Source of the DNA: Chaetoceros tenuissimus
Taxonomy: Eukaryota > Bacillariophyta > Thalassiosirophyceae > Chaetocerotales > Chaetocerotaceae
Reading direction: 5' to 3'
Assembly: GCA_021927905.1 (NCBI GenBank)
Contig: BLLK01000047.1
Location: 3,782,001 to 3,846,000, forward strand
Length of the DNA: 64,000 nt
Shown: positions 1-64,000 of the stretch, one piece after another
Numbering within the stretch: the stretch's first letter is position 1
Layout of the letters: each line of letters starts with the position of its first letter
Notes under the pieces: model-generated
What the model saw: only the letters and a program-made list of their open reading frames with translations
Databases searched by the model: none
Told to the model about the DNA's origin: nothing
Position numbers and translations under genes: made by a program

Positions 1-3000
1 GGTTACTAATGCTATCAGTGATTCGACTGACATGGTTGATGATGATGCTTCTTCTCTGGGAACAAACTTCCTTTGTCCACTTCCATCACTGCAACACCTA
101 CCCTTGATTTTTCCATCTCTTTTCTCTTTAATTAAATTTATCGCTCTCAATGCCTTTGCCTTCTGTTCCGCAGTCAAAGAGTCGTAGTCAATTACTCCCA
201 GTACACACATGTCGTTCAGCTGCTTGTATTCCTTTATCAAAGCCGCGACTGCTCGCTCCTGAAATATCTTAATTCCTTCAGTTGCTGTCATCTGGTTGAA
301 CATGTAGTCTACTGCCCTTGAATACAATTGTCTTGTAGTAGTATGGTTGAGGTTCTCAGCTAAGTTTGAGAAGTTGAACTCCTCTGTCTGCATGTAGCTT
401 TTTCCATCAGTACTGCCTATGTTGTTCAAAGGATCTTGCGGTGGTCTCCTAGCCCTTTGGGATCTCTGCGGTCTTTCTTTTGCACCATTACTATCTGTAG
501 TTTCATTGCTATCTTCTCCTTCGTATTCTGATCCGGTATCCTCATCATTTGACTCTACGCTATTATCTTCTACATCCGCATCGTCTTCGCTCCTTGGTTC
601 AACTTCCTCGCTCCTTGGTTCAACATCCTCGCTCCTTGGTTCAACATCCTCGCTCCTTGATCCTTCATGCTCATCACTAGTATCTTCGCTCCTTTCTTCT
701 TCCTCCGAAACATCTACTTCTGAATCTTCAGATAGTGATTCATCATCATCTACGTCCGAAGCATGGTAGGAGCTGTCATCAGGTCCGTCTGGTTCTTCTT
801 CACTGCTAGTGGATGATACTGTGACATCATCATACACGTAAACACTACCATCATCTGAATCTTCCTCATCTATGTCAGTATCATCAATAGTCATGTTGTG
901 TCCAGGTGACAAGCCAAGTTTAGGGATTCCATCCTCATCTAAGAAATCCGCTTTCTCTTTCGCAGCTAGCTCGTGTACTCTGTCAATTACCTCATCAGTG
1001 ATTGCTAATTCATCCCATTGATGGCCATGTATTCTCTTTCCGGTGTTCAAAGACATAAAGTAGTACCCTCCTTGGGAATTGGAAGGTCGTAGTGCTATTC
1101 CGCGTATGGATCTTGGTTGTCTATTATTCTTCGACTCTCTGTACACCAAACAATATGCTCCGAAAGTAACTTCGAGGTTACCAGCATCATGTGGGCCTCG
1201 ACCTTCTATTACAGCTCCAGGGCTTATGTCTTTTGCAATGCTTCCTTCTCTTAGATGTTGATTGATCCAGTAGAATACATCGATGATATTTTCGTCTACC
1301 ATGATCTTTGGAACTTGTTTATATGGTAGCTTGTCCCAGTAACATCTCTGTCTGTCTTTTACAAATCTGATTTCTCTCTCAGCAAAAGGATTATGTTCGT
1401 TTGCAGCACAAGTTTCAACTGTTGCATTCACCTTCCCTTTAATTCTCTCAAACTCATTATCTCCATTCACTAGTTCGACGGTGAAGCCTCTATTGTTGTG
1501 TAATGCTATTGCGTCGTTTAATGCCTTCACTATTTCATCTGTTGGTCTGTAGTATGTTATTCTTCCTGTTGCACTTATTTTTCGTTTGTTAAATGTGACT
1601 CCAATGATGAAGAGGATATTTCTGCCCCTTATGATGAGGTATGGGGCATAGTCACTATAGAAAAAGTCTATGTCCAATATCTCTGTAGGATGGTGGCGTA
1701 CTAATTCTGATGGTAAAGCAGTTCTGAGTATCTTGTTCTTTTTGTTCGCTCGCTTTCTTACTGTTTTGCCTACGATGAGTTGCTCGGCCGATCCCCCATA
1801 AATTGCTCTTGCTCTAGTAACGTCCTCTGCTGTTACGGGGGCATTAATAATACTGTTGCCTTGTCCACTTAAAATGCGCTTAAATTCTGCATCAGAAGGC
1901 CAACCCATCCTTCCTTGAAGTATTCTCGCCTTCTCCGCTCCTTCCACTTCAGCGTTGGAGAAGAATCTCTTGTTAGCTTTAACAGTTGAAAAGAAGAGGT
2001 GATGGAAGGAAGTAGATGTGTGAATCCTGTTTAGGTTACTACTACTGTTGACATCGAAACCGTAGAGACCATTGCTTAATTGTTTGAATTCCAAGATGTA
2101 ATCGTCGGAGATAAAAACAAAAAAGCTGCTGGAATGTTGGGAGTCTTTGAAAACTCTGTAATACCGCTCCAGATCAGCCATACTAAGGATATTAGCCAGA
2201 GACTTGCTATTGAAGTAAGCAGTCAAAGCTGGTAACAACTTAATATGACCTCTCTTGTCATAGTCCATGAATCCTCCATTCGTATGTCCTCGGATTGGCA
2301 AACACACACCTACTCCTACCATCAACCCCCTGTTAAAGAAAGAAGAGAAAGTTGAGCCGGTATCGACAATGATAAGCGACTCAGGGAGTCGTGGTTGCGA
2401 CTGGACAAAAATGTAGCCAAATTGTGAGAGAATGATATAATTACCTGTGGTGCCATTCTCATTCGGACAATCATTTGCATAATGTCCAGGTGTGTTGCAC
2501 CTGTAGCAGGTAATGTCAGGGCGTAGCGGTCCTGTTCTACCTGCTACCGCCTGACATGTCGTTGCACCTCCGCTCTGTGCAAATTGCATACCGTTGCGTC
2601 CTGCTCCTCTGTTCCTCTGCTGATTATTACTTCTATCGCCATTGTTGTTGTTTCCACTCTTCCAATTTGTCATCATGTGGATTGCTGCAGCCATTGTCGT
2701 AGGATAATTGTCCTGTCCTTGCAATAGACTATTGTGTAGATGATCCCAAAGTCCTCCAAATCTTTTCACATCTGCATTCATGAGGAATGCCATCGCCGCA
2801 TACTTCTGTCTTACATCTTCATCTGTGATGGTTGGGTCCTTAGCTTTCTCTTTCTTCAATAGGTCTTCATGGTCGACAATATCAACACCTGCTTGAGCCA
2901 CCAATTCCTGTGCATTCTCAAAATCCGCTTGGTAATCCTCCAGAGGCTTACCCATCTGCTTGGTCTTATAGAAATCTCTGGTTGCTGTGAAAGCTGTGTG

Positions 3001-3684
3001 AATAGGGTTCGAGGATGTTGTCACGCCATGCACAACTCTTTTGATGCTCTTCAATAGCCAAATAGCGTTGTAGTTGTTTTGCTGTATCTCAAAATCATGC
3101 TCTGCTCTCAAGTTCTCGACGAGGGCTTTGGTACACTGGCCTAGGATTATGCCCCATAACTTAGCCATGTTCTCTTGCAACAGGCTCTTCTTCTTAGAAA
3201 ATTGGTTCATCTCCTGTGCGTATAGAGCATTCGCAGGCGCCATTGCCATGCTGTTCTGCTGTACTCTAAGGGTCCTCTCGGCTTCGGTCTCATTCTCTCC
3301 TGGTTCAGTTTGCACAATCTGCAAGTAAGCTACAATCTTACTAATGTCTGGCAGCTCATTCCTGAGGAGAACCAGCGGGTCCTCTAGCTCTGACACCGCT
3401 CTAGATAGCACGCTTGGGCTCTTGAAGTTTACCAGAATATACGCAGCAAATTTCTTGATGAAGTTTGCCGTGTTTTGGTTGCTGCTCTCTGCCTTTGTTC
3501 CCATGACCGGTAACTCTTGGATCTGTCCTTTGAAGTTCCTGAATGCATTGCCTCCGCCAAATCTGTTGTTGTTTCTCTGTCTACCATCGATACCTGGGCC
3601 ATTCACGTTCCCAGACTGGTCTTGTTGCTGCTGATTCTCTGCAGCCGGTTGCTGCTGCTGCTGCTGATTTCCACTTTCACTCAT
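1..3684 (-). CDS. Copia/Ty1-type Gag-Pol polyprotein (partial, 3' end beyond left edge)
   Basis: Retrotransposon polyprotein that makes the particle protein, protease and integrase; reverse transcriptase would follow beyond the edge. I read all 1228 codons from the ATG at 3684 to base 1 and found no stop. Order seen: Gln-rich N-terminus and Gag-like helical region; CCHC zinc knuckle (CYRC..GHYANDC) near 2506; aspartic protease motif IIVDTGS near 2353-2370; integrase core with ILDID, NGDNEF and NPFAERE supplying the D,D,E residues (about 1381-1700); an acidic S/E/D-rich linker with a 21-bp repeat (587-660) encoding a SEDVEPR-type heptad; then the pre-RT segment ending about base 30. Protease before integrase before RT is Copia order. 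Translation probably starts just after the small upstream ORF that ends 7 nt earlier. The open frame suggests a young, possibly active copy. Confidence 0.93.
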   Translation of the reverse strand, partial: MSESGNQQQQQQPAAENQQQQDQSGNVNGPGIDGRQRNNNRFGGGNAFRNFKGQIQELPVMGTKAESSNQNTANFIKKFAAYILVNFKSPSVLSRAVSELEDPLVLLRNELPDISKIVAYLQIVQTEPGENETEAERTLRVQQNSMAMAPANALYAQEMNQFSKKKSLLQENMAKLWGIILGQCTKALVENLRAEHDFEIQQNNYNAIWLLKSIKRVVHGVTTSSNPIHTAFTATRDFYKTKQMGKPLEDYQADFENAQELVAQAGVDIVDHEDLLKKEKAKDPTITDEDVRQKYAAMAFLMNADVKRFGGLWDHLHNSLLQGQDNYPTTMAAAIHMMTNWKSGNNNNGDRSNNQQRNRGAGRNGMQFAQSGGATTCQAVAGRTGPLRPDITCYRCNTPGHYANDCPNENGTTGNYIILSQFGYIFVQSQPRLPESLIIVDTGSTFSSFFNRGLMVGVGVCLPIRGHTNGGFMDYDKRGHIKLLPALTAYFNSKSLANILSMADLERYYRVFKDSQHSSSFFVFISDDYILEFKQLSNGLYGFDVNSSSNLNRIHTSTSFHHLFFSTVKANKRFFSNAEVEGAEKARILQGRMGWPSDAEFKRILSGQGNSIINAPVTAEDVTRARAIYGGSAEQLIVGKTVRKRANKKNKILRTALPSELVRHHPTEILDIDFFYSDYAPYLIIRGRNILFIIGVTFNKRKISATGRITYYRPTDEIVKALNDAIALHNNRGFTVELVNGDNEFERIKGKVNATVETCAANEHNPFAEREIRFVKDRQRCYWDKLPYKQVPKIMVDENIIDVFYWINQHLREGSIAKDISPGAVIEGRGPHDAGNLEVTFGAYCLVYRESKNNRQPRSIRGIALRPSNSQGGYYFMSLNTGKRIHGHQWDELAITDEVIDRVHELAAKEKADFLDEDGIPKLGLSPGHNMTIDDTDIDEEDSDDGSVYVYDDVTVSSTSSEEEPDGPDDSSYHASDVDDDESLSEDSEVDVSEEEERSEDTSDEHEGSRSEDVEPRSEDVEPRSEEVEPRSEDDADVEDNSVESNDEDTGSEYEGEDSNETTDSNGAKERPQRSQRARRPPQDPLNNIGSTDGKSYMQTEEFNFSNLAENLNHTTTRQLYSRAVDYMFNQMTATEGIKIFQERAVAALIKEYKQLNDMCVLGVIDYDSLTAEQKAKALRAINLIKEKRDGKIKGRCCSDGSGQRKFVPREEASSSTMSVESLIALVT

Positions 3685-3691
3685 CTTGCTT

Positions 3692-4006
3692 TTACACTAG
3701 CTTTAAATTCTCTGGTAGCCTGGTTGTCGTCCTTCCACTTGACTCCAGTTTTATAGACACGAACACTTTCCCGATATGTGTCACTATAGCGGAGTCTCCG
3801 TGCTTCCCGTACTTGGCTTTGGTTTGCACTCTCACACGTGCTCCAACCGCTAGTTTCTTCTCCGAGTTGCTAGGGAGCTTCTCCTTATTTTCACTCTCTT
3901 TCTCTAACTTTAAGTCACTTAACTGCTTCGAAAGCGATTCCACGGTGGCTTTCAGTAGTCTAATCTCTTCTAAAAGGTCGTCGTTGCTCACCTGACTGAT
4001 GGTCAT
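3692..4006 (-). CDS. Small coiled-coil/KOW-like ORF upstream of gag-pol in the retroelement
   Basis: 104-aa protein on the same strand as gag-pol. Residues about 7-45 look like an acidic/basic coiled coil (LLEEIRLLKATVESLSKQL). Residues about 53-104 resemble a KOW/SH3-like barrel: GARVRVQTKAKYGKHGDSA then short beta-like strands. Its TAA is 7 nt before the gag ATG and the two are in different frames, so both would lie on one dicistronic transcript. Gag could then be reached by reinitiation or leaky scanning. KOW folds bind RNA or ribosomes in known families, so a role in RNA packaging or translation is possible, but that is inference. It could also be a domain captured by the element. That it is a real gene is supported by intact frame, composition and position directly behind the presumed LTR/leader. 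Confidence 0.7.
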   Translation of the reverse strand: MTISQVSNDDLLEEIRLLKATVESLSKQLSDLKLEKESENKEKLPSNSEKKLAVGARVRVQTKAKYGKHGDSAIVTHIGKVFVSIKLESSGRTTTRLPENLKLV

Positions 4007-4240
4007 AAACCGCTGCAGTTCTTAGGTTGTGCAAAATTTCGGCGATTTTTGGGTTATCCTTTTTAAATAGAAACCACGTTGAAATACCTCTCCTTTGGTA
4101 GCTACTTGCCCTTAAGCTATGTAGTATATAATACTCTGTAGCTAGATGAAGTACTTGGTCTTCTATAGTTTTAGTTTACTCGATACAGAAACGGATGGTT
4201 TCTATTTAATGAGATGATGCTGCCGTTACGTGCTGCTTCA
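4007..4240 (-). repeat. Putative 5' LTR/leader of the Copia-type element
   Basis: This stretch lies between the retroelement's first ORF and the interrupted receptor gene, where the 5' LTR and primer-binding site must be. It carries a TATA-like run (tatataatact near 4127) and a perfect 14-bp inverted repeat, ttaaatagaaacca at 4063-4076 and its complement at 4196-4209. A short hairpin-like pair (gagatga / tcatctc) lies near 4211-4246. I could not fix the LTR ends: the second LTR is outside the window, and no unambiguous TG...CA boundary or primer-binding site is visible. Confidence 0.45.
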
Positions 4241-4316
4241 TCTCCTCCACACATTCTTCATTCTGAGCCTTTACTGCCTCCGCGTACGTTTTCTTTTGGC
4301 GTTCCACAATTTTAGC

Positions 4317-5141
4317 ATGATTGCTACTACCGTCATTGGTTGCCTTCCTTTTATTATTTCCAACGCGAATGGGGACTGCGACTACGGGGTGCTGGCACTT
4401 GCATCTTATGAACTAAACAAGGGTATCACAGAGGTCAATGCTGACTGCAGTCTACGTAGAGTTGGAAGAAATTTCAAGGATTGGGAGGCTGGATTCGCAT
4501 CGAAAAGTGACGCTGGTACTTTCTGTACATCGTTGGTGCGAGATACGTTCAACGTTCATTTGAAAGATATGTTAGAGTCTGGGTTTATCGAGGAAGCTTG
4601 GCAGAGGCACAATGCTGAGAAGCATGATATTTCAGACACGCAGTGTTTCAGTGACGGTGCAGTGGATTCTGATTCCATAATTGTATTCGATATCACTAAT
4701 CTCGGAGGTATTTTTCTGCTTCACATTGGTGCGATTGTTCTAGCCTGTATCATAAAATTTACGTCGAGAAGATATGATAATATTAAAAAGAACAGAAGGG
4801 AGAACAAATCTGCAAAAAAGGATAAGGACTGGTGGTATGATGACGACATTGATGTTATAGAAACGAAGAGTATGGATAAAGATGAACAGGTTCAGATGCA
4901 ACTCAATGAACTTTCGAACAAGATTGACACGTTGACTAGGAATATGGAGGTCTTATTAAATGCAGTAGGTCGCTCTGAAAAGATACCAACCAAAAATGAA
5001 AAAGAAGAACCATTGAAAAAGGCGACTTCTAGACATGAAAACCATACTACGAATAAAGTTGAGGAGTTAAAGTCGAAAAAGAGAAGAAAAGAGCACCGTT
5101 TGCGCACAGACTTGTACTCGCAAGGTACATTTCAAAAGTAG
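4317..5141 (+). pseudogene. Ionotropic glutamate receptor-like gene, 3' fragment
   Basis: 274 aa from the first in-frame ATG. Residues about 15-100 match the second half of the ligand-binding domain of ionotropic glutamate receptors (ADCSLRRVGR, then AGFASKSDAGTF, where the binding-domain aspartate usually sits). A segment typical of the last membrane helix follows (ITNLGGIFLLHIGAIVLACI, about 128-147), then a long basic cytoplasmic tail with a coiled coil. The amino-terminal domain, S1, pore and first three helices are absent. A good splice acceptor (polypyrimidine then ttttag at 4310-4315) precedes the ATG, so this may be the last exon of a gene whose upstream exons lie left of the retroelement. 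Alternatives are a gene with the transposon in an intron, or a dead 5'-truncated copy. Confidence 0.72.
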
Positions 5142-5618
5142 AAAAAATCGGCAAATAAATTCTAATGTACTGGAAATAGTAACAGATGGGAGTTTGTTTT
5201 GTTCTTTTTAATGTTACCTTCTTTCTATTTTTGTGACCATCTAAAAAGCGGTTACAGTAAATACCGTTAGTTTGTCCTCCTTTCCCTTTCTATCAAGACA
5301 CTCTTATTCTGTATCACTTTTAGAGTATACTCCATCCAAGCTTCTACGGTCAAATTTCAAATTGAAAATGACCATTTTATTTTTGATGATATGTAGTGTT
5401 TCATTGTCTTCAACGGAAAAGCAATTTCATTTCATCTTTACTGTTGTTGTAGTTTACTACTTTCCAATACGTTGTAGTTGTAAGAGTTACAATTTTGTAA
5501 AAACTAATTTCTGACTCAGAGACCCAAAACGAACGACTTTGAGATCTACACACATCTCACAAACATATATTGTATCTTTCTGACAAAAGCATATCTTTCT
5601 TCAAATTAACGAAATAAG
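5142..5618. other. Intergenic, AT-rich
   Basis: No coding, RNA or repeat signal recognised. It holds the receptor fragment's 3' end and the promoter of the next gene, with a pyrimidine/A-rich leader directly before the ATG at 5619. Confidence 0.5.
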
Positions 5619-7001
5619 ATGGACGTATCTGAACTCAACGAAGAAGATCTTCGTGCACTCCTTACTATCCTTCAAAAGGATCATCCAGAAGCACTTCAAT
5701 CTGCAATTGAAACATACAATTCTTCACCTGAAACAGAACAAGAAGACATTACATTCACTCCTCCTTCAGAAGAAGATACACAAGATGAAAGCATTAATGT
5801 AGAAGAAAAATTCATGCATCTCACCAGTAAGAAGGGATGCTACCTATGGTACGATGCTACATCTGCCACTTTGAAGTTGCAATATACAGATAAACCCGTA
5901 CCATCTGCCATTGGTTTCTACTCTTCACCTAGTATTCCAGAATTCAAATACAAGAAAAACTTTGGAAGAGCTAGTTTAATTTCCGGTTGTGCAGCTGGTG
6001 TTAATGGAAGAAAGCAGTATTATTCAGGTTGGTGCCAGTTTATTAGAGCTGCAAGGGCAGCGATTATAGATGGCGATGGCGGTGAAATGTGGATCTTTCC
6101 CAAGCTAGCTTCCAATCAGGGATTGGATGTAGATATTTACATTTATAATCAAATGGCTGAGATTCAAACCATGATTTTGCCGGAAAATAAGGCTTTGTTG
6201 AAGGAAGACCTTGAAGTTGCCGATGCAGTGACTTGTTTGCCAAGACACAGTGCTGTTTTTGAGGAAGTCAAGAAAATGGAAATTAATAAATGGCTTGTGA
6301 GGGCTAATAATGTCGGTGCTACTTCCAGATTTACAGTAGCTGCTGTGGCGGGTCCTTCTTCTGCTGAAAAAGATCAAAATGGAGATGGCAGTAGTGGGCG
6401 GTCTTCGCCATCAAACTATGGTGGAGTTGTCGAGAAGAAAGAAGATCTCAGTGAGATCGAAAAACCACCCCATGAGGAGGAGAAGGGATGCTACCTACTT
6501 TATGATGCTGATGCATGTAAATTGAAACTTCAATACTCCAAGACTCGCGTCAGAGATGCCATTGGATTTTATCATGCAGGAGAAGGACATACTATTCGTG
6601 GATTTAAATTTACCAAAAATTTCGGAAGAGAAGAGTTGACTTCAAATTGCTCTGGAGGTGTTGCTGGAAGAAAGAATTTCTACTCGGGTTGGTGTCAGTT
6701 TGTGAGAGCTGCAAAGGCTTTGAATGGGCCTGTCTACATTTATCCAAGAAAAGAAAATCAGCCAGGTCTTGCAGTGGATATTTATGTGTACTACAAAGAC
6801 CCAGACGGTCAGCCACAATTGAACTTGGATGGGAACTGCAGCATCAAATTTGAGGAAGGAGTTGCTTGCAACATTAACAACATTGATGGAATCGCTGTAC
6901 TTCCCAAGCATGCCGAGTTCTTTTCAGAAATCAAAACTATGGATATGAATCGTTGGATGACTGAAGGAAATAATATTGGAGCGACCAGTCGATTTGAATA
7001 A
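5619..7001 (+). CDS. Unknown protein with two tandem copies of a ~170-aa domain
   Basis: 460 aa, single exon, no signal peptide or membrane segment. An acidic N-terminus (DVSELNEEDLRALLTILQK) is followed by two homologous domains, about residues 70-240 and 285-460. Each copy runs GCYL.YDA, LKLQY, AIGFY, KNFGR, G(V)NGRK or GVAGRK, YSGWCQFVRAA, a VDIY strand, LP(R/K)HA, and a final (N)KW/RWM followed by NN(V/I)GATSRF. The repeated Trp, Cys and Gly positions suggest a folded beta-rich or alpha/beta domain, probably cytosolic. The linker between copies is low-complexity (SSGRSSPSNYGG). I do not recognise the family and assign no function. The ATG follows an A/T-rich leader and no better upstream start is visible. 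Confidence 0.85.
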   Translation: MDVSELNEEDLRALLTILQKDHPEALQSAIETYNSSPETEQEDITFTPPSEEDTQDESINVEEKFMHLTSKKGCYLWYDATSATLKLQYTDKPVPSAIGFYSSPSIPEFKYKKNFGRASLISGCAAGVNGRKQYYSGWCQFIRAARAAIIDGDGGEMWIFPKLASNQGLDVDIYIYNQMAEIQTMILPENKALLKEDLEVADAVTCLPRHSAVFEEVKKMEINKWLVRANNVGATSRFTVAAVAGPSSAEKDQNGDGSSGRSSPSNYGGVVEKKEDLSEIEKPPHEEEKGCYLLYDADACKLKLQYSKTRVRDAIGFYHAGEGHTIRGFKFTKNFGREELTSNCSGGVAGRKNFYSGWCQFVRAAKALNGPVYIYPRKENQPGLAVDIYVYYKDPDGQPQLNLDGNCSIKFEEGVACNINNIDGIAVLPKHAEFFSEIKTMDMNRWMTEGNNIGATSRFE

Positions 7002-9106
7002 TCAGCACTGGCTCTACATACTAGAATTCATAATAATTCATGACTTATAAAGAAGAGATAAAAACTACTTGGTATTCTACAATCTTTATATTACACTCCC
7101 TACTTAGAGCTACTGATAGCTATGTCTGTTTTCCAAATTATTTCGGAAGACTCTTTGCTGTTATTAGGATCTCCATAGCCTCTCATTTCACAAGTAGCAT
7201 GAGATCCATTCAATTTGACAATTAAGAATCCATCACCTCGAGCTCTATAACAAGTCAGGTTGAAATCGGTTTGTTTGTTTTTTCTCATCGAAACTAAAAG
7301 TAAATGATAGTACATAGTAGGTTCACCCTATTTTGTAAGAAGTAAAGAGGTACAGCACTGTGTTATAGAATGCCTGTACAATAGAAGAATGGTCCTAGGT
7401 AGAGTGTCTACTTTACTGCAGACAGTCTGACCTTCTATCCGTCAATCATGTCAAGTAGGTAGTTACTAATTGTGAGAACGAACGAATCATCTTCACCCAT
7501 TCAGAGTCAACAGTTAGTAGTGCGACGCGAACAATAGAACGGAGCGAATCATTTCACCCCGTTGGGGTCATCTGTTAGTAGTGTGACACGAACGAACGAA
7601 CGCACGCACGAACGGAAAAATAAACGGGGTAAGGAATCGGTTCCCTCACGGTAGAAAAGGGGTGAACTTGGTAACAACACCGCGATAAACTAAATCCCGC
7701 GATTCCGTCACGGTTAATTACTCAAATTTTGACACCTGCTAAATAGCTCAATGCGTAGACCTCCTAACAAAAATTCTTTGCTCAACGTCAAAACAAAAAT
7801 TTTTCACCACCTATTGAATCAAAACACATTGTACTGGAACGAAATTTTATTCATTGACCTATCCAGTACTATAGAAGCTTTACTGAATACATATAGAAAA
7901 GGGTTGTGGCACGGCATAGGTCAATGAACCATCCTATCAAGTGATATATGCTGTCAACATAAGTGCATCAATTTGATGGAGTTCACATGAATTCATATAA
8001 AAGCCACGTTTTGCCATCATAAAAGCTTCCCTCACTAAGACTTTGCACTCACTATGTACATACATCAAGTAGAGAAGTGTTGACCATGTAAGTTAGCGAA
8101 AAGATGCATTTAAACATATAATACATACATTTTCAGTATAGAATTCTTACTTGTTTTTCATCTTTCAGCTATAGAGACTATTCGAGCAGGAAAGCGATGA
8201 TAAACTATCACAATTGCTACAAAAGCAGCAAATCATTTACTTGGTATAATTATGTAACAGTTTGTAACATAGATTCAGGGAGAATTTGCTTTTATTGACA
8301 ATCCAGATAGCGCTGAATTTTTTCATTTCCCATCGAACTTTGTCCATGTCGAAACATTGATGAAAATAGGTTCATAAACCATTCCAATCGATAGTTGTCT
8401 TTCGAGAAGCAATAGAAGTGATAAGACAATGTAAAAAGTTCAATTCATGCGAAATAAACAATGAAAAAACTATCTACACTCAATTTTAGAGTTGGTAATA
8501 CAATGGATGTCGGGAAGGTAGATATGACAACAACTGGTAGTTCTAGACCCCTTTAAATGCTCGACAAAGGTTTAAGATAGCTCATAATTTATTAATAGAA
8601 TGCTTTTCTTGTTTTGATATATAAATTATGATTAAATTATCAAAGATAGTAGGTGGAAAGACTACAACGGGTTGCGTTTTCCATCTAGACAAGTGGAATA
8701 GATCTACAACCCTTAAGGTTGAACCTATCTCCAGCAAAATCGATTCATGAACTCTTATAATACCTTTGAACAAAGTATATATTAGTTGGATTCTAATCAA
8801 GCATCCAAAACGCAAATTTCACTAGAAGCAATGTGTAAATTCAACGTTATTATAAGAAATGTTGTCGTGAGGGTGATATGCTGACAAATTGAGGATCAAA
8901 CATCCTCCGATGGTATTTATATATAATAATTATTAGTAAATTTAATTGATTATTGATATATTTGCTCAGGTTCCTTCATAATAAGGAAGTAACTAAAAGA
9001 AGGAAAAATTAAAACAATGTCAGGTTAACATTGACAGCATCATTGACAGGCGATGACGGATCAAAAGGTCTGAAAAAGGTAGAATCCCCCCATTATTTTA
9101 GTAGAT
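7002..9106. other. 2.1-kb intergenic region, no gene recognised
   Basis: AT-rich, with only short ORFs lacking protein-like composition. The only structure seen is the pair of imperfect repeats at 7476-7593 with an adjoining gaac/gcac microsatellite-like run (about 7588-7614). No tRNA, rRNA or transposase similarity found by eye. Confidence 0.5.
7476..7593. repeat. Two imperfect 57-bp direct repeats plus (cgaa)n-like run
   Basis: Unit 1 (7476-7532) and unit 2 (7537-7593) share the order gaacg..gaatcat, ttcaccc, cagttagtagtg or ctgttagtagtg, gcgac or gtgac, and cgaac, with scattered substitutions. A short run of cgaacgaacgaacgcacg follows. It is GC-richer than its surroundings, which makes it conspicuous in this AT-rich stretch. 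Function unknown. Confidence 0.7.
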
Positions 9107-11273
9107 TTAGCTAAACGTTACAAAGCAACCAAGTGCGAATCCCCCCCAAATATTTCTACCGTGCCTGACAAACCGATAAATATCAGGGCTTGTGTGAATA
9201 GTGGACATTGGCGTCATTTCTCGCATCTCTGGAGGCACATTGTATATTTCTTTCAAAATGTAAAGATTGTCATGGTTGTCCGTATACGTTCCATTTAAGG
9301 GATTGTCATTGATTCTCCAAAATACAGAGTTGTAAGCTGCAGGAGTTGCGCAATCCATGACTTTATACTCTGGATATTCAACAGAGAAACCTACATGTTG
9401 GTCGCCAGACACCACTAAACTACTACAATCTTTCAATATCTCCAGAGCTCTAGCTCTAGCTTCGGGAGGGAAACCATTAGGATCTTTGAAATTCTTATTT
9501 GTTGTTGTCCATTTCGATTTTTGTTGACCTCGATAATGGGTTGCGATGGAGATAAAAGGAGTCTGTGTCAAGACTATCCTCGTTAGATTTGAGTCATTGC
9601 ACCAGTTCTCTAGCCATTCTTCTTGATCTTGACCCAATAGCGTATCTTGTTGATTTTTAAATTTCCGTGCTTCCATTATCGCCATATCTACTTCGTCATA
9701 AATGTAGTTTGTATAACGATATTTGATCCCATTGAGCAAAGTCTTGTTGGAAGCTGGATCAGGAAGATGACTCAATGCTTGATGTTCATATGACATAAAG
9801 AGACAAGGATGAGAGCCAGTAAAACCCTCACCAGAATTGTATGTGCCATTGATACCAGCTCCAAAAATGTTACCTAGTCCGTAGTCGTGGTCATCCAATT
9901 GTACGATTGTAGGAAGTGACTTGGTCAAATTATTGATGTGATAAATTGTCTCTAGGAATCCATATGAAACTTGGTGGTGGAAGTAGTTATGGTCTCCAAG
10001 AAGAACAATGACATCAGGATTACTGTCAAGAACTCCATGTACTAGACTGTTTGCATCAACAGTATCTCTATGTCCAAGACAACTCAAGGCCGCGATAATA
10101 GGCTTGCCTGTCTGTAAAGGTACAAGACCTTGATACTCAAAAACAGTATCTCGATTCCATACCTTTGGATAATAGGTAACTTTGTATTTATAACTTTCAT
10201 CCATTGGCAGATCGGAAATGCGGAATGTACACATCCATCTAAAGACAAGATTGATTATGGTTAGATATTGCACTTGAAATACTTGGCGATATCAATAAAG
10301 GAAGAACTTACATAAATGGAAGAATCTCACAATCGTCGAGGTATGTATTTGTTGATGTTTCTCCTATAAGTTCAAGATAAACTTTTGTTGATTCCCATGG
10401 ATACAATGGAGGAAAATAAACACTCATTTTCAGAGTCGATTCTGAAAATGTATAAAGTACTCCAGCTATGATAGTCTCATCATTTACAATTGGTTCGTAA
10501 GGTTTCCTCTCGAGAAACCAATCATATCTTTTTTCTTTCGGACCATGATTGTATTTCAATTCATTGGGCTGCTCTTTCCGGTGCCAATCAGTTTTAACAA
10601 GAGTTTCTCTGTAGTCCTCTTCTATATTTTGCATAAAACATTTATCAAGTGACTTTATTTCTGAACAGTCCAAGCCACCATACACCCTGGAATCATGATC
10701 GCCACACTTTTCCCAGAGATTTTTACAGGTTTGATGAAAAGGCTTGGTATCTGCACATGAGGAGCAAACAGAATCATGTTCGCATACATCAGATTTGATA
10801 AGCCACTTTTTATGACAACGATATGAACAAGTAGAGCAAAATCCACAACTTTGTTGGCATTTATCTGAAATGCGTATCCCATTTTCGACTTTGGCACAAA
10901 ATTGTTTTTGTCGTTTCCATGATTTACCTCGTTGTAGCCATTTGCACGTTCTCGGAGTTTCATCCCATGTTGTAAAAGTAAATGAAGAATCGTCAGTGCA
11001 GGTTTCATCTTGCATAAATCTTTCAAAACGAGATGAAGTGCTGTCAAATTGAAGTGGGAAGCTATTCAAACTCTCGTCATGAGCATCTTTGTGCATTAAG
11101 CGGTTCTTGTTTGAGTTTGATGTTCTTCCAACAATATGATTCAGTGTAACGATATCACCTTCCTCATCGATGCCAGCTTCGATGGAGATACTCGAGGCTG
11201 CTGGTACATTGCTTGGAAGAAGCAATACGCAAAACTGAAAGTACAACACCACTAACAACGGTTTCATGTTCAT
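9107..11273 (-). CDS. PhoD-type phosphatase/metallophosphoesterase with Cys-rich N-terminus (2 exons)
   Basis: Joins exon 1 (11273-10312) to exon 2 (10238-9107) over a 73-nt GTAAGT...TTTAG intron, giving 697 aa; the junction restores codon ATA. An N-terminal signal peptide (MNMKPLLVVLYFQFCVLLL) implies secretion. Residues about 90-205 are Cys-rich, including a ShKT-like block (C...CKWL...CGFC). The C-terminal half is PhoD-like: LGDHNYFHHQ, QLDDHDYGLGN and SGDQHVG supply metal-binding Asp/His/Asn residues, and FWRINDNP lies near the end. PhoD enzymes hydrolyse phosphate mono- or diesters with Fe/Ca cofactors, so phosphate scavenging at the cell surface is a reasonable inference. Several NxS/T sites fit a secreted glycoprotein. 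The substrate is not evident. Confidence 0.9.
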
Positions 11274-11806
11274 CTCTTCTATTCATGCTTTTTGTGGACC
11301 TACAGTAATATCTCTCTGCTACTGTTATTCATGCATAGTGCAAGCTATGGGTTGAGAGTAAGTCTATCGATGATTGCTTCTGACAGAGGAGTGAAAGAGA
11401 AATCAATCACACGTTTTCAAAAATTTCAGTCTCTCTCCTTCATTTATGTGCCATTTTGTGACGGTTAGGCGCCGTTTCCTTTTCAAAAACCACGATGTCA
11501 TCAATGGTTGGCCGGGTCCAGTTCGATTTCATGGAAATAAATATGCATTCAAAATTGAAGTAATTTGAAGCAGTGAAGCGTGTTCCATATTTATATGGGT
11601 ATTTCTTTTATCTTTTGCTTTATTGAGATGTTTGTCATTCTTGTCTTACTCTACCATACATGTACATCCACATACACATTCATATCATTAAAGAAACATA
11701 AGGCTATTCTTTTTTGATGGTTATAAACTTCACACATCTTTCGCTATTGCTTTAAATCTAATATTTATATTTTATAAAATCAATAAAATATTTAATCTGA
11801 AAAGTA
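11274..11806. other. Intergenic between phosphatase and L1 genes
   Basis: Contains the phosphatase promoter side and the 3' end of the L1 gene. AT-rich; nothing else recognised. Confidence 0.5.
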
Positions 11807-12819
11807 TTATGAAGGCGCAACACCCATAAAGTAGCTTGAAGTAGGATCCAAAGTTCTCAAATCAATATTCACACTTCCCTTGCCTTGGCTTGCAGTCAGA
11901 TAAGCTTTCAAGTAATATTTGACATCCTTCTTTGCTCCGCTACTTTTTCCTTTTCCACCACCGCTTTTCTTTTTTCCTTTTCCATAGGATTCAGGTTTGA
12001 CACTCTGTATTCCAAGCATGAATTCCCTAATATTCTCCTCCAATTGTTCAGGTGTAAAACTTCCCTTACCAATTCCAGTATGTACAATTCCATTTTTATC
12101 TGTTCTATACTGAACCATTCCAGCTGCCTGAGCCTTTACTGCATCTGCAATTTGATCAGCAGGTTGTATTGTATCCAACTTTGCATTAGGCATCAATCCT
12201 CTTGGTCCTAGAATTCGTGCAATTTTACTTAAATTTGGCATCATATCAGGAGTAGCCAATGCTCTATCAAAATCTACAATAATGTCTCCCTTTGCAATGT
12301 CTTGGATTAAAGAAATTCCTCCACATGTTGTCGCCCCTGCTTTCTTTGCAGCTTCAATTGTATCTGTGTCATCATCCGAAGTGAATACAACCACCTTTAC
12401 CTTTTTCCCAGTTCCATTTGGAAGTGGCAGTGATCCTCGAAGTGCTTGACCTGGTTTCCTTGGGTCAAGATTGAGATTAAGTGCAAGTTCAATCGTTTCA
12501 TCTTGATTTCTGTACGGTCCGTCCTCCTAAAAAACATTGGGTAAGCAAAGTGACATAAATTGTGTAGTACACATCACCATCTGATCTAGGAATGACTTAC
12601 CTTGATTCCCTTTGCAGCACGCGTTTCAGAATTTCTATCCCATTTCTCTTGACGCTTTACTTTTCTTTCTTCTACTCCGGTAAGAACAGATGATAGTGCA
12701 TCAGCAATTGGAAACGATGGTTTTCCTTCTTTTGGAGGATGTGCTCTACTGATGTATCCTCTGATCGAGTTGGAGATTTGAGATGACCTCGCCTGACGCA
12801 GGAAATTATTTGCAATCAT
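11807..12819 (-). CDS. MRPL1: Mitochondrial ribosomal protein L1 (2 exons)
   Basis: Exon 1 (12819-12601, 73 codons) and exon 2 (12526-11807) are joined over a 74-nt GTAAGT...TTTTTTAG intron in phase 0, giving 312 aa. The N-terminus (MIANNFLRQARSSQISNSIR) is basic and Ser/Arg-rich, like a mitochondrial presequence. The body has bacterial-type uL1 features: a KVVVFTSD strand, the GGISLIQDI segment, PDMMPNLSKIARILGPRGLMPNAK, and the late GIGKGSFTPEQLEENI segment. uL1 forms the L1 stalk that guides deacylated tRNA out of the ribosome. A Lys/Gly/Ser insert (KGKKKSGGGKGKSSG) near the C-terminus is unusual for the family. A plastid form cannot be fully excluded, but the presequence lacks the bipartite plastid signature. 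It is transcribed divergently from the mitochondrial PCCB gene. Confidence 0.9.
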
Positions 12820-13185
12820 GTTTGATATTGTATAATATATGAAGCTTTCTTTGGACTACTGATCAAGTTAGCAGATGTGCTTTCTAATTCCATTGATACA
12901 AAGTTACTTTTGCCATTCATTTTGTTGCCATGCTCTTTTTGCGGCTGTGAGATAATTTTTGTGTCAGGTTGGGATCTATTTATATGGCTATGTGTATATC
13001 TTTTACTCGTGGCTATAGAAAAAGGCTTCGCATTGATGTGAATATTTGACAGGCCATCATCGATGCACTTCTCCTTTTTCAGTGTTGTTTGTTCCATCTT
13101 CCATAGATGCAACATAAAATTGAAAGAAGTCAACCATTTCTTCTTTCTATTCCTCCCTCTGCTGTGATAGAAAACTACCTATAAC
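12820..13185. promoter_or_regulatory. Shared divergent promoter region (MRPL1 / PCCB)
   Basis: 366 bp separate the two start codons of divergently transcribed genes that both encode mitochondrial proteins. No specific element was recognised. The role follows only from position. Confidence 0.5.
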
Positions 13186-15112
13186 ATGATTAGATCCTTG
13201 ACTACGTCCTCTCATCACTGGAAGCATCTCCTTGCTCGCTCCAGTCGTATCTCATCCTCTCAACAATATATCGCATCTTTTGCTTCGTTTGCAGCAGTTT
13301 CACCTGAATTAGAACACGAACCCTCACAAGTCAAGTCGCAATTCAGAGATGCGCTAGCTGAACATCGTGAAAAGGCACTAAAGGGTGGTGGAGAGAAACG
13401 TATCGCAAAGCAACATGCAAAAGGATCTCTTACTGCTCGTGAACGTCTTTCGCTATTATTTGATCATGACACCTTTCAAGAACTCGATCAGTTCAAAGTA
13501 CATAGAACTCAAGAGTTTGGAATGGATAAGGAAGAAAATAAGATTCCTGGTGATGGTGTTGTCACTGGTCATGGGAAAGTGAATGGTAAAACTGTCTTTG
13601 CGTTTTCTCAGGATTTTACTGTTTTTGGAGGGAGTTTGAGTGAGACTCATGCACAAAAGATTTGTAAAGTTATGGAGATGGCGGTGAGAGTGGGTGCTCC
13701 TGTGATTGGATTGAATGATTCTGGTGGAGCAAGAATTCAGGATGGTATTGATTCTCTTGCTGGTTGTAAGTACTTTCACTTTGAATTTGGTTTCTCTTGA
13801 TGAATTCTTTTCATCTACGAATCTAGGTACTCACATGTGTACTCTGAAACCGATAGATGCCGATGTATTTCAAAGAAATGTAGATGCAAGTGGAGTAGTA
13901 CCTCAATTGTCTGTAATTATGGGACCATGTGCTGGAGGCGCTGTGGTACGTTCTTGGAAATTTTGTTACCTATATATTCTGTCTTTGCAAACTTTATTTA
14001 ACAGTACATGATCCTTCAAATAGTATTCCCCGGCGATGACAGATTTTATTTTCATGGTAGAAGAAACCAGTTACATGTTTGTCACCGGTCCTGAAGTAGT
14101 AAAGACTGTTACAAATGAAGTAGTCACAAAAGAAGAACTTGGAGGAAGTTCTGTACATACTGTCAAGAGTGGAGTAGCTCACGATTGTTTCCCAAATGAT
14201 ATCATGGCGATTCGGGCAATGAGAACTTTGTTGGATTTGTTGCCTAGTTCCAATGATGCATCGACTGTGCCTCGAAAACAATCTACGGACGATCCAAATC
14301 GCTTGGTTCCTAGTCTAGAGCAAATGGTTCCAGATGATCCGAATCTAGCCTACGATATAAAATCTGTTATTGGAGAAGTTGTAGATAATAAGGAATTCTT
14401 TGAGCTTATGCCCAATCATGCCAAGAACATTGTCACTGGGTTTGCGAGAATGGATGGAAGGACTGTGGGAATAGTTGGAAACAACCCAATGACTTTGGCA
14501 GGTTGTCTAGATATTGCCTCTTCTACAAAAGGTGCAAGGTTTGTTCGCTTCTGCAATGCATTCAATATTCCTATTGTTACCTTTGTCGATGTTCCAGGAT
14601 TTTTACCAGGAACAAACCAAGAGCATGGGGGTATCATTCGAAATGGTGCAAAATTACTATTTGCCTATGCAGAAGCTACAGTTCCAAAGATTACTGTGAT
14701 TACAAGAAAAGCATATGGAGGAGCGTATGATGGTAAGTGCGTCATTTTGTTACAGTAAATATCAGTATTCAGTACATTGATTTCCTGACCTCATCGATGC
14801 GATTCTTATAATACAGTAATGGCAAGTAAGCATCTTCGTTCCGATACTAACTATGCTTGGCCGGGAGCAGAAATAGCAGTCATGGGTGCGAAAGGCGCAG
14901 CTGAAATTATTTTTAGAGGAAAAGATATTGAGAAGAACACTCAAGACTACGTAAAGAGATTTGCAAATCCAATGGTAGCTGCTCAACGTGGTTTTATTGA
15001 TGATATAATTGAACCAGCTACTACTCGTGCTGTTATTTGCAGAGACTTGGAAATGCTTGACACCAAGAAAGTGGATTTGATCAAACGTAGAAATAGTAAC
15101 ATTCCACTCTAA
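13186..15112 (+). CDS. PCCB: Propionyl-CoA carboxylase beta subunit, mitochondrial (4 exons)
   Basis: Carboxyltransferase half of propionyl-CoA carboxylase (propionyl-CoA to methylmalonyl-CoA, for odd-chain fatty acid and branched amino acid breakdown). Exons 13186-13765, 13857-13945, 14024-14732 and 14817-15112 give 557 aa, close to the family's usual ~540. A Ser/His/Arg-rich N-terminus fits a mitochondrial presequence. Visible family motifs are [80 protein letters not shown] and GAKGAAEI. Intron boundaries are set by restoring these motifs (SLAG^YADVFQ, GAV^YSPA, YD^VMASK). Intron 2 (13946-14023) is a near-exact copy of an intron in the next gene. Acetyl-CoA or methylcrotonyl carboxylases are less likely given these motifs. 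Confidence 0.95.
13946..14023 (+). repeat. Introner-like intron copy A (PCCB intron 2)
   Basis: 78-nt GT-AG intron (gtacgttcttgg...ccttcaaatag). Over its whole length it equals the 80-nt intron at 16201-16280 read on the other strand, except for 2 fewer t residues before the inner aacag. Similarity stops exactly at both splice sites. Here it splits the gene between codons (phase 0, GTG^TAT). An inner aacag (near 13999-14003) could act as an alternative acceptor, but the conserved YSPA motif requires the outer aatag. Confidence 0.95.
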
Positions 15113-15364
15113 CTTTTTAATGCTGGTATTCTGATTCGAAAAGTAGCTCACTTAACTGTAAGCTAGAGGCCTGATATGTGTACTGACATAATAATCCTTG
15201 ATGAGTACCACCTAGGTTGAGAAGACGATTCGAAAGAGAGTGTTTGCGTTGATTGTCTGTTGACTTGGGCCGAAAGGAAAGTTTTTTTATGATTCAGAAG
15301 TAATAAGCAAAGTAACTAAGTAATAATTATTATTTCTTTAAATTGTAGAAAAAGTTGAAGCTTC
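15113..15364. other. Convergent 3' region between PCCB and receptor gene
   Basis: The 3' ends of two facing genes, 252 bp apart. AT-rich with no distinct element recognised. Confidence 0.5.
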
Positions 15365-17574
15365 TTATTTTGATTCCTCCGATCCAGCCTCGTCAGAATC
15401 TTCCTGGAGTACTGAAAGCCTAGGCTTAGGATTGTCATCCCATTTGGAGTCACTATCTTCTGAGAGATCTGTGGGGAGTTCAATGTTGTAATACTCCCGT
15501 CCTTGATTGCTTGCCGATTCCACAGACGGAGATTGAAATGATAAACCATCATATAAAGACCATTGAGTAGGTTTCTCTTGTTTCTCTTGCTCGTCAGTGG
15601 TTTCTCCAGTAGATGGAGATATTTCTCCTTCATCAATTCTGTGATCAGACTTATTTTGTATCTCAATACCGCTAATGTCAAAAGTCATTTGTTCCGAAAT
15701 AACTTCTTTTGAAAATAGCAAGGTCCTGATGGCCGAACAGTTACTAAGAGATGCATCAGAATCTCGAAGTAAAACTACCTTATGGTATACAAAGATCAAC
15801 ATATTCCATAAGCCGTGCGAAGGTATAGTGATCCTGTGAAAGATTTCCATTGCATAAGTTTGATCATTGAAACGAATTCCATCACTCACAGTAATTGTGA
15901 ATGGTACCCACGTAATCATGAATGCAGCAATATACATTAGAGCTTGTTTCATGATTGTTCGTGTTTGTTTCAGTTTCAAGAGATTGTTATCTTTTGAATC
16001 TAGAGAAGCATTACCGTTGTTCATACCATTTATTTCCTTTTCATTTCGAAATATGATAAAAATGATGATGCACATGGATATTACAATGATACCAAGAAGA
16101 ACCCCGCAAAAAATCACCAAAGCAAGTGCCAGCGATCCAAATGAAGTGGTTCTATCCCAAAAGTTCGGCCAGGTATTCATCGAACAGAAAGGTTCGTATA
16201 CTATTTGAAGGATCATGTACTGTTAAAAATAAAGTTTGCAAAGACAGAATATATAGGTAACAAAATTTCCAAGAACGTACCATTTGGATGGATGAAATCA
16301 TTTGCCAAAGCATAAATTGCAAAAGTCAAACCTAGCCCAAGGGCTAAACATAATACCAAAGGTTCGAAAAATCTTTGAATCTTGGATTCTGTTACTTTTG
16401 AAGCCACCAATACATAGTACATGCTTAAAGCAGTACTAAATGAGCTTGAAACAATAGTTCCCACCAATATTAGAAAACCTTGTAGCCTGCATGTACTTTG
16501 ATTACCATAGAATCCGTACTCGAAAATTCCAGCAAGCGGCCCGTATTCAGACGCATCTTTAGGGATCATCAAAGTAGTCAAAGACATTGATAATGCACCG
16601 ATAATATCAAAGAAACTGACGGCAGTCATGATCCGATGATAGGTCGAATTCAACTTTTCCAAAGATTTGAAGAAAATAACATAAAGAACAAGCATTGATG
16701 AAAGCACCGAGATCAAACCAATCACAATGGTGAGTACTATATCCGTCAATGTCAACCCTACAAGACTTCCACCTTCGCATGTATTGCACATGTCTCCTTC
16801 GCAATAATTACATTGATCAAATTCTGCCCAGTCTGGTAAACCCTGTTTTACAACATCACACGAAAAATTGGTAAAGTCATTATCAATTTTTGGTATACAA
16901 CCGTACGCGGATGTAAACTCATCGTCGTTAAAACTTCCGGAGAAACTTGAAGAGATAGAATTGAGTATGATAATATGAAAGCTATTTTTTTTTCTAAAAT
17001 CTGATGAAACTTACCAATGATTGATATCTTTAAAGCAGGGAAAGCCCAAAGTAGTCAAAGTAGTTTCTTTGCAGCTCACAAGTCCCTCATCGAATCCGTT
17101 GTCCATATCAACATCTTCATTGCAAGATAAGAGATTCGTCTTGTCTAAATTTTCGCATACATTGCAGTCATTCGTATCGCAATAACTGCATGTCACGTTC
17201 ATTCCAAAATATCCAGAGTATGAATGTTGAGCGAAATTCCAGCATGCATAGTCAGTCAGGTCTTTTCTGACGCATCCGACTCCCTGTTTGAAGAGTTGAC
17301 CTTCTCCTCCATGTGCTTGTATGTTAAGAGTCATGCACTGGTGCGTTTCAGTGTCACATGGCTCCCCAGTAGCTGTTACTGAAGTTGATGCTGCGCATGG
17401 ATGGTCGAGGTCATTACTAACACATGTGAGAGGTTCAGCATGAGCTATGGCTGTGCAAAGAAGCACCACCAGTAAGAGCAACTCGGTGGCACTCCACTGA
17501 CGAGCCGATCTCTTACTCATGGTAATAGTCGTCCATCGTTTAGGTTTCATGTGCATGAGAAGAATCATGTTCAA
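15365..17574 (-). CDS. Seven-transmembrane (GPCR-like) receptor with Cys-rich ectodomain (3 exons)
   Basis: Exons 17574-17015, 16945-16281 and 16200-15365 give about 686 aa. A hydrophobic signal segment (about residues 30-46) leads into a Cys-rich extracellular region of roughly 200 residues (CSYCDTNDCNVC, CNYCEGDMCNTCEG). Seven membrane segments follow: about TM1 TLTDIVLTIVIGLISVLSSM, TM2 at TAVSFFDIIGALSMSL, TM3 at LQGFLILVGTIVSSSFS, TM4 at LVLCLALGLGLTFAIY, TM5 at LALALVIFCGVLLGIIV, TM6 at ALMYIAAFMITWVPF, TM7 at GLWNMLIFVYHKV. A Ser/Glu-rich cytoplasmic tail closes it. The topology matches cAMP/secretin-like receptors of protists; the ligand is unknown. Intron 1's acceptor could be 16946 or the next AG about 10 nt on; both keep frame. 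Intron 2 (16201-16280) duplicates PCCB intron 2. Confidence 0.82.
16201..16280 (-). repeat. Introner-like intron copy B (receptor intron 2)
   Basis: 80-nt GT-AG intron, identical to PCCB intron 2 apart from a 2-nt (tt) insertion. It interrupts codon GTA after its first base (AAT G^TA TAC, phase 1), unlike the phase-0 copy in PCCB. Flanking exons share no similarity beyond TG^TAT at the junction. Each copy is in the sense orientation of its own host gene, so the two form an inverted pair about 2.2 kb apart. Confidence 0.95.
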
Positions 17575-18784
17575 TAGAATTTGCTAGAGGATTATATAAC
17601 TGGGCTCTCTTGTGTCGACAGCTAGCTACTAGTCTAATCAAAAGTGCTTGCAGTTTTCTCAACATTCGATTTTCACACGTTATCTTCATATCCTAATCGA
17701 TGAAGTACCGCTGCATTATTTATTGTCAACACATGACTGCAGTCATTGTTACGGTAATTTTAGTCAATCTATGACCTATTTTTCTTGAGTAATGAATGTT
17801 TGACTTGTTTAGGACATTTTGTGTATTCTCCTTTTCTTCTTTAGTAGCTCTGCGGTACTCGGTAAAAGAAGAAGTTAAAATTAGTTCGTAAAACAGATTT
17901 ATCATTATCATTTTTAAATGGTTTTGAAGTCTGGTTCTCCAATGTATATTCTACAATTAAAAATATCCACCTTCAGTATTATGTGAGAATGATTGCATGT
18001 GGTCTCTATTGATCCTTTATTTTTTATACTTTGCTCTTGAGGTCATGATTAAATATTGGTGTGGCCCTGTTTTACGTGCTATCGTAACGCTGTCTTGGTT
18101 AGAGCAAAGGTCTGTCTCCTGACTATATGGATAGGCTTTAGTGAAGCGCGTCACCACTTTCGCTTCACTTCGGGTTCTCGATATCCTTGTATTTGCACCT
18201 TTTTGGTTGTTTTGGTGTATCTTATAGTTTAGAATCTATCTAGTAATAACAAGTGTGTTTTCACCTATTCATAGCGATATCTTATTAGTTTACAAGTAAG
18301 TACACGAATATTTAGTCAGTCAAGGATATTTCATGTATCTAATATCTAATATTTGAGGCAACTAGAGGTCAAGGATATTTCATATATCTAATATTTAATA
18401 TTTGAGGCAACTACCATACACTAAGTCCTCCAAAGGATAGGTAAGTTCTTTCATCTTTCATTCCTTTCTTCTTTTTCCTTTTCTTGAAACCTGCAATGAT
18501 AAATTCAGGACCGGTCCCCTAATAAGTAGTACCATGGTACAATTTCAATTTGAAGAACGATTGGATTCAAATCCATGCTTATGTACGTAAAATATGTCCT
18601 TCAACTTCATTGATTGAAATTCAGTTAAGAAATTGAAGTTAATTCGAGTGAATCTTTTCCAAAGTTCTGTAAGCACATGTATTATTTTTATCACTTTTCT
18701 TTCATAGCAATGGAGGTAGAATGCGGCTGAAGCTGTAAGTTCCCTACCGATAGACAAAATAACACTATAAGAATACTTTTATCG
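17575..18784. other. 1.2-kb intergenic region
   Basis: Promoter side of the receptor gene and 3' side of the ankyrin gene. Apart from the direct repeat at 18320-18413 nothing is recognised. A box-B-like ggattcaaatcc near 18553 lacks the rest of a tRNA. Confidence 0.5.
18320..18413. repeat. 45-bp tandem direct repeat
   Basis: Units 18320-18364 and 18369-18413 start tcaaggatatttcat and end tttgaggcaacta. They differ at two positions and are separated by gagg, so the period is 49 bp. AT-rich minisatellite-like duplication, function unknown. Confidence 0.85.
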
Positions 18785-19732
18785 TTAATATATGGACGGC
18801 TTGACAATATGAGGCATCAACCTCAAGATCCCATAAATATCTTCTACATGCCCTTCTTGCAAAGGTAATTTATTCTTTTCATTGGAAATAGCCAACAACA
18901 TTTCACCCCCAGAGAGAATCAAAGTTTGTTTCAAATCCAATGAAGAACGGTGTGAAAAAGCTAGATGCAACGGGGTATTCCCTCCATCATCTCTACAACT
19001 GACACTGCTTGGTGCAAAATGTAATAAGTTCTCAACTACCAATTTTGGAGCATCAAAGATACATGCAAAATGCAAAGCTGTTTGACCAATACAATTCCTT
19101 TCCATTATAGCATCAACCTTTTTCGTTTCCCGAAGAAGTAATTGAAAAGCATTATAATTTGTATTTGGATAACATGCATAATGTAGTGGAATATTTCCAA
19201 TCCGATCCTTGACAGAGACTGCACCACTGAATGCTTTCAATAGTAAATAAATTGAAATAGAATTCATAGACACACGGTTCGACTTGTTGTATTCAATCAA
19301 CATATGTAGAGGTGTCTTTCCCAATTTTTTTGCATTCGTTTCTTGTGCTGCTTTTGGACAGATTTTGAGTAATGTTTCCAGTATATCTGGTGGACAATCG
19401 GAACAACATGCATGGTCAAGTGCTGTATATCCCAAATCATTTCTGAGTAATAAAATTTCGCTGAGATCTATATTCAATTCATGTTGATGTTCCATCATGG
19501 ACTGTAACAATAGACGAGCCTTTGGATGCTGCTTCTTGGATGCCAACGTCCAATGAAGGGGTATCCTCCCATTATCATCTCTTCGAAAATTGGCTTCAGG
19601 GTGAAGGCGAAGAATCTCTTCAATGGCATTCAAGGGTGTTGCTCCATATGAGGCTTCGTGAAGGGCAGATTCTGATCTGAGAACTTCTTTTCTTCTCGCC
19701 CTTTCAATCAAACGTGCGGTCCATCCATCCAT
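18785..19732 (-). CDS. Ankyrin-repeat protein
   Basis: 315 aa, single exon, no signal peptide. At least six ankyrin repeats are readable by their TPLH or ALDHA/ALHFA signatures: GRIPLHWTLA, GYTALDHACC, GKTPLHMLIE, GNIPLHYACY, GQTALHFACI and GNTPLHLAFS, spaced at about 35-45 residues. The N-terminal WTARLIERARRKEVLR helix caps the stack. Ankyrin stacks bind other proteins; no catalytic domain or partner can be named. Large families of such stand-alone ankyrin proteins are common in diatoms. Confidence 0.9.
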   Translation of the reverse strand: MDGWTARLIERARRKEVLRSESALHEASYGATPLNAIEEILRLHPEANFRRDDNGRIPLHWTLASKKQHPKARLLLQSMMEHQHELNIDLSEILLLRNDLGYTALDHACCSDCPPDILETLLKICPKAAQETNAKKLGKTPLHMLIEYNKSNRVSMNSISIYLLLKAFSGAVSVKDRIGNIPLHYACYPNTNYNAFQLLLRETKKVDAIMERNCIGQTALHFACIFDAPKLVVENLLHFAPSSVSCRDDGGNTPLHLAFSHRSSLDLKQTLILSGGEMLLAISNEKNKLPLQEGHVEDIYGILRLMPHIVKPSIY

Positions 19733-20424
19733 TGTAGCTATCTTACTTGAATATTATTATGTTGACTATGGTAAGGACGAATAGCTTGCAACTACTTGAA
19801 ACTTGAACTGTGTATGTTCAAAACTCAAAACTATGGAAATTGCATGAAAATGGGATGTTTCGACGCAGAACTTTCTCTACATCCGGGTTTCTCAGTGAAT
19901 TTTTCACCTTGAAAGCGTTGCGGGGTCTTGACGTAGATAATGACACAAATTTAGACAGTGTCAGTTTTTGAGTCATACTAAAATGTACTAGTCAATTTAA
20001 TGAAAATTTCAATTTACAAATTCAATGCACCTATTTTTTCCTGAAATGGAAATTTTCTAAGGATAGCTCCATATTACTATAAACATAAAGGTTTTAGGAA
20101 TACTTACATATGAATAAAGTAAGTTCAGAGGTAGAAAATGAGCACCCATATGTTTTCTTTTTATTTACATTCAAAACGGAAGAGTCTTACTAAGATAGCA
20201 TGAATCTTATAACTTTCTCTTTCATTTCCCTCTTCCATTTCCCTCTCTTGCCCTTTTCTTTTGTCGTGTCAATTGCATCGGGAGAACACTTCTTCATCTT
20301 CATCACTCTTTCTGAGAAGATTCAGAGATGGATGAGAGAAAGAACCCACATATTCTTCTCTTGTATTTGTTAGGGTATATACGCAGTATCATATATAGCA
20401 TTTGCAGATACATAATAAGTGACA
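19733..20424. other. Intergenic between ankyrin gene and NIPA-like gene
   Basis: Divergent promoter interval. AT-rich, with pyrimidine-rich tracts around 20215-20260. A 62-aa frame starting at 20328 overlaps the next gene's start and does not look like protein. Nothing else recognised. Confidence 0.5.
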
Positions 20425-21756
20425 ATGGTCCAACAGAACATATTCTATTGTACATATCTCTCTGCAGGATCAGCATGTGTCAACGTACTTGCGATTTTAG
20501 CACTGGCCTTTCCTGAACATCTGAGATCCAAGAAGAATGCAAAATTCTCCAGTGCAGAAGAAACTCTCTTTTATGTTCTCAATATATTCTGCCAAGTTCT
20601 ATCGGGAATCATATCCACAGCAGCTACATGGTTTGGACCTGTATCTGTAATGATTCCGATCAACGTCGCAGCACAGTTATTGTTCAACATGATCTTTTTC
20701 GGTTCACTAGGGATTGAGAAATTTCCAAAGGATGTCATGGTCGGTACATGTGTCGTAGCTACCGCTGCACTTTTATTACCATATGTCGGTCCACAACCGC
20801 AACAAAATCAGAATGTCGTCGAGTTGTTTGAAGAATTTAATGCTGAATGTTGGATTATTTTCTTGACTGGTGTTACTTTGATTAGCGGCTTCTTTTGTAT
20901 TACCTGGATGAATGAGAAGCAGCAGACGGGTGTGGTGAAACATCAGTACAAGGAAAGTATTTTAATGATTGCCAAAATTTTTAGTGGAGTTTTGTCCACT
21001 TCCTTGTCGAAATTTTTAGTGGGAACTTCTGGACTTGGGTTTGTCATTACTTTTGCAGGATTTGTAGGGTGCTCGTTGTTAATTGCAGCAGTATCCATTT
21101 TGCAAGCGACAGAAGTAGACCAAGGAAAGTTCGTCCCCATGTCGGCGGTAGGGACACAGATTTTGAATGCAGCAACAGGACTTATAATATGGCAAGATTA
21201 TTTGTCTATTCAATCATGGTATTGCTACATTATGGTACTGATACAAATTGTTCTTGGAGTTTACTCCATTGCTTCCATGGATATCTTTTCATCCTCGGCA
21301 GATTCATCTTATGCGCTTACTCAAAGTGCAAAAATTATCACTGCACTGGATATTGCACATGAAAGGCATCAATATCTATCCTCGTTCGCTGGTGGATCTA
21401 TCAAACACATGATTAATTCTCCACTTGCGGACTCGACGGAAGTTTCACCAAAGAAACGAAAACTTGTCCACTCAACCTTAAGTAAAAGTAGACTAGTTCG
21501 GTTCTCATCAAGTGAAAGTATGAAGAGGATATTTTCGTATCCAGGAAGAAATGATCCAAATGCCTCCTACTCAAGTAGAAATGATTTTCATTCGTCCAAT
21601 CCAAATCTTCGAAATAATGACCAACATGCCTCTTATACTCGTTTGGCAGACTATGGTTCAATTACAGAAGTTTCATTAGAAGATGACGCAGATTATGATT
21701 CTATTGCAGAAAAATCACTAGATACTGATAAAGCAGATGGTGATATTGTAGTGTAA
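20425..21756 (+). CDS. NIPA-like / DMT-superfamily multi-spanning transporter
   Basis: 443 aa from the first usable ATG; the frame continues upstream only to a GTG. Residues 1-290 hold about nine hydrophobic segments in a drug/metabolite-transporter pattern, including SGIISTAATWFGPVSVMIPI near residue 65, which resembles the NIPA Mg2+ transporter signature around the second and third helices. A late QSWYCYIMVLIQIVLGVYSI helix ends the membrane part. The 150-residue hydrophilic tail is Ser/Asn/Asp-rich with many potential phosphorylation sites (KSRLVRFSSSES). Mg2+ or another small cation is the likely substrate by family, but the match by eye is modest. It converges with the AAA gene, 146 bp apart. 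Confidence 0.75.
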   Translation: MVQQNIFYCTYLSAGSACVNVLAILALAFPEHLRSKKNAKFSSAEETLFYVLNIFCQVLSGIISTAATWFGPVSVMIPINVAAQLLFNMIFFGSLGIEKFPKDVMVGTCVVATAALLLPYVGPQPQQNQNVVELFEEFNAECWIIFLTGVTLISGFFCITWMNEKQQTGVVKHQYKESILMIAKIFSGVLSTSLSKFLVGTSGLGFVITFAGFVGCSLLIAAVSILQATEVDQGKFVPMSAVGTQILNAATGLIIWQDYLSIQSWYCYIMVLIQIVLGVYSIASMDIFSSSADSSYALTQSAKIITALDIAHERHQYLSSFAGGSIKHMINSPLADSTEVSPKKRKLVHSTLSKSRLVRFSSSESMKRIFSYPGRNDPNASYSSRNDFHSSNPNLRNNDQHASYTRLADYGSITEVSLEDDADYDSIAEKSLDTDKADGDIVV

Positions 21757-21805
21757 TTACTCGTCAAGCAGTGATAAAAAGTAAAATATGTGTACATTTG
21801 CAAAC

Positions 21806-21856
21806 AGTTTCTAATTTAGAAAACTAGTGCTAGTTTCTAATTTAGAAAACTAGTGC
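21806..21856. terminator. Duplicated palindromic element between convergent gene ends
   Basis: Two 25-26-bp units in tandem (agtttctaatttagaaaact core), each nearly self-complementary, sit between the stop codons of the NIPA-like gene (21756) and the AAA gene (21903). The position suggests a bidirectional 3'-end or polyadenylation structure. That role is inference. Confidence 0.45.
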
Positions 21857-21902
21857 ATATCTAACCGTGAACATGGAAATTGCACACGAAAATCTATTCA
21901 TC

Positions 21903-24900
21903 TTAGGAGTAGATACTTGCCATCACTTTCTTTCCACCAAGTTTTTCTTCTTCCGCTTTGCAAGCACTGACAAAATCTTCCATAGTGACTTGGCTGTTGC
22001 TTTCCTGTCTCAATGCTGCAGTAGTCGCTGCGCGAAGAATAGCGTTCTTGATACCTCCTCCTGACATCTCGTATCTTGAAGCAAGTTCCTTGAAGTTGAC
22101 ATCCTTGGCCAAAGGACACTGCTTAGGGATAGTAATTTCCCAAATCTTCTCACGACTTGCAGCGTTTGGCATTTCAAACTCCAGAACAAATCTGAAGCGT
22201 CTAAAGAAAGCCTCATCAATAGCACCTTTGATGTTTGTAATTACAATACAAATCCCAGAAAAATTCTCAATAAACTGAAGTAGCAAGCCCACATTCAGGG
22301 TATCATGGCGACTAGTAGAACCCCCAGAGTCGTTTGTTCTACTACCAAAAAGACCTTCAGCCTCGTCGAATACTAGAACTGCATCTTTACTCTTTGCTCT
22401 CGCAAATATCTTCTCGATGTTCTTTCCAGTTTCACCAACCCATTTGGACATGAGCTCAGCTACATTTACTACTAATAGTGGTTTTCCAAGATCGAAACCA
22501 ATAGCCTCTGCGGCCATTGTCTTACCAGTCCCTGGTCTACCTGTTAGCATGACGGAAATTCCTGAGGTTGAGCGATGAATAGTATCAAAGCCCCATTGCC
22601 CAAACAGCACACTCTGGGCTTTGCTGTATTGTACTACACTTGTGAGTGCTTCCTTTACGGAGTTGTCCAAGATCATTCCATCGATTCCAACCGTAGGCAC
22701 AACTCTACGATCAAAGTCTTCCTGACTAATTTGACCCTTGACTTGTTCCGATGCTGCTTGCATGAGGTCGTCTTGAGTGACTTTATCACCACCACGCTGA
22801 ATCATGAGATGAATCGACTGTAACCACGCATTTTTCACCGTTCCACCTACTAATTCGAACTTACTCGCCAAAAGTGTAAAGTCTACATTGTCCTCAATTG
22901 GCAATTGAGGAGGCTTCAATGCCTTCCAAATCTTTTCACGCATAATACGATCCGGTTTGCGAAATTCTACAGCTAGGCTGATTCTACGGTGCATGGCTTC
23001 GTCAAGGTCGTAAGCACGATTTGTAGCAAGGATGCATAAACCATCGTACCTCTCCAACTCAGTGAGGATCATATTGACTTGCTTTCCTCCTTTATTTCTA
23101 GACATGAAGAGCGATTCACACTCGTCAAAAAAGAGCAGGGCTCTATTTATTCTAGCCTCACGGAAGAGAAATTTGATGATTGCCCCAGAAGAGTTACTTC
23201 CAAGATCTGGAAAGTTTACAAGTAAAACTTTGACCCCAAGTTTCTTTGCAAGAGCATTAGCACACATTGTCTTACCTGTCCCACTTGAACCGTAAAAAAG
23301 AAGGATCTGAGCAAGACCATAGGTGATCTTTTTGTCGATACCAAGATCGTAAATGACATCCTTCACTTTATCGTAATTCGAGACTGCATCAAAAATACGT
23401 TTCTTTGTGTCATCTGGAAGAACAAGATCATCTGCCTCAACATCAGGCATGTACAAATGCGACCCATTGACTAGTTCACTCATTTCAGTATCCAATCCAA
23501 CAATATAATCAAATAGACGACGGTCGAGCTTAACTCCACATTGTGTAAGATCAGTCATGAAATCACTGCCTGACATTGTCAAAATACCTTCTGCAACGAG
23601 AGTGGATCCCTTGTAAAAGTATTTCCGGCTCATCATTTTCTCTTCAAGAGTACTGCAGAGTGATTGGATCAGCCCACCTACAGTGATTTTAGACAGGTGA
23701 GCGGTAGGGGCGGCAGGACTGGTTGGTAAAATGATATTATCTACCAATGTAATGATGCAATGCTTTTCGAAGGGACATAGTTTCAAAGCTTCTGCAAGTT
23801 TACTTTTAGAAGCACCATTTTCTTCCATGTCTGCTTCATCTTCCTCTGCCTGATTGAGTAATTTTTGCACACGGATTCTTCTCTTTTTAAATTCTTGTTT
23901 TATGAAGGGACAAGTGAGAATATTATAGTAATAAAATAACACTTCAAAAGACATTTGGTATAACTCACCTACGAGCTTGACTTGATCTTCAAGGTAACTC
24001 AAATCTGTTTTGTAAGGTCCATAGTCATTCTTCTCCTTCTTTTTCTTATCATCATTCTCTGTCGCCTCTTCCATATTTACATCCATATCTTCCTTCTTCT
24101 TTTCCTCAATGTTTGAACCAGTGTCATTTCCTTTCTGCTTCTTATTTTGATCCTTTTCTAACCTAGACAGAACCTCAAACAGCCGATCTCTTTTGCGTGC
24201 ACCATTATTTTCTCCACTGTTTCCATCTTTATTCAAAACTGTAGCTAGTTCATTAGGTGCAGAGACAGGATTGTTGGCCAAGTCCGTAGCAACTTTCCCT
24301 CGAAGATTTTTCCTTTTCAAAATTTGCTGCCCGACTTCTCCATCCCGAAAAGGCGCATGATCTAGCATTGTATTCTTGAGCAACTCGGATCCAATAGATT
24401 GATATTGCTTCAAAGATACTTGATACCCAATCAAAGCTGATACAGTACCATGACCCATCCTACCTAGACGTAAATCTGTACTAAAAGCCTTGTTGTTCGT
24501 GTACATGACTTCCTTGACCCAAATACTACTAGCTTGCGTCATTTGATGTATTTCAGGCAGGGGGACATTGAATATCGAAGCAATGCTCGAAGTCATACCT
24601 ATGCATAACGTATGCTCATTTTCATAACACATGGGAGGAGGAGCATACGGGTTATAATTGTCACCAGAATAGGACGCACTACCAGAATTGCCCAAAAGTG
24701 TCAACCCCGACGAATACACGAGAACATGACGAAAGATTTTCTTTTGAATAGCCGATGCTCCCAATGCCTTGAGAAATTTCTCAACAAGAGGCCAATCTTC
24801 TTCGCAAGTCTTGGTAATGTATTCTTCACATCGAGCGTCTAATTTGACAGTCAAATCCTGCAAAGCTTCACCGAGCGTTTGAGATTTGGAAATCATTTCA

Positions 24901-25130
24901 TTGTCAAAGTTCATAAAGGAGCTACGAATCCTGTCTTTGAGACAATAAATCATGGTTCTTGCCGATTCAGCCGCCCATAGTACTTGGAAGTATGTATAGT
25001 CGCTGTTGATTTGAAATGACGGATCTAAAACTGTGGAAATGCTGTTTGGCAATGAAAAGCTTGGAAGAGCTTCTTCTTCCGCGCTGTTACTGCTGCTGCT
25101 GTTACTAGGGTCCTCTTTTGTAGACGCCAT
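21903..25130 (-). CDS. Double AAA+ ATPase
   Basis: 1075 aa, single exon. Residues 1-600 are an N-terminal region without a recognised domain, with a Lys/Glu-rich charged stretch (about 330-390). Two AAA modules follow: Walker A GSSGTGKT (~614) with Walker B LLFFDECESLF, and Walker A GRPGTGKT (~864) with Walker B LVFDEAEGLFGSR. Each has a following sensor-1 segment (ILATNRAYDLDEAMHRR; VITNIKGAIDEAFFRRFR). The aspartate/glutamate and arginine-finger positions look intact in both, so both rings could hydrolyse ATP. The arrangement recalls type II AAA remodellers, but the N-domain is not that of Cdc48, NSF or Pex1/6, so the substrate is unknown. No signal peptide is seen. The Ser-rich N-terminus (SSSSNSAEEEALPSF) is unlikely to be a targeting signal. 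Confidence 0.88.
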   Translation of the reverse strand: MASTKEDPSNSSSSNSAEEEALPSFSLPNSISTVLDPSFQINSDYTYFQVLWAAESARTMIYCLKDRIRSSFMNFDNEMISKSQTLGEALQDLTVKLDARCEEYITKTCEEDWPLVEKFLKALGASAIQKKIFRHVLVYSSGLTLLGNSGSASYSGDNYNPYAPPPMCYENEHTLCIGMTSSIASIFNVPLPEIHQMTQASSIWVKEVMYTNNKAFSTDLRLGRMGHGTVSALIGYQVSLKQYQSIGSELLKNTMLDHAPFRDGEVGQQILKRKNLRGKVATDLANNPVSAPNELATVLNKDGNSGENNGARKRDRLFEVLSRLEKDQNKKQKGNDTGSNIEEKKKEDMDVNMEEATENDDKKKKEKNDYGPYKTDLSYLEDQVKLVGELYQMSFEVLFYYYNILTCPFIKQEFKKRRIRVQKLLNQAEEDEADMEENGASKSKLAEALKLCPFEKHCIITLVDNIILPTSPAAPTAHLSKITVGGLIQSLCSTLEEKMMSRKYFYKGSTLVAEGILTMSGSDFMTDLTQCGVKLDRRLFDYIVGLDTEMSELVNGSHLYMPDVEADDLVLPDDTKKRIFDAVSNYDKVKDVIYDLGIDKKITYGLAQILLFYGSSGTGKTMCANALAKKLGVKVLLVNFPDLGSNSSGAIIKFLFREARINRALLFFDECESLFMSRNKGGKQVNMILTELERYDGLCILATNRAYDLDEAMHRRISLAVEFRKPDRIMREKIWKALKPPQLPIEDNVDFTLLASKFELVGGTVKNAWLQSIHLMIQRGGDKVTQDDLMQAASEQVKGQISQEDFDRRVVPTVGIDGMILDNSVKEALTSVVQYSKAQSVLFGQWGFDTIHRSTSGISVMLTGRPGTGKTMAAEAIGFDLGKPLLVVNVAELMSKWVGETGKNIEKIFARAKSKDAVLVFDEAEGLFGSRTNDSGGSTSRHDTLNVGLLLQFIENFSGICIVITNIKGAIDEAFFRRFRFVLEFEMPNAASREKIWEITIPKQCPLAKDVNFKELASRYEMSGGGIKNAILRAATTAALRQESNSQVTMEDFVSACKAEEEKLGGKKVMASIYS

Positions 25131-25882
25131 TCTCTCCTTCTCATAGAATGTGAACTGAAATGAATCGTATGGTTTCTATTGCTCTCTAGATGAATAGTGA
25201 CTTGAAGAGTTTGTTTTGATTGAAGATTGAAAATGAGTTCTGATGCTTCTTTCCGCTTCTTCACTACAATATCTTTTCAAGTGTCAATTGGCCTTTTTGA
25301 CAAGAGTCATTTACTGGTCATGGATGAAAAAAGTTACAAAAAAATGCGGTAATATCTATAACTATTGTAAGCATACGCAAAATAGATGTTATCTTTCAAT
25401 ACTATAATATAAATAAAGATTCCATAGTTTCATAGTATAGATGGATGAAGGCAAAGTTGACAAAATATTTGAGAAAGTATAGTTTTTGCATTTGACTAAT
25501 TTGACCATTTTATCATTGGCAACATCATGTTGAATGATACCTATGAAGAAACACTGTTCAGCAAAAATCTATGGAATATATCAATAGTATTTACAGTCTA
25601 CATCAATACAACTATAGTATTTTCTTTTCAATTATGAATTACTCATTCTGTCACAACCATGACTGTTAGATAGAAGACTTTGAGGTGTCAATTGGCCTTT
25701 TTGACGAGAGTCATTGTTATAATGGTCATGGTGTTCCCAAGTATTCCCAAGATTTCACGATCTTTTAGAGAATATCATCGACATCTTCAAGAAATAAAAC
25801 TCAGCATAAAATTTCCATATCCACTTTCAACTTCATCTCATAATCTAGCAAAAAATAAACTTTGTAGACGTGTAACATCAAA
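25131..25882. promoter_or_regulatory. Divergent promoter region with duplicated segments
   Basis: Holds the promoters of the AAA gene (minus) and the membrane-protein gene (plus). A 31-bp direct repeat (gtgtcaattggcctttttga...) occurs at 25281-25311 and 25685-25715 with one mismatch, each followed by tggtcatgg. Segment 25595-25635 resembles the 3' flank of the downstream gene (26996-27037: agtctacatcaata...tttcaattat). The order fits a decayed tandem copy of that gene's flanks. Confidence 0.6.
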
Positions 25883-26977
25883 ATGAAGGTAGGCTCAAAA
25901 TTCATTTCCTTAATCATGTCAGTTACATTCTGTCATCAGTTCCAGGGAACCAAAGGCTTCCTAATCAATTCTCCGAGAAAAACACTCACTTCCATGAAGA
26001 ATCAAGGATATGACGATTCAAGAGAAATGGATGCACCTTACGATATCTATCCAGAGAATGATACATGGGCATGGGAGAGAGCAAGTCCCAAAACATCACT
26101 TACTACAGATTTGCATCAGTCAGATCCAGCCCCAGCATGGCTTTTGAACATTATCGAGTCTGCTCACTGGGTTTCTTTTCCAATCGGATTTTATATCGCA
26201 TCTTATCTCTTCAATCATGCAAATGAAATTGCTTCAGCTGGGAACTGGAGTGGTTCCACCAATCAAGTCTTTTTCCTCATGCTTGGTCTTTTGAACCAGG
26301 TCTTTGGAGGAGGAATGGCCGTACTCATGCATGTTTATGAGGGATGGATGATTGCACCATTCAAGAATGTTCTTGCCCTACCTGAGGTTCCCACAAGAAC
26401 ACAAATTGATGCCATTAGAATCAAGAATTACAACAACGCATGGCTCCGTGCAGCTTCGTATCAGATGCTGATGACATTCCAATCACTGGGACTATCTCTC
26501 TTCACAATGGGTGTTTTTGGAGAGAAGCCTTGGACTGAAGTATTGGTGCTTGGCACGGCTTTGATTGCTTTATTGGGACCCAAGGAACCTCGTCTCGAAC
26601 TTAAACGTAAGGTAGATGGGGAAGATCGTCCAGTTCTCCCACTCTCAATTTCACTAGCACTTGTTCTTGCGGCCAATGTTTTTCTACAGTTGTTAGCATG
26701 CATCAAACTATTTTATCCTATTTTTGCGGGTAGTGGAATGGCTCCTGCTTTGGCATTGGTTGCATGTATACTGCCAAGCACTTTGCAAGGTGCCGGTGGA
26801 GGAATTGAAGGGTACTTTGCCGAATCTTCATTCAAGCAATGGCAGCATTTGGGAGCATTCTTGATTCTACTCTCTGGATTTATTCTTCTAGGAGGCACTT
26901 TTCATCAAATGGTAACCGTTGGCCCAACACCTGATGTTGCTTTGCCATCTTTCTTAGAATTTCTGAATTCTTGGTAA
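25883..26977 (+). CDS. Polytopic membrane protein of unknown function
   Basis: 364 aa with an N-terminal hydrophobic stretch (about 5-20) then a basic Ser/Thr-rich segment (FLINSPRKTLTSMKNQG). This could be an ER signal plus plastid transit peptide, although the cleavage motif is not the clear ASAFAP type. About seven membrane segments follow: ESAHWVSFPIGFYIASYLF, FFLMLGLLNQVFGGGMAVLM, SYQMLMTFQSLGLSLFTMG, TEVLVLGTALIALLG, LPLSISLALVLAANVFLQLL, APALALVACILPSTLQGAG and AFLILLSGFILLGGTF. No transport or enzyme motif is recognised. Start chosen at the first ATG after a short A-rich leader. Possibly a plastid envelope or thylakoid protein; this is inference from the N-terminus only. Confidence 0.75.
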   Translation: MKVGSKFISLIMSVTFCHQFQGTKGFLINSPRKTLTSMKNQGYDDSREMDAPYDIYPENDTWAWERASPKTSLTTDLHQSDPAPAWLLNIIESAHWVSFPIGFYIASYLFNHANEIASAGNWSGSTNQVFFLMLGLLNQVFGGGMAVLMHVYEGWMIAPFKNVLALPEVPTRTQIDAIRIKNYNNAWLRAASYQMLMTFQSLGLSLFTMGVFGEKPWTEVLVLGTALIALLGPKEPRLELKRKVDGEDRPVLPLSISLALVLAANVFLQLLACIKLFYPIFAGSGMAPALALVACILPSTLQGAGGGIEGYFAESSFKQWQHLGAFLILLSGFILLGGTFHQMVTVGPTPDVALPSFLEFLNSW

Positions 26978-27038
26978 TGCAATTGATGACATCGTAGTCT
27001 ACATCAATAAAGCTATACCACTTTATTTTCAATTATTT

Positions 27039-28163
27039 TTACAGAGATTTTATACAATCTTTGGCTTTATGACCAGGCTCCAAGCAATAATGACAATGGA
27101 CATGATCCAAATCACATTCATTCCCTTTGGAACATCCATCTTTATGATAATTATGATAGCGGCAGATGGGAGTTTTCTGATCCAAAGGCGATAGTGATAA
27201 AGGTGCCTTTTTCGGATGACTGAATCGTGGTTTATGAATAGAGAGTGCAATTTGATTCTTGACTTTTTGCAATAAACCTTGATACCACTCTTTTCCATTC
27301 ACTATTGTACCACAAGGTTCGATCCGTACTTGATCAAGTTTTCTTCGTTTGGAAGTTGATTCTTGAGATTGGTGATTTACATTGGTGGATTCATGTTTGA
27401 AAGACGTACTATCCTCTGACACTGGCGTAGATGTATCTTGCTGTATTTGATCCACCATTGCTTCACTTTTAATAATACACAATCTAGGATTCAATTTGGT
27501 CTCTACCCAATGTAACATTTTGACAACCGATTCTAAATCCCGATTGCCACCAATATCAATAAATACTACCAACCTATCATTACTATTGTTTGGACCTTTA
27601 TGATTCGTTACAATTTCAAGAGCTCGTTTCGGATCACCAAACGGATCCACAACATGAAACGAAACATTGGATTTCCCCAAATCTCGAAACTTTTCTTGAG
27701 CCTGTTGAATCATTTCAGTAGATACATCTATCCCAATCAAACTACCTTTTTCAACATAATTTGCAATAACTAAGGATGCTTCCCCATTACTACATCCAAT
27801 TTCAAGTACATAATCTGTAGATATCAATTGACTAGCTGCAAGTAATCGATAATGACTGGTGGTGCGTGTCACAATCACTTCAAGACCATTTTTATCGGAT
27901 GTTAAAATCGGTACGAGTCGTTTCGGTGCATGACTGGCTTGATAGACGGCTGAGTCACTGTTTGGTTTAGTGATTGGTATTTGTACGAGTATTCTCCCAT
28001 CTTTTTGATTGACGACAGTTCCTATTCTTCCCTTTTCTCTTCTAGATTTTGTCTTTATGAAAACCTTTGTGTCTTTTGCATATGATATGGGTTGAGGAGA
28101 TGGATATAGGATCCATTTGGCGTTCGACATGTTTGGCACTGTTTGTTCTTTGATCAATTCCAA
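27039..28163 (-). CDS. SAM-dependent methyltransferase-like protein with CCCH and CCHC zinc fingers
   Basis: 374 aa. An N-terminal region with basic beta-like segments (KTKSRREKGRIGTVV) precedes a class I methyltransferase fold: motif I VLEIGCSNGEASLV (~116-130), GIDVSTEMIQQA (motif II) and a FIDIGGNRDLESVV strand (~195-210). After a Ser/Thr/Gln-rich linker come a CCCH finger (CRYHNYHKDGCSKGNECDLD..H, ~325-350) and a CCHC knuckle (CHYCLEPGHKAKDC) at the C-terminus. Both fingers usually bind RNA, so an RNA-modifying or RNA-binding role is likely; the methyl acceptor is unknown. Its 3' end lies 62 bp from the preceding convergent gene. Confidence 0.8.
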   Translation of the reverse strand: MELIKEQTVPNMSNAKWILYPSPQPISYAKDTKVFIKTKSRREKGRIGTVVNQKDGRILVQIPITKPNSDSAVYQASHAPKRLVPILTSDKNGLEVIVTRTTSHYRLLAASQLISTDYVLEIGCSNGEASLVIANYVEKGSLIGIDVSTEMIQQAQEKFRDLGKSNVSFHVVDPFGDPKRALEIVTNHKGPNNSNDRLVVFIDIGGNRDLESVVKMLHWVETKLNPRLCIIKSEAMVDQIQQDTSTPVSEDSTSFKHESTNVNHQSQESTSKRRKLDQVRIEPCGTIVNGKEWYQGLLQKVKNQIALSIHKPRFSHPKKAPLSLSPLDQKTPICRYHNYHKDGCSKGNECDLDHVHCHYCLEPGHKAKDCIKSL

Positions 28164-28557
28164 GCTCTAGCTAGTATTTGTATTTTACTTGTATCTAATA
28201 ACAAACAGTAGAAGTACTTTGATTCATAGAGATACCATAGAAAAGATGAAAGATGAAACAAAACCAAAAAGCCTCAGCTTTCATTTTTCGTGGTGGACGG
28301 GACAAGCGAACAAAGGAGAGAAGATGGGACTCGACTCATTAATATAGCCATTTAGTGCGGCAATTTCTAGCTACCAAAGACAGAACATGAAATGGATCCA
28401 TTTTCATTTCCATTTCATCTAAAAATTCATCATAGTTACATGTGTACATGTGCTTTCAAACACAATCTTTACATAAAACTGCACCATAGGCCTTCAACAT
28501 TCTTTACAATTGAGCAATAGACCAGATTGAAAAGGGCGACTGGTTATCTTTCAAGAA
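28164..28557. other. Divergent promoter interval
   Basis: 394 bp between the divergent starts of the methyltransferase-like gene and HRD1. AT-rich; no element identified. Confidence 0.5.
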
Positions 28558-30576
28558 ATGGCAGAAGTAGCTCCAGCAGAAGACCCTCTAGCACAAAGGG
28601 ATATCCACGCAGAACACGATGACAACGATGAAGAAGAAATGGAACGTCTAATTGCACGTCAAGCTCTAGAAGACGAACAACATAATCATCAAGATGAAGA
28701 ACAAGAGCAACACGTGAATGATGAACCTCAAGACATTCCAGAAGACCAGCATCTGGAACAAGAAGAAGACTTTCACGACCCTTATCAAGAACGCTCTTCT
28801 CGTTCTTTTCTTTTTAGGGCAAATTACACCACTGTCTCTTTTCTAGCGGCCATTATTCACATCATTTATGTGCTACGAAGTAGAAACCAAATCTATCTTG
28901 CCTTGCTCTATGTAACCTCTTCCAAATTTTCCTATATCTTACTAGGAAACGCAGTCCTTGCCTCCTTTTACAAGACATTTACATTTGTGATTGCGAAATT
29001 TCTCAATGGACTACGATTGATGGAAACTGAAACTATTGTAGATCATATCCGATGGAATGTCACAGAAACTTGTATTGCACTTACAATGTTTCGACAGGAG
29101 ATTACAGTTACTACCAGTGGCTTCTTCCTAGTCATTATCTTGGACAAATGTTTACATTGGGCTGTGGAATTACGTGTCAATCATTTGCGAATGACGGAAG
29201 AAGCCTTTTACTTTTTAAATGAAGATGATTTATTTGGTAGTGATGGTGATTCTAATAATGACCAGGTAGAGGCAGAGATTTGGTGGTTTTGGAGGGCTAT
29301 TGGTATCTTTCTCCCGAAATCCTTGACTGAGTACTGTTATCGTTTGCATCAGGGGACACCGAGGGTTCGTGGAAATCATGTCAAGATTATGGTCCTCATG
29401 GGCATTTTATTTTCACTAGATGCTATTCTCTTGGCTCATTGTGCTTCGAACTTGTTGGATAAAGGGCCAAGTATTTACATCATGTTCTTGTTCGAGTCGG
29501 CGATTCTTGTCATTTCAATCATGAGTTCTTCAGCTTTGTACGGCTTGCATTTGTTCGATGGTATGCTCAATGTTGCTCAACGGATCTTTATTGATGGTAA
29601 TAAGCCAAGAAATGAAGATGGCGGAGATGACGAAGATCTACATGTTGGACAGGAGGATGCGGAACAAGTACCAGCATTACCAGCGGGTCACGTACAAGGA
29701 CAAGGACAAAGACATGCTCACAACAGTCTCACGAAATACGTTATTCAACATGTTGCTTCCATATGGAGAGATCAACGCATCACTGCTACATTCTTTGTAG
29801 AACTCATGGCACTCGCATCTAAATTCTTGTTCCATGCTGGTCTCTTTTTTGTAGTTTTCTCATTGTATGGTCTTCCGATCAATATCATCCGTGACTTTTA
29901 CATGGCATTCATTAGACTGAAAAATCGTCTAGTTGCATTTGCATCTTATAGGCATTTAACAGGAAATATGAACTCCCGTTTTGAAGCAGTTACTGATGAA
30001 AAGGAGCTTGAGGATGCTGGAGCAACATGTATCATTTGTCGTGACACCATGGAGGTACATGGAATCAATGGGGATTGTAAAAAGCTCCCACTTTGTGGTC
30101 ATATTTTCCACAAACACTGTTTGAGAGAATGGTTAGTTCAGCAGCAAAGTTGTCCAACATGTAGAGGTGACATCCAGCAAAATGAAGCTCGGGCTAGAGC
30201 TCTTGCAAAAGAAGCGGAGGAAGAGCGACAAAATCAAGAAGAGACAGAAAAGGATATTCATATAGACACAATGCGCTCGAAGAAAACAACAAGTCTGAAT
30301 CATCCCCTTTTATGTCAAGTGATTGTGGACGATGCCAATGCCAGAACTCTTGTCACTGAAGTTGTTGGAGATGAAACAAAGTACAGAATTGAAAAAAGTA
30401 GGAAAATAACAAAAGGAAAACTTGTGGTATGTATTGATGTTGTGGAACTCTTGAACTTTGACAAAAGCACTGAACAAGAGGTCGATCAGAGATTTTATGG
30501 TATACAAGGAGGTGATATTATCAACCTTAAAGATGTGGATGTCATATCAGAATTGAAACAGTCGAAGAATTCGTAA
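28558..30576 (+). CDS. HRD1: HRD1/SYVN1-like ER membrane RING E3 ubiquitin ligase
   Basis: 672 aa, single exon. An acidic, Gln/His-rich cytosolic N-terminus (1-80) is unusual for HRD1. Multiple membrane segments follow (about 85-460), including the family-typical TMFRQEITVTTSGFF and GLPINIIRDFYMAFIRLKNR regions, then YRHLTGNMNSRFE just before a RING-H2 finger: CIICRD at about 490, LCGHIFHKHCLREWL, CPTCR. HRD1 retrotranslocates and ubiquitinates misfolded ER proteins in ERAD. The protein carries two further long insertions (a charged acidic loop around residues 345-385, and a ~100-residue C-terminal tail after the RING). The RING zinc ligands and the preceding HRD1-specific block make gp78/AMFR or other RINGs less likely. 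Confidence 0.9.
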   Translation: MAEVAPAEDPLAQRDIHAEHDDNDEEEMERLIARQALEDEQHNHQDEEQEQHVNDEPQDIPEDQHLEQEEDFHDPYQERSSRSFLFRANYTTVSFLAAIIHIIYVLRSRNQIYLALLYVTSSKFSYILLGNAVLASFYKTFTFVIAKFLNGLRLMETETIVDHIRWNVTETCIALTMFRQEITVTTSGFFLVIILDKCLHWAVELRVNHLRMTEEAFYFLNEDDLFGSDGDSNNDQVEAEIWWFWRAIGIFLPKSLTEYCYRLHQGTPRVRGNHVKIMVLMGILFSLDAILLAHCASNLLDKGPSIYIMFLFESAILVISIMSSSALYGLHLFDGMLNVAQRIFIDGNKPRNEDGGDDEDLHVGQEDAEQVPALPAGHVQGQGQRHAHNSLTKYVIQHVASIWRDQRITATFFVELMALASKFLFHAGLFFVVFSLYGLPINIIRDFYMAFIRLKNRLVAFASYRHLTGNMNSRFEAVTDEKELEDAGATCIICRDTMEVHGINGDCKKLPLCGHIFHKHCLREWLVQQQSCPTCRGDIQQNEARARALAKEAEEERQNQEETEKDIHIDTMRSKKTTSLNHPLLCQVIVDDANARTLVTEVVGDETKYRIEKSRKITKGKLVVCIDVVELLNFDKSTEQEVDQRFYGIQGGDIINLKDVDVISELKQSKNS

Positions 30577-30654
30577 TCTTTGAGTAAATATTCTTAGGAT
30601 TCCAGATAACCAAAACTTTTCTAAAATGCACAAAACTCAAAATAGAACTTCATT

Positions 30655-31795
30655 TCATGTTACAGTGACTGACACTACTTGCTGAGAAGAAACAAGAGCA
30701 AACACCGAGAGAAACAATGCAATGACCGGCAATGGATAGAGATAAGGTTTCTTTCCAATCAATGCGCCCTCCCAAATAGGTTCTTTATCTGCACCCTGTA
30801 ATTGCACCAAATTGCGAGTAAAATCACTAACTTCGATCGTATATTCCTCTAATTGAAGATTTTTGTCTATGTTTTCTATTGAAACAGTACCATCCACAAA
30901 AACTACATCGTCATAAGTCACAGGTTTTCCGTTTGAGTCGAAGAAATTTTGCCTCCTTGAACCTACCGCATCTTTTGTAACCATACCTAATGCTGCAGCA
31001 GAAGCCACTCTTGCAACAGTTTCAACTTTAACTGGAGGACTCAATAATGCTCTCTCTACCCAATCCTCCATAGGAGACGAAGATAGATTTCTTAATGAAT
31101 CCATCCCATTCATGTAAGCCTTAATGACTGGTAACCTTGTTATCTGACTGTAAATCTTTCCAAAAGTCGGGAATCTCTTCCCGCCGTAAATCAAAGAAGA
31201 ACCAATGACAATTGTATCATCATTGCCAAAACTTTGCGAAGAAATATGTTCTGCATGTCTTTTCCCCTTCATGTAACCATCTATAGGCCCTTCCAACATT
31301 TTTGCAACTTCATAGCTGACAGATAAAAAGACAAATCGTTCCGCACCAAATCGCTTCGCAATTTTGATAGCACATTCATTCACCAATCCATTTTCCTTGT
31401 ATAATAATTCATCATCATATGCCAATCCAAAGAAGGTAAGTTTATCCCATTCCTGTGCAGGATCTACGTTTCCCATACAACTTATTGCTGCATCGATAGG
31501 AGGCAATTCAAGACCAAGGTCATCGACCCCTTCTTGATTCTGAATATGATCAGGTACAATGCAGTGTTTTCTCCAGTCCACTTTCCTAACCCAATCTCCG
31601 TCATCACAGTAATAGGAAGGAGGTTGACCAGATTTCGATATTGAGATTACTTCGTGGCCGTTGTGAACTAATGTAGAGCATATCCGTCTACCTACATATC
31701 CCGATCCACAATACTGCTACTGTTAATGCAGTTCCTTCGTCGACATTTGCCAATAGGATAAATGCCGTCAAGATTAGATATATGAAATATTTCAT
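30655..31795 (-). pseudogene. NAD(P)-binding epimerase-like protein with a frameshift in the glycine motif
   Basis: A hydrophobic N-terminus starts at the ATG at 31793-31795 (MKYFIYLILTAFILLAN..) and leads to TVAVL in one frame. The expected nucleotide-binding motif continues as GSGYVGRRICSTLV in another frame, from about 31707 on. The break lies at 31708-31711, consistent with two missing bases or one extra base; the second frame has stops just upstream. Beyond it, about 350 residues are intact: a long alpha/beta Rossmann region (RFVFLSVSYEVAKM, GKRHAEH, VIGSSLIYG) and a C-terminal membrane helix (PLPVIALFLSVFALV). It resembles atypical short-chain dehydrogenase/epimerase proteins of plastids. 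A sequencing error or a recent mutation are both possible. Confidence 0.75.
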
Positions 31796-32375
31796 TTTCC
31801 CTTAGAGAAGAAAAAAATATATTTCATGAGAGCTCTACGGTATATCATTTAATTGAACAGAATAGAATAAGTAAAAAAAGGTAAAAGGTACAAAAATATT
31901 GCATCTGGCCGTATTGGTCTGGCCATCGCACCAGCTGTCAATGACGCGAAATTCTGTCACGTCATTGTTTGAACAAAAATCTTGTTGACAACATCCGCCA
32001 TCTAAACGATCTGCTCTCTCTAGGTATGTCATGTAATAGAGAACTGTGGTTATCACACAACGCATCACATATGCTTATCTGATTTCAAATGCACTTTAGA
32101 TGACAGAATAGGCAGCTATCTGACGTTCAGATCTCATCTGCCTTTTCATATTCGAAAAAGATCTCATCTTTCTTGACCAGTACTACTAGCTAGCTAGTGG
32201 TTGGTCTGCACGTCAAACATCTTGTTCAAAAGATTCAGTATCACATAAGACGAATAGGAAGATTAGAAAAAAAGACCAAAAAAAAGTGCAGTAGTGCATG
32301 TTCATGTGATAAGGCAGACGAGAAGCTGCAAGAGTTGACACAAGCTAATAGATATCTCTCGACATATTTTTCAAA
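31796..32375. other. Intergenic upstream of the LRR array
   Basis: Promoter region of the epimerase-like gene and of the first LRR gene. A 60-aa Lys-rich frame ending across the LRR ATG (32197-32379) is not convincing as a gene. Nothing else recognised. Confidence 0.45.
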
Positions 32376-33365
32376 ATGACTAGAAACAACCATATATTTT
32401 TCTACTACCCCAAAGTAACCAAGAAATGTAAAAGGCAATCTTTCTCAGAAAGTATTTTGGACAAGGAAGTATCAATGAGTTTTCAACACGATGCACAGCT
32501 ACCAAGAATCATAGAAAATACAATTGATGATGAAGGTGTCACAAGTAGACATGGTTCCTTAACTCGATCTACTCGTATTTCATCATTAAGAAATAGAATA
32601 TTGAAAGAATTCGAGGAGCAGCAAAATATTGCAAAGAAACGTTCGCCTCAATCGTTGTCACCAAAAGAAAAGAATCGCTATGAGATTCTTGTCATTATGG
32701 AAGGAGTAACATTCATAGAAAACAGTGCCTTTGCTGGCTTCAAGAAGTTGCAAATTGTTATCATGTCCAGTACAGTCAAGAGAATTGGAAGGTTTGCATT
32801 TTGTGGTTGTGAGAAATTGACTCAAATACTATGGTCGACAAATCTTGAAGTGATTGAATACAGCGCTTTTTATCTGTGCAAATCTCTCCGTGAAGTATTT
32901 CTTCCTCCGAGCTGTCGACAGGTTCATGCGAATGTCTTTCAACATTGTAAGAATCTTGTGATGTTTGTGTATCCTTTTGGAGTAAATCTGAGCTGGTGGC
33001 TCTTTGGCAATACGAAAATAGAAAAGATATCTCCCATCGGAGAATACATTGCACCAGACGTAGAAGAGGAGGAAGATGACGAATACTACGATGAGAATTA
33101 CAACAGGCAGGTTCATGAGTGGTTGAGAAGTGTGCATGATGATTATCCTCTCCATGCAGCTTGTAAAAGCTATGATCCAAGTATGGAGCAGATATTTGCA
33201 ATTGTATCTGAGCGCGGCCTTGCTTCTTTGTATGTTAGGGATATATTTGGACTTACTGGATTGGATTACCTTGACGCTAATCAGTTTACTAGTGTTGGTG
33301 AGGTAGACATTGCTCGATATTTTGTGATGCGTATGATGGGCGAAGTTCTAGTTGGTCAAACATGA
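32376..33365 (+). CDS. LRR (BspA-type) protein, full-length array copy 1
   Basis: 329 aa. The first ~105 residues are basic and Ser-rich, with no signal peptide. Residues about 108-205 are BspA/LRR_5-type repeats: VTFIENSAFAGFKKLQIVIM, VKRIGRFAFCGCEKLTQI, LEVIEYSAFYLCKSLREVFL and a VHANVFQHCKNLVMF repeat, each ~23 residues. The C-terminal part (about 245-329) has an acidic stretch, then an ankyrin-like HDDYPLHAACKSYDPSMEQI. Such LRR plus ankyrin-like proteins form large families in diatoms; ligand and role are unknown. Only this copy has the N-terminal 107 residues; from residue 100 on it lies inside the 2.89-kb repeat. It differs from copies 2-5 by Cys instead of Phe in the FCG motif. Confidence 0.85.
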   Translation: MTRNNHIFFYYPKVTKKCKRQSFSESILDKEVSMSFQHDAQLPRIIENTIDDEGVTSRHGSLTRSTRISSLRNRILKEFEEQQNIAKKRSPQSLSPKEKNRYEILVIMEGVTFIENSAFAGFKKLQIVIMSSTVKRIGRFAFCGCEKLTQILWSTNLEVIEYSAFYLCKSLREVFLPPSCRQVHANVFQHCKNLVMFVYPFGVNLSWWLFGNTKIEKISPIGEYIAPDVEEEEDDEYYDENYNRQVHEWLRSVHDDYPLHAACKSYDPSMEQIFAIVSERGLASLYVRDIFGLTGLDYLDANQFTSVGEVDIARYFVMRMMGEVLVGQT

Positions 33366-33867
33366 CCTTGCGAAAGGAGCTGGTAGTGAGCTCTAGAGTA
33401 CTGAATGACTTTCGAAACATATCGGCAAGCAATAAAGAATAGTTGTAGTTGTCTATGTCATTACGTATAGTAGTATTCTATATATAACGCACAAACTTTT
33501 GAAAACACTTGAAGAAGTTGTCGAAGAGTTGTTCTTCGCATTTGATATGGTAGAATTAATGATGTCCCAAGTCATTAATCAATGCTTACATGACCATAGT
33601 CGAAGTTTCAAAGAGGGAAAGAAAGATCAGTATAGTTTTTCTAATTTCAATTCTTATACAATTATTCTATGTCAGTAAGTAAAGTGTGTTTTGCCATGTA
33701 TATTCCTGTTTTTATCCTAAGTTTGTTTTGTCAAATCTGTTTTTGTTTGTTTCTATTCGGTAGATAATGAAGGCTTTGGTTGATTATAACATATACCAAT
33801 GTATGAGCATATCAGCCGTCGACCTCTCACTCTGTCCACAGAAGAAACAACGATAAACCATTCAACC
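33366..33867. other. Convergent spacer between LRR and 374-aa gene (repeated in every unit)
   Basis: About 500 bp of 3' flank shared by all five units. It contains the T/G marker (33530 in unit 1) that separates U3/U5 from the rest. No gene seen. Confidence 0.6.
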
Positions 33868-34992
33868 TTACTCGCGATTGCGAAGCTTTGGCGACTTTGG
33901 AGACTTGGAGGTCTTTGGAGACTTGGAAGCCTTTGTAGACTTAGACTTGGCTACCTTAGTCACAGTAGGTACACTAGTACACTTGGAAAAGAGAGAGACT
34001 GGCTCTGGCCAATCATGGCCCTCCAATTTACGCTTGGAGTTTGCTGATGATACATCCTTCTCTGGATTCTTCTTCTGTTGCTGTTGCTTTGGTTGGTAGT
34101 TGGAAGCTTTCTTGTTTGCTGCCATCTTACGTTTTGGGTCATCAGAAGGTGCAGTGTCATATCCGTCTTCATAATAATGAATCATAGGGATCTCGTCCAT
34201 GGTAACAGTAGATGTTGTAATGATAGTAGCAATCTCCTTGTCAGTACATGCATTTTTCTTTGGGACACATGCGTAACGGTTTCTGAACTCAACATAAGGG
34301 ATGCATACATCGAGAGGGAATGGTCCATAGTTTGGTTCATCGGTTCTTCTAGCCTTTGATGAGTCATCGATCTTATCATTTGCTAACTTGCGGTCACCAG
34401 AGCCGCTGGAGTCATCACCGTGACCATATCCACCACCGCACTGGTTATAGGATTGATAACTATACATTTCAAACCAATTCTTGATTGCATAAGGATGAAG
34501 ATATCCATAACGGTAAAGTCCAGGAGCCTTGAGAAGATTAGCAGCTGGTGCAAATGTTCTAAACCAATAGGAAGACTCAGCATCCATAGTGACAGTTCCA
34601 TCCAAGGTGACATATTCTCCTCCAGCATCCTTACAGATTTCATAGCCCATGTCTTCAAACATTTCGATACCTTCATGAACCATGAAGTTTGAATAATAAA
34701 GTTTTCTCTCTCCTCCATTCTCACTAGCATCCATTTCAGGACCACCATAATTGAATTCAACAAGAGGAGTACCAGTAGTCGCTGAAGCATCATTGAAACG
34801 GTTCTCAACTCCAAAGAAGTCAAACTCTGCAAGGCCTTCAAAGCACTTTTGGGATACACCATGTACTTCTCCCATTGTAACGCCATACATCTCACGTGGA
34901 CTGAGGCCATCATACATGAGAGTATAAAAGAAATCGTGAACAGTTGGAGGTAGCTGAAATTGAGTAGCAACGCAGGGGGTGTAGGGTGGCAT
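33868..34992 (-). CDS. Unknown protein with C-terminal KSPK repeats, array copy 1
   Basis: 374 aa, single exon. No signal peptide or membrane segment (starts MPPYTPCVATQFQLPP). The first 200 residues look like a folded, aromatic-rich domain (HDFFYTLMYDGLSP, WFRTFAPAANLL, GLYRYGYLHPYAIKNWFEMY). A Gly/Ser-rich stretch and a Cys-containing DVCIPYVEFRNRYACVPKK segment follow. The C-terminus is low-complexity: Gln/Lys-rich, then SKSTKASKSPKTSKSPKSPK. Three RKL motifs (about residues 96, 202, 333) recall RXL processing sites of diatom cell-wall proteins, but without a signal peptide this is speculative. I do not recognise the family. It points away from the LRR gene's 3' end (convergent) and is the one intact gene in every unit. 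Confidence 0.82.
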   Translation of the reverse strand: MPPYTPCVATQFQLPPTVHDFFYTLMYDGLSPREMYGVTMGEVHGVSQKCFEGLAEFDFFGVENRFNDASATTGTPLVEFNYGGPEMDASENGGERKLYYSNFMVHEGIEMFEDMGYEICKDAGGEYVTLDGTVTMDAESSYWFRTFAPAANLLKAPGLYRYGYLHPYAIKNWFEMYSYQSYNQCGGGYGHGDDSSGSGDRKLANDKIDDSSKARRTDEPNYGPFPLDVCIPYVEFRNRYACVPKKNACTDKEIATIITTSTVTMDEIPMIHYYEDGYDTAPSDDPKRKMAANKKASNYQPKQQQQKKNPEKDVSSANSKRKLEGHDWPEPVSLFSKCTSVPTVTKVAKSKSTKASKSPKTSKSPKSPKLRNRE

Positions 34993-35584
34993 GTTTTCGT
35001 TTTAGTAGTGTAAAGAAAGAAATGTAGACTTGGATCAATTGAATTGATTGAATTGATTTGGATCAATTGCGGTTATGCTTTTGCAAATGTTGATTTTATG
35101 AGATGAAAGTGAAGCTCAAATCATCTCAAATGAAAGATTTTGAGAAGGATATGCATCGCCAAAAAGTGAAGCAGCAGCAAGCCTAACTGCCCAATGACAT
35201 TTGACTTTTGAGTCGTTAGAGGCATAATTGCCCTTCAAACTGGATTGACTCATCTGTTGACATTTTCAATCTGGGAATGGATTGACGATTTTTTGCAACC
35301 TGGATCACTTACTTGATGTAGATATATTAGATGTTGAAGCTGGAATCAAAGGTATCTTTCTTATGGTTGGAGTTATTTGCTGCATTCCATCTCTATTGTT
35401 TTGAGCAGTTTGGAGTTGCTTGATATTTTGTGATGTGTATGATGGAAGTGGTTCCTTGTAGGTCAAGTATGAATAAAAAGAAGCTGAAGAGTAGCTAAAA
35501 GCCGAACTACTACCAGGAGTTACATGACTAGATATCTCCATCACAAAAAGAAAAGAAGAGAATCGCTATGAGATTCTTGTCATT
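34993..35584. other. Unit spacer with decayed LRR 3' end
   Basis: Promoter side of the 374-aa gene, with a ttgattgaattgattt run near 35036-35060, then a stretch at 35417-35486 matching the LRR gene's last ~50 coding bases (gatattttgtgatg.gtatgatgg...ggtcaa.tatga) with stops and indels. The same spacer recurs in units 2-4. A 79-aa minus frame here is not convincing. Confidence 0.65.
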
Positions 35585-36253
35585 ATGGAAGGAGTAACAT
35601 TCATAGAAAACAGTGCCTTTGCTGGCTTCAAGAAGTTGCAAATTGTAATCATGTCCAGTACAGTCAAGAGAATTGGAAGGTTTGCATTTTTTGGTTGTGA
35701 GAAATTGACTCAAATACTATGGTCGACAAATCTTGAAGTGATTGAATACAGCGCTTTTTATCTGTGCAAATCTCTCCGTGAAGTATTTCTTCCTCCGAGC
35801 TGTCGACAGGTTCATGCGAATGTCTTTCAACATTGTAAGAATCTTGTGATGTTTGTGTATCCTTTTGGAGTAAATCTGAGCTGGTGGCTCTTTGGCAATA
35901 CGAAAATAGAAAAGATATCTCCCATCGGAGAATACATTGCACCAGACGTAGAAGAGGAGGAAGATGACGAATACTACGATGAGAATTACAACAGGCAGGT
36001 TCATGAGTGGTTGAGAAGTGTGCATGATGATTATCCTCTCCATGCAGCTTGTAAAAGCTATGATCCAAGTATGGAGCAGATATTTGCAATTGTATCTGAG
36101 CGCGGCCTTGCTTCTTTGTATGTTAGGGATATATTTGGACTTACTGGATTGGATTACCTTGACGCTAATCAGTTTACTAGTGTTGGTGAGGTAGACATTG
36201 CTCGATATTTTGTGATGCGTATGATGGGCGAAGTTCTAGTTGGTCAAACATGA
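35585..36253 (+). pseudogene. 5'-truncated LRR gene, array copy 2
   Basis: 222 aa, equal to residues 108-329 of copy 1 except FFG for FCG. The amplification junction removed the first 107 codons and the promoter. The frame upstream of the ATG meets TGA within 20 codons, with no earlier ATG. It could be transcribed from sequence in the spacer, but is more likely a passenger pseudogene. Confidence 0.8.
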
Positions 36254-36755
36254 CCTTGCGAAAGGAGCTGGTAGTGAGCTCTAGAGTACTGAATGACTTT
36301 CGAAACATATCGGCAAGCAATAAAGAATAGTTGTAGTTGTCTATGTCATTACGTATAGTAGTATTCTATATATAACGCACAAACTTTTGAAAACACTTGA
36401 AGAAGTTGTCGAAGAGTTGTTCTTCGCATTTGATATGGTAGAATTAATGATGTCCCAAGTCATTAATCAATGCTTACATGACCATAGTCGAAGTTTCAAA
36501 GAGGGAAAGAAAGATCAGTATAGTTTTTCTAATTTCAATTCTTATACAATTATTCTATGTCAGTAAGTAAAGTGTGTTTTGCCATGTATATTCCTGTTTT
36601 TATCCTAAGTTTGTTTTGTCAAATCTGTTTTTGTTTGTTTCTATTCGGTAGATAATGAAGGCTTTGGTTGATTATAACATATACCAATGTATGAGCATAT
36701 CAGCCGTCGACCTCTCACTCTGTCCACAGAAGAAACAACGATAAACCATTCAACC

Positions 36756-37880
36756 TTACTCGCGATTGCGAAGCTTTGGCGACTTTGGAGACTTGGAGGT
36801 CTTTGGAGACTTGGAAGCCTTTGTAGACTTAGACTTGGCTACCTTAGTCACAGTAGGTACACTAGTACACTTGGAAAAGAGAGAGACTGGCTCTGGCCAA
36901 TCATGGCCCTCCAATTTACGCTTGGAGTTTGCTGATGATACATCCTTCTCTGGATTCTTCTTCTGTTGCTGTTGCTTTGGTTGGTAGTTGGAAGCTTTCT
37001 TGTTTGCTGCCATCTTACGTTTTGGGTCATCAGAAGGTGCAGTGTCATATCCGTCTTCATAATAATGAATCATAGGGATCTCGTCCATGGTAACAGTAGA
37101 TGTTGTAATGATAGTAGCAATCTCCTTGTCAGTACATGCATTTTTCTTTGGGACACATGCGTAACGGTTTCTGAACTCAACATAAGGGATGCATACATCG
37201 AGAGGGAATGGTCCATAGTTTGGTTCATCGGTTCTTCTAGCCTTTGATGAGTCATCGATCTTATCATTTGCTAACTTGCGGTCACCAGAGCCGCTGGAGT
37301 CATCACCGTGACCATATCCACCACCGCACTGGTTATAGGATTGATAACTATACATTTCAAACCAATTCTTGATTGCATAAGGATGAAGATATCCATAACG
37401 GTAAAGTCCAGGAGCCTTGAGAAGATTAGCAGCTGGTGCAAATGTTCTAAACCAATAGGAAGACTCAGCATCCATAGTGACAGTTCCATCCAAGGTGACA
37501 TATTCTCCTCCAGCATCCTTACAGATTTCATAGCCCATGTCTTCAAACATTTCGATACCTTCATGAACCATGAAGTTTGAATAATAAAGTTTTCTCTCTC
37601 CTCCATTCTCACTAGCATCCATTTCAGGACCACCATAATTGAATTCAACAAGAGGAGTACCAGTAGTCGCTGAAGCATCATTGAAACGGTTCTCAACTCC
37701 AAAGAAGTCAAACTCTGCAAGGCCTTCAAAGCACTTTTGGGATACACCATGTACTTCTCCCATTGTAACGCCATACATCTCACGTGGACTGAGGCCATCA
37801 TACATGAGAGTATAAAAGAAATCGTGAACAGTTGGAGGTAGCTGAAATTGAGTAGCAACGCAGGGGGTGTAGGGTGGCAT
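36756..37880 (-). CDS. Unknown KSPK-repeat protein, array copy 2
   Basis: 374 aa, no difference from copy 1 seen. Its own upstream region (to about 38150) is carried within the repeat, so this copy should be expressible, unlike the truncated LRR frame beside it. Confidence 0.82.
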   Translation of the reverse strand: MPPYTPCVATQFQLPPTVHDFFYTLMYDGLSPREMYGVTMGEVHGVSQKCFEGLAEFDFFGVENRFNDASATTGTPLVEFNYGGPEMDASENGGERKLYYSNFMVHEGIEMFEDMGYEICKDAGGEYVTLDGTVTMDAESSYWFRTFAPAANLLKAPGLYRYGYLHPYAIKNWFEMYSYQSYNQCGGGYGHGDDSSGSGDRKLANDKIDDSSKARRTDEPNYGPFPLDVCIPYVEFRNRYACVPKKNACTDKEIATIITTSTVTMDEIPMIHYYEDGYDTAPSDDPKRKMAANKKASNYQPKQQQQKKNPEKDVSSANSKRKLEGHDWPEPVSLFSKCTSVPTVTKVAKSKSTKASKSPKTSKSPKSPKLRNRE

Positions 37881-38472
37881 GTTTTCGTTTTAGTAGTGTA
37901 AAGAAAGAAATGTAGACTTGGATCAATTGAATTGATTGAATTGATTTGGATCAATTGCGGTTATGCTTTTGCAAATGTTGATTTTATGAGATGAAAGTGA
38001 AGCTCAAATCATCTCAAATGAAAGATTTTGAGAAGGATATGCATCGCCAAAAAGTGAAGCAGCAGCAAGCCTAACTGCCCAATGACATTTGACTTTTGAG
38101 TCGTTAGAGGCATAATTGCCCTTCAAACTGGATTGACTCATCTGTTGACATTTTCAATCTGGGAATGGATTGACGATTTTTTGCAACCTGGATCACTTAC
38201 TTGATGTAGATATATTAGATGTTGAAGCTGGAATCAAAGGTATCTTTCTTATGGTTGGAGTTATTTGCTGCATTCCATCTCTATTGTTTTGAGCAGTTTG
38301 GAGTTGCTTGATATTTTGTGATGTGTATGATGGAAGTGGTTCCTTGTAGGTCAAGTATGAATAAAAAGAAGCTGAAGAGTAGCTAAAAGCCGAACTACTA
38401 CCAGGAGTTACATGACTAGATATCTCCATCACAAAAAGAAAAGAAGAGAATCGCTATGAGATTCTTGTCATT

Positions 38473-39141
38473 ATGGAAGGAGTAACATTCATAGAAAACA
38501 GTGCCTTTGCTGGCTTCAAGAAGTTGCAAATTGTAATCATGTCCAGTACAGTCAAGAGAATTGGAAGGTTTGCATTTTTTGGTTGTGAGAAATTGACTCA
38601 AATACTATGGTCGACAAATCTTGAAGTGATTGAATACAGCGCTTTTTATCTGTGCAAATCTCTCCGTGAAGTATTTCTTCCTCCGAGCTGTCGACAGGTT
38701 CATGCGAATGTCTTTCAACATTGTAAGAATCTTGTGATGTTTGTGTATCCTTTTGGAGTAAATCTGAGCTGGTGGCTCTTTGGCAATACGAAAATAGAAA
38801 AGATATCTCCCATCGGAGAATACATTGCACCAGACGTAGAAGAGGAGGAAGATGACGAATACTACGATGAGAATTACAACAGGCAGGTTCATGAGTGGTT
38901 GAGAAGTGTGCATGATGATTATCCTCTCCATGCAGCTTGTAAAAGCTATGATCCAAGTATGGAGCAGATATTTGCAATTGTATCTGAGCGCGGCCTTGCT
39001 TCTTTGTATGTTAGGGATATATTTGGACTTACTGGATTGGATTACCTTGACGCTAATCAGTTTACTAGTGTTGGTGAGGTAGACATTGCTCGATATTTTG
39101 TGATGCGTATGATGGGCGAAGTTCTAGTTGGTCAAACATGA
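38473..39141 (+). pseudogene. 5'-truncated LRR gene, array copy 3
   Basis: 222 aa with the same 5' truncation and the Phe variant as copy 2. Its 3' spacer carries the G marker (about 39308) found otherwise only in unit 5. Confidence 0.8.
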
Positions 39142-39643
39142 CCTTGCGAAAGGAGCTGGTAGTGAGCTCTAGAGTACTGAATGACTTTCGAAACATATCG
39201 GCAAGCAATAAAGAATAGTTGTAGTTGTCTATGTCATTACGTATAGTAGTATTCTATATATAACGCACAAACTTTTGAAAACACTTGAAGAAGTTGTCGA
39301 AGAGTTGGTCTTCGCATTTGATATGGTAGAATTAATGATGTCCCAAGTCATTAATCAATGCTTACATGACCATAGTCGAAGTTTCAAAGAGGGAAAGAAA
39401 GATCAGTATAGTTTTTCTAATTTCAATTCTTATACAATTATTCTATGTCAGTAAGTAAAGTGTGTTTTGCCATGTATATTCCTGTTTTTATCCTAAGTTT
39501 GTTTTGTCAAATCTGTTTTTGTTTGTTTCTATTCGGTAGATAATGAAGGCTTTGGTTGATTATAACATATACCAATGTATGAGCATATCAGCCGTCGACC
39601 TCTCACTCTGTCCACAGAAGAAACAACGATAAACCATTCAACC

Positions 39644-40768
39644 TTACTCGCGATTGCGAAGCTTTGGCGACTTTGGAGACTTGGAGGTCTTTGGAGACTT
39701 GGAAGCCTTTGTAGACTTAGACTTGGCTACCTTAGTCACAGTAGGTACACTAGTACACTTGGAAAAGAGAGAGACTGGCTCTGGCCAATCATGGCCCTCC
39801 AATTTACGCTTGGAGTTTGCTGATGATACATCCTTCTCTGGATTCTTCTTCTGTTGCTGTTGCTTTGGTTGGTAGTTGGAAGCTTTCTTGTTTGCTGCCA
39901 TCTTACGTTTTGGGTCATCAGAAGGTGCAGTGTCATATCCGTCTTCATAATAATGAATCATAGGGATCTCGTCCATGGTAACAGTAGATGTTGTAATGAT
40001 AGTAGCAATCTCCTTGTCAGTACATGCATTTTTCTTTGGGACACATGCGTAACGGTTTCTGAACTCAACATAAGGGATGCATACATCGAGAGGGAATGGT
40101 CCATAGTTTGGTTCATCGGTTCTTCTAGCCTTTGATGAGTCATCGATCTTATCATTTGCTAACTTGCGGTCACCAGAGCCGCTGGAGTCATCACCGTGAC
40201 CATATCCACCACCGCACTGGTTATAGGATTGATAACTATACATTTCAAACCAATTCTTGATTGCATAAGGATGAAGATATCCATAACGGTAAAGTCCAGG
40301 AGCCTTGAGAAGATTAGCAGCTGGTGCAAATGTTCTAAACCAATAGGAAGACTCAGCATCCATAGTGACAGTTCCATCCAAGGTGACATATTCTCCTCCA
40401 GCATCCTTACAGATTTCATAGCCCATGTCTTCAAACATTTCGATACCTTCATGAACCATGAAGTTTGAATAATAAAGTTTTCTCTCTCCTCCATTCTCAC
40501 TAGCATCCATTTCAGGACCACCATAATTGAATTCAACAAGAGGAGTACCAGTAGTCGCTGAAGCATCATTGAAACGGTTCTCAACTCCAAAGAAGTCAAA
40601 CTCTGCAAGGCCTTCAAAGCACTTTTGGGATACACCATGTACTTCTCCCATTGTAACGCCATACATCTCACGTGGACTGAGGCCATCATACATGAGAGTA
40701 TAAAAGAAATCGTGAACAGTTGGAGGTAGCTGAAATTGAGTAGCAACGCAGGGGGTGTAGGGTGGCAT
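39644..40768 (-). CDS. Unknown KSPK-repeat protein, array copy 3
   Basis: 374 aa, same sequence as copies 1 and 2. Downstream in the unit spacer (41087) this unit has lost 4 bp (actt), as has unit 5. Confidence 0.82.
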   Translation of the reverse strand: MPPYTPCVATQFQLPPTVHDFFYTLMYDGLSPREMYGVTMGEVHGVSQKCFEGLAEFDFFGVENRFNDASATTGTPLVEFNYGGPEMDASENGGERKLYYSNFMVHEGIEMFEDMGYEICKDAGGEYVTLDGTVTMDAESSYWFRTFAPAANLLKAPGLYRYGYLHPYAIKNWFEMYSYQSYNQCGGGYGHGDDSSGSGDRKLANDKIDDSSKARRTDEPNYGPFPLDVCIPYVEFRNRYACVPKKNACTDKEIATIITTSTVTMDEIPMIHYYEDGYDTAPSDDPKRKMAANKKASNYQPKQQQQKKNPEKDVSSANSKRKLEGHDWPEPVSLFSKCTSVPTVTKVAKSKSTKASKSPKTSKSPKSPKLRNRE

Positions 40769-41356
40769 GTTTTCGTTTTAGTAGTGTAAAGAAAGAAATG
40801 TAGACTTGGATCAATTGAATTGATTGAATTGATTTGGATCAATTGCGGTTATGCTTTTGCAAATGTTGATTTTATGAGATGAAAGTGAAGCTCAAATCAT
40901 CTCAAATGAAAGATTTTGAGAAGGATATGCATCGCCAAAAAGTGAAGCAGCAGCAAGCCTAACTGCCCAATGACATTTGACTTTTGAGTCGTTAGAGGCA
41001 TAATTGCCCTTCAAACTGGATTGACTCATCTGTTGACATTTTCAATCTGGGAATGGATTGACGATTTTTTGCAACCTGGATCACTTGATGTAGATATATT
41101 AGATGTTGAAGCTGGAATCAAAGGTATCTTTCTTATGGTTGGAGTTATTTGCTGCATTCCATCTCTATTGTTTTGAGCAGTTTGGAGTTGCTTGATATTT
41201 TGTGATGTGTATGATGGAAGTGGTTCCTTGTAGGTCAAGTATGAATAAAAAGAAGCTGAAGAGTAGCTAAAAGCCGAACTACTACCAGGAGTTACATGAC
41301 TAGATATCTCCATCACAAAAAGAAAAGAAGAGAATCGCTATGAGATTCTTGTCATT

Positions 41357-42025
41357 ATGGAAGGAGTAACATTCATAGAAAACAGTGCCTTTGCTGGCTT
41401 CAAGAAGTTGCAAATTGTAATCATGTCCAGTACAGTCAAGAGAATTGGAAGGTTTGCATTTTTTGGTTGTGAGAAATTGACTCAAATACTATGGTCGACA
41501 AATCTTGAAGTGATTGAATACAGCGCTTTTTATCTGTGCAAATCTCTCCGTGAAGTATTTCTTCCTCCGAGCTGTCGACAGGTTCATGCGAATGTCTTTC
41601 AACATTGTAAGAATCTTGTGATGTTTGTGTATCCTTTTGGAGTAAATCTGAGCTGGTGGCTCTTTGGCAATACGAAAATAGAAAAGATATCTCCCATCGG
41701 AGAATACATTGCACCAGACGTAGAAGAGGAGGAAGATGACGAATACTACGATGAGAATTACAACAGGCAGGTTCATGAGTGGTTGAGAAGTGTGCATGAT
41801 GATTATCCTCTCCATGCAGCTTGTAAAAGCTATGATCCAAGTATGGAGCAGATATTTGCAATTGTATCTGAGCGCGGCCTTGCTTCTTTGTATGTTAGGG
41901 ATATATTTGGACTTACTGGATTGGATTACCTTGACGCTAATCAGTTTACTAGTGTTGGTGAGGTAGACATTGCTCGATATTTTGTGATGCGTATGATGGG
42001 CGAAGTTCTAGTTGGTCAAACATGA
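41357..42025 (+). pseudogene. 5'-truncated LRR gene, array copy 4
   Basis: 222 aa, same truncation and Phe variant as copies 2 and 3. Spacer markers match unit 2. Confidence 0.8.
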
Positions 42026-42527
42026 CCTTGCGAAAGGAGCTGGTAGTGAGCTCTAGAGTACTGAATGACTTTCGAAACATATCGGCAAGCAATAAAGAAT
42101 AGTTGTAGTTGTCTATGTCATTACGTATAGTAGTATTCTATATATAACGCACAAACTTTTGAAAACACTTGAAGAAGTTGTCGAAGAGTTGTTCTTCGCA
42201 TTTGATATGGTAGAATTAATGATGTCCCAAGTCATTAATCAATGCTTACATGACCATAGTCGAAGTTTCAAAGAGGGAAAGAAAGATCAGTATAGTTTTT
42301 CTAATTTCAATTCTTATACAATTATTCTATGTCAGTAAGTAAAGTGTGTTTTGCCATGTATATTCCTGTTTTTATCCTAAGTTTGTTTTGTCAAATCTGT
42401 TTTTGTTTGTTTCTATTCGGTAGATAATGAAGGCTTTGGTTGATTATAACATATACCAATGTATGAGCATATCAGCCGTCGACCTCTCACTCTGTCCACA
42501 GAAGAAACAACGATAAACCATTCAACC

Positions 42528-43670
42528 TTACTCGCGATTGCGAAGCTTTGGCGACTTTGGAGACTTGGAGGTCTTTGGAGACTTGGAGGTCTTTGGAGAC
42601 TTGGAAGCCTTTGTAGACTTAGACTTGGCTACCTTAGTCACAGTAGGTACACTAGTACACTTGGAAAAGAGAGAGACTGGCTCTGGCCAATCATGGCCCT
42701 CCAATTTACGCTTGGAGTTTGCTGATGATACATCCTTCTCTGGATTCTTCTTCTGTTGCTGTTGCTTTGGTTGGTAGTTGGAAGCTTTCTTGTTTGCTGC
42801 CATCTTACGTTTTGGGTCATCAGAAGGTGCAGTGTCATATCCGTCTTCATAATAATGAATCATAGGGATCTCGTCCATGGTAACAGTAGATGTTGTAATG
42901 ATAGTAGCAATCTCCTTGTCAGTACATGCATTTTTCTTTGGGACACATGCGTAACGGTTTCTGAACTCAACATAAGGGATGCATACATCGAGAGGGAATG
43001 GTCCATAGTTTGGTTCATCGGTTCTTCTAGCCTTTGATGAGTCATCGATCTTATCATTTGCTAACTTGCGGTCACCAGAGCCGCTGGAGTCATCACCGTG
43101 ACCATATCCACCACCGCACTGGTTATAGGATTGATAACTATACATTTCAAACCAATTCTTGATTGCATAAGGATGAAGATATCCATAACGGTAAAGTCCA
43201 GGAGCCTTGAGAAGATTAGCAGCTGGTGCAAATGTTCTAAACCAATAGGAAGACTCAGCATCCATAGTGACAGTTCCATCCAAGGTGACATATTCTCCTC
43301 CAGCATCCTTACAGATTTCATAGCCCATGTCTTCAAACATTTCGATACCTTCATGAACCATGAAGTTTGAATAATAAAGTTTTCTCTCTCCTCCATTCTC
43401 ACTAGCATCCATTTCAGGACCACCATAATTGAATTCAACAAGAGGAGTACCAGTAGTCGCTGAAGCATCATTGAAACGGTTCTCAACTCCAAAGAAGTCA
43501 AACTCTGCAAGGCCTTCAAAGCACTTTTGGGATACACCATGTACTTCTCCCATTGTAACGCCATACATCTCACGTGGACTGAGGCCATCATACATGAGAG
43601 TATAAAAGAAATCGTGAACAGTTGGAGGTAGCTGAAATTGAGTAGCAACGCAGGGGGTGTAGGGTGGCAT
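42528..43670 (-). CDS. Unknown KSPK-repeat protein, array copy 4 (380 aa)
   Basis: Differs from the other copies by one extra 18-bp unit (gtctttggagacttggag on the plus strand), adding six residues (KTSKSP) to the C-terminal Lys/Ser/Pro repeat. This is the only protein-level difference seen among the five copies, and shows slippage in the repeat after amplification. Confidence 0.85.
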   Translation of the reverse strand: MPPYTPCVATQFQLPPTVHDFFYTLMYDGLSPREMYGVTMGEVHGVSQKCFEGLAEFDFFGVENRFNDASATTGTPLVEFNYGGPEMDASENGGERKLYYSNFMVHEGIEMFEDMGYEICKDAGGEYVTLDGTVTMDAESSYWFRTFAPAANLLKAPGLYRYGYLHPYAIKNWFEMYSYQSYNQCGGGYGHGDDSSGSGDRKLANDKIDDSSKARRTDEPNYGPFPLDVCIPYVEFRNRYACVPKKNACTDKEIATIITTSTVTMDEIPMIHYYEDGYDTAPSDDPKRKMAANKKASNYQPKQQQQKKNPEKDVSSANSKRKLEGHDWPEPVSLFSKCTSVPTVTKVAKSKSTKASKSPKTSKSPKTSKSPKSPKLRNRE

Positions 43671-44262
43671 GTTTTCGTTTTAGTAGTGTAAAGAAAGAAA
43701 TGTAGACTTGGATCAATTGAATTGATTGAATTGATTTGGATCAATTGCGGTTATGCTTTTGCAAATGTTGATTTTATGAGATGAAAGTGAAGCTCAAATC
43801 ATCTCAAATGAAAGATTTTGAGAAGGATATGCATCGCCAAAAAGTGAAGCAGCAGCAAGCCTAACTGCCCAATGACATTTGACTTTTGAGTCGTTAGAGG
43901 CATAATTGCCCTTCAAACTGGATTGACTCATCTGTTGACATTTTCAATCTGGGAATGGATTGACGATTTTTTGCAACCTGGATCACTTACTTGATGTAGA
44001 TATATTAGATGTTGAAGCTGGAATCAAAGGTATCTTTCTTATGGTTGGAGTTATTTGCTGCATTCCATCTCTATTGTTTTGAGCAGTTTGGAGTTGCTTG
44101 ATATTTTGTGATGTGTATGATGGAAGTGGTTCCTTGTAGGTCAAGTATGAATAAAAAGAAGCTGAAGAGTAGCTAAAAGCCGAACTACTACCAGGAGTTA
44201 CATGACTAGATATCTCCATCACAAAAAGAAAAGAAGAGAATCGCTATGAGATTCTTGTCATT

Positions 44263-44931
44263 ATGGAAGGAGTAACATTCATAGAAAACAGTGCCTTTGC
44301 TGGCTTCAAGAAGTTGCAAATTGTAATCATGTCCAGTACAGTCAAGAGAATTGGAAGGTTTGCATTTTTTGGTTGTGAGAAATTGACTCAAATACTATGG
44401 TCGACAAATCTTGAAGTGATTGAATACAGCGCTTTTTATCTGTGCAAATCTCTCCGTGAAGTATTTCTTCCTCCGAGCTGTCGACAGGTTCATGCGAATG
44501 TCTTTCAACATTGTAAGAATCTTGTGATGTTTGTGTATCCTTTTGGAGTAAATCTGAGCTGGTGGCTCTTTGGCAATACGAAAATAGAAAAGATATCTCC
44601 CATCGGAGAATACATTGCACCAGACGTAGAAGAGGAGGAAGATGACGAATACTACGATGAGAATTACAACAGGCAGGTTCATGAGTGGTTGAGAAGTGTG
44701 CATGATGATTATCCTCTCCATGCAGCTTGTAAAAGCTATGATCCAAGTATGGAGCAGATATTTGCAATTGTATCTGAGCGCGGCCTTGCTTCTTTGTATG
44801 TTAGGGATATATTTGGACTTACTGGATTGGATTACCTTGACGCTAATCAGTTTACTAGTGTTGGTGAGGTAGACATTGCTCGATATTTTGTGATGCGTAT
44901 GATGGGCGAAGTTCTAGTTGGTCAAACATGA
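44263..44931 (+). pseudogene. 5'-truncated LRR gene, array copy 5
   Basis: 222 aa, same truncation and Phe variant. Spacer carries the G marker of unit 3 (about 45098). Confidence 0.8.
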
Positions 44932-45433
44932 CCTTGCGAAAGGAGCTGGTAGTGAGCTCTAGAGTACTGAATGACTTTCGAAACATATCGGCAAGCAATA
45001 AAGAATAGTTGTAGTTGTCTATGTCATTACGTATAGTAGTATTCTATATATAACGCACAAACTTTTGAAAACACTTGAAGAAGTTGTCGAAGAGTTGGTC
45101 TTCGCATTTGATATGGTAGAATTAATGATGTCCCAAGTCATTAATCAATGCTTACATGACCATAGTCGAAGTTTCAAAGAGGGAAAGAAAGATCAGTATA
45201 GTTTTTCTAATTTCAATTCTTATACAATTATTCTATGTCAGTAAGTAAAGTGTGTTTTGCCATGTATATTCCTGTTTTTATCCTAAGTTTGTTTTGTCAA
45301 ATCTGTTTTTGTTTGTTTCTATTCGGTAGATAATGAAGGCTTTGGTTGATTATAACATATACCAATGTATGAGCATATCAGCCGTCGACCTCTCACTCTG
45401 TCCACAGAAGAAACAACGATAAACCATTCAACC

Positions 45434-46558
45434 TTACTCGCGATTGCGAAGCTTTGGCGACTTTGGAGACTTGGAGGTCTTTGGAGACTTGGAAGCCTTT
45501 GTAGACTTAGACTTGGCTACCTTAGTCACAGTAGGTACACTAGTACACTTGGAAAAGAGAGAGACTGGCTCTGGCCAATCATGGCCCTCCAATTTACGCT
45601 TGGAGTTTGCTGATGATACATCCTTCTCTGGATTCTTCTTCTGTTGCTGTTGCTTTGGTTGGTAGTTGGAAGCTTTCTTGTTTGCTGCCATCTTACGTTT
45701 TGGGTCATCAGAAGGTGCAGTGTCATATCCGTCTTCATAATAATGAATCATAGGGATCTCGTCCATGGTAACAGTAGATGTTGTAATGATAGTAGCAATC
45801 TCCTTGTCAGTACATGCATTTTTCTTTGGGACACATGCGTAACGGTTTCTGAACTCAACATAAGGGATGCATACATCGAGAGGGAATGGTCCATAGTTTG
45901 GTTCATCGGTTCTTCTAGCCTTTGATGAGTCATCGATCTTATCATTTGCTAACTTGCGGTCACCAGAGCCGCTGGAGTCATCACCGTGACCATATCCACC
46001 ACCGCACTGGTTATAGGATTGATAACTATACATTTCAAACCAATTCTTGATTGCATAAGGATGAAGATATCCATAACGGTAAAGTCCAGGAGCCTTGAGA
46101 AGATTAGCAGCTGGTGCAAATGTTCTAAACCAATAGGAAGACTCAGCATCCATAGTGACAGTTCCATCCAAGGTGACATATTCTCCTCCAGCATCCTTAC
46201 AGATTTCATAGCCCATGTCTTCAAACATTTCGATACCTTCATGAACCATGAAGTTTGAATAATAAAGTTTTCTCTCTCCTCCATTCTCACTAGCATCCAT
46301 TTCAGGACCACCATAATTGAATTCAACAAGAGGAGTACCAGTAGTCGCTGAAGCATCATTGAAACGGTTCTCAACTCCAAAGAAGTCAAACTCTGCAAGG
46401 CCTTCAAAGCACTTTTGGGATACACCATGTACTTCTCCCATTGTAACGCCATACATCTCACGTGGACTGAGGCCATCATACATGAGAGTATAAAAGAAAT
46501 CGTGAACAGTTGGAGGTAGCTGAAATTGAGTAGCAACGCAGGGGGTGTAGGGTGGCAT
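45434..46558 (-). CDS. Unknown KSPK-repeat protein, array copy 5
   Basis: 374 aa, as copy 1. Upstream of it the repeat leaves the array: similarity to the other spacers holds to about 46917 with a 9-bp gap near 46885, then becomes patchy, so its distal promoter differs from those of copies 1-4. Confidence 0.82.
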   Translation of the reverse strand: MPPYTPCVATQFQLPPTVHDFFYTLMYDGLSPREMYGVTMGEVHGVSQKCFEGLAEFDFFGVENRFNDASATTGTPLVEFNYGGPEMDASENGGERKLYYSNFMVHEGIEMFEDMGYEICKDAGGEYVTLDGTVTMDAESSYWFRTFAPAANLLKAPGLYRYGYLHPYAIKNWFEMYSYQSYNQCGGGYGHGDDSSGSGDRKLANDKIDDSSKARRTDEPNYGPFPLDVCIPYVEFRNRYACVPKKNACTDKEIATIITTSTVTMDEIPMIHYYEDGYDTAPSDDPKRKMAANKKASNYQPKQQQQKKNPEKDVSSANSKRKLEGHDWPEPVSLFSKCTSVPTVTKVAKSKSTKASKSPKTSKSPKSPKLRNRE

Positions 46559-47171
46559 GTTTTCGTTTTAGTAGTGTAAAGAAAGAAATGTAGACTTGGA
46601 TCAATTGAATTGATTGAATTGATTTGGATCAATTGCGGTTATGCTTTTGCAAATGTTGATTTTATGAGATGAAAGTGAAGCTCAAATCATCTCAAATGAA
46701 AGATTTTGAGAAGGATATGCATCGCCAAAAAGTGAAGCAGCAGCAAGCCTAACTGCCCAATGACATTTGACTTTTGAGTCGTTAGAGGCATAATTGCCCT
46801 TCAAACTGGATTGACTCATCTGTTGACATTTTCAATCTGGGAATGGATTGACGATTTTTTGCAACCTGGATCACTTGATGTAGATGTTGAAGCTGGAATC
46901 AAAGGTATCTTTCTATGTTGGATTTTCTAGATACAATCAATCAATTACTATAGTTTTGGGCAGATTAACGTTGCTCTGTATTTTGTGATGTGTATGATGG
47001 GAGAGCTTATGTCGGTCAAGCATGATTATGCAAAAGAAGCTGCTACGAGTAGGTATGTAGCTATTGAGTAACGGCTTCTTGATCTCCTCGCACATTTCAA
47101 GTCTCAATAAGTAACATCATTTGACAGTACACCTATAGTTTGATTCCATAAGCCATGAAATTCACAATTAT
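46559..47171. other. Array exit with second LRR relic
   Basis: After the last unit, 46973-47051 resembles the LRR gene's 3' end (tattttgtgatgtgtatgatggg, then gtcaagcatga and aagaagctg) with about three quarters of bases matching by eye and no open frame. It is a different, independently decayed relic from the one amplified in the spacers. Confidence 0.65.
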
Positions 47172-48047
47172 TTATATATCATGTGCATTTTTGCCACTTT
47201 TTACAGCTTGACCTACTTGAGATGTAGCAGTTCCATCAGCATATCTCACATAAACTGCAAGAAGTTTATCAAAATCATCCCATAGAGTATTTTTCACAGC
47301 CTCTAATGCATTGATTCTTTGGATGTATTTTTCTAATTTTTTGTATTGCTCTTCATTTATGTAATCCTCAATACACAACGTCGGACGATAATGTCTCAAT
47401 AGAGGTAAACGCAGAATCCATGGAATCACAGTCACATCTACAATGGTCAAAGTTGTACTTTTGTAGAAACCACCATCCAAGATTTCATTTACATATTCTC
47501 CAATATATTTTGAGAAGTATTCAAATGCTTCTTTTTGTTCTTCAAACGTTGGCTTCATGAGTACTTTGTAAAATGTTGAGCAAACATTTTTATTCATATC
47601 TTCAGCATCCTTCAAAAGAGACGAGTCGGGAATAAGATCACAATATGCCTCCTTGTCATTACATATCTCGCCCAAAGAGTTCAAAAATTCAACACAGTCC
47701 AAAGATTCCATCAGAACCATTGCAGGTTCATTTCTTTCTTCGTCATCGATAGGTTTAATAGATAAAGTTCTGAATGCTTCACCTTTCTTTTGTTTCCGTA
47801 AAAGCTCCGTTTCATCTACAATCCGTGTCGGAAGGTCTATCGTTGGAACAAGTCCTTTAGGATTAATAGCTAGTAACTTGGGATTCTTGTCATAGCCGTG
47901 ATCTCCATCATCTTGATCCTCTCTCACAATCAAACTTTCCACGTAGTTGTATGGAATCTTGTGATGCTCAAGTGCGATCCAAGCTCTTTGAGCGTAGGGG
48001 CAAAACCAGGCGCAATAAAATTGAATGTTGTTGACACTGACTCTCAT
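47172..48047 (-). CDS. Omega-like glutathione S-transferase
   Basis: 291 aa, cytosolic. The N-terminal thioredoxin fold has the Omega-type active-site motif FCPYAQRAWIALEHHKIPY, with Cys at about residue 17 as catalytic thiol. The cis-proline segment NPKGLVPTID follows at about 63. The alpha-helical C-domain spans about 130-270 (SKYIGEYVNEIL; TIVDVTVIPWILRL is the N-capping/TxxD segment of GST C-domains). Omega GSTs act as thioltransferases or dehydroascorbate reductases. A 30-residue acidic/Lys insertion around 80-110 lengthens it relative to the usual ~240 aa. Confidence 0.85.
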   Translation of the reverse strand: MRVSVNNIQFYCAWFCPYAQRAWIALEHHKIPYNYVESLIVREDQDDGDHGYDKNPKLLAINPKGLVPTIDLPTRIVDETELLRKQKKGEAFRTLSIKPIDDEERNEPAMVLMESLDCVEFLNSLGEICNDKEAYCDLIPDSSLLKDAEDMNKNVCSTFYKVLMKPTFEEQKEAFEYFSKYIGEYVNEILDGGFYKSTTLTIVDVTVIPWILRLPLLRHYRPTLCIEDYINEEQYKKLEKYIQRINALEAVKNTLWDDFDKLLAVYVRYADGTATSQVGQAVKSGKNAHDI

Positions 48048-48685
48048 ATTCTAGAACTTTATTGATTTGCTAATGATGTATAGCAACATCTGCTTGAGAT
48101 CGATAATAGAATGAAGAATGAAGAATCTATCTACGGTATCATCAAATCGTCAGTCGTCAGGTGGCGTGTTTTGGAGTGCTGTGTGTGTTCCTCGTCATTG
48201 GCTACTAAGTACTTAGAGTTACGTACGTAACTTATACGTACGTACGTGCACAATACCAAAAGATTCAGATGCTTCTCTTTTTCTGTCCGAACGATAGGTT
48301 CCACGGAAATTATTTTTTTTCCAGGAAAAAATGGACAATACTTCCACTTTCACACATCACCCTCATACAAATTGAAAATGCTTCATCTACTCACACATAT
48401 TTTTTTCAGGTAAGTACCTTACACATCATGGCGATATAGATGCTTCTGTAACCTTTTCGGCAAAAATCTTCAGTCCTGTGGAATTGGAAACGACTTTCGT
48501 GGGCCTCGATTGGTTGTTCTATGGCTGTGAGATTCTATCGAGTTCTCCATTTTGTCATTTGTGATGGGAATAGATAAGTGCTCGCTCATGGCGATGAATG
48601 AAAGATAAACTTGATCGAATTCCTCAATTTATTACAACAAACACCTCTTTCCTCTTCTTTCCAGACTTTTATAGTATAATTTAAA
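48048..48685. other. Divergent promoter region with ACGT run
   Basis: 640 bp between divergent genes. Contains an acgtacgt-rich partly palindromic tract (48222-48251) and pyrimidine-rich stretches. No gene seen. Confidence 0.5.
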
Positions 48686-49726
48686 ATGATGTCCAAATTC
48701 TGTTCCATCGCAATGGCCCTTATGACAGGAGCTGCATCCGCAAATCCATTTGCAGTAAAGACCACCCCGACCAATGCAAAAGCTGATTACAATGCTAGGC
48801 TCGTGGCTGCTGCTATTCCAGTCCGTAAGCTTGAAATAGCTACTGATGTTGAGGTTGACCTTACCAACTACTCTCTCAGATTCGAGAAGTGTCAAGTTGT
48901 GAATTCCTACTCCCAGGACGAAGTTGCTGTGAAGAAAGCAAGCACTGTTCTTTCTACTTCACAGTTCGTTCTCTTCCGCTTTTGTCCTTCTGGTATCTGT
49001 TCCAATAGCTGCGATTATAACTACGATGAATACATGGTAGACATGGAAAAATATCTTGAGATTGCTACCGACTACCGTAAGGAGGAGCAAGAGGAGATGT
49101 GTAACACTTGTGAAAAGATATGTGACAACAATACATATTACAATGATGATAACGCTGATACTGAAGAAGAGGCAGATGGAGATGATTCTAACGGAGAACG
49201 CAGAAAGCTTGCAATGATTGTTGACTGTGACACTTGTCAGTCTGAATGTAGAAAGATTGAGAACATGGAGGCTAACTACTACGTTGACGCAACCAAATTC
49301 ATCAAGTGTCAGCAGATCAAGGAAGATGACGGATATAATGGCGCACTCTACGCTGGACCAATCTGTGCATCTCAAGGAGCAAAGATCAAGATTGGTGTAT
49401 TCAAGGACGAGGACTGTATGTTCTTTGACTCTTCCAAGGATGTTGAGACTTATATAGTTAATGAGGATGGATACCCGATGAGACTCTCCCATGCACTTCT
49501 TAAGACCACTTACTCTTCTTCTTATCAGTGTATCTCATGTGTTGAGGATGTTGACGACCAAGCAAAGGCTAATGCTGGAAACAAAGAAGTATGTGCTGAG
49601 CTTTATGATGCTGCTGCTAAATCTGAGATGAACCACAGCAGCAGTTCCAACTCTGCCGGTTTCCATAGATACACAGCGGCCAATTGGTTGTTATTTCTTT
49701 CTCTGAGTGTAATGTTTCAAGGGTAA
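48686..49726 (+). CDS. Secreted Cys-rich acidic protein of unknown family
   Basis: 346 aa. A signal peptide (SIAMALMTGAASA, cleavage about residue 19) precedes a Cys-rich ectodomain with paired CxxC/CxxxC groups (CPSGICSNSC, CNTCEKICDN, CDTCQSEC, CISC) and an acidic linker (DDNADTEEEADGDD). The C-terminus ends in a hydrophobic helix (WLLFLSLSVMF) behind a Ser-rich stretch, compatible with a membrane or GPI anchor. Two RKL motifs (PVRKLE, ERRKLA) look like RXL processing sites known from diatom cell-wall proteins. The Cys pattern recurs in secreted proteins of diatoms but I cannot name the family. A strong pyrimidine-rich leader and clean codon use suggest good expression; cell-surface or cell-wall location is inferred. 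Confidence 0.8.
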   Translation: MMSKFCSIAMALMTGAASANPFAVKTTPTNAKADYNARLVAAAIPVRKLEIATDVEVDLTNYSLRFEKCQVVNSYSQDEVAVKKASTVLSTSQFVLFRFCPSGICSNSCDYNYDEYMVDMEKYLEIATDYRKEEQEEMCNTCEKICDNNTYYNDDNADTEEEADGDDSNGERRKLAMIVDCDTCQSECRKIENMEANYYVDATKFIKCQQIKEDDGYNGALYAGPICASQGAKIKIGVFKDEDCMFFDSSKDVETYIVNEDGYPMRLSHALLKTTYSSSYQCISCVEDVDDQAKANAGNKEVCAELYDAAAKSEMNHSSSSNSAGFHRYTAANWLLFLSLSVMFQG

Positions 49727-50319
49727 ATAAGAACTCAGACAGTCGATTCCCTACAAGATTGTCGCTGTAAATTTTATATGCACGGAGTATTAGATGAAGA
49801 TGCTTCATGAAGGCTTGAAACAAACAATTGTGTAGTTGAATGATATAAAAATGAAGGAAGTTTCATCATTTTTCATGAAACTTTTTTATGTTTCTTCGTC
49901 ATTCCTTGTCGAAGAACAAAATATCTGTAATACGTATTACAGAAATACATACCATAAGATGCTTCTCATTAATTATTAATTCCAGGAACGTCGCACAGTC
50001 CCGGGAAATGAAAATCGATTGGGCTATCTATGTGCTCAGAGGTTCCCTTGACCTCCGTACCTACATTATTCACTGACGAAGAAGTCTCAAGAAGGAAGAA
50101 TCGAATCATTCATACCAATGATGCTGCGTCTGTCATTCCACAAGCAGCCAATACTGTCCACTCATTTCGCACTTTGTTCTCAACAGGCCATTTATATTTG
50201 ACCTCTGACACCAAAAATGTCACCTCATCTCACTTCCAAAAAAATACGTGAAGTTTTAGGGCGTTTTAATTCTCCATCTTCCATCCTTCCTCTCACAATT
50301 ATTTCATACTTTGTCTAAA
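49727..50319. other. Intergenic between two secreted-protein genes
   Basis: 593 bp, AT-rich; short frames here lack protein-like composition. Nothing recognised beyond the promoter position of the next gene. Confidence 0.5.
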
Positions 50320-51988
50320 ATGAATCTTTCAAAAGCACTTCTCCTACTTTTTGCCATCGACACATATGCTGTCAATGCAGATACCACCGATAGAGATGGA
50401 TCTTTGAGAAAGCTCAAGTCCTCCAAGTCTTCCAAGTCCTCAAAGAAGAATCAAAACTCTTCTAATATGTGTGGCCCAGGAACTGAGTACGATGCTTTCA
50501 CTGAACTGTGTGTCATTGAAGGGTTAGCCCTAGGCATGGATACCTCCTTGTTTCAGGATTGTAGCGACGATGATGCTTCTTGCTACTGTGAACCATCAGG
50601 ATATGGATCTCGTGGACCAAAGCTCGTCCCTCATAAATCTTGCAACAAGTATGTGGCTTGTGATGGTCGTGGTGAAAATGATACAGCGACAGTAATGCAG
50701 TGTGAACCAGGTTTTGCATACGATGCTGTTGCTCAAATTTGCTACTTCAAGGGAGATGTAGATTGTCTTGGAAGAGAGGAAGAGGATATGGGAGAAGCTG
50801 TACCATCCCAGTGTCTTTCTGAATTAAACCCAAGTGATCCAATCTGTGGTTGCGAAACATACTTGTGGAACAGTGTTACTCTTGTTCCTGATAGCTGCTA
50901 TGGAAGTGCTGATGTTGACTTCCAATGTAGCAAGGATGCTGTCGTCACTAATGACCTTGAGATTGGTATTGGAGATGGGATTCGTCCGTAAGTTTCAATG
51001 CGTTTTAATTATGTAGTACATTTACCATCACATTTTCAATTACAAAACTAACACATTGCTTTCATTTCTACAGTGGTCGAGCTCCAGATGATGTAAGTTT
51101 CATTCGGGGTATAATTTATATTTGATGATTCATATATAATGCCAACAAAAACTTACTCTATTTTTTACTTCAATAGTTCACTGAGACTGCTGCAAATACT
51201 GGTCTTGGATACCACGATGCTCCTTGGTTAGTTTCAGATTCTAACCCTGATGGTGAATATCCATACAAGTTTCCCCTTGATAAGACTGCTCTTATCATGA
51301 TTGACTTTCAGCGTGATTTTGTCTGCCCTGGAGGCTTTGGTGAAACTCTCGGAAACAAAGTAGAGGATCTCCAAAAGGCATTGCAACCAGCGCGTAATGT
51401 CCTGAAGGCTGTAAGAGCATTGAAAATGCCAATCATTCATACTCTTGAGTCTCATAAATCGGACTTGTCTGACCTTCTAGACAACAAGTTTACACGTGGT
51501 GAGCTCCCTGACTTTCTTCGCATTGGAGAGGAACTGGATCTTGGTCGTATTTTGATCCGTGGAAGTTGTGGAAACAACATTGTGGATATGGTAGCACCTC
51601 AGCCAGGCGAGTACGTAGTATTCAAGCCAGGAAAGGGAGCATTTTTCAAGACACATTTCTATGAATTGTTGAAAGACCTTGATATTACTCATATCATGGT
51701 TGCTGGTGTGACCACTGAAGTTTGTATGCAAAGGTTAGTTTTTAAATGGAACCTTACTTGTAGTTAATTTGCCTATTTCTCATTTTCTTTTTCAAAAGCA
51801 CTGTGAGAGAAGCTACCGATCGTGGATTTGAGCCACTTATTATTTCGGATGCTACTATGAGCTATTTTGAAAGATACAGACAGCAAACCATTGAGCAACT
51901 TGTAGCTCAAGGAGCTCTTGTTGCATGGAGTGCGGAGTCTTCCACAGTAGTGAAGGCTTTGGGCAAAGCGTGTGGAACTCAAGAGTAG
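50320..51988 (+). CDS. Secreted chitin-binding / isochorismatase-like hydrolase fusion (4 exons)
   Basis: Exons 50320-50987, 51074-51092 (only 19 nt), 51177-51733 and 51799-51988 give 477 aa; every junction keeps frame (IRP^GRAPDD^FTETAA, CMQ^STVREA). Signal peptide (1-20), then LRKLKSSKSSKSSKKNQ, a Lys/Ser cluster like those of silica-associated silaffins, after an RXL-type site. Residues about 50-150 hold Cys-rich peritrophin/CBM14-type chitin-binding sequence (CNKYVACDGRG...CEPGFAYD). The C-terminal ~240 residues are an isochorismatase/cysteine-hydrolase fold: TALIMIDFQRDF (catalytic Asp), KPGKGAFF (Lys) and VAGVTTEVCMQS (catalytic Cys). Such enzymes cleave C-N or C-O bonds in small amides or esters. 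Secretion and chitin binding imply action at the cell wall; the substrate is unknown. Confidence 0.85.
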
Positions 51989-52115
51989 AATCTGTTATTA
52001 ATACTTTGCAGATTTGAAATGGTGGACTTTGATGAAATTTAGTAACCACGCTTAATAAAATCAAATTGTCTAAAGCAAAATCTCTATTTTATATTTAAGA
52101 AAACTTCACTCCTAA

Positions 52116-55100
52116 TTATTTCCTATATCTGCCTTTGTTCATACGGGTATTGCGACCACCCTTTCTGTTTCCACGTGATTGTCCTCCTCTTGAGAAGTTG
52201 GAACGCCTTTGACCACCTGCATTTCTGCCTTGATCACCATATCTTGAATCGTCACGGAAGTGGAAGTTTCCAGTCTTAATATCAAGCAGTCTCTCATTTG
52301 CCTCCACCAGGTTGGCTGCCTTATCTGCAAACTGAAGTGCGAGTACATGAAGAGAAGTGGATTGAACCTTACGTAGAACGATAGTCTCAGTTGGTTGATC
52401 CCAACTTGCATGGATTTCGCGGTTGATCATCATCTTGGAGACTACAGAGTGTACGTCATTCTTTGTTAGGTCAAACATCTCACAAAGTTGTGTCAAAGAC
52501 AAGGAATCGTACTGCTTCGAAAATGCATAGAGGAAAGTTCTCAATCCTTCTATCTTGATCTTCTCAACAAGCATTTCTTGAATCTTTGCTACAGAATCTC
52601 CTGGAACAAGTGACCAGATTTCTAGTCCAGTCAAATAATCTGCGCAAGTCTTCCAGTCTCCACCAAGCAAAGCCTTAGTAGCACTCATGATATAATCCTT
52701 GATTTGTTCTGGAGGACCAGTAAATACTTGACGATTGTAGATTTCGTATTGCTTTCTGAAGTTTCTTGATACAACTCTGAAACGCTTAGAAGTTGCAGCA
52801 TTGGCTCCAGCTGCAGCCATATTTGGTACTTCAAGCAACATTGCACTGATTAGGTGACAAGCCTCAAGCATTTCAAGGTTAATATGTTGATGATATGGAA
52901 TCTGTCTTCTCTTTTCAGCCTTTTCATCTTCCACGCTTTTTTTGTCTCCATAGCGGTTGGTCGACATACCTTGTGCCAAAAGTTCGCGGTGATTTCTTCC
53001 TCCACAAATTTCAGATAAGCATTGGTGTGCATCCCAAATGCGTCCAAGTCTGAATGCTGACAGACCCATGTTCGCCATCATACGATTAAATAAGATCATA
53101 GTAGGAACATCTCCAACGTTTTGAATATTCTCCTGTAAGTGAGACATGAGAAGAAGATCGCGAGCCTCCATGAAACGGTCATGAAGAGCATGATGATAAA
53201 TATGACAAAGCATAGCTCTGGTCTTTGCTCTATCGCCTCCCTCTTGGTAAATAAATGTACAAAGATCGGAAATAGTCTTGGCAGCATCAGTGCTTCCCTT
53301 GGATACAGATAAAGAGTCATGACAGTAGTACATGTGTTCAACTCTACGAAGAGCTATTTCTGCAGCTTCCTTTTTACAATCGGTACGAATAAAGTAGTCG
53401 TAACTCTTTGAAAGAAGAGCAACTAGTTGTGCTTCATCGCGGAGACGAATAATGTAGTCACTAGAGTGAGAAGAGATGCGCTGAAGACTCTTGGAATATT
53501 CCTCGTCAAGTCTATTCATGAACAAAGCAAGGGATCCAACAACTGGAATAGTTTTCAATTCCTCCTCAGTCATAGAGGCCTCCTTCTCCACACGAAGACG
53601 TTCTGCACGTTCATCCTCGGTCTCAGGTTGTCCAGTGTGTGGGTTCACAAGACTTGTATCCGCAGCAACAGCATCTAGAGCTCCACGTTCACCAACTCCA
53701 GCAGCGTCCTTCATCTTGTTCTTCTTCTTACCAAGAAGATTTGCAACAGTGAGGTCTGCATCTGCACTGAATGGTCCAAGAGTGTACTGTTTGCCATCTA
53801 CTCCATCCTCTAGAACAGAAGTCACACGCTCAAGGTTGGAAGCACATTTCTTCCAAACTGGAGTCTCCATGTAATCATCCAAAGTTTTCACCAAATCAAA
53901 TTGTGCAGTGATTACATGCATAAGCATTGGTACTTCAACTCTAGGTCCATACTTCTCTGAAAGAGCAGCCAATTTCTCAAGCTGCTTCAAGATCTGCTTG
54001 GAGTCAGTTCCCTTTCTTCCTCTGGACATTGCAAGTTCCTGACATCTTCTATTCAGAACAGCAGCGGAAAGCTCCTCTTCGTTCTCCTGTGCTTCAGCAG
54101 CTGCCTCTTCTTGTGCAGCCTTTGCAGCTGCAGCAGCAGCCTTTGCTTCAGCACGAGCTTTACCACGTCCTTCTTTATCCTTGACAACCTTTTCTTTGAC
54201 AACGGTGTTTTTCTTGAGCCAACGTGCACGTCCTTTGAGCTGTGCATACGCACCACCTTCCTCATCAGACTCGGAGTCGGAAGAAGAGGAAGAATCGGAT
54301 CCCCAGTCAGATTCAGATTTATCATCGTCATCATCATCGGAATCAGAGTCAGAATCTGAAGAACTACTGCTCGAGGATGAGGAACTGCTGGAGCTTGATG
54401 ACTTTGAGGAGTCAGAGTCCTATAGAGATTAGGTAAGAAAGATCAATGTTAGTACATGTATGGATCAGTGATACGAAAGTATTATCAAGCTTGATGGTCA
54501 CTCAGGATTTGGATATAATGCTAGTCTCAGCAGTCCCATGATGTCCATTTCCCACTACCCATCGCTTTGACAGCGACGGACCACAAAAGTGAGGAGAAAC
54601 TTGTTTCATGAAACTGAGTCGGAAACGAGGAATTCAGCCCATAAAAATGGGGTGAATGTAATCACTGTGACCAAGCCAGTCAATTTTCACATTTCAAACT
54701 ACTTACCGAATCAGAATCACTATCAGAGTCACTATCGGAGCTTGAATCACTATCCGAATCAGAGTCACTATCGGAAACAACAGCCTTGACATCTTCTTCA
54801 TCACTTGCTTCATCATCACTAGTCGATGGGTTTGCTCTATACTGCTTCATCAACTTTTCATAAGTCTTGTGATTTTTCTTCATACTCAATCCCATTCTGT
54901 TCAAAGCTCTTCCTTGAGTTGGACTCAATTTCTTGAATGCCTGTTTATCCTTTTTCATTTTAGTAATGAAATCTTCCAAATCGCAAAGAATTCTGATAAA
55001 GTATCTTGGCAATCCACCGTGTTTATCAATGATACTCTTGGTTTTACTCGTCGATACTGTCTTGATCAACTCATCGTAGTTGGCTTGAATAGTACTATAA

Positions 55101-55342
55101 TCCTTAATCTTCATTGCATTACGAATTTTCTTGATGTAGTCTTCGAGTGCTTCAAATGTTCTCTCCTTTGCAGATTTTACAACTCTGACTTCCTCCTCGG
55201 AGTCGGATTCATCACTGAATTCGAGCCATCTGTTGGCGTTTCCAACTCTCTTGTTGTCCTCTGAGGAAGAGGAGGAGACGCTGGAGTCATCGGAAGAGGA
55301 TCCATCCGATGAAGAATCATCTGCTGCCCAGAAACGAGACAT
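52116..55342 (-). CDS. EIF3C: Translation initiation factor eIF3 subunit c (2 exons)
   Basis: Exon 1 (55342-54707) and exon 2 (54419-52116) join in phase 0 over a 287-nt GTAAGT...TATAG intron, giving 979 aa. eIF3c is a core octamer subunit that bridges eIF1, eIF5 and the 40S subunit. The N-terminus MSRFWAADDSSSDGSS and KLSPTQGRALNRMGLSM block are characteristic. Long Ser/Asp/Glu tracts (SDSDSDSD) lie on both sides of the intron. A helical middle part (YHHALHDRFMEARDLLLMSHLQ) and PCI domain follow (about 790-900: IEGLRTFLYAF, YDSLSLTQLCEMFDL, MINREIHASWDQP). The C-terminus is RGG-like (SRGGQSRGNRKGGRN). The intron falls exactly in the acidic tract, and its removal simply lengthens it. Codon use looks biased as for a well-expressed gene. 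Confidence 0.93.
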
Positions 55343-55758
55343 TTTATGTTAAAGTTGAACGAGTAGTAGTTGGTACAAGAAGCAACTTTGGCTTTGTATG
55401 TGTTAGAGAGTAATTAGATGAAGGTGATGGAACCCTTTGTGTTGCGCTTTGTTGAACATTTGTGTGGCTTGTGCTATGTAGTGCCTTATCCCTATCGTCC
55501 AAGGATTTCAAATGAGTGGAAGGGAGCCATGGTCGTACTTACAAAATTAAAAGGTAGGTACAATTTTGGAAGTAAATTTGGAGTTTCAATTTGTAATACT
55601 GTATTGAATGTTAAGAAGAGCAAAGAAGACTTAGACAGAAGGTTTTTGTAAGTTTAAAATTTACTGGATTTAGTCATTTCCTCATTTGCCATTTTCAAAA
55701 GCCTCGGCAAACATGCACTAATGTACTTCATTCATTCATCATTCACCACCTTCACCAT
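55343..55758. other. Intergenic upstream of eIF3c
   Basis: Promoter side of eIF3c and 3' side of OXA1. A 77-aa plus-strand frame (55418-55651) shows no family features and is not called. Confidence 0.5.
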
Positions 55759-57033
55759 TCACCTTTTACCACGGCCCTTTCTTCTTCTTCCAGGAGTAAG
55801 ATTTGCCTCCTTCGCTGCATTTTTCTTGTCAATTGATGCATTATGCATCTTGATTTTGTCATTGAAGTTAGTAGCATCACTCTCCTTTCTTCTGTTTTGT
55901 ACCATTTCATCCCACATTTCCTTCATTCCCTTTGGAGGAGGAGCACCTGGAACTGGCTTTGGAGGATCCCAAATGCCAAGAGCTTTTCTTACACCTGGTG
56001 TATTGAATGCAAGACTCTGTACCATTGAAAATGCATTATTCGCAGTCCAATAACAGAAAATTACCGCTGGGAAATTCCATGTAGCAGGAACCATCAATAC
56101 TGCACATCCACGGAAAAAGTTTAGCATTGCTGCTCCTTGATTTGGACTAGATGCCATCATTTGCTTTTTACCCAACTCCATCATTGCCAAAAAAGATACT
56201 GCACATGAAATTGGTAAAATACCAGTTGGATCCGCTACTGACAAATCAGTGAACCAGAACATACCCTCATCCACTAGTTTCTCAGGAAAAATATCTGGAA
56301 ACTGCTTCAAGGCAAAAAAGGTTCCCATAAATATTGGCATTTGGATAGGTACAATCATCAATGATTTCAAAGGATTACAATCGTACTTTTTAAACAAGGC
56401 CTGCATCTGTTTTGCCATCTTTTGTTGTCCATCCAAGTCATTAGGATCCATTTGCTTCATTCTTTCATTGATGATATCCATTTCAGGTTTCATATGTGAC
56501 ATACGACTAGAGTTTCTTTGTGCTTGTACGAATAAAGGAAACATGGCAGTTCGAAATGCAATAGTAAGTGCTCCAATTGTGATTGCATAGTTGTATCCTG
56601 AAGCATCATGGAGGTTGATTATAAGTTGAAGAATTTGATCATTTGGCCACCACGTTGGTTCCCATGCTGTTGCTGCTTCAGCCGCAGCTGTTGCTGCTTC
56701 CGTTGCTGATGCTGATTGTTCAAATTTTGCAATTTCTGCTGCTGGTGAAGTAGACGCCTCTGCACAGGAAGTTACCTTTTGTGTAAATGTACCAAAGTTT
56801 CGTGTGGACATTACAGATGCACCAGATGCAATTCCAAAAGCAGACATATTCCTTCTGTCCAGGTTTAATTGAAACGATGGAGTACTTTGAGGTTGCTTTT
56901 CTTCAGTTTTGTTCATTGCAGACATTACATCGCTTGACACAAAGTGTCTCATTAGATTGATACCCTCATTTTTCTTGGAGTGATACACACCCTTCGACAG
57001 AAATGCGCCTCTATTTAGCCCAGTCCTCAACAT
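55759..57033 (-). CDS. OXA1: Mitochondrial inner-membrane insertase OXA1
   Basis: 424 aa. A basic, Ser/Arg-rich presequence (first ~100 residues) leads to a 60-kDa inner-membrane-protein (YidC/Oxa1/Alb3) domain at about 130-335. That domain has the first conserved helix YNYAITIGALTIAFRTAMFP, the coiled segment SRMSHMKPEMDIINERMKQM, KSLMIVPIQMPIFMGTFFAL, DPTGILPISCAVSFLAMMEL and PATWNFPAVIFCYWTANNAF. The C-terminal tail is basic (PGRRRKGRGKR), as expected for ribosome binding by mitochondrial Oxa1. It inserts mitochondrially and nuclear-encoded proteins into the inner membrane. The plastid homologue Alb3 would need a bipartite transit peptide, which is not seen. Confidence 0.93.
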   Translation of the reverse strand: MLRTGLNRGAFLSKGVYHSKKNEGINLMRHFVSSDVMSAMNKTEEKQPQSTPSFQLNLDRRNMSAFGIASGASVMSTRNFGTFTQKVTSCAEASTSPAAEIAKFEQSASATEAATAAAEAATAWEPTWWPNDQILQLIINLHDASGYNYAITIGALTIAFRTAMFPLFVQAQRNSSRMSHMKPEMDIINERMKQMDPNDLDGQQKMAKQMQALFKKYDCNPLKSLMIVPIQMPIFMGTFFALKQFPDIFPEKLVDEGMFWFTDLSVADPTGILPISCAVSFLAMMELGKKQMMASSPNQGAAMLNFFRGCAVLMVPATWNFPAVIFCYWTANNAFSMVQSLAFNTPGVRKALGIWDPPKPVPGAPPPKGMKEMWDEMVQNRRKESDATNFNDKIKMHNASIDKKNAAKEANLTPGRRRKGRGKR

Positions 57034-57430
57034 ATCTTTGAGGTACTATAATGTTTTAATGATTAACTCACTTGAGCTTTATAACTGGAACAAAGTTTTT
57101 GACTACTTTTGACTGAACAAAAATACACAACAGTTGAAAAGAAAAATAGAGAGAAAATTCATCGCGTTGTCAGTTTTGAGTTTTAAATAGCCAAGCAATT
57201 ATCCATTTCCAATAGGGGTTTCTTTCCATTTGAGAAAGCAACATAACCTGATACCCTCCAAAAGCAGGCAGAATTAAAATTTCAAGTGCTACCCTTTACG
57301 AAGAATTAGGATGAGATGAAGATACTGTGGTAGTCTACATTATTTATCACTCCCAGTTCTTGATAATTCTTTCTAAATACTCCAAGTCGCTACGAAAAAG
57401 GATACGGCGTATGGTCTAGTCAAAAGTGAA
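57034..57430. other. OXA1 upstream region and transposon target flank
   Basis: About 400 bp of AT-rich sequence with the OXA1 promoter. The last bases (aaaagtgaa) flank the transposon. Confidence 0.5.
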
Positions 57431-57735
57431 ATAAGCCTTGCGCAACTGCCTTTTCGTGCGCGCCACTCATTTTTTCCCGCATTTTTGACCATCGCTAAAA
57501 TTCCAACACAACACAACATAATGACCATTCTCATCTAAGCACCCTGTAATGTAATAAAATCACCTCTTATTACAAAACAAACATACACATCTCATATAGT
57601 ACTACCATGACTATCTATATTGAGAAAAAGAGGTGATTCAAAACAGATTTGAACGAAATATGTGTACGTATATTGACACATGTGTCAAATCAGCTATTTC
57701 AAGTTGATACGATTCCTTCACCTCTGAATTGCAAC
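57431..57735 (+). repeat. Left terminal inverted repeat (305 bp)
   Basis: Identical in reverse complement to 62761-63065. Contains short internal palindromes (tgacacatgtgtca). It ends 105 bp before the transposase ATG, so it probably carries its promoter. Confidence 0.97.
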
Positions 57736-57840
57736 CAGTCTATCCATATCATGCTGAATCAGACTTTGCTTACATTCCATACAATCACTTTCATTTGATT
57801 CTTGATCAGAAATTAATTTTTCATTGGTTTCTAAAGAAAG

Positions 57841-59784
57841 ATGTTCCATCCATCCTCGGCTCGGAAAGGCGACGATTCACGTACCTCGCGATCAAAACGT
57901 TGTTATGCATGTGATAATAAGTGCAAGAAGTTGGCAAAAAGTTTCCGTGATCTTGGTGATGCACGAGGTGACTATACAGATATATATAATCCTAATAACT
58001 TGGAGACAAATGAGAAAGCTCGGTTCTACAGGACACGGTTTTGCCAACATGCTCGGTTAGATCAAAATGAGTTTGATGAGAAAATATGTTTCAATCATAA
58101 AAAGCAGAAACAAGTAACCCGACTTCAATCAAGCCAACAGAATAATAGACGTGCGTATTTCTCTATAATGCATCATCATGAGTCTGTCTTGCAGTTTTAT
58201 GGACCAACCAACGTCCCAAACTTTATCTCTATCCACGAAGCCGAACATCTCGGAATTTATTCTTCCAAAGGGGGTGAAAAGGTATATACAGAAGCAGATG
58301 TATATGAAGACAACAATGGACAGAAGATGGTTGCCTTGGTACCAATGTGTGTTGACTTGGATGCAATTGAGACCATCCTTGATGGGATCCCAAAGAAAAA
58401 AGAATTACTTCGGCTGAAACAAGAGGCTCTGAAAGCAACTACTCCCAAAACAAGACAAAGAAAATCTCATGGAAGCAGAAGAAATAATAAGAAGAAGCGC
58501 AAAAATGGTACTGGCTCTCCAACTCCGATATCACAATCGTCAAGTGATGATTCATATGATAAGCAGCCGCGTTATCGAACGAATGCAAGCAAGCCCATTG
58601 AAGACTTAGAAAATATGAGCCGAAAAGAACTTGCAAACATAGTCAAGAAATTGAATAATGATGTCAAGGAACTGGAATCAAATTGCGATACGATGTCCAA
58701 GATGATTCCGCAATTGCAACAAGTGATACGTCATGAACATTTGCTTAATAGTAAGGATACCAAGCCACTTCTCAAGAAAAAGGATGAGTTTATCGAAGTA
58801 CTAGAAGGCAAGATAAGTGATTTGAAAGTAACTGGATGTACTAGATTTTCAATGTCAAGTGCAGCTTACTTCAAAGCAAACAAGAGAGCTTGCAAGGAAC
58901 TTTACGGTTTCAAGGATTTTGAGTTCTTAACAGGCTTCATCGTGAAAGTCTTGGGAGTTTCGTGTGAATTGCCGAAAACGTTAAAAGCAACAGGTGGGAA
59001 GAACGCGGAAAATTCTCTATCAGATTTCGAAAAAGTCCTACTTACTATGTTCTTTTGCCAAACCAATATGAATTATGATATGATTGGGGCTATGTTTGGT
59101 CTCCATAGTCGTAAAACAGTTGGAGACATTATTGACAAATGGATGCCAATTCTCGGAGAGGCTGGTGATCAGCTATCCACCTTCACGCATTATCTAGACG
59201 ACGAGGCTCTTGATGAACTTCTTCCAAAATGGTATCGAGAACTAGAGCTTAATGATGTATGTGCTGTCATTGACGGTAAAGATTTTATGTCAGAAACTGT
59301 TCGTGTTGACCGGGTCTTAAATTGCGCTCAATCAAGTAACAAAGTCAATCATAGCGCTTTCCGATTACTTACTTGGTCTCTGCCTTGTGGAGCTGTGATA
59401 ATGAGAACACCTGGTTTCTTTGGTAGGGCTTCAGAAAAGGCAATCCTCCGTGCATGGGGTGAACATGGGCTTCTTGTTTTTCCAAAAGGAAAATGTATAT
59501 TAGGAGATAAAGGATTCGATAATACAGCCATTGGGTATACTAATTTCAATACAACTTTGCATCCATCATTCCTAACAAACAAACAATTCAATCTTGGCGA
59601 GGTTCACCACAATATCAAAATCTCGAAGAAACGATACACATCAGAAGTAGTATACAGTCGAGTAACTAACACAAAGAAGCTTGCAGGTATTCTCCAGAGA
59701 GAGTATATGAAGTTCTTTGACGAGCTAGCAGGTTGGGCACATGGACTTGCAAATATTTGCTACGGACATCTTCAGGAGCTTTAA
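57841..59784 (+). CDS. DDE transposase (THAP-like finger, DDE_Tnp_4-type)
   Basis: 647 aa. Residues 21-85 hold a Cys/His cluster (CYACDNKC, FCQH, KICFNHKK) resembling a C2CH/THAP DNA-binding finger. Residues 195-240 are very basic. A coiled coil follows (about 257-305: SRKELANIVKKLNNDVKELE), probably for dimerisation. Residues about 375-430 look like the helix-turn-helix preceding the catalytic core (LLTMFFCQTNMNYDMIGAMF). The RNase H-like core gives a candidate triad D478 (CAVIDGKD), D556 (LGDKGFDN) and E602 (YTSEVVYSR), with the usual P-G-[ILV]-F-G-R-A segment between. The triad looks intact. Start at this ATG because the finger begins 20 residues later; it lies 105 bp inside the left TIR. 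Confidence 0.88.
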   Translation: MFHPSSARKGDDSRTSRSKRCYACDNKCKKLAKSFRDLGDARGDYTDIYNPNNLETNEKARFYRTRFCQHARLDQNEFDEKICFNHKKQKQVTRLQSSQQNNRRAYFSIMHHHESVLQFYGPTNVPNFISIHEAEHLGIYSSKGGEKVYTEADVYEDNNGQKMVALVPMCVDLDAIETILDGIPKKKELLRLKQEALKATTPKTRQRKSHGSRRNNKKKRKNGTGSPTPISQSSSDDSYDKQPRYRTNASKPIEDLENMSRKELANIVKKLNNDVKELESNCDTMSKMIPQLQQVIRHEHLLNSKDTKPLLKKKDEFIEVLEGKISDLKVTGCTRFSMSSAAYFKANKRACKELYGFKDFEFLTGFIVKVLGVSCELPKTLKATGGKNAENSLSDFEKVLLTMFFCQTNMNYDMIGAMFGLHSRKTVGDIIDKWMPILGEAGDQLSTFTHYLDDEALDELLPKWYRELELNDVCAVIDGKDFMSETVRVDRVLNCAQSSNKVNHSAFRLLTWSLPCGAVIMRTPGFFGRASEKAILRAWGEHGLLVFPKGKCILGDKGFDNTAIGYTNFNTTLHPSFLTNKQFNLGEVHHNIKISKKRYTSEVVYSRVTNTKKLAGILQREYMKFFDELAGWAHGLANICYGHLQEL

Positions 59785-59817
59785 ATTTTTAAAAATATAA
59801 TTATTACTTATCATAAT

Positions 59818-62700
59818 TTAATTATCGTCTCCTTTCCATAAATTCTTCTGATCTCTGGCAAGCACGTTAAGCTTTACAGATTCCATGTCGATTCCCTTTC
59901 GAATCAATTTTTGTTTTTCTCTTTCTCTATTTCTTGAAGTTTTTATCAAAACATCGTAACATGTGGGTTTAGGTTGAAGAATCATGTTGTCTGAACCGAC
60001 ATTTGTCTCATCGGCTTTGTTCACATAGAATCGAGGCATGAATTCTTCACAAAGTTCGATCATTTTCTCATGTCTAGTTATTTCCACAGCGCGGTATTCA
60101 TCGCTCTTTCGATAGTTAGCTTCATCTTCAAGAGCTTTATCGATTTCATCCATTGTTTTTAGTTCCTTTCCATTTGGATCTCTTCCATTTCGAAGATGAA
60201 ATAACCATTTATTGGCTTCTTTCACAACTTTCTGAGTTTCAGTATCAGTGGCATCGATAATTGATGCATCTTCCAATGCATATTCAATTAGATCTTCGTT
60301 TTCCTGAGGTAGATCGTAACCTCTATCGCGTGCATCTCTCTGTAAATCAGATTCTACATTTGATTGGGTTCTTGCATTGATATTGGCAAATGCTTCAGAT
60401 TCGTCTTGCGTTTCTCGCAAGTAGTTATTTGATGCCTTTTTCTGTTCACTGTCATTTTTCGGAATTGCATACTTGCATATCATTGGTCTTACCAGAAGAG
60501 AATTAACTGGCGCAGGTAATTTGCTCCTTATATGATCGAAAGACGTGTATTCTCGTTCAATCGCCTCATTTGCGTCATTGATGACAAATCCTCCATCTAC
60601 ATTAGCAGTAATACAGTCATAATTCTTCAAAGCAAGTAGTAACAAAATGAAAGCACCAAGGTGTGCACAAAGAATGCATCCGTTAGGACAGCCGCATCTA
60701 GCTATTGGATGTTTCAGGAATTCGAGAAAAGTCCCATCTTCATCTACTTCTATGGCAATTACAAGATCATAGTATTTTTCCTTGCCTCCATCTTTTAACT
60801 TCTGAGATGGCGCACATCCCATTGTGAAGACAATTATTTTCTTTTCTGGTTCTGCTGTACTCATTAGATCTTGTGTGACACGAAGTTTCTGGATATCAAA
60901 GCTACCACCTGTCAAATGCATCATTATTCTTTTTCGTGTTCCATTTCTTTTTCCAAAGAGTCTTGTAAACTCATCTTCTGAAAGATTTGGAAACGACTTT
61001 CGAACAACTTCCAAAGCCTGGTCTCCAGCAAGCTTTTGAACATTTCTTTCATCTCCATCTCTTGCTTTCAAAAGTTCTGGGCTCACATAGCCTGCACTAC
61101 CACGCATCAGTTCAATAAAGATCGGTTTTAGCGTATCTCCAAGTTTTTCTTGAATAATCTTTACCAAGTTCCGAGTGTGCTGTAGGGTACGTGCATTGTC
61201 GGAGTTGATTTGTCTACATGATAACCAAAGATCTAACGTTTGTTTTGAGTAGCTCCAAATTGGAGCTACATTGAAGTCCAACATAGAACCAGGGTAGAGC
61301 GCCCGTCCTCGTTCGTCTTCAAGCACTGGAAGCCCTACAATGTCCTTCCCATCCTTTGACCAAATCTTGAAATTGAAAACTTTTTTGATAAGGAATTGGT
61401 AGGTGTCTTCATCAATATTCAAGTATCTTTCAGAATCGGAATCTCCATCTACAAATTCTTCTCTTACACTAAGTGCTTTCTTTAAATCAATCTCAGGGTC
61501 AAAGCCAACAAGTAGATCATCAACTTCCCCTTCGTTATTGTGTATCTTCCAATTCGAACTTCCGTTTCTGTACGATCCAAGGTGTACTTTATATCTTCCG
61601 GTTCGAAATTGCTCTCGGATTGAAACACTACTATCTTCCACAGAAATTGAGAAAGCCGGACCATCTGAGAACATTCCTTTTGCATGCTTCCATAGTTTTG
61701 TATGTTGTATCTTTTTTCCATCTGTCCATTTTTCTTTCCATTCGTTTGCTTCCTTTTCTTTGCTCCCCTTTGGAATTAAAGCTGAATTCTTGATGTATGA
61801 ATAAATAGCTTCATCGCTTTTCATTGTTCTATCCTCTTCAGTAATATTATCTATAAATTTCTCTACCTTGGAAATTGAATTGCCAGGATTCCGTTCGATG
61901 AAATCATTTCCGAGGAAACAAGCTACGTGATGAAGGAGATCAATATTCCAGGAATGTCTAATATCTTCTTTCCATTTCTTCTTTTCAAATTCTTTCGGAA
62001 ACTGATGAGTAAGCAGATATTGGTGTTTGACAAGTAGACATTCGTACTTCTTCTTCTGACCATTGTATTTGAGGTTTAAAATGACATCACAACCTAGGCA
62101 GCTCAAGTCGCTATCGTTCGTCCAAACATAGTCAATTATCTTTTGACGAGAAAGAGAAGCCAATTGGTGATCAGCTTCAAACGCAGATCCAATACATACA
62201 AAATGTTGTTTGCCAAATCTTTTTTCCATTGTCTGCTCCAAACTGTAAAGCAAGTCAGGTCTATTCACCGACGCAAGTTTCTTTCTGAGATCTTTAACTT
62301 TCTCAAACAACATATCCTCTTCCTCAGGAGAGTTTGGATTCTCGTTATATAACTCTTGAAGTTGTTCTTTCCATTCTGTTGTTTGCCCATATCTTACTTT
62401 GTGAGCGTAATCTTTCTTAAGTTGACCAGGTAAACCATCAAATACACAGACTACGAATGCACCACATTCAAAAAGTGGTTTGAGCTTTTCACAGACCTTC
62501 TCATTCAAATCATTGACTGGGCGAAAAGGAATTGTAAAAAGATGTTCAATCAAAGTTGGAGAGGATTTGACGGATTGAATAAGAAGGATAGACATATCGA
62601 CTCCAATCCATGCTTCTCCTTCGATATCATCAACCAACTTTTTGAGTTCGGTAGTTTTAATACCTCCTTTGATCTTTGGCATTAAGTCTTTGACTCCCAT
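59818..62700 (-). CDS. XPG/FEN1-type nuclease with SWIM zinc finger, transposon-encoded
   Basis: 960 aa. The N-terminal 280 residues are XPG/FEN1-like: MGVKDLMPKIKG start, acidic residues D35 (IGVDMS), D88 (VCVFDGLP), E175/D177 (FEADHQLA), D196/D198 (TNDSDLS) and D266 (FLGNDFIE), at FEN1-like spacing. These would form the two-metal site that cleaves flaps or branched DNA. Residues about 300-640 have no recognised domain. A SWIM zinc motif (CGCPNGCILCAH, C669-H680) follows, and a highly charged C-terminal ~200 residues. In known elements a SWIM protein accompanies a nuclease in ISL2EU-type transposons, so processing of transposition intermediates is a reasonable inference. The function in this element is untested. 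The start is 61 bp inside the right TIR. Confidence 0.85.
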   Translation of the reverse strand: MGVKDLMPKIKGGIKTTELKKLVDDIEGEAWIGVDMSILLIQSVKSSPTLIEHLFTIPFRPVNDLNEKVCEKLKPLFECGAFVVCVFDGLPGQLKKDYAHKVRYGQTTEWKEQLQELYNENPNSPEEEDMLFEKVKDLRKKLASVNRPDLLYSLEQTMEKRFGKQHFVCIGSAFEADHQLASLSRQKIIDYVWTNDSDLSCLGCDVILNLKYNGQKKKYECLLVKHQYLLTHQFPKEFEKKKWKEDIRHSWNIDLLHHVACFLGNDFIERNPGNSISKVEKFIDNITEEDRTMKSDEAIYSYIKNSALIPKGSKEKEANEWKEKWTDGKKIQHTKLWKHAKGMFSDGPAFSISVEDSSVSIREQFRTGRYKVHLGSYRNGSSNWKIHNNEGEVDDLLVGFDPEIDLKKALSVREEFVDGDSDSERYLNIDEDTYQFLIKKVFNFKIWSKDGKDIVGLPVLEDERGRALYPGSMLDFNVAPIWSYSKQTLDLWLSCRQINSDNARTLQHTRNLVKIIQEKLGDTLKPIFIELMRGSAGYVSPELLKARDGDERNVQKLAGDQALEVVRKSFPNLSEDEFTRLFGKRNGTRKRIMMHLTGGSFDIQKLRVTQDLMSTAEPEKKIIVFTMGCAPSQKLKDGGKEKYYDLVIAIEVDEDGTFLEFLKHPIARCGCPNGCILCAHLGAFILLLLALKNYDCITANVDGGFVINDANEAIEREYTSFDHIRSKLPAPVNSLLVRPMICKYAIPKNDSEQKKASNNYLRETQDESEAFANINARTQSNVESDLQRDARDRGYDLPQENEDLIEYALEDASIIDATDTETQKVVKEANKWLFHLRNGRDPNGKELKTMDEIDKALEDEANYRKSDEYRAVEITRHEKMIELCEEFMPRFYVNKADETNVGSDNMILQPKPTCYDVLIKTSRNREREKQKLIRKGIDMESVKLNVLARDQKNLWKGDDN

Positions 62701-62760
62701 GATATATTTATTATATGACTAGGAATTGGCAAGTTATTAGGCTCCAATAATTTTGTACAT

Positions 62761-63065
62761 GTTGCAATTCAGAGGTGAAGGAATCGTATCAACTTGAAAT
62801 AGCTGATTTGACACATGTGTCAATATACGTACACATATTTCGTTCAAATCTGTTTTGAATCACCTCTTTTTCTCAATATAGATAGTCATGGTAGTACTAT
62901 ATGAGATGTGTATGTTTGTTTTGTAATAAGAGGTGATTTTATTACATTACAGGGTGCTTAGATGAGAATGGTCATTATGTTGTGTTGTGTTGGAATTTTA
63001 GCGATGGTCAAAAATGCGGGAAAAAATGAGTGGCGCGCACGAAAAGGCAGTTGCGCAAGGCTTAT
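62761..63065 (-). repeat. Right terminal inverted repeat (305 bp)
   Basis: Exact inverted copy of 57431-57735. It ends 60 bp before the nuclease ATG and probably carries its promoter. Perfect identity argues for recent insertion or gene conversion. Confidence 0.97.
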
Positions 63066-63277
63066 ACTAAAATGTATTTTGTTTTTACAGCCATTTGAGA
63101 AATGCGATACGTATTCATTAAACTTCTAAATATCAATACAATACGTCAATCATTGAGTTGATAAGATGAGTCTCTATTTTATTTATGACATGATTATATA
63201 ACACGTGGGATATAGAGTTCATACATTGGAAGATCTATGCAAGTGATAATTTTTGTATACCTTCACCAAAAAGATGC
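63066..63277. other. FNR 3' flank next to transposon
   Basis: 212 bp, AT-rich; probably the FNR 3' UTR. No other element seen. Confidence 0.5.
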
Positions 63278-64000
63278 TTAGTATACCTCAACGTGCCACT
63301 GCTTGGACTTCTTAAGTCCCTTAAGCCACTCGTCGTAGTCAATTCCCTTATCAGCAGCAACTCCCTTAAGCATATCCTGGATTCCAGGCATCATTCCCTT
63401 AAGTCCACAGAAGTAGATGTGAGCACCGTTGTCAAGCTTGGTGAAAATCTCGTCAGCGTATTCCTCAACCTTGTCTTGGATGTACATCTTTCCTCCCTTC
63501 TTGTTCTCCTGTTCACGAGAAAGAGCGTAGTCAATACGGAAGTTATCTGGGAACTTCTTCTTAGCCTCTTGGAACTCATCATCATAAAGAAGAGCATCGG
63601 AGTTAGCAACTCCAAGGAAAAGCCATGCCTCTCCCTTATATGCGCTTGCAGCTGGGGTGTCCTCAGCGAAAAGACGGCGGATGAATCCACGGTATGGAGC
63701 AATTCCAGTTCCGGTTGCAACCATGATAAGGTCGGTCTTTGGGTCCTCCTCTGGCATAAGCATAACCTTTCCAGCTGGTCCAGTCATCTGAACCTCATCA
63801 CCTGGCTTGGTGTCACAAAGGAAGTTAGAGCAAATTCCCTTCTTAGCTGGGTCATCAGCCTTAAGCTCTGGGCACCAGTAGGTAGCACGACGAACACAGA
63901 GGGATCCGGTCTTTCCAGTCATATCATCTCCGTAACGGGAAGAAGCGATGGAGTAAAGACGAACAGAGTGTGGCTTTCCGTCCTTCTCACGAACTCCTGG
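63278..64000 (-). CDS. petH: Ferredoxin-NADP+ reductase, plastid (5' part beyond right edge)
   Basis: C-terminal 240 residues, frame open to the window edge. FAD-binding motif [13 protein letters not shown] at the edge; C-terminal NADP domain with [52 protein letters not shown], and the terminal Trp-His-Val-Glu-Val-Tyr typical of photosynthetic FNRs, where the final Tyr stacks on FAD. It transfers electrons from ferredoxin to NADP+ in the chloroplast. Strong codon bias (many aag, ctt, gct/gtc) fits high expression. Its stop lies 212 bp from the transposon's right end, so the transposon sits in the 3' flank and may affect polyadenylation only if the 3' UTR is long. Confidence 0.95.

Follow-up and report, generated by a model that had tools for sequence, protein, structure and literature searches.

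An intron copied exactly, and probably recently, between two neighbouring genes of Chaetoceros tenuissimus

Introduction

How an intron of one gene comes to stand, without a single substitution, in an unrelated neighbouring gene is the question raised by a locus of the diatom Chaetoceros tenuissimus. The origin of new introns is still disputed, and there are few cases in which the source can be identified and is nearly unchanged. For the pair of introns treated here, one in the gene for the propionyl-CoA carboxylase beta chain (PCCB) and one in a 7TM receptor gene, there is a source, the spacing and orientation of the copies and the junction bases can be read off, and paralogues indicate a likely direction. 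With all of these known, reverse splicing, break repair and introners predict different outcomes that can be checked. Judged by summary descriptions, no diatom case of introners or of intron gain was found in the open-licence literature. The window, that is, the whole stretch of 64,000 nucleotides that was analysed, occupies positions 3782001-3846000 of contig C34 and has a G+C content of 39.4%, and the genome of C. tenuissimus comprises 41,027,912 bases in 68 contigs.

The shared intron and its host genes

The two genes and their introns were located in the window as follows.

13186 to 15112, plus strand: PCCB gene, four exons, 557 aa, identified by a stop-free spliced frame and by Pfam and PDB matches
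13766 to 13856, plus strand: PCCB intron 1, 91 nt, phase 1, single occurrence in the genome
13946 to 14023, plus strand: PCCB intron 2, phase 0, 78 nt long, the shared intron in its likely recipient gene
14733 to 14816, plus strand: PCCB intron 3, 84 nt, phase 1, single occurrence in the genome
15365 to 17520, minus strand: 7TM receptor gene, three exons, 668 aa, N-terminal part cysteine-rich
16946 to 17014, minus strand: receptor intron 1, 69 nt, same site in the C17 and C16 paralogues
16201 to 16280, minus strand: receptor intron 2, phase 1, 80 nt long, the shared intron in its likely donor gene

The identification of PCCB can be regarded as secure, with matches to the Pfam profile PF01039 (E 7.2e-185) and to the solved structure of the mitochondrial PCC beta chain, PDB 7ybu (E 5.8e-223). 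The receptor matches the rhodopsin-type 7TM profile PF00001 at 30.6 bits, barely over the cut-off of 30.5. The two genes are convergent neighbours, PCCB on the plus and the receptor on the minus strand, with their stop codons separated by 252 nt, and their proteins are unrelated, the top BLASTP match between them having E = 1.0.

Intron 2 of PCCB and intron 2 of the receptor show no substitution over 78 common columns from GT to AG, and differ by one 2-nt indel, TTT against TTTTT, within a T run immediately 5' of an AACAG. The BLAST alignment extends over 85 columns, pairing 13944-14026 on the plus strand with 16282-16198 on the minus strand, and its E value within the window (3.8e-34) excludes a chance match. 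Identity continues past the intron ends for two upstream and three downstream exon bases and no further:

13944 to 13945, plus strand: TG, common upstream exon bases, PCCB copy
14024 to 14026, plus strand: TAT, common downstream exon bases, PCCB copy
16281 to 16282, minus strand: TG, common upstream exon bases, receptor copy
16198 to 16200, minus strand: TAT, common downstream exon bases, receptor copy

The insertion phase is 0 in PCCB (GTG^TAT) and 1 in the receptor (G^TA TAC). The copies lie 2,177 nt apart and are inverted, each in the sense orientation of its own gene. An earlier note on this DNA had described two near-identical introns, save for a 2-nt indel, which interrupt TG^TAT in two unrelated genes, the phase differing between them. 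Its intron coordinates proved exact, the alignment ends bear out the TG^TAT interruption, and both reading frames agree with the two phases; its view of a young pair in a diatom genome likewise fits the near-identical sequence and the species. The pair is thus regarded as a real and precise intron copy between neighbours, probably a recent one.

Removal of the intron from both genes

When PCCB is spliced across intron 2, it aligns without a gap to CAGGAVYSPALTDF of 7ybu, so that the splice is required by this homology. Splicing of receptor intron 2 yields a single open frame, whose length is 668 aa when a suitable acceptor is chosen for intron 1 and 680 or 664 aa with the two alternative intron-1 acceptors, and the spliced receptor aligns with its paralogues straight through the intron 2 site. 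Left unspliced, the PCCB frame (read by hand) and the receptor frame both reach the same TGA. Both host frames need removal of the shared intron, and we infer that it is spliced in the cell.

An internal AACAG is present in both copies, with its last base at 14004 in PCCB and at 16220 in the receptor. It had been put forward as an alternative acceptor, of which its presence in both copies holds; as a working in-frame acceptor it fails, since splicing there would leave 19 nt of intron behind and put either gene out of frame. The TTTAAC at this spot looks more like a branch-point region:

13997 to 14002, plus strand: TTTAAC, possible branch-point region of the PCCB copy, where the T run of the indel lies

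The copies folded no better than their shuffles (z 0.38 and -0.09), and no RNA family was found by Rfam at gathering scores in 13000-17600.

Age of the receptor site and direction of copying

Relatives of the receptor match at 77 places in the genome, its own three included. From the 74 matches outside the window, 27 listed loci were examined, two of them in the C17 gene, three in the C16 gene and 22 elsewhere. Those on C17 (41.6% identical) and C16 (37.0%), the closest paralogues of full length, have an intron in the same aligned codon and in the same phase 1, and both carry the site of receptor intron 1 as well. The 22 further paralogue loci among those listed read through without an intron, one with a one-residue gap nearby. 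The intron 2 site therefore belongs to a three-member subfamily, whose members are now 35-42% identical. Since the codon and phase are shared with C17 and C16, and the copies match without substitution, the receptor site is older than the copy and goes back to before these proteins split; from these alignments the site is read as old and the PCCB match as young. An old receptor site makes PCCB the likelier recipient, and most likely the receptor was the donor. Compared against shuffles, the shared intron retains no similarity to the C17 and C16 introns, so this comparison does not separate a donor role of the receptor from replacement of an older intron there.

On the side of PCCB, a carboxyltransferase paralogue at C17:850984-851589 (36% identical) reads through the intron site free of stops, which gives a weak indication that the PCCB intron is recent and not ancient.

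Copy number and frequency of intron copying

A search of the 41.03-Mb genome with the 80-nt sequence returned two copies only, those in PCCB and the receptor. This search skips very common words, and its copy counts are lower bounds; near copies of the 80-mer, had a family existed, should have surfaced despite the skipped words. A 27-mer from the 3' end, allowed up to three mismatches in the same genome, again gave the two copies only (control 0). A 20-mer from the 5' end gave two exact matches plus eight places with three mismatches each; these eight were rejected as further copies, being at the level of the reversed control (7). The 24-nt 3' end had 0 matches among viral contigs. Furthermore, no TSD longer than 1 nt was found (the TSD-like match is 1 nt on the left and 0 nt on the right in both genes) and no TIR, the longest self-reverse-complement word being 8 nt and internal, which argues against a transposon.

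The frequency of such copying was estimated from a sample of 26 introns and candidates, some predicted by a gene finder and others read manually. Two were set aside, the receptor copy and a candidate of low complexity, and the remaining 24 were searched together in a single string. The gene finder gave 20 or 43 introns depending on the penalty setting and missed the receptor introns, which were read by hand, so its candidates are rough. All 24 matched themselves. Apart from PCCB intron 2, which has its second copy in the receptor, 23 are left (10 with support from protein homology, 13 predicted solely by the gene finder; a small and partly rough sample), and an intron-bounded second copy was found for 0 of them. 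This suggests that intron copying is not common genome-wide. An apparent second pair, the gene-finder candidate L050:476-543 with C16:849024-849102, was rejected: the similarity spans 338 bases at 90%, far beyond the candidate, which is therefore a longer repeat and probably no intron. PCCB intron 2 was also compared with PCCB intron 3, and their score was reached by 7.8% of 500 shuffles and taken as chance.

Relation to known systems

Intron transposition is represented, in the review text cited, by 14 unambiguous events in Mycosphaerella and Oikopleura (PMC3443670). The present case resembles these in that a whole intron stands end to end in a second, unrelated gene, in sense and with usable splice sites, and the likely donor intron stands at an established site, occupied in C17 and C16 in the same codon and phase. 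It differs from them, as they are described there, in being one pair in adjacent convergent genes, inverted and with a common 5-nt exon context. Taken broadly, the pair is best classed as intron transposition, of an unusually local and inverted geometry.

Introners as outlined in PMC9860276 have in common with this pair the similarity from splice site to splice site, here exact from GT to AG plus TG and TAT, and dissimilar host proteins, here with E = 1.0. However, the survey that defines introner families set a minimum of four similar introns per genome for a family (PMC9860276), whereas two copies were found here, with no family. The TSD of 3-9 bp and/or TIR of DNA-transposon-type introners, not obligatory for every family, are likewise lacking in this pair.

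Sister (stw)introns of Hypoxylaceae fungi are also highly similar introns in different genes, with no exon bases lost or gained; they are described as numbering in the dozens, carrying terminal inverted repeats and being bordered by patternless exons (PMC8469720), whereas the present pair is limited to two copies, lacks a TIR and has exon bases in common at its borders. For the neointrons of Daphnia, as here, a local event on the DNA itself is suspected. The review portrays them as often having new splice sites and short direct repeats that stem from staggered breaks (PMC3443670), in contrast to the ready-made intron without a terminal repeat in PCCB.

Route of copying

We give roughly even chances to a single recent event in which a ready-made spliceosomal intron was carried from the receptor to PCCB, probably by local copying at the DNA level. 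A strand would have broken or stalled within PCCB exon sequence at TG^TAT, the PCCB strand would have templated on the inverted receptor intron about 2.2 kb off, and rejoining would have proceeded via the 2-nt (TG) and 3-nt (TAT) end matches. Since GT and AG are the exact bounds of the inserted segment, the spliceosome would excise it and leave the protein unchanged, so that selection could retain it.

That the copying took place on DNA is what we infer; a nearby template, 2,177 nt away, and junction matches at both ends agree with this route but are no proof of it. The exon contexts were compared in a set of 24 introns, with two doubtful candidates out and both copies in, giving 276 pairs. 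The last two exon bases are common to 40 of the 276 pairs and the first three to five of them; both contexts are common to one pair, that of PCCB and the receptor. Of the contexts that precede an intron in this set, TG is the most frequent (8 of 24), and the weight of the match therefore falls mainly on TAT. A random landing within 2,177 nt in 41 Mb would be expected about once in 10,000, an argument weakened by ascertainment, since the pair was spotted within 64 kb only, to which the view of the earlier note was confined.

Several other explanations have to be weighed against this one. That the pair belongs to an introner family, as the earlier note had proposed, would mean an intron-making mobile element with two copies, at the very start of its spread or close to extinction. 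The splice-bounded near-identity in unrelated genes and differing phases speaks for it, and the absence of TSD and TIR is tolerated in some families, according to PMC9860276. Against it stand the count of two, with the 27-mer adding none and the 20-mer extras at control level, the lack of a TIR or of a TSD over 1 nt, and the position of the receptor copy at an old intron site, which makes it an ordinary intron by position. The whole-genome search for many further splice-bounded copies, which the note itself had named as its check, was negative; an introner family is not supported, and we consider it very improbable. Intron replacement, in which PCCB had the intron first and the older intron of the receptor was overwritten, or both received it from a third copy since lost, deserves somewhat more weight and is still quite unlikely. 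Overwriting of an old receptor site would look the same, with C17 and C16 introns that are dissimilar to the shared one, but between genes whose proteins are 37-42% identical such a loss of intron similarity would be expected in any case; gene conversion requires homology, and just 5 nt match outside the intron; and the carboxyltransferase paralogue (36%) that reads through the site argues, weakly, against an old intron in PCCB.

Reverse splicing is the more serious competitor, although it too is judged unlikely. An excised receptor intron would have been spliced backwards into PCCB mRNA, and a cDNA made from that mRNA by reverse transcription would then have recombined into the PCCB locus. 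The exact GT and AG ends, the sense orientation in both genes and the missing TSD and TIR are as this route would have them, and the transposition events in Mycosphaerella and Oikopleura lend it precedent (in the part of PMC3443670 cited above). In fact, the exact ends are automatic under reverse splicing, whereas DNA copying needs luck or selection for them. What reverse splicing does not predict is a landing in the adjacent gene and the TG/TAT match seen in one of 276 pairs. Moreover, recombination with a cDNA would be liable to remove PCCB intron 1, which is retained only 89 nt upstream of intron 2, so a recombining tract would have to be short; nor did any of the 23 tested introns occur in another, distant pair. 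The proximity, the inversion and the rare 5-nt context favour local DNA templating over reverse splicing, though not decisively, and local DNA-templated copying is ranked somewhat ahead.

Age of the copy

Local templating of this kind would have a wider consequence, which we put forward tentatively and hold to be rather less than an even call: ready-made introns could be gained by purely local DNA templating with a few exon bases rejoining, without a transposon, reverse transcriptase or reverse splicing, and the PCCB copy would perhaps be young enough to be polymorphic in C. tenuissimus still, and even to differ between the haplotypes of the strain that was sequenced. With 0 substitutions in 78 sites, the divergence of the copies is bounded at 3.8% (95%), which is 2.5 times the heterozygosity of 1.56% given for strain NIES-3715 (PMC8613185), so that segregation of the PCCB copy may continue to this day. 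If gene conversion acted on the pair later, the apparent age would lie below the true age. With a mutation rate of 4.77e-10 per site per generation, which PMC6604790 gives for a different diatom, the bound corresponds by arithmetic to a copy age of at most about 40 million cell generations.

Intron copies and the receptor family

The two intron copies, intron 2 of PCCB (13946-14023, plus strand) and intron 2 of the 7TM receptor gene (16201-16280, minus strand), constitute an inverted repeat of 85 columns, and the approximately 2.2 kb between them contains the 3' portion of each of the two convergent genes. Inversions could be favored by this repeat.

The receptor belongs to a large family, with 77 places in the C. 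tenuissimus genome matching it, several of which are locally clustered, e.g. near 1.95 Mb of contig C27 and near 1.60 Mb of contig C16. An intron at the phase 1 codon position of receptor intron 2 was absent from the examined receptor loci other than the three-member subfamily formed by the window's receptor and its C17 and C16 paralogues. In the C17 paralogue (within C17:863500-869500), the transmembrane part is interrupted by an in-frame TAG, reflecting a pseudogene, an allele or an assembly error.

Other repeats in the window

The 5.6-kb segment at 57431-63065 looks like a DNA transposon with intact ends, since a perfect inverted repeat of 305 bp flanks ORFs matching a DDE-type transposase and an XPG I-region:

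57431-57735, inverted repeat arm
57835-59781, ORF, DDE-type transposase match
59821-62718, ORF, XPG I-region match
62761-63065, inverted repeat arm

At 32663-47055, a unit of about 2.9 kb is repeated five times in tandem, the copies being 98-99% identical to one another, and one unit contains an ORF matching BspA-type leucine-rich repeats (35528-36250).
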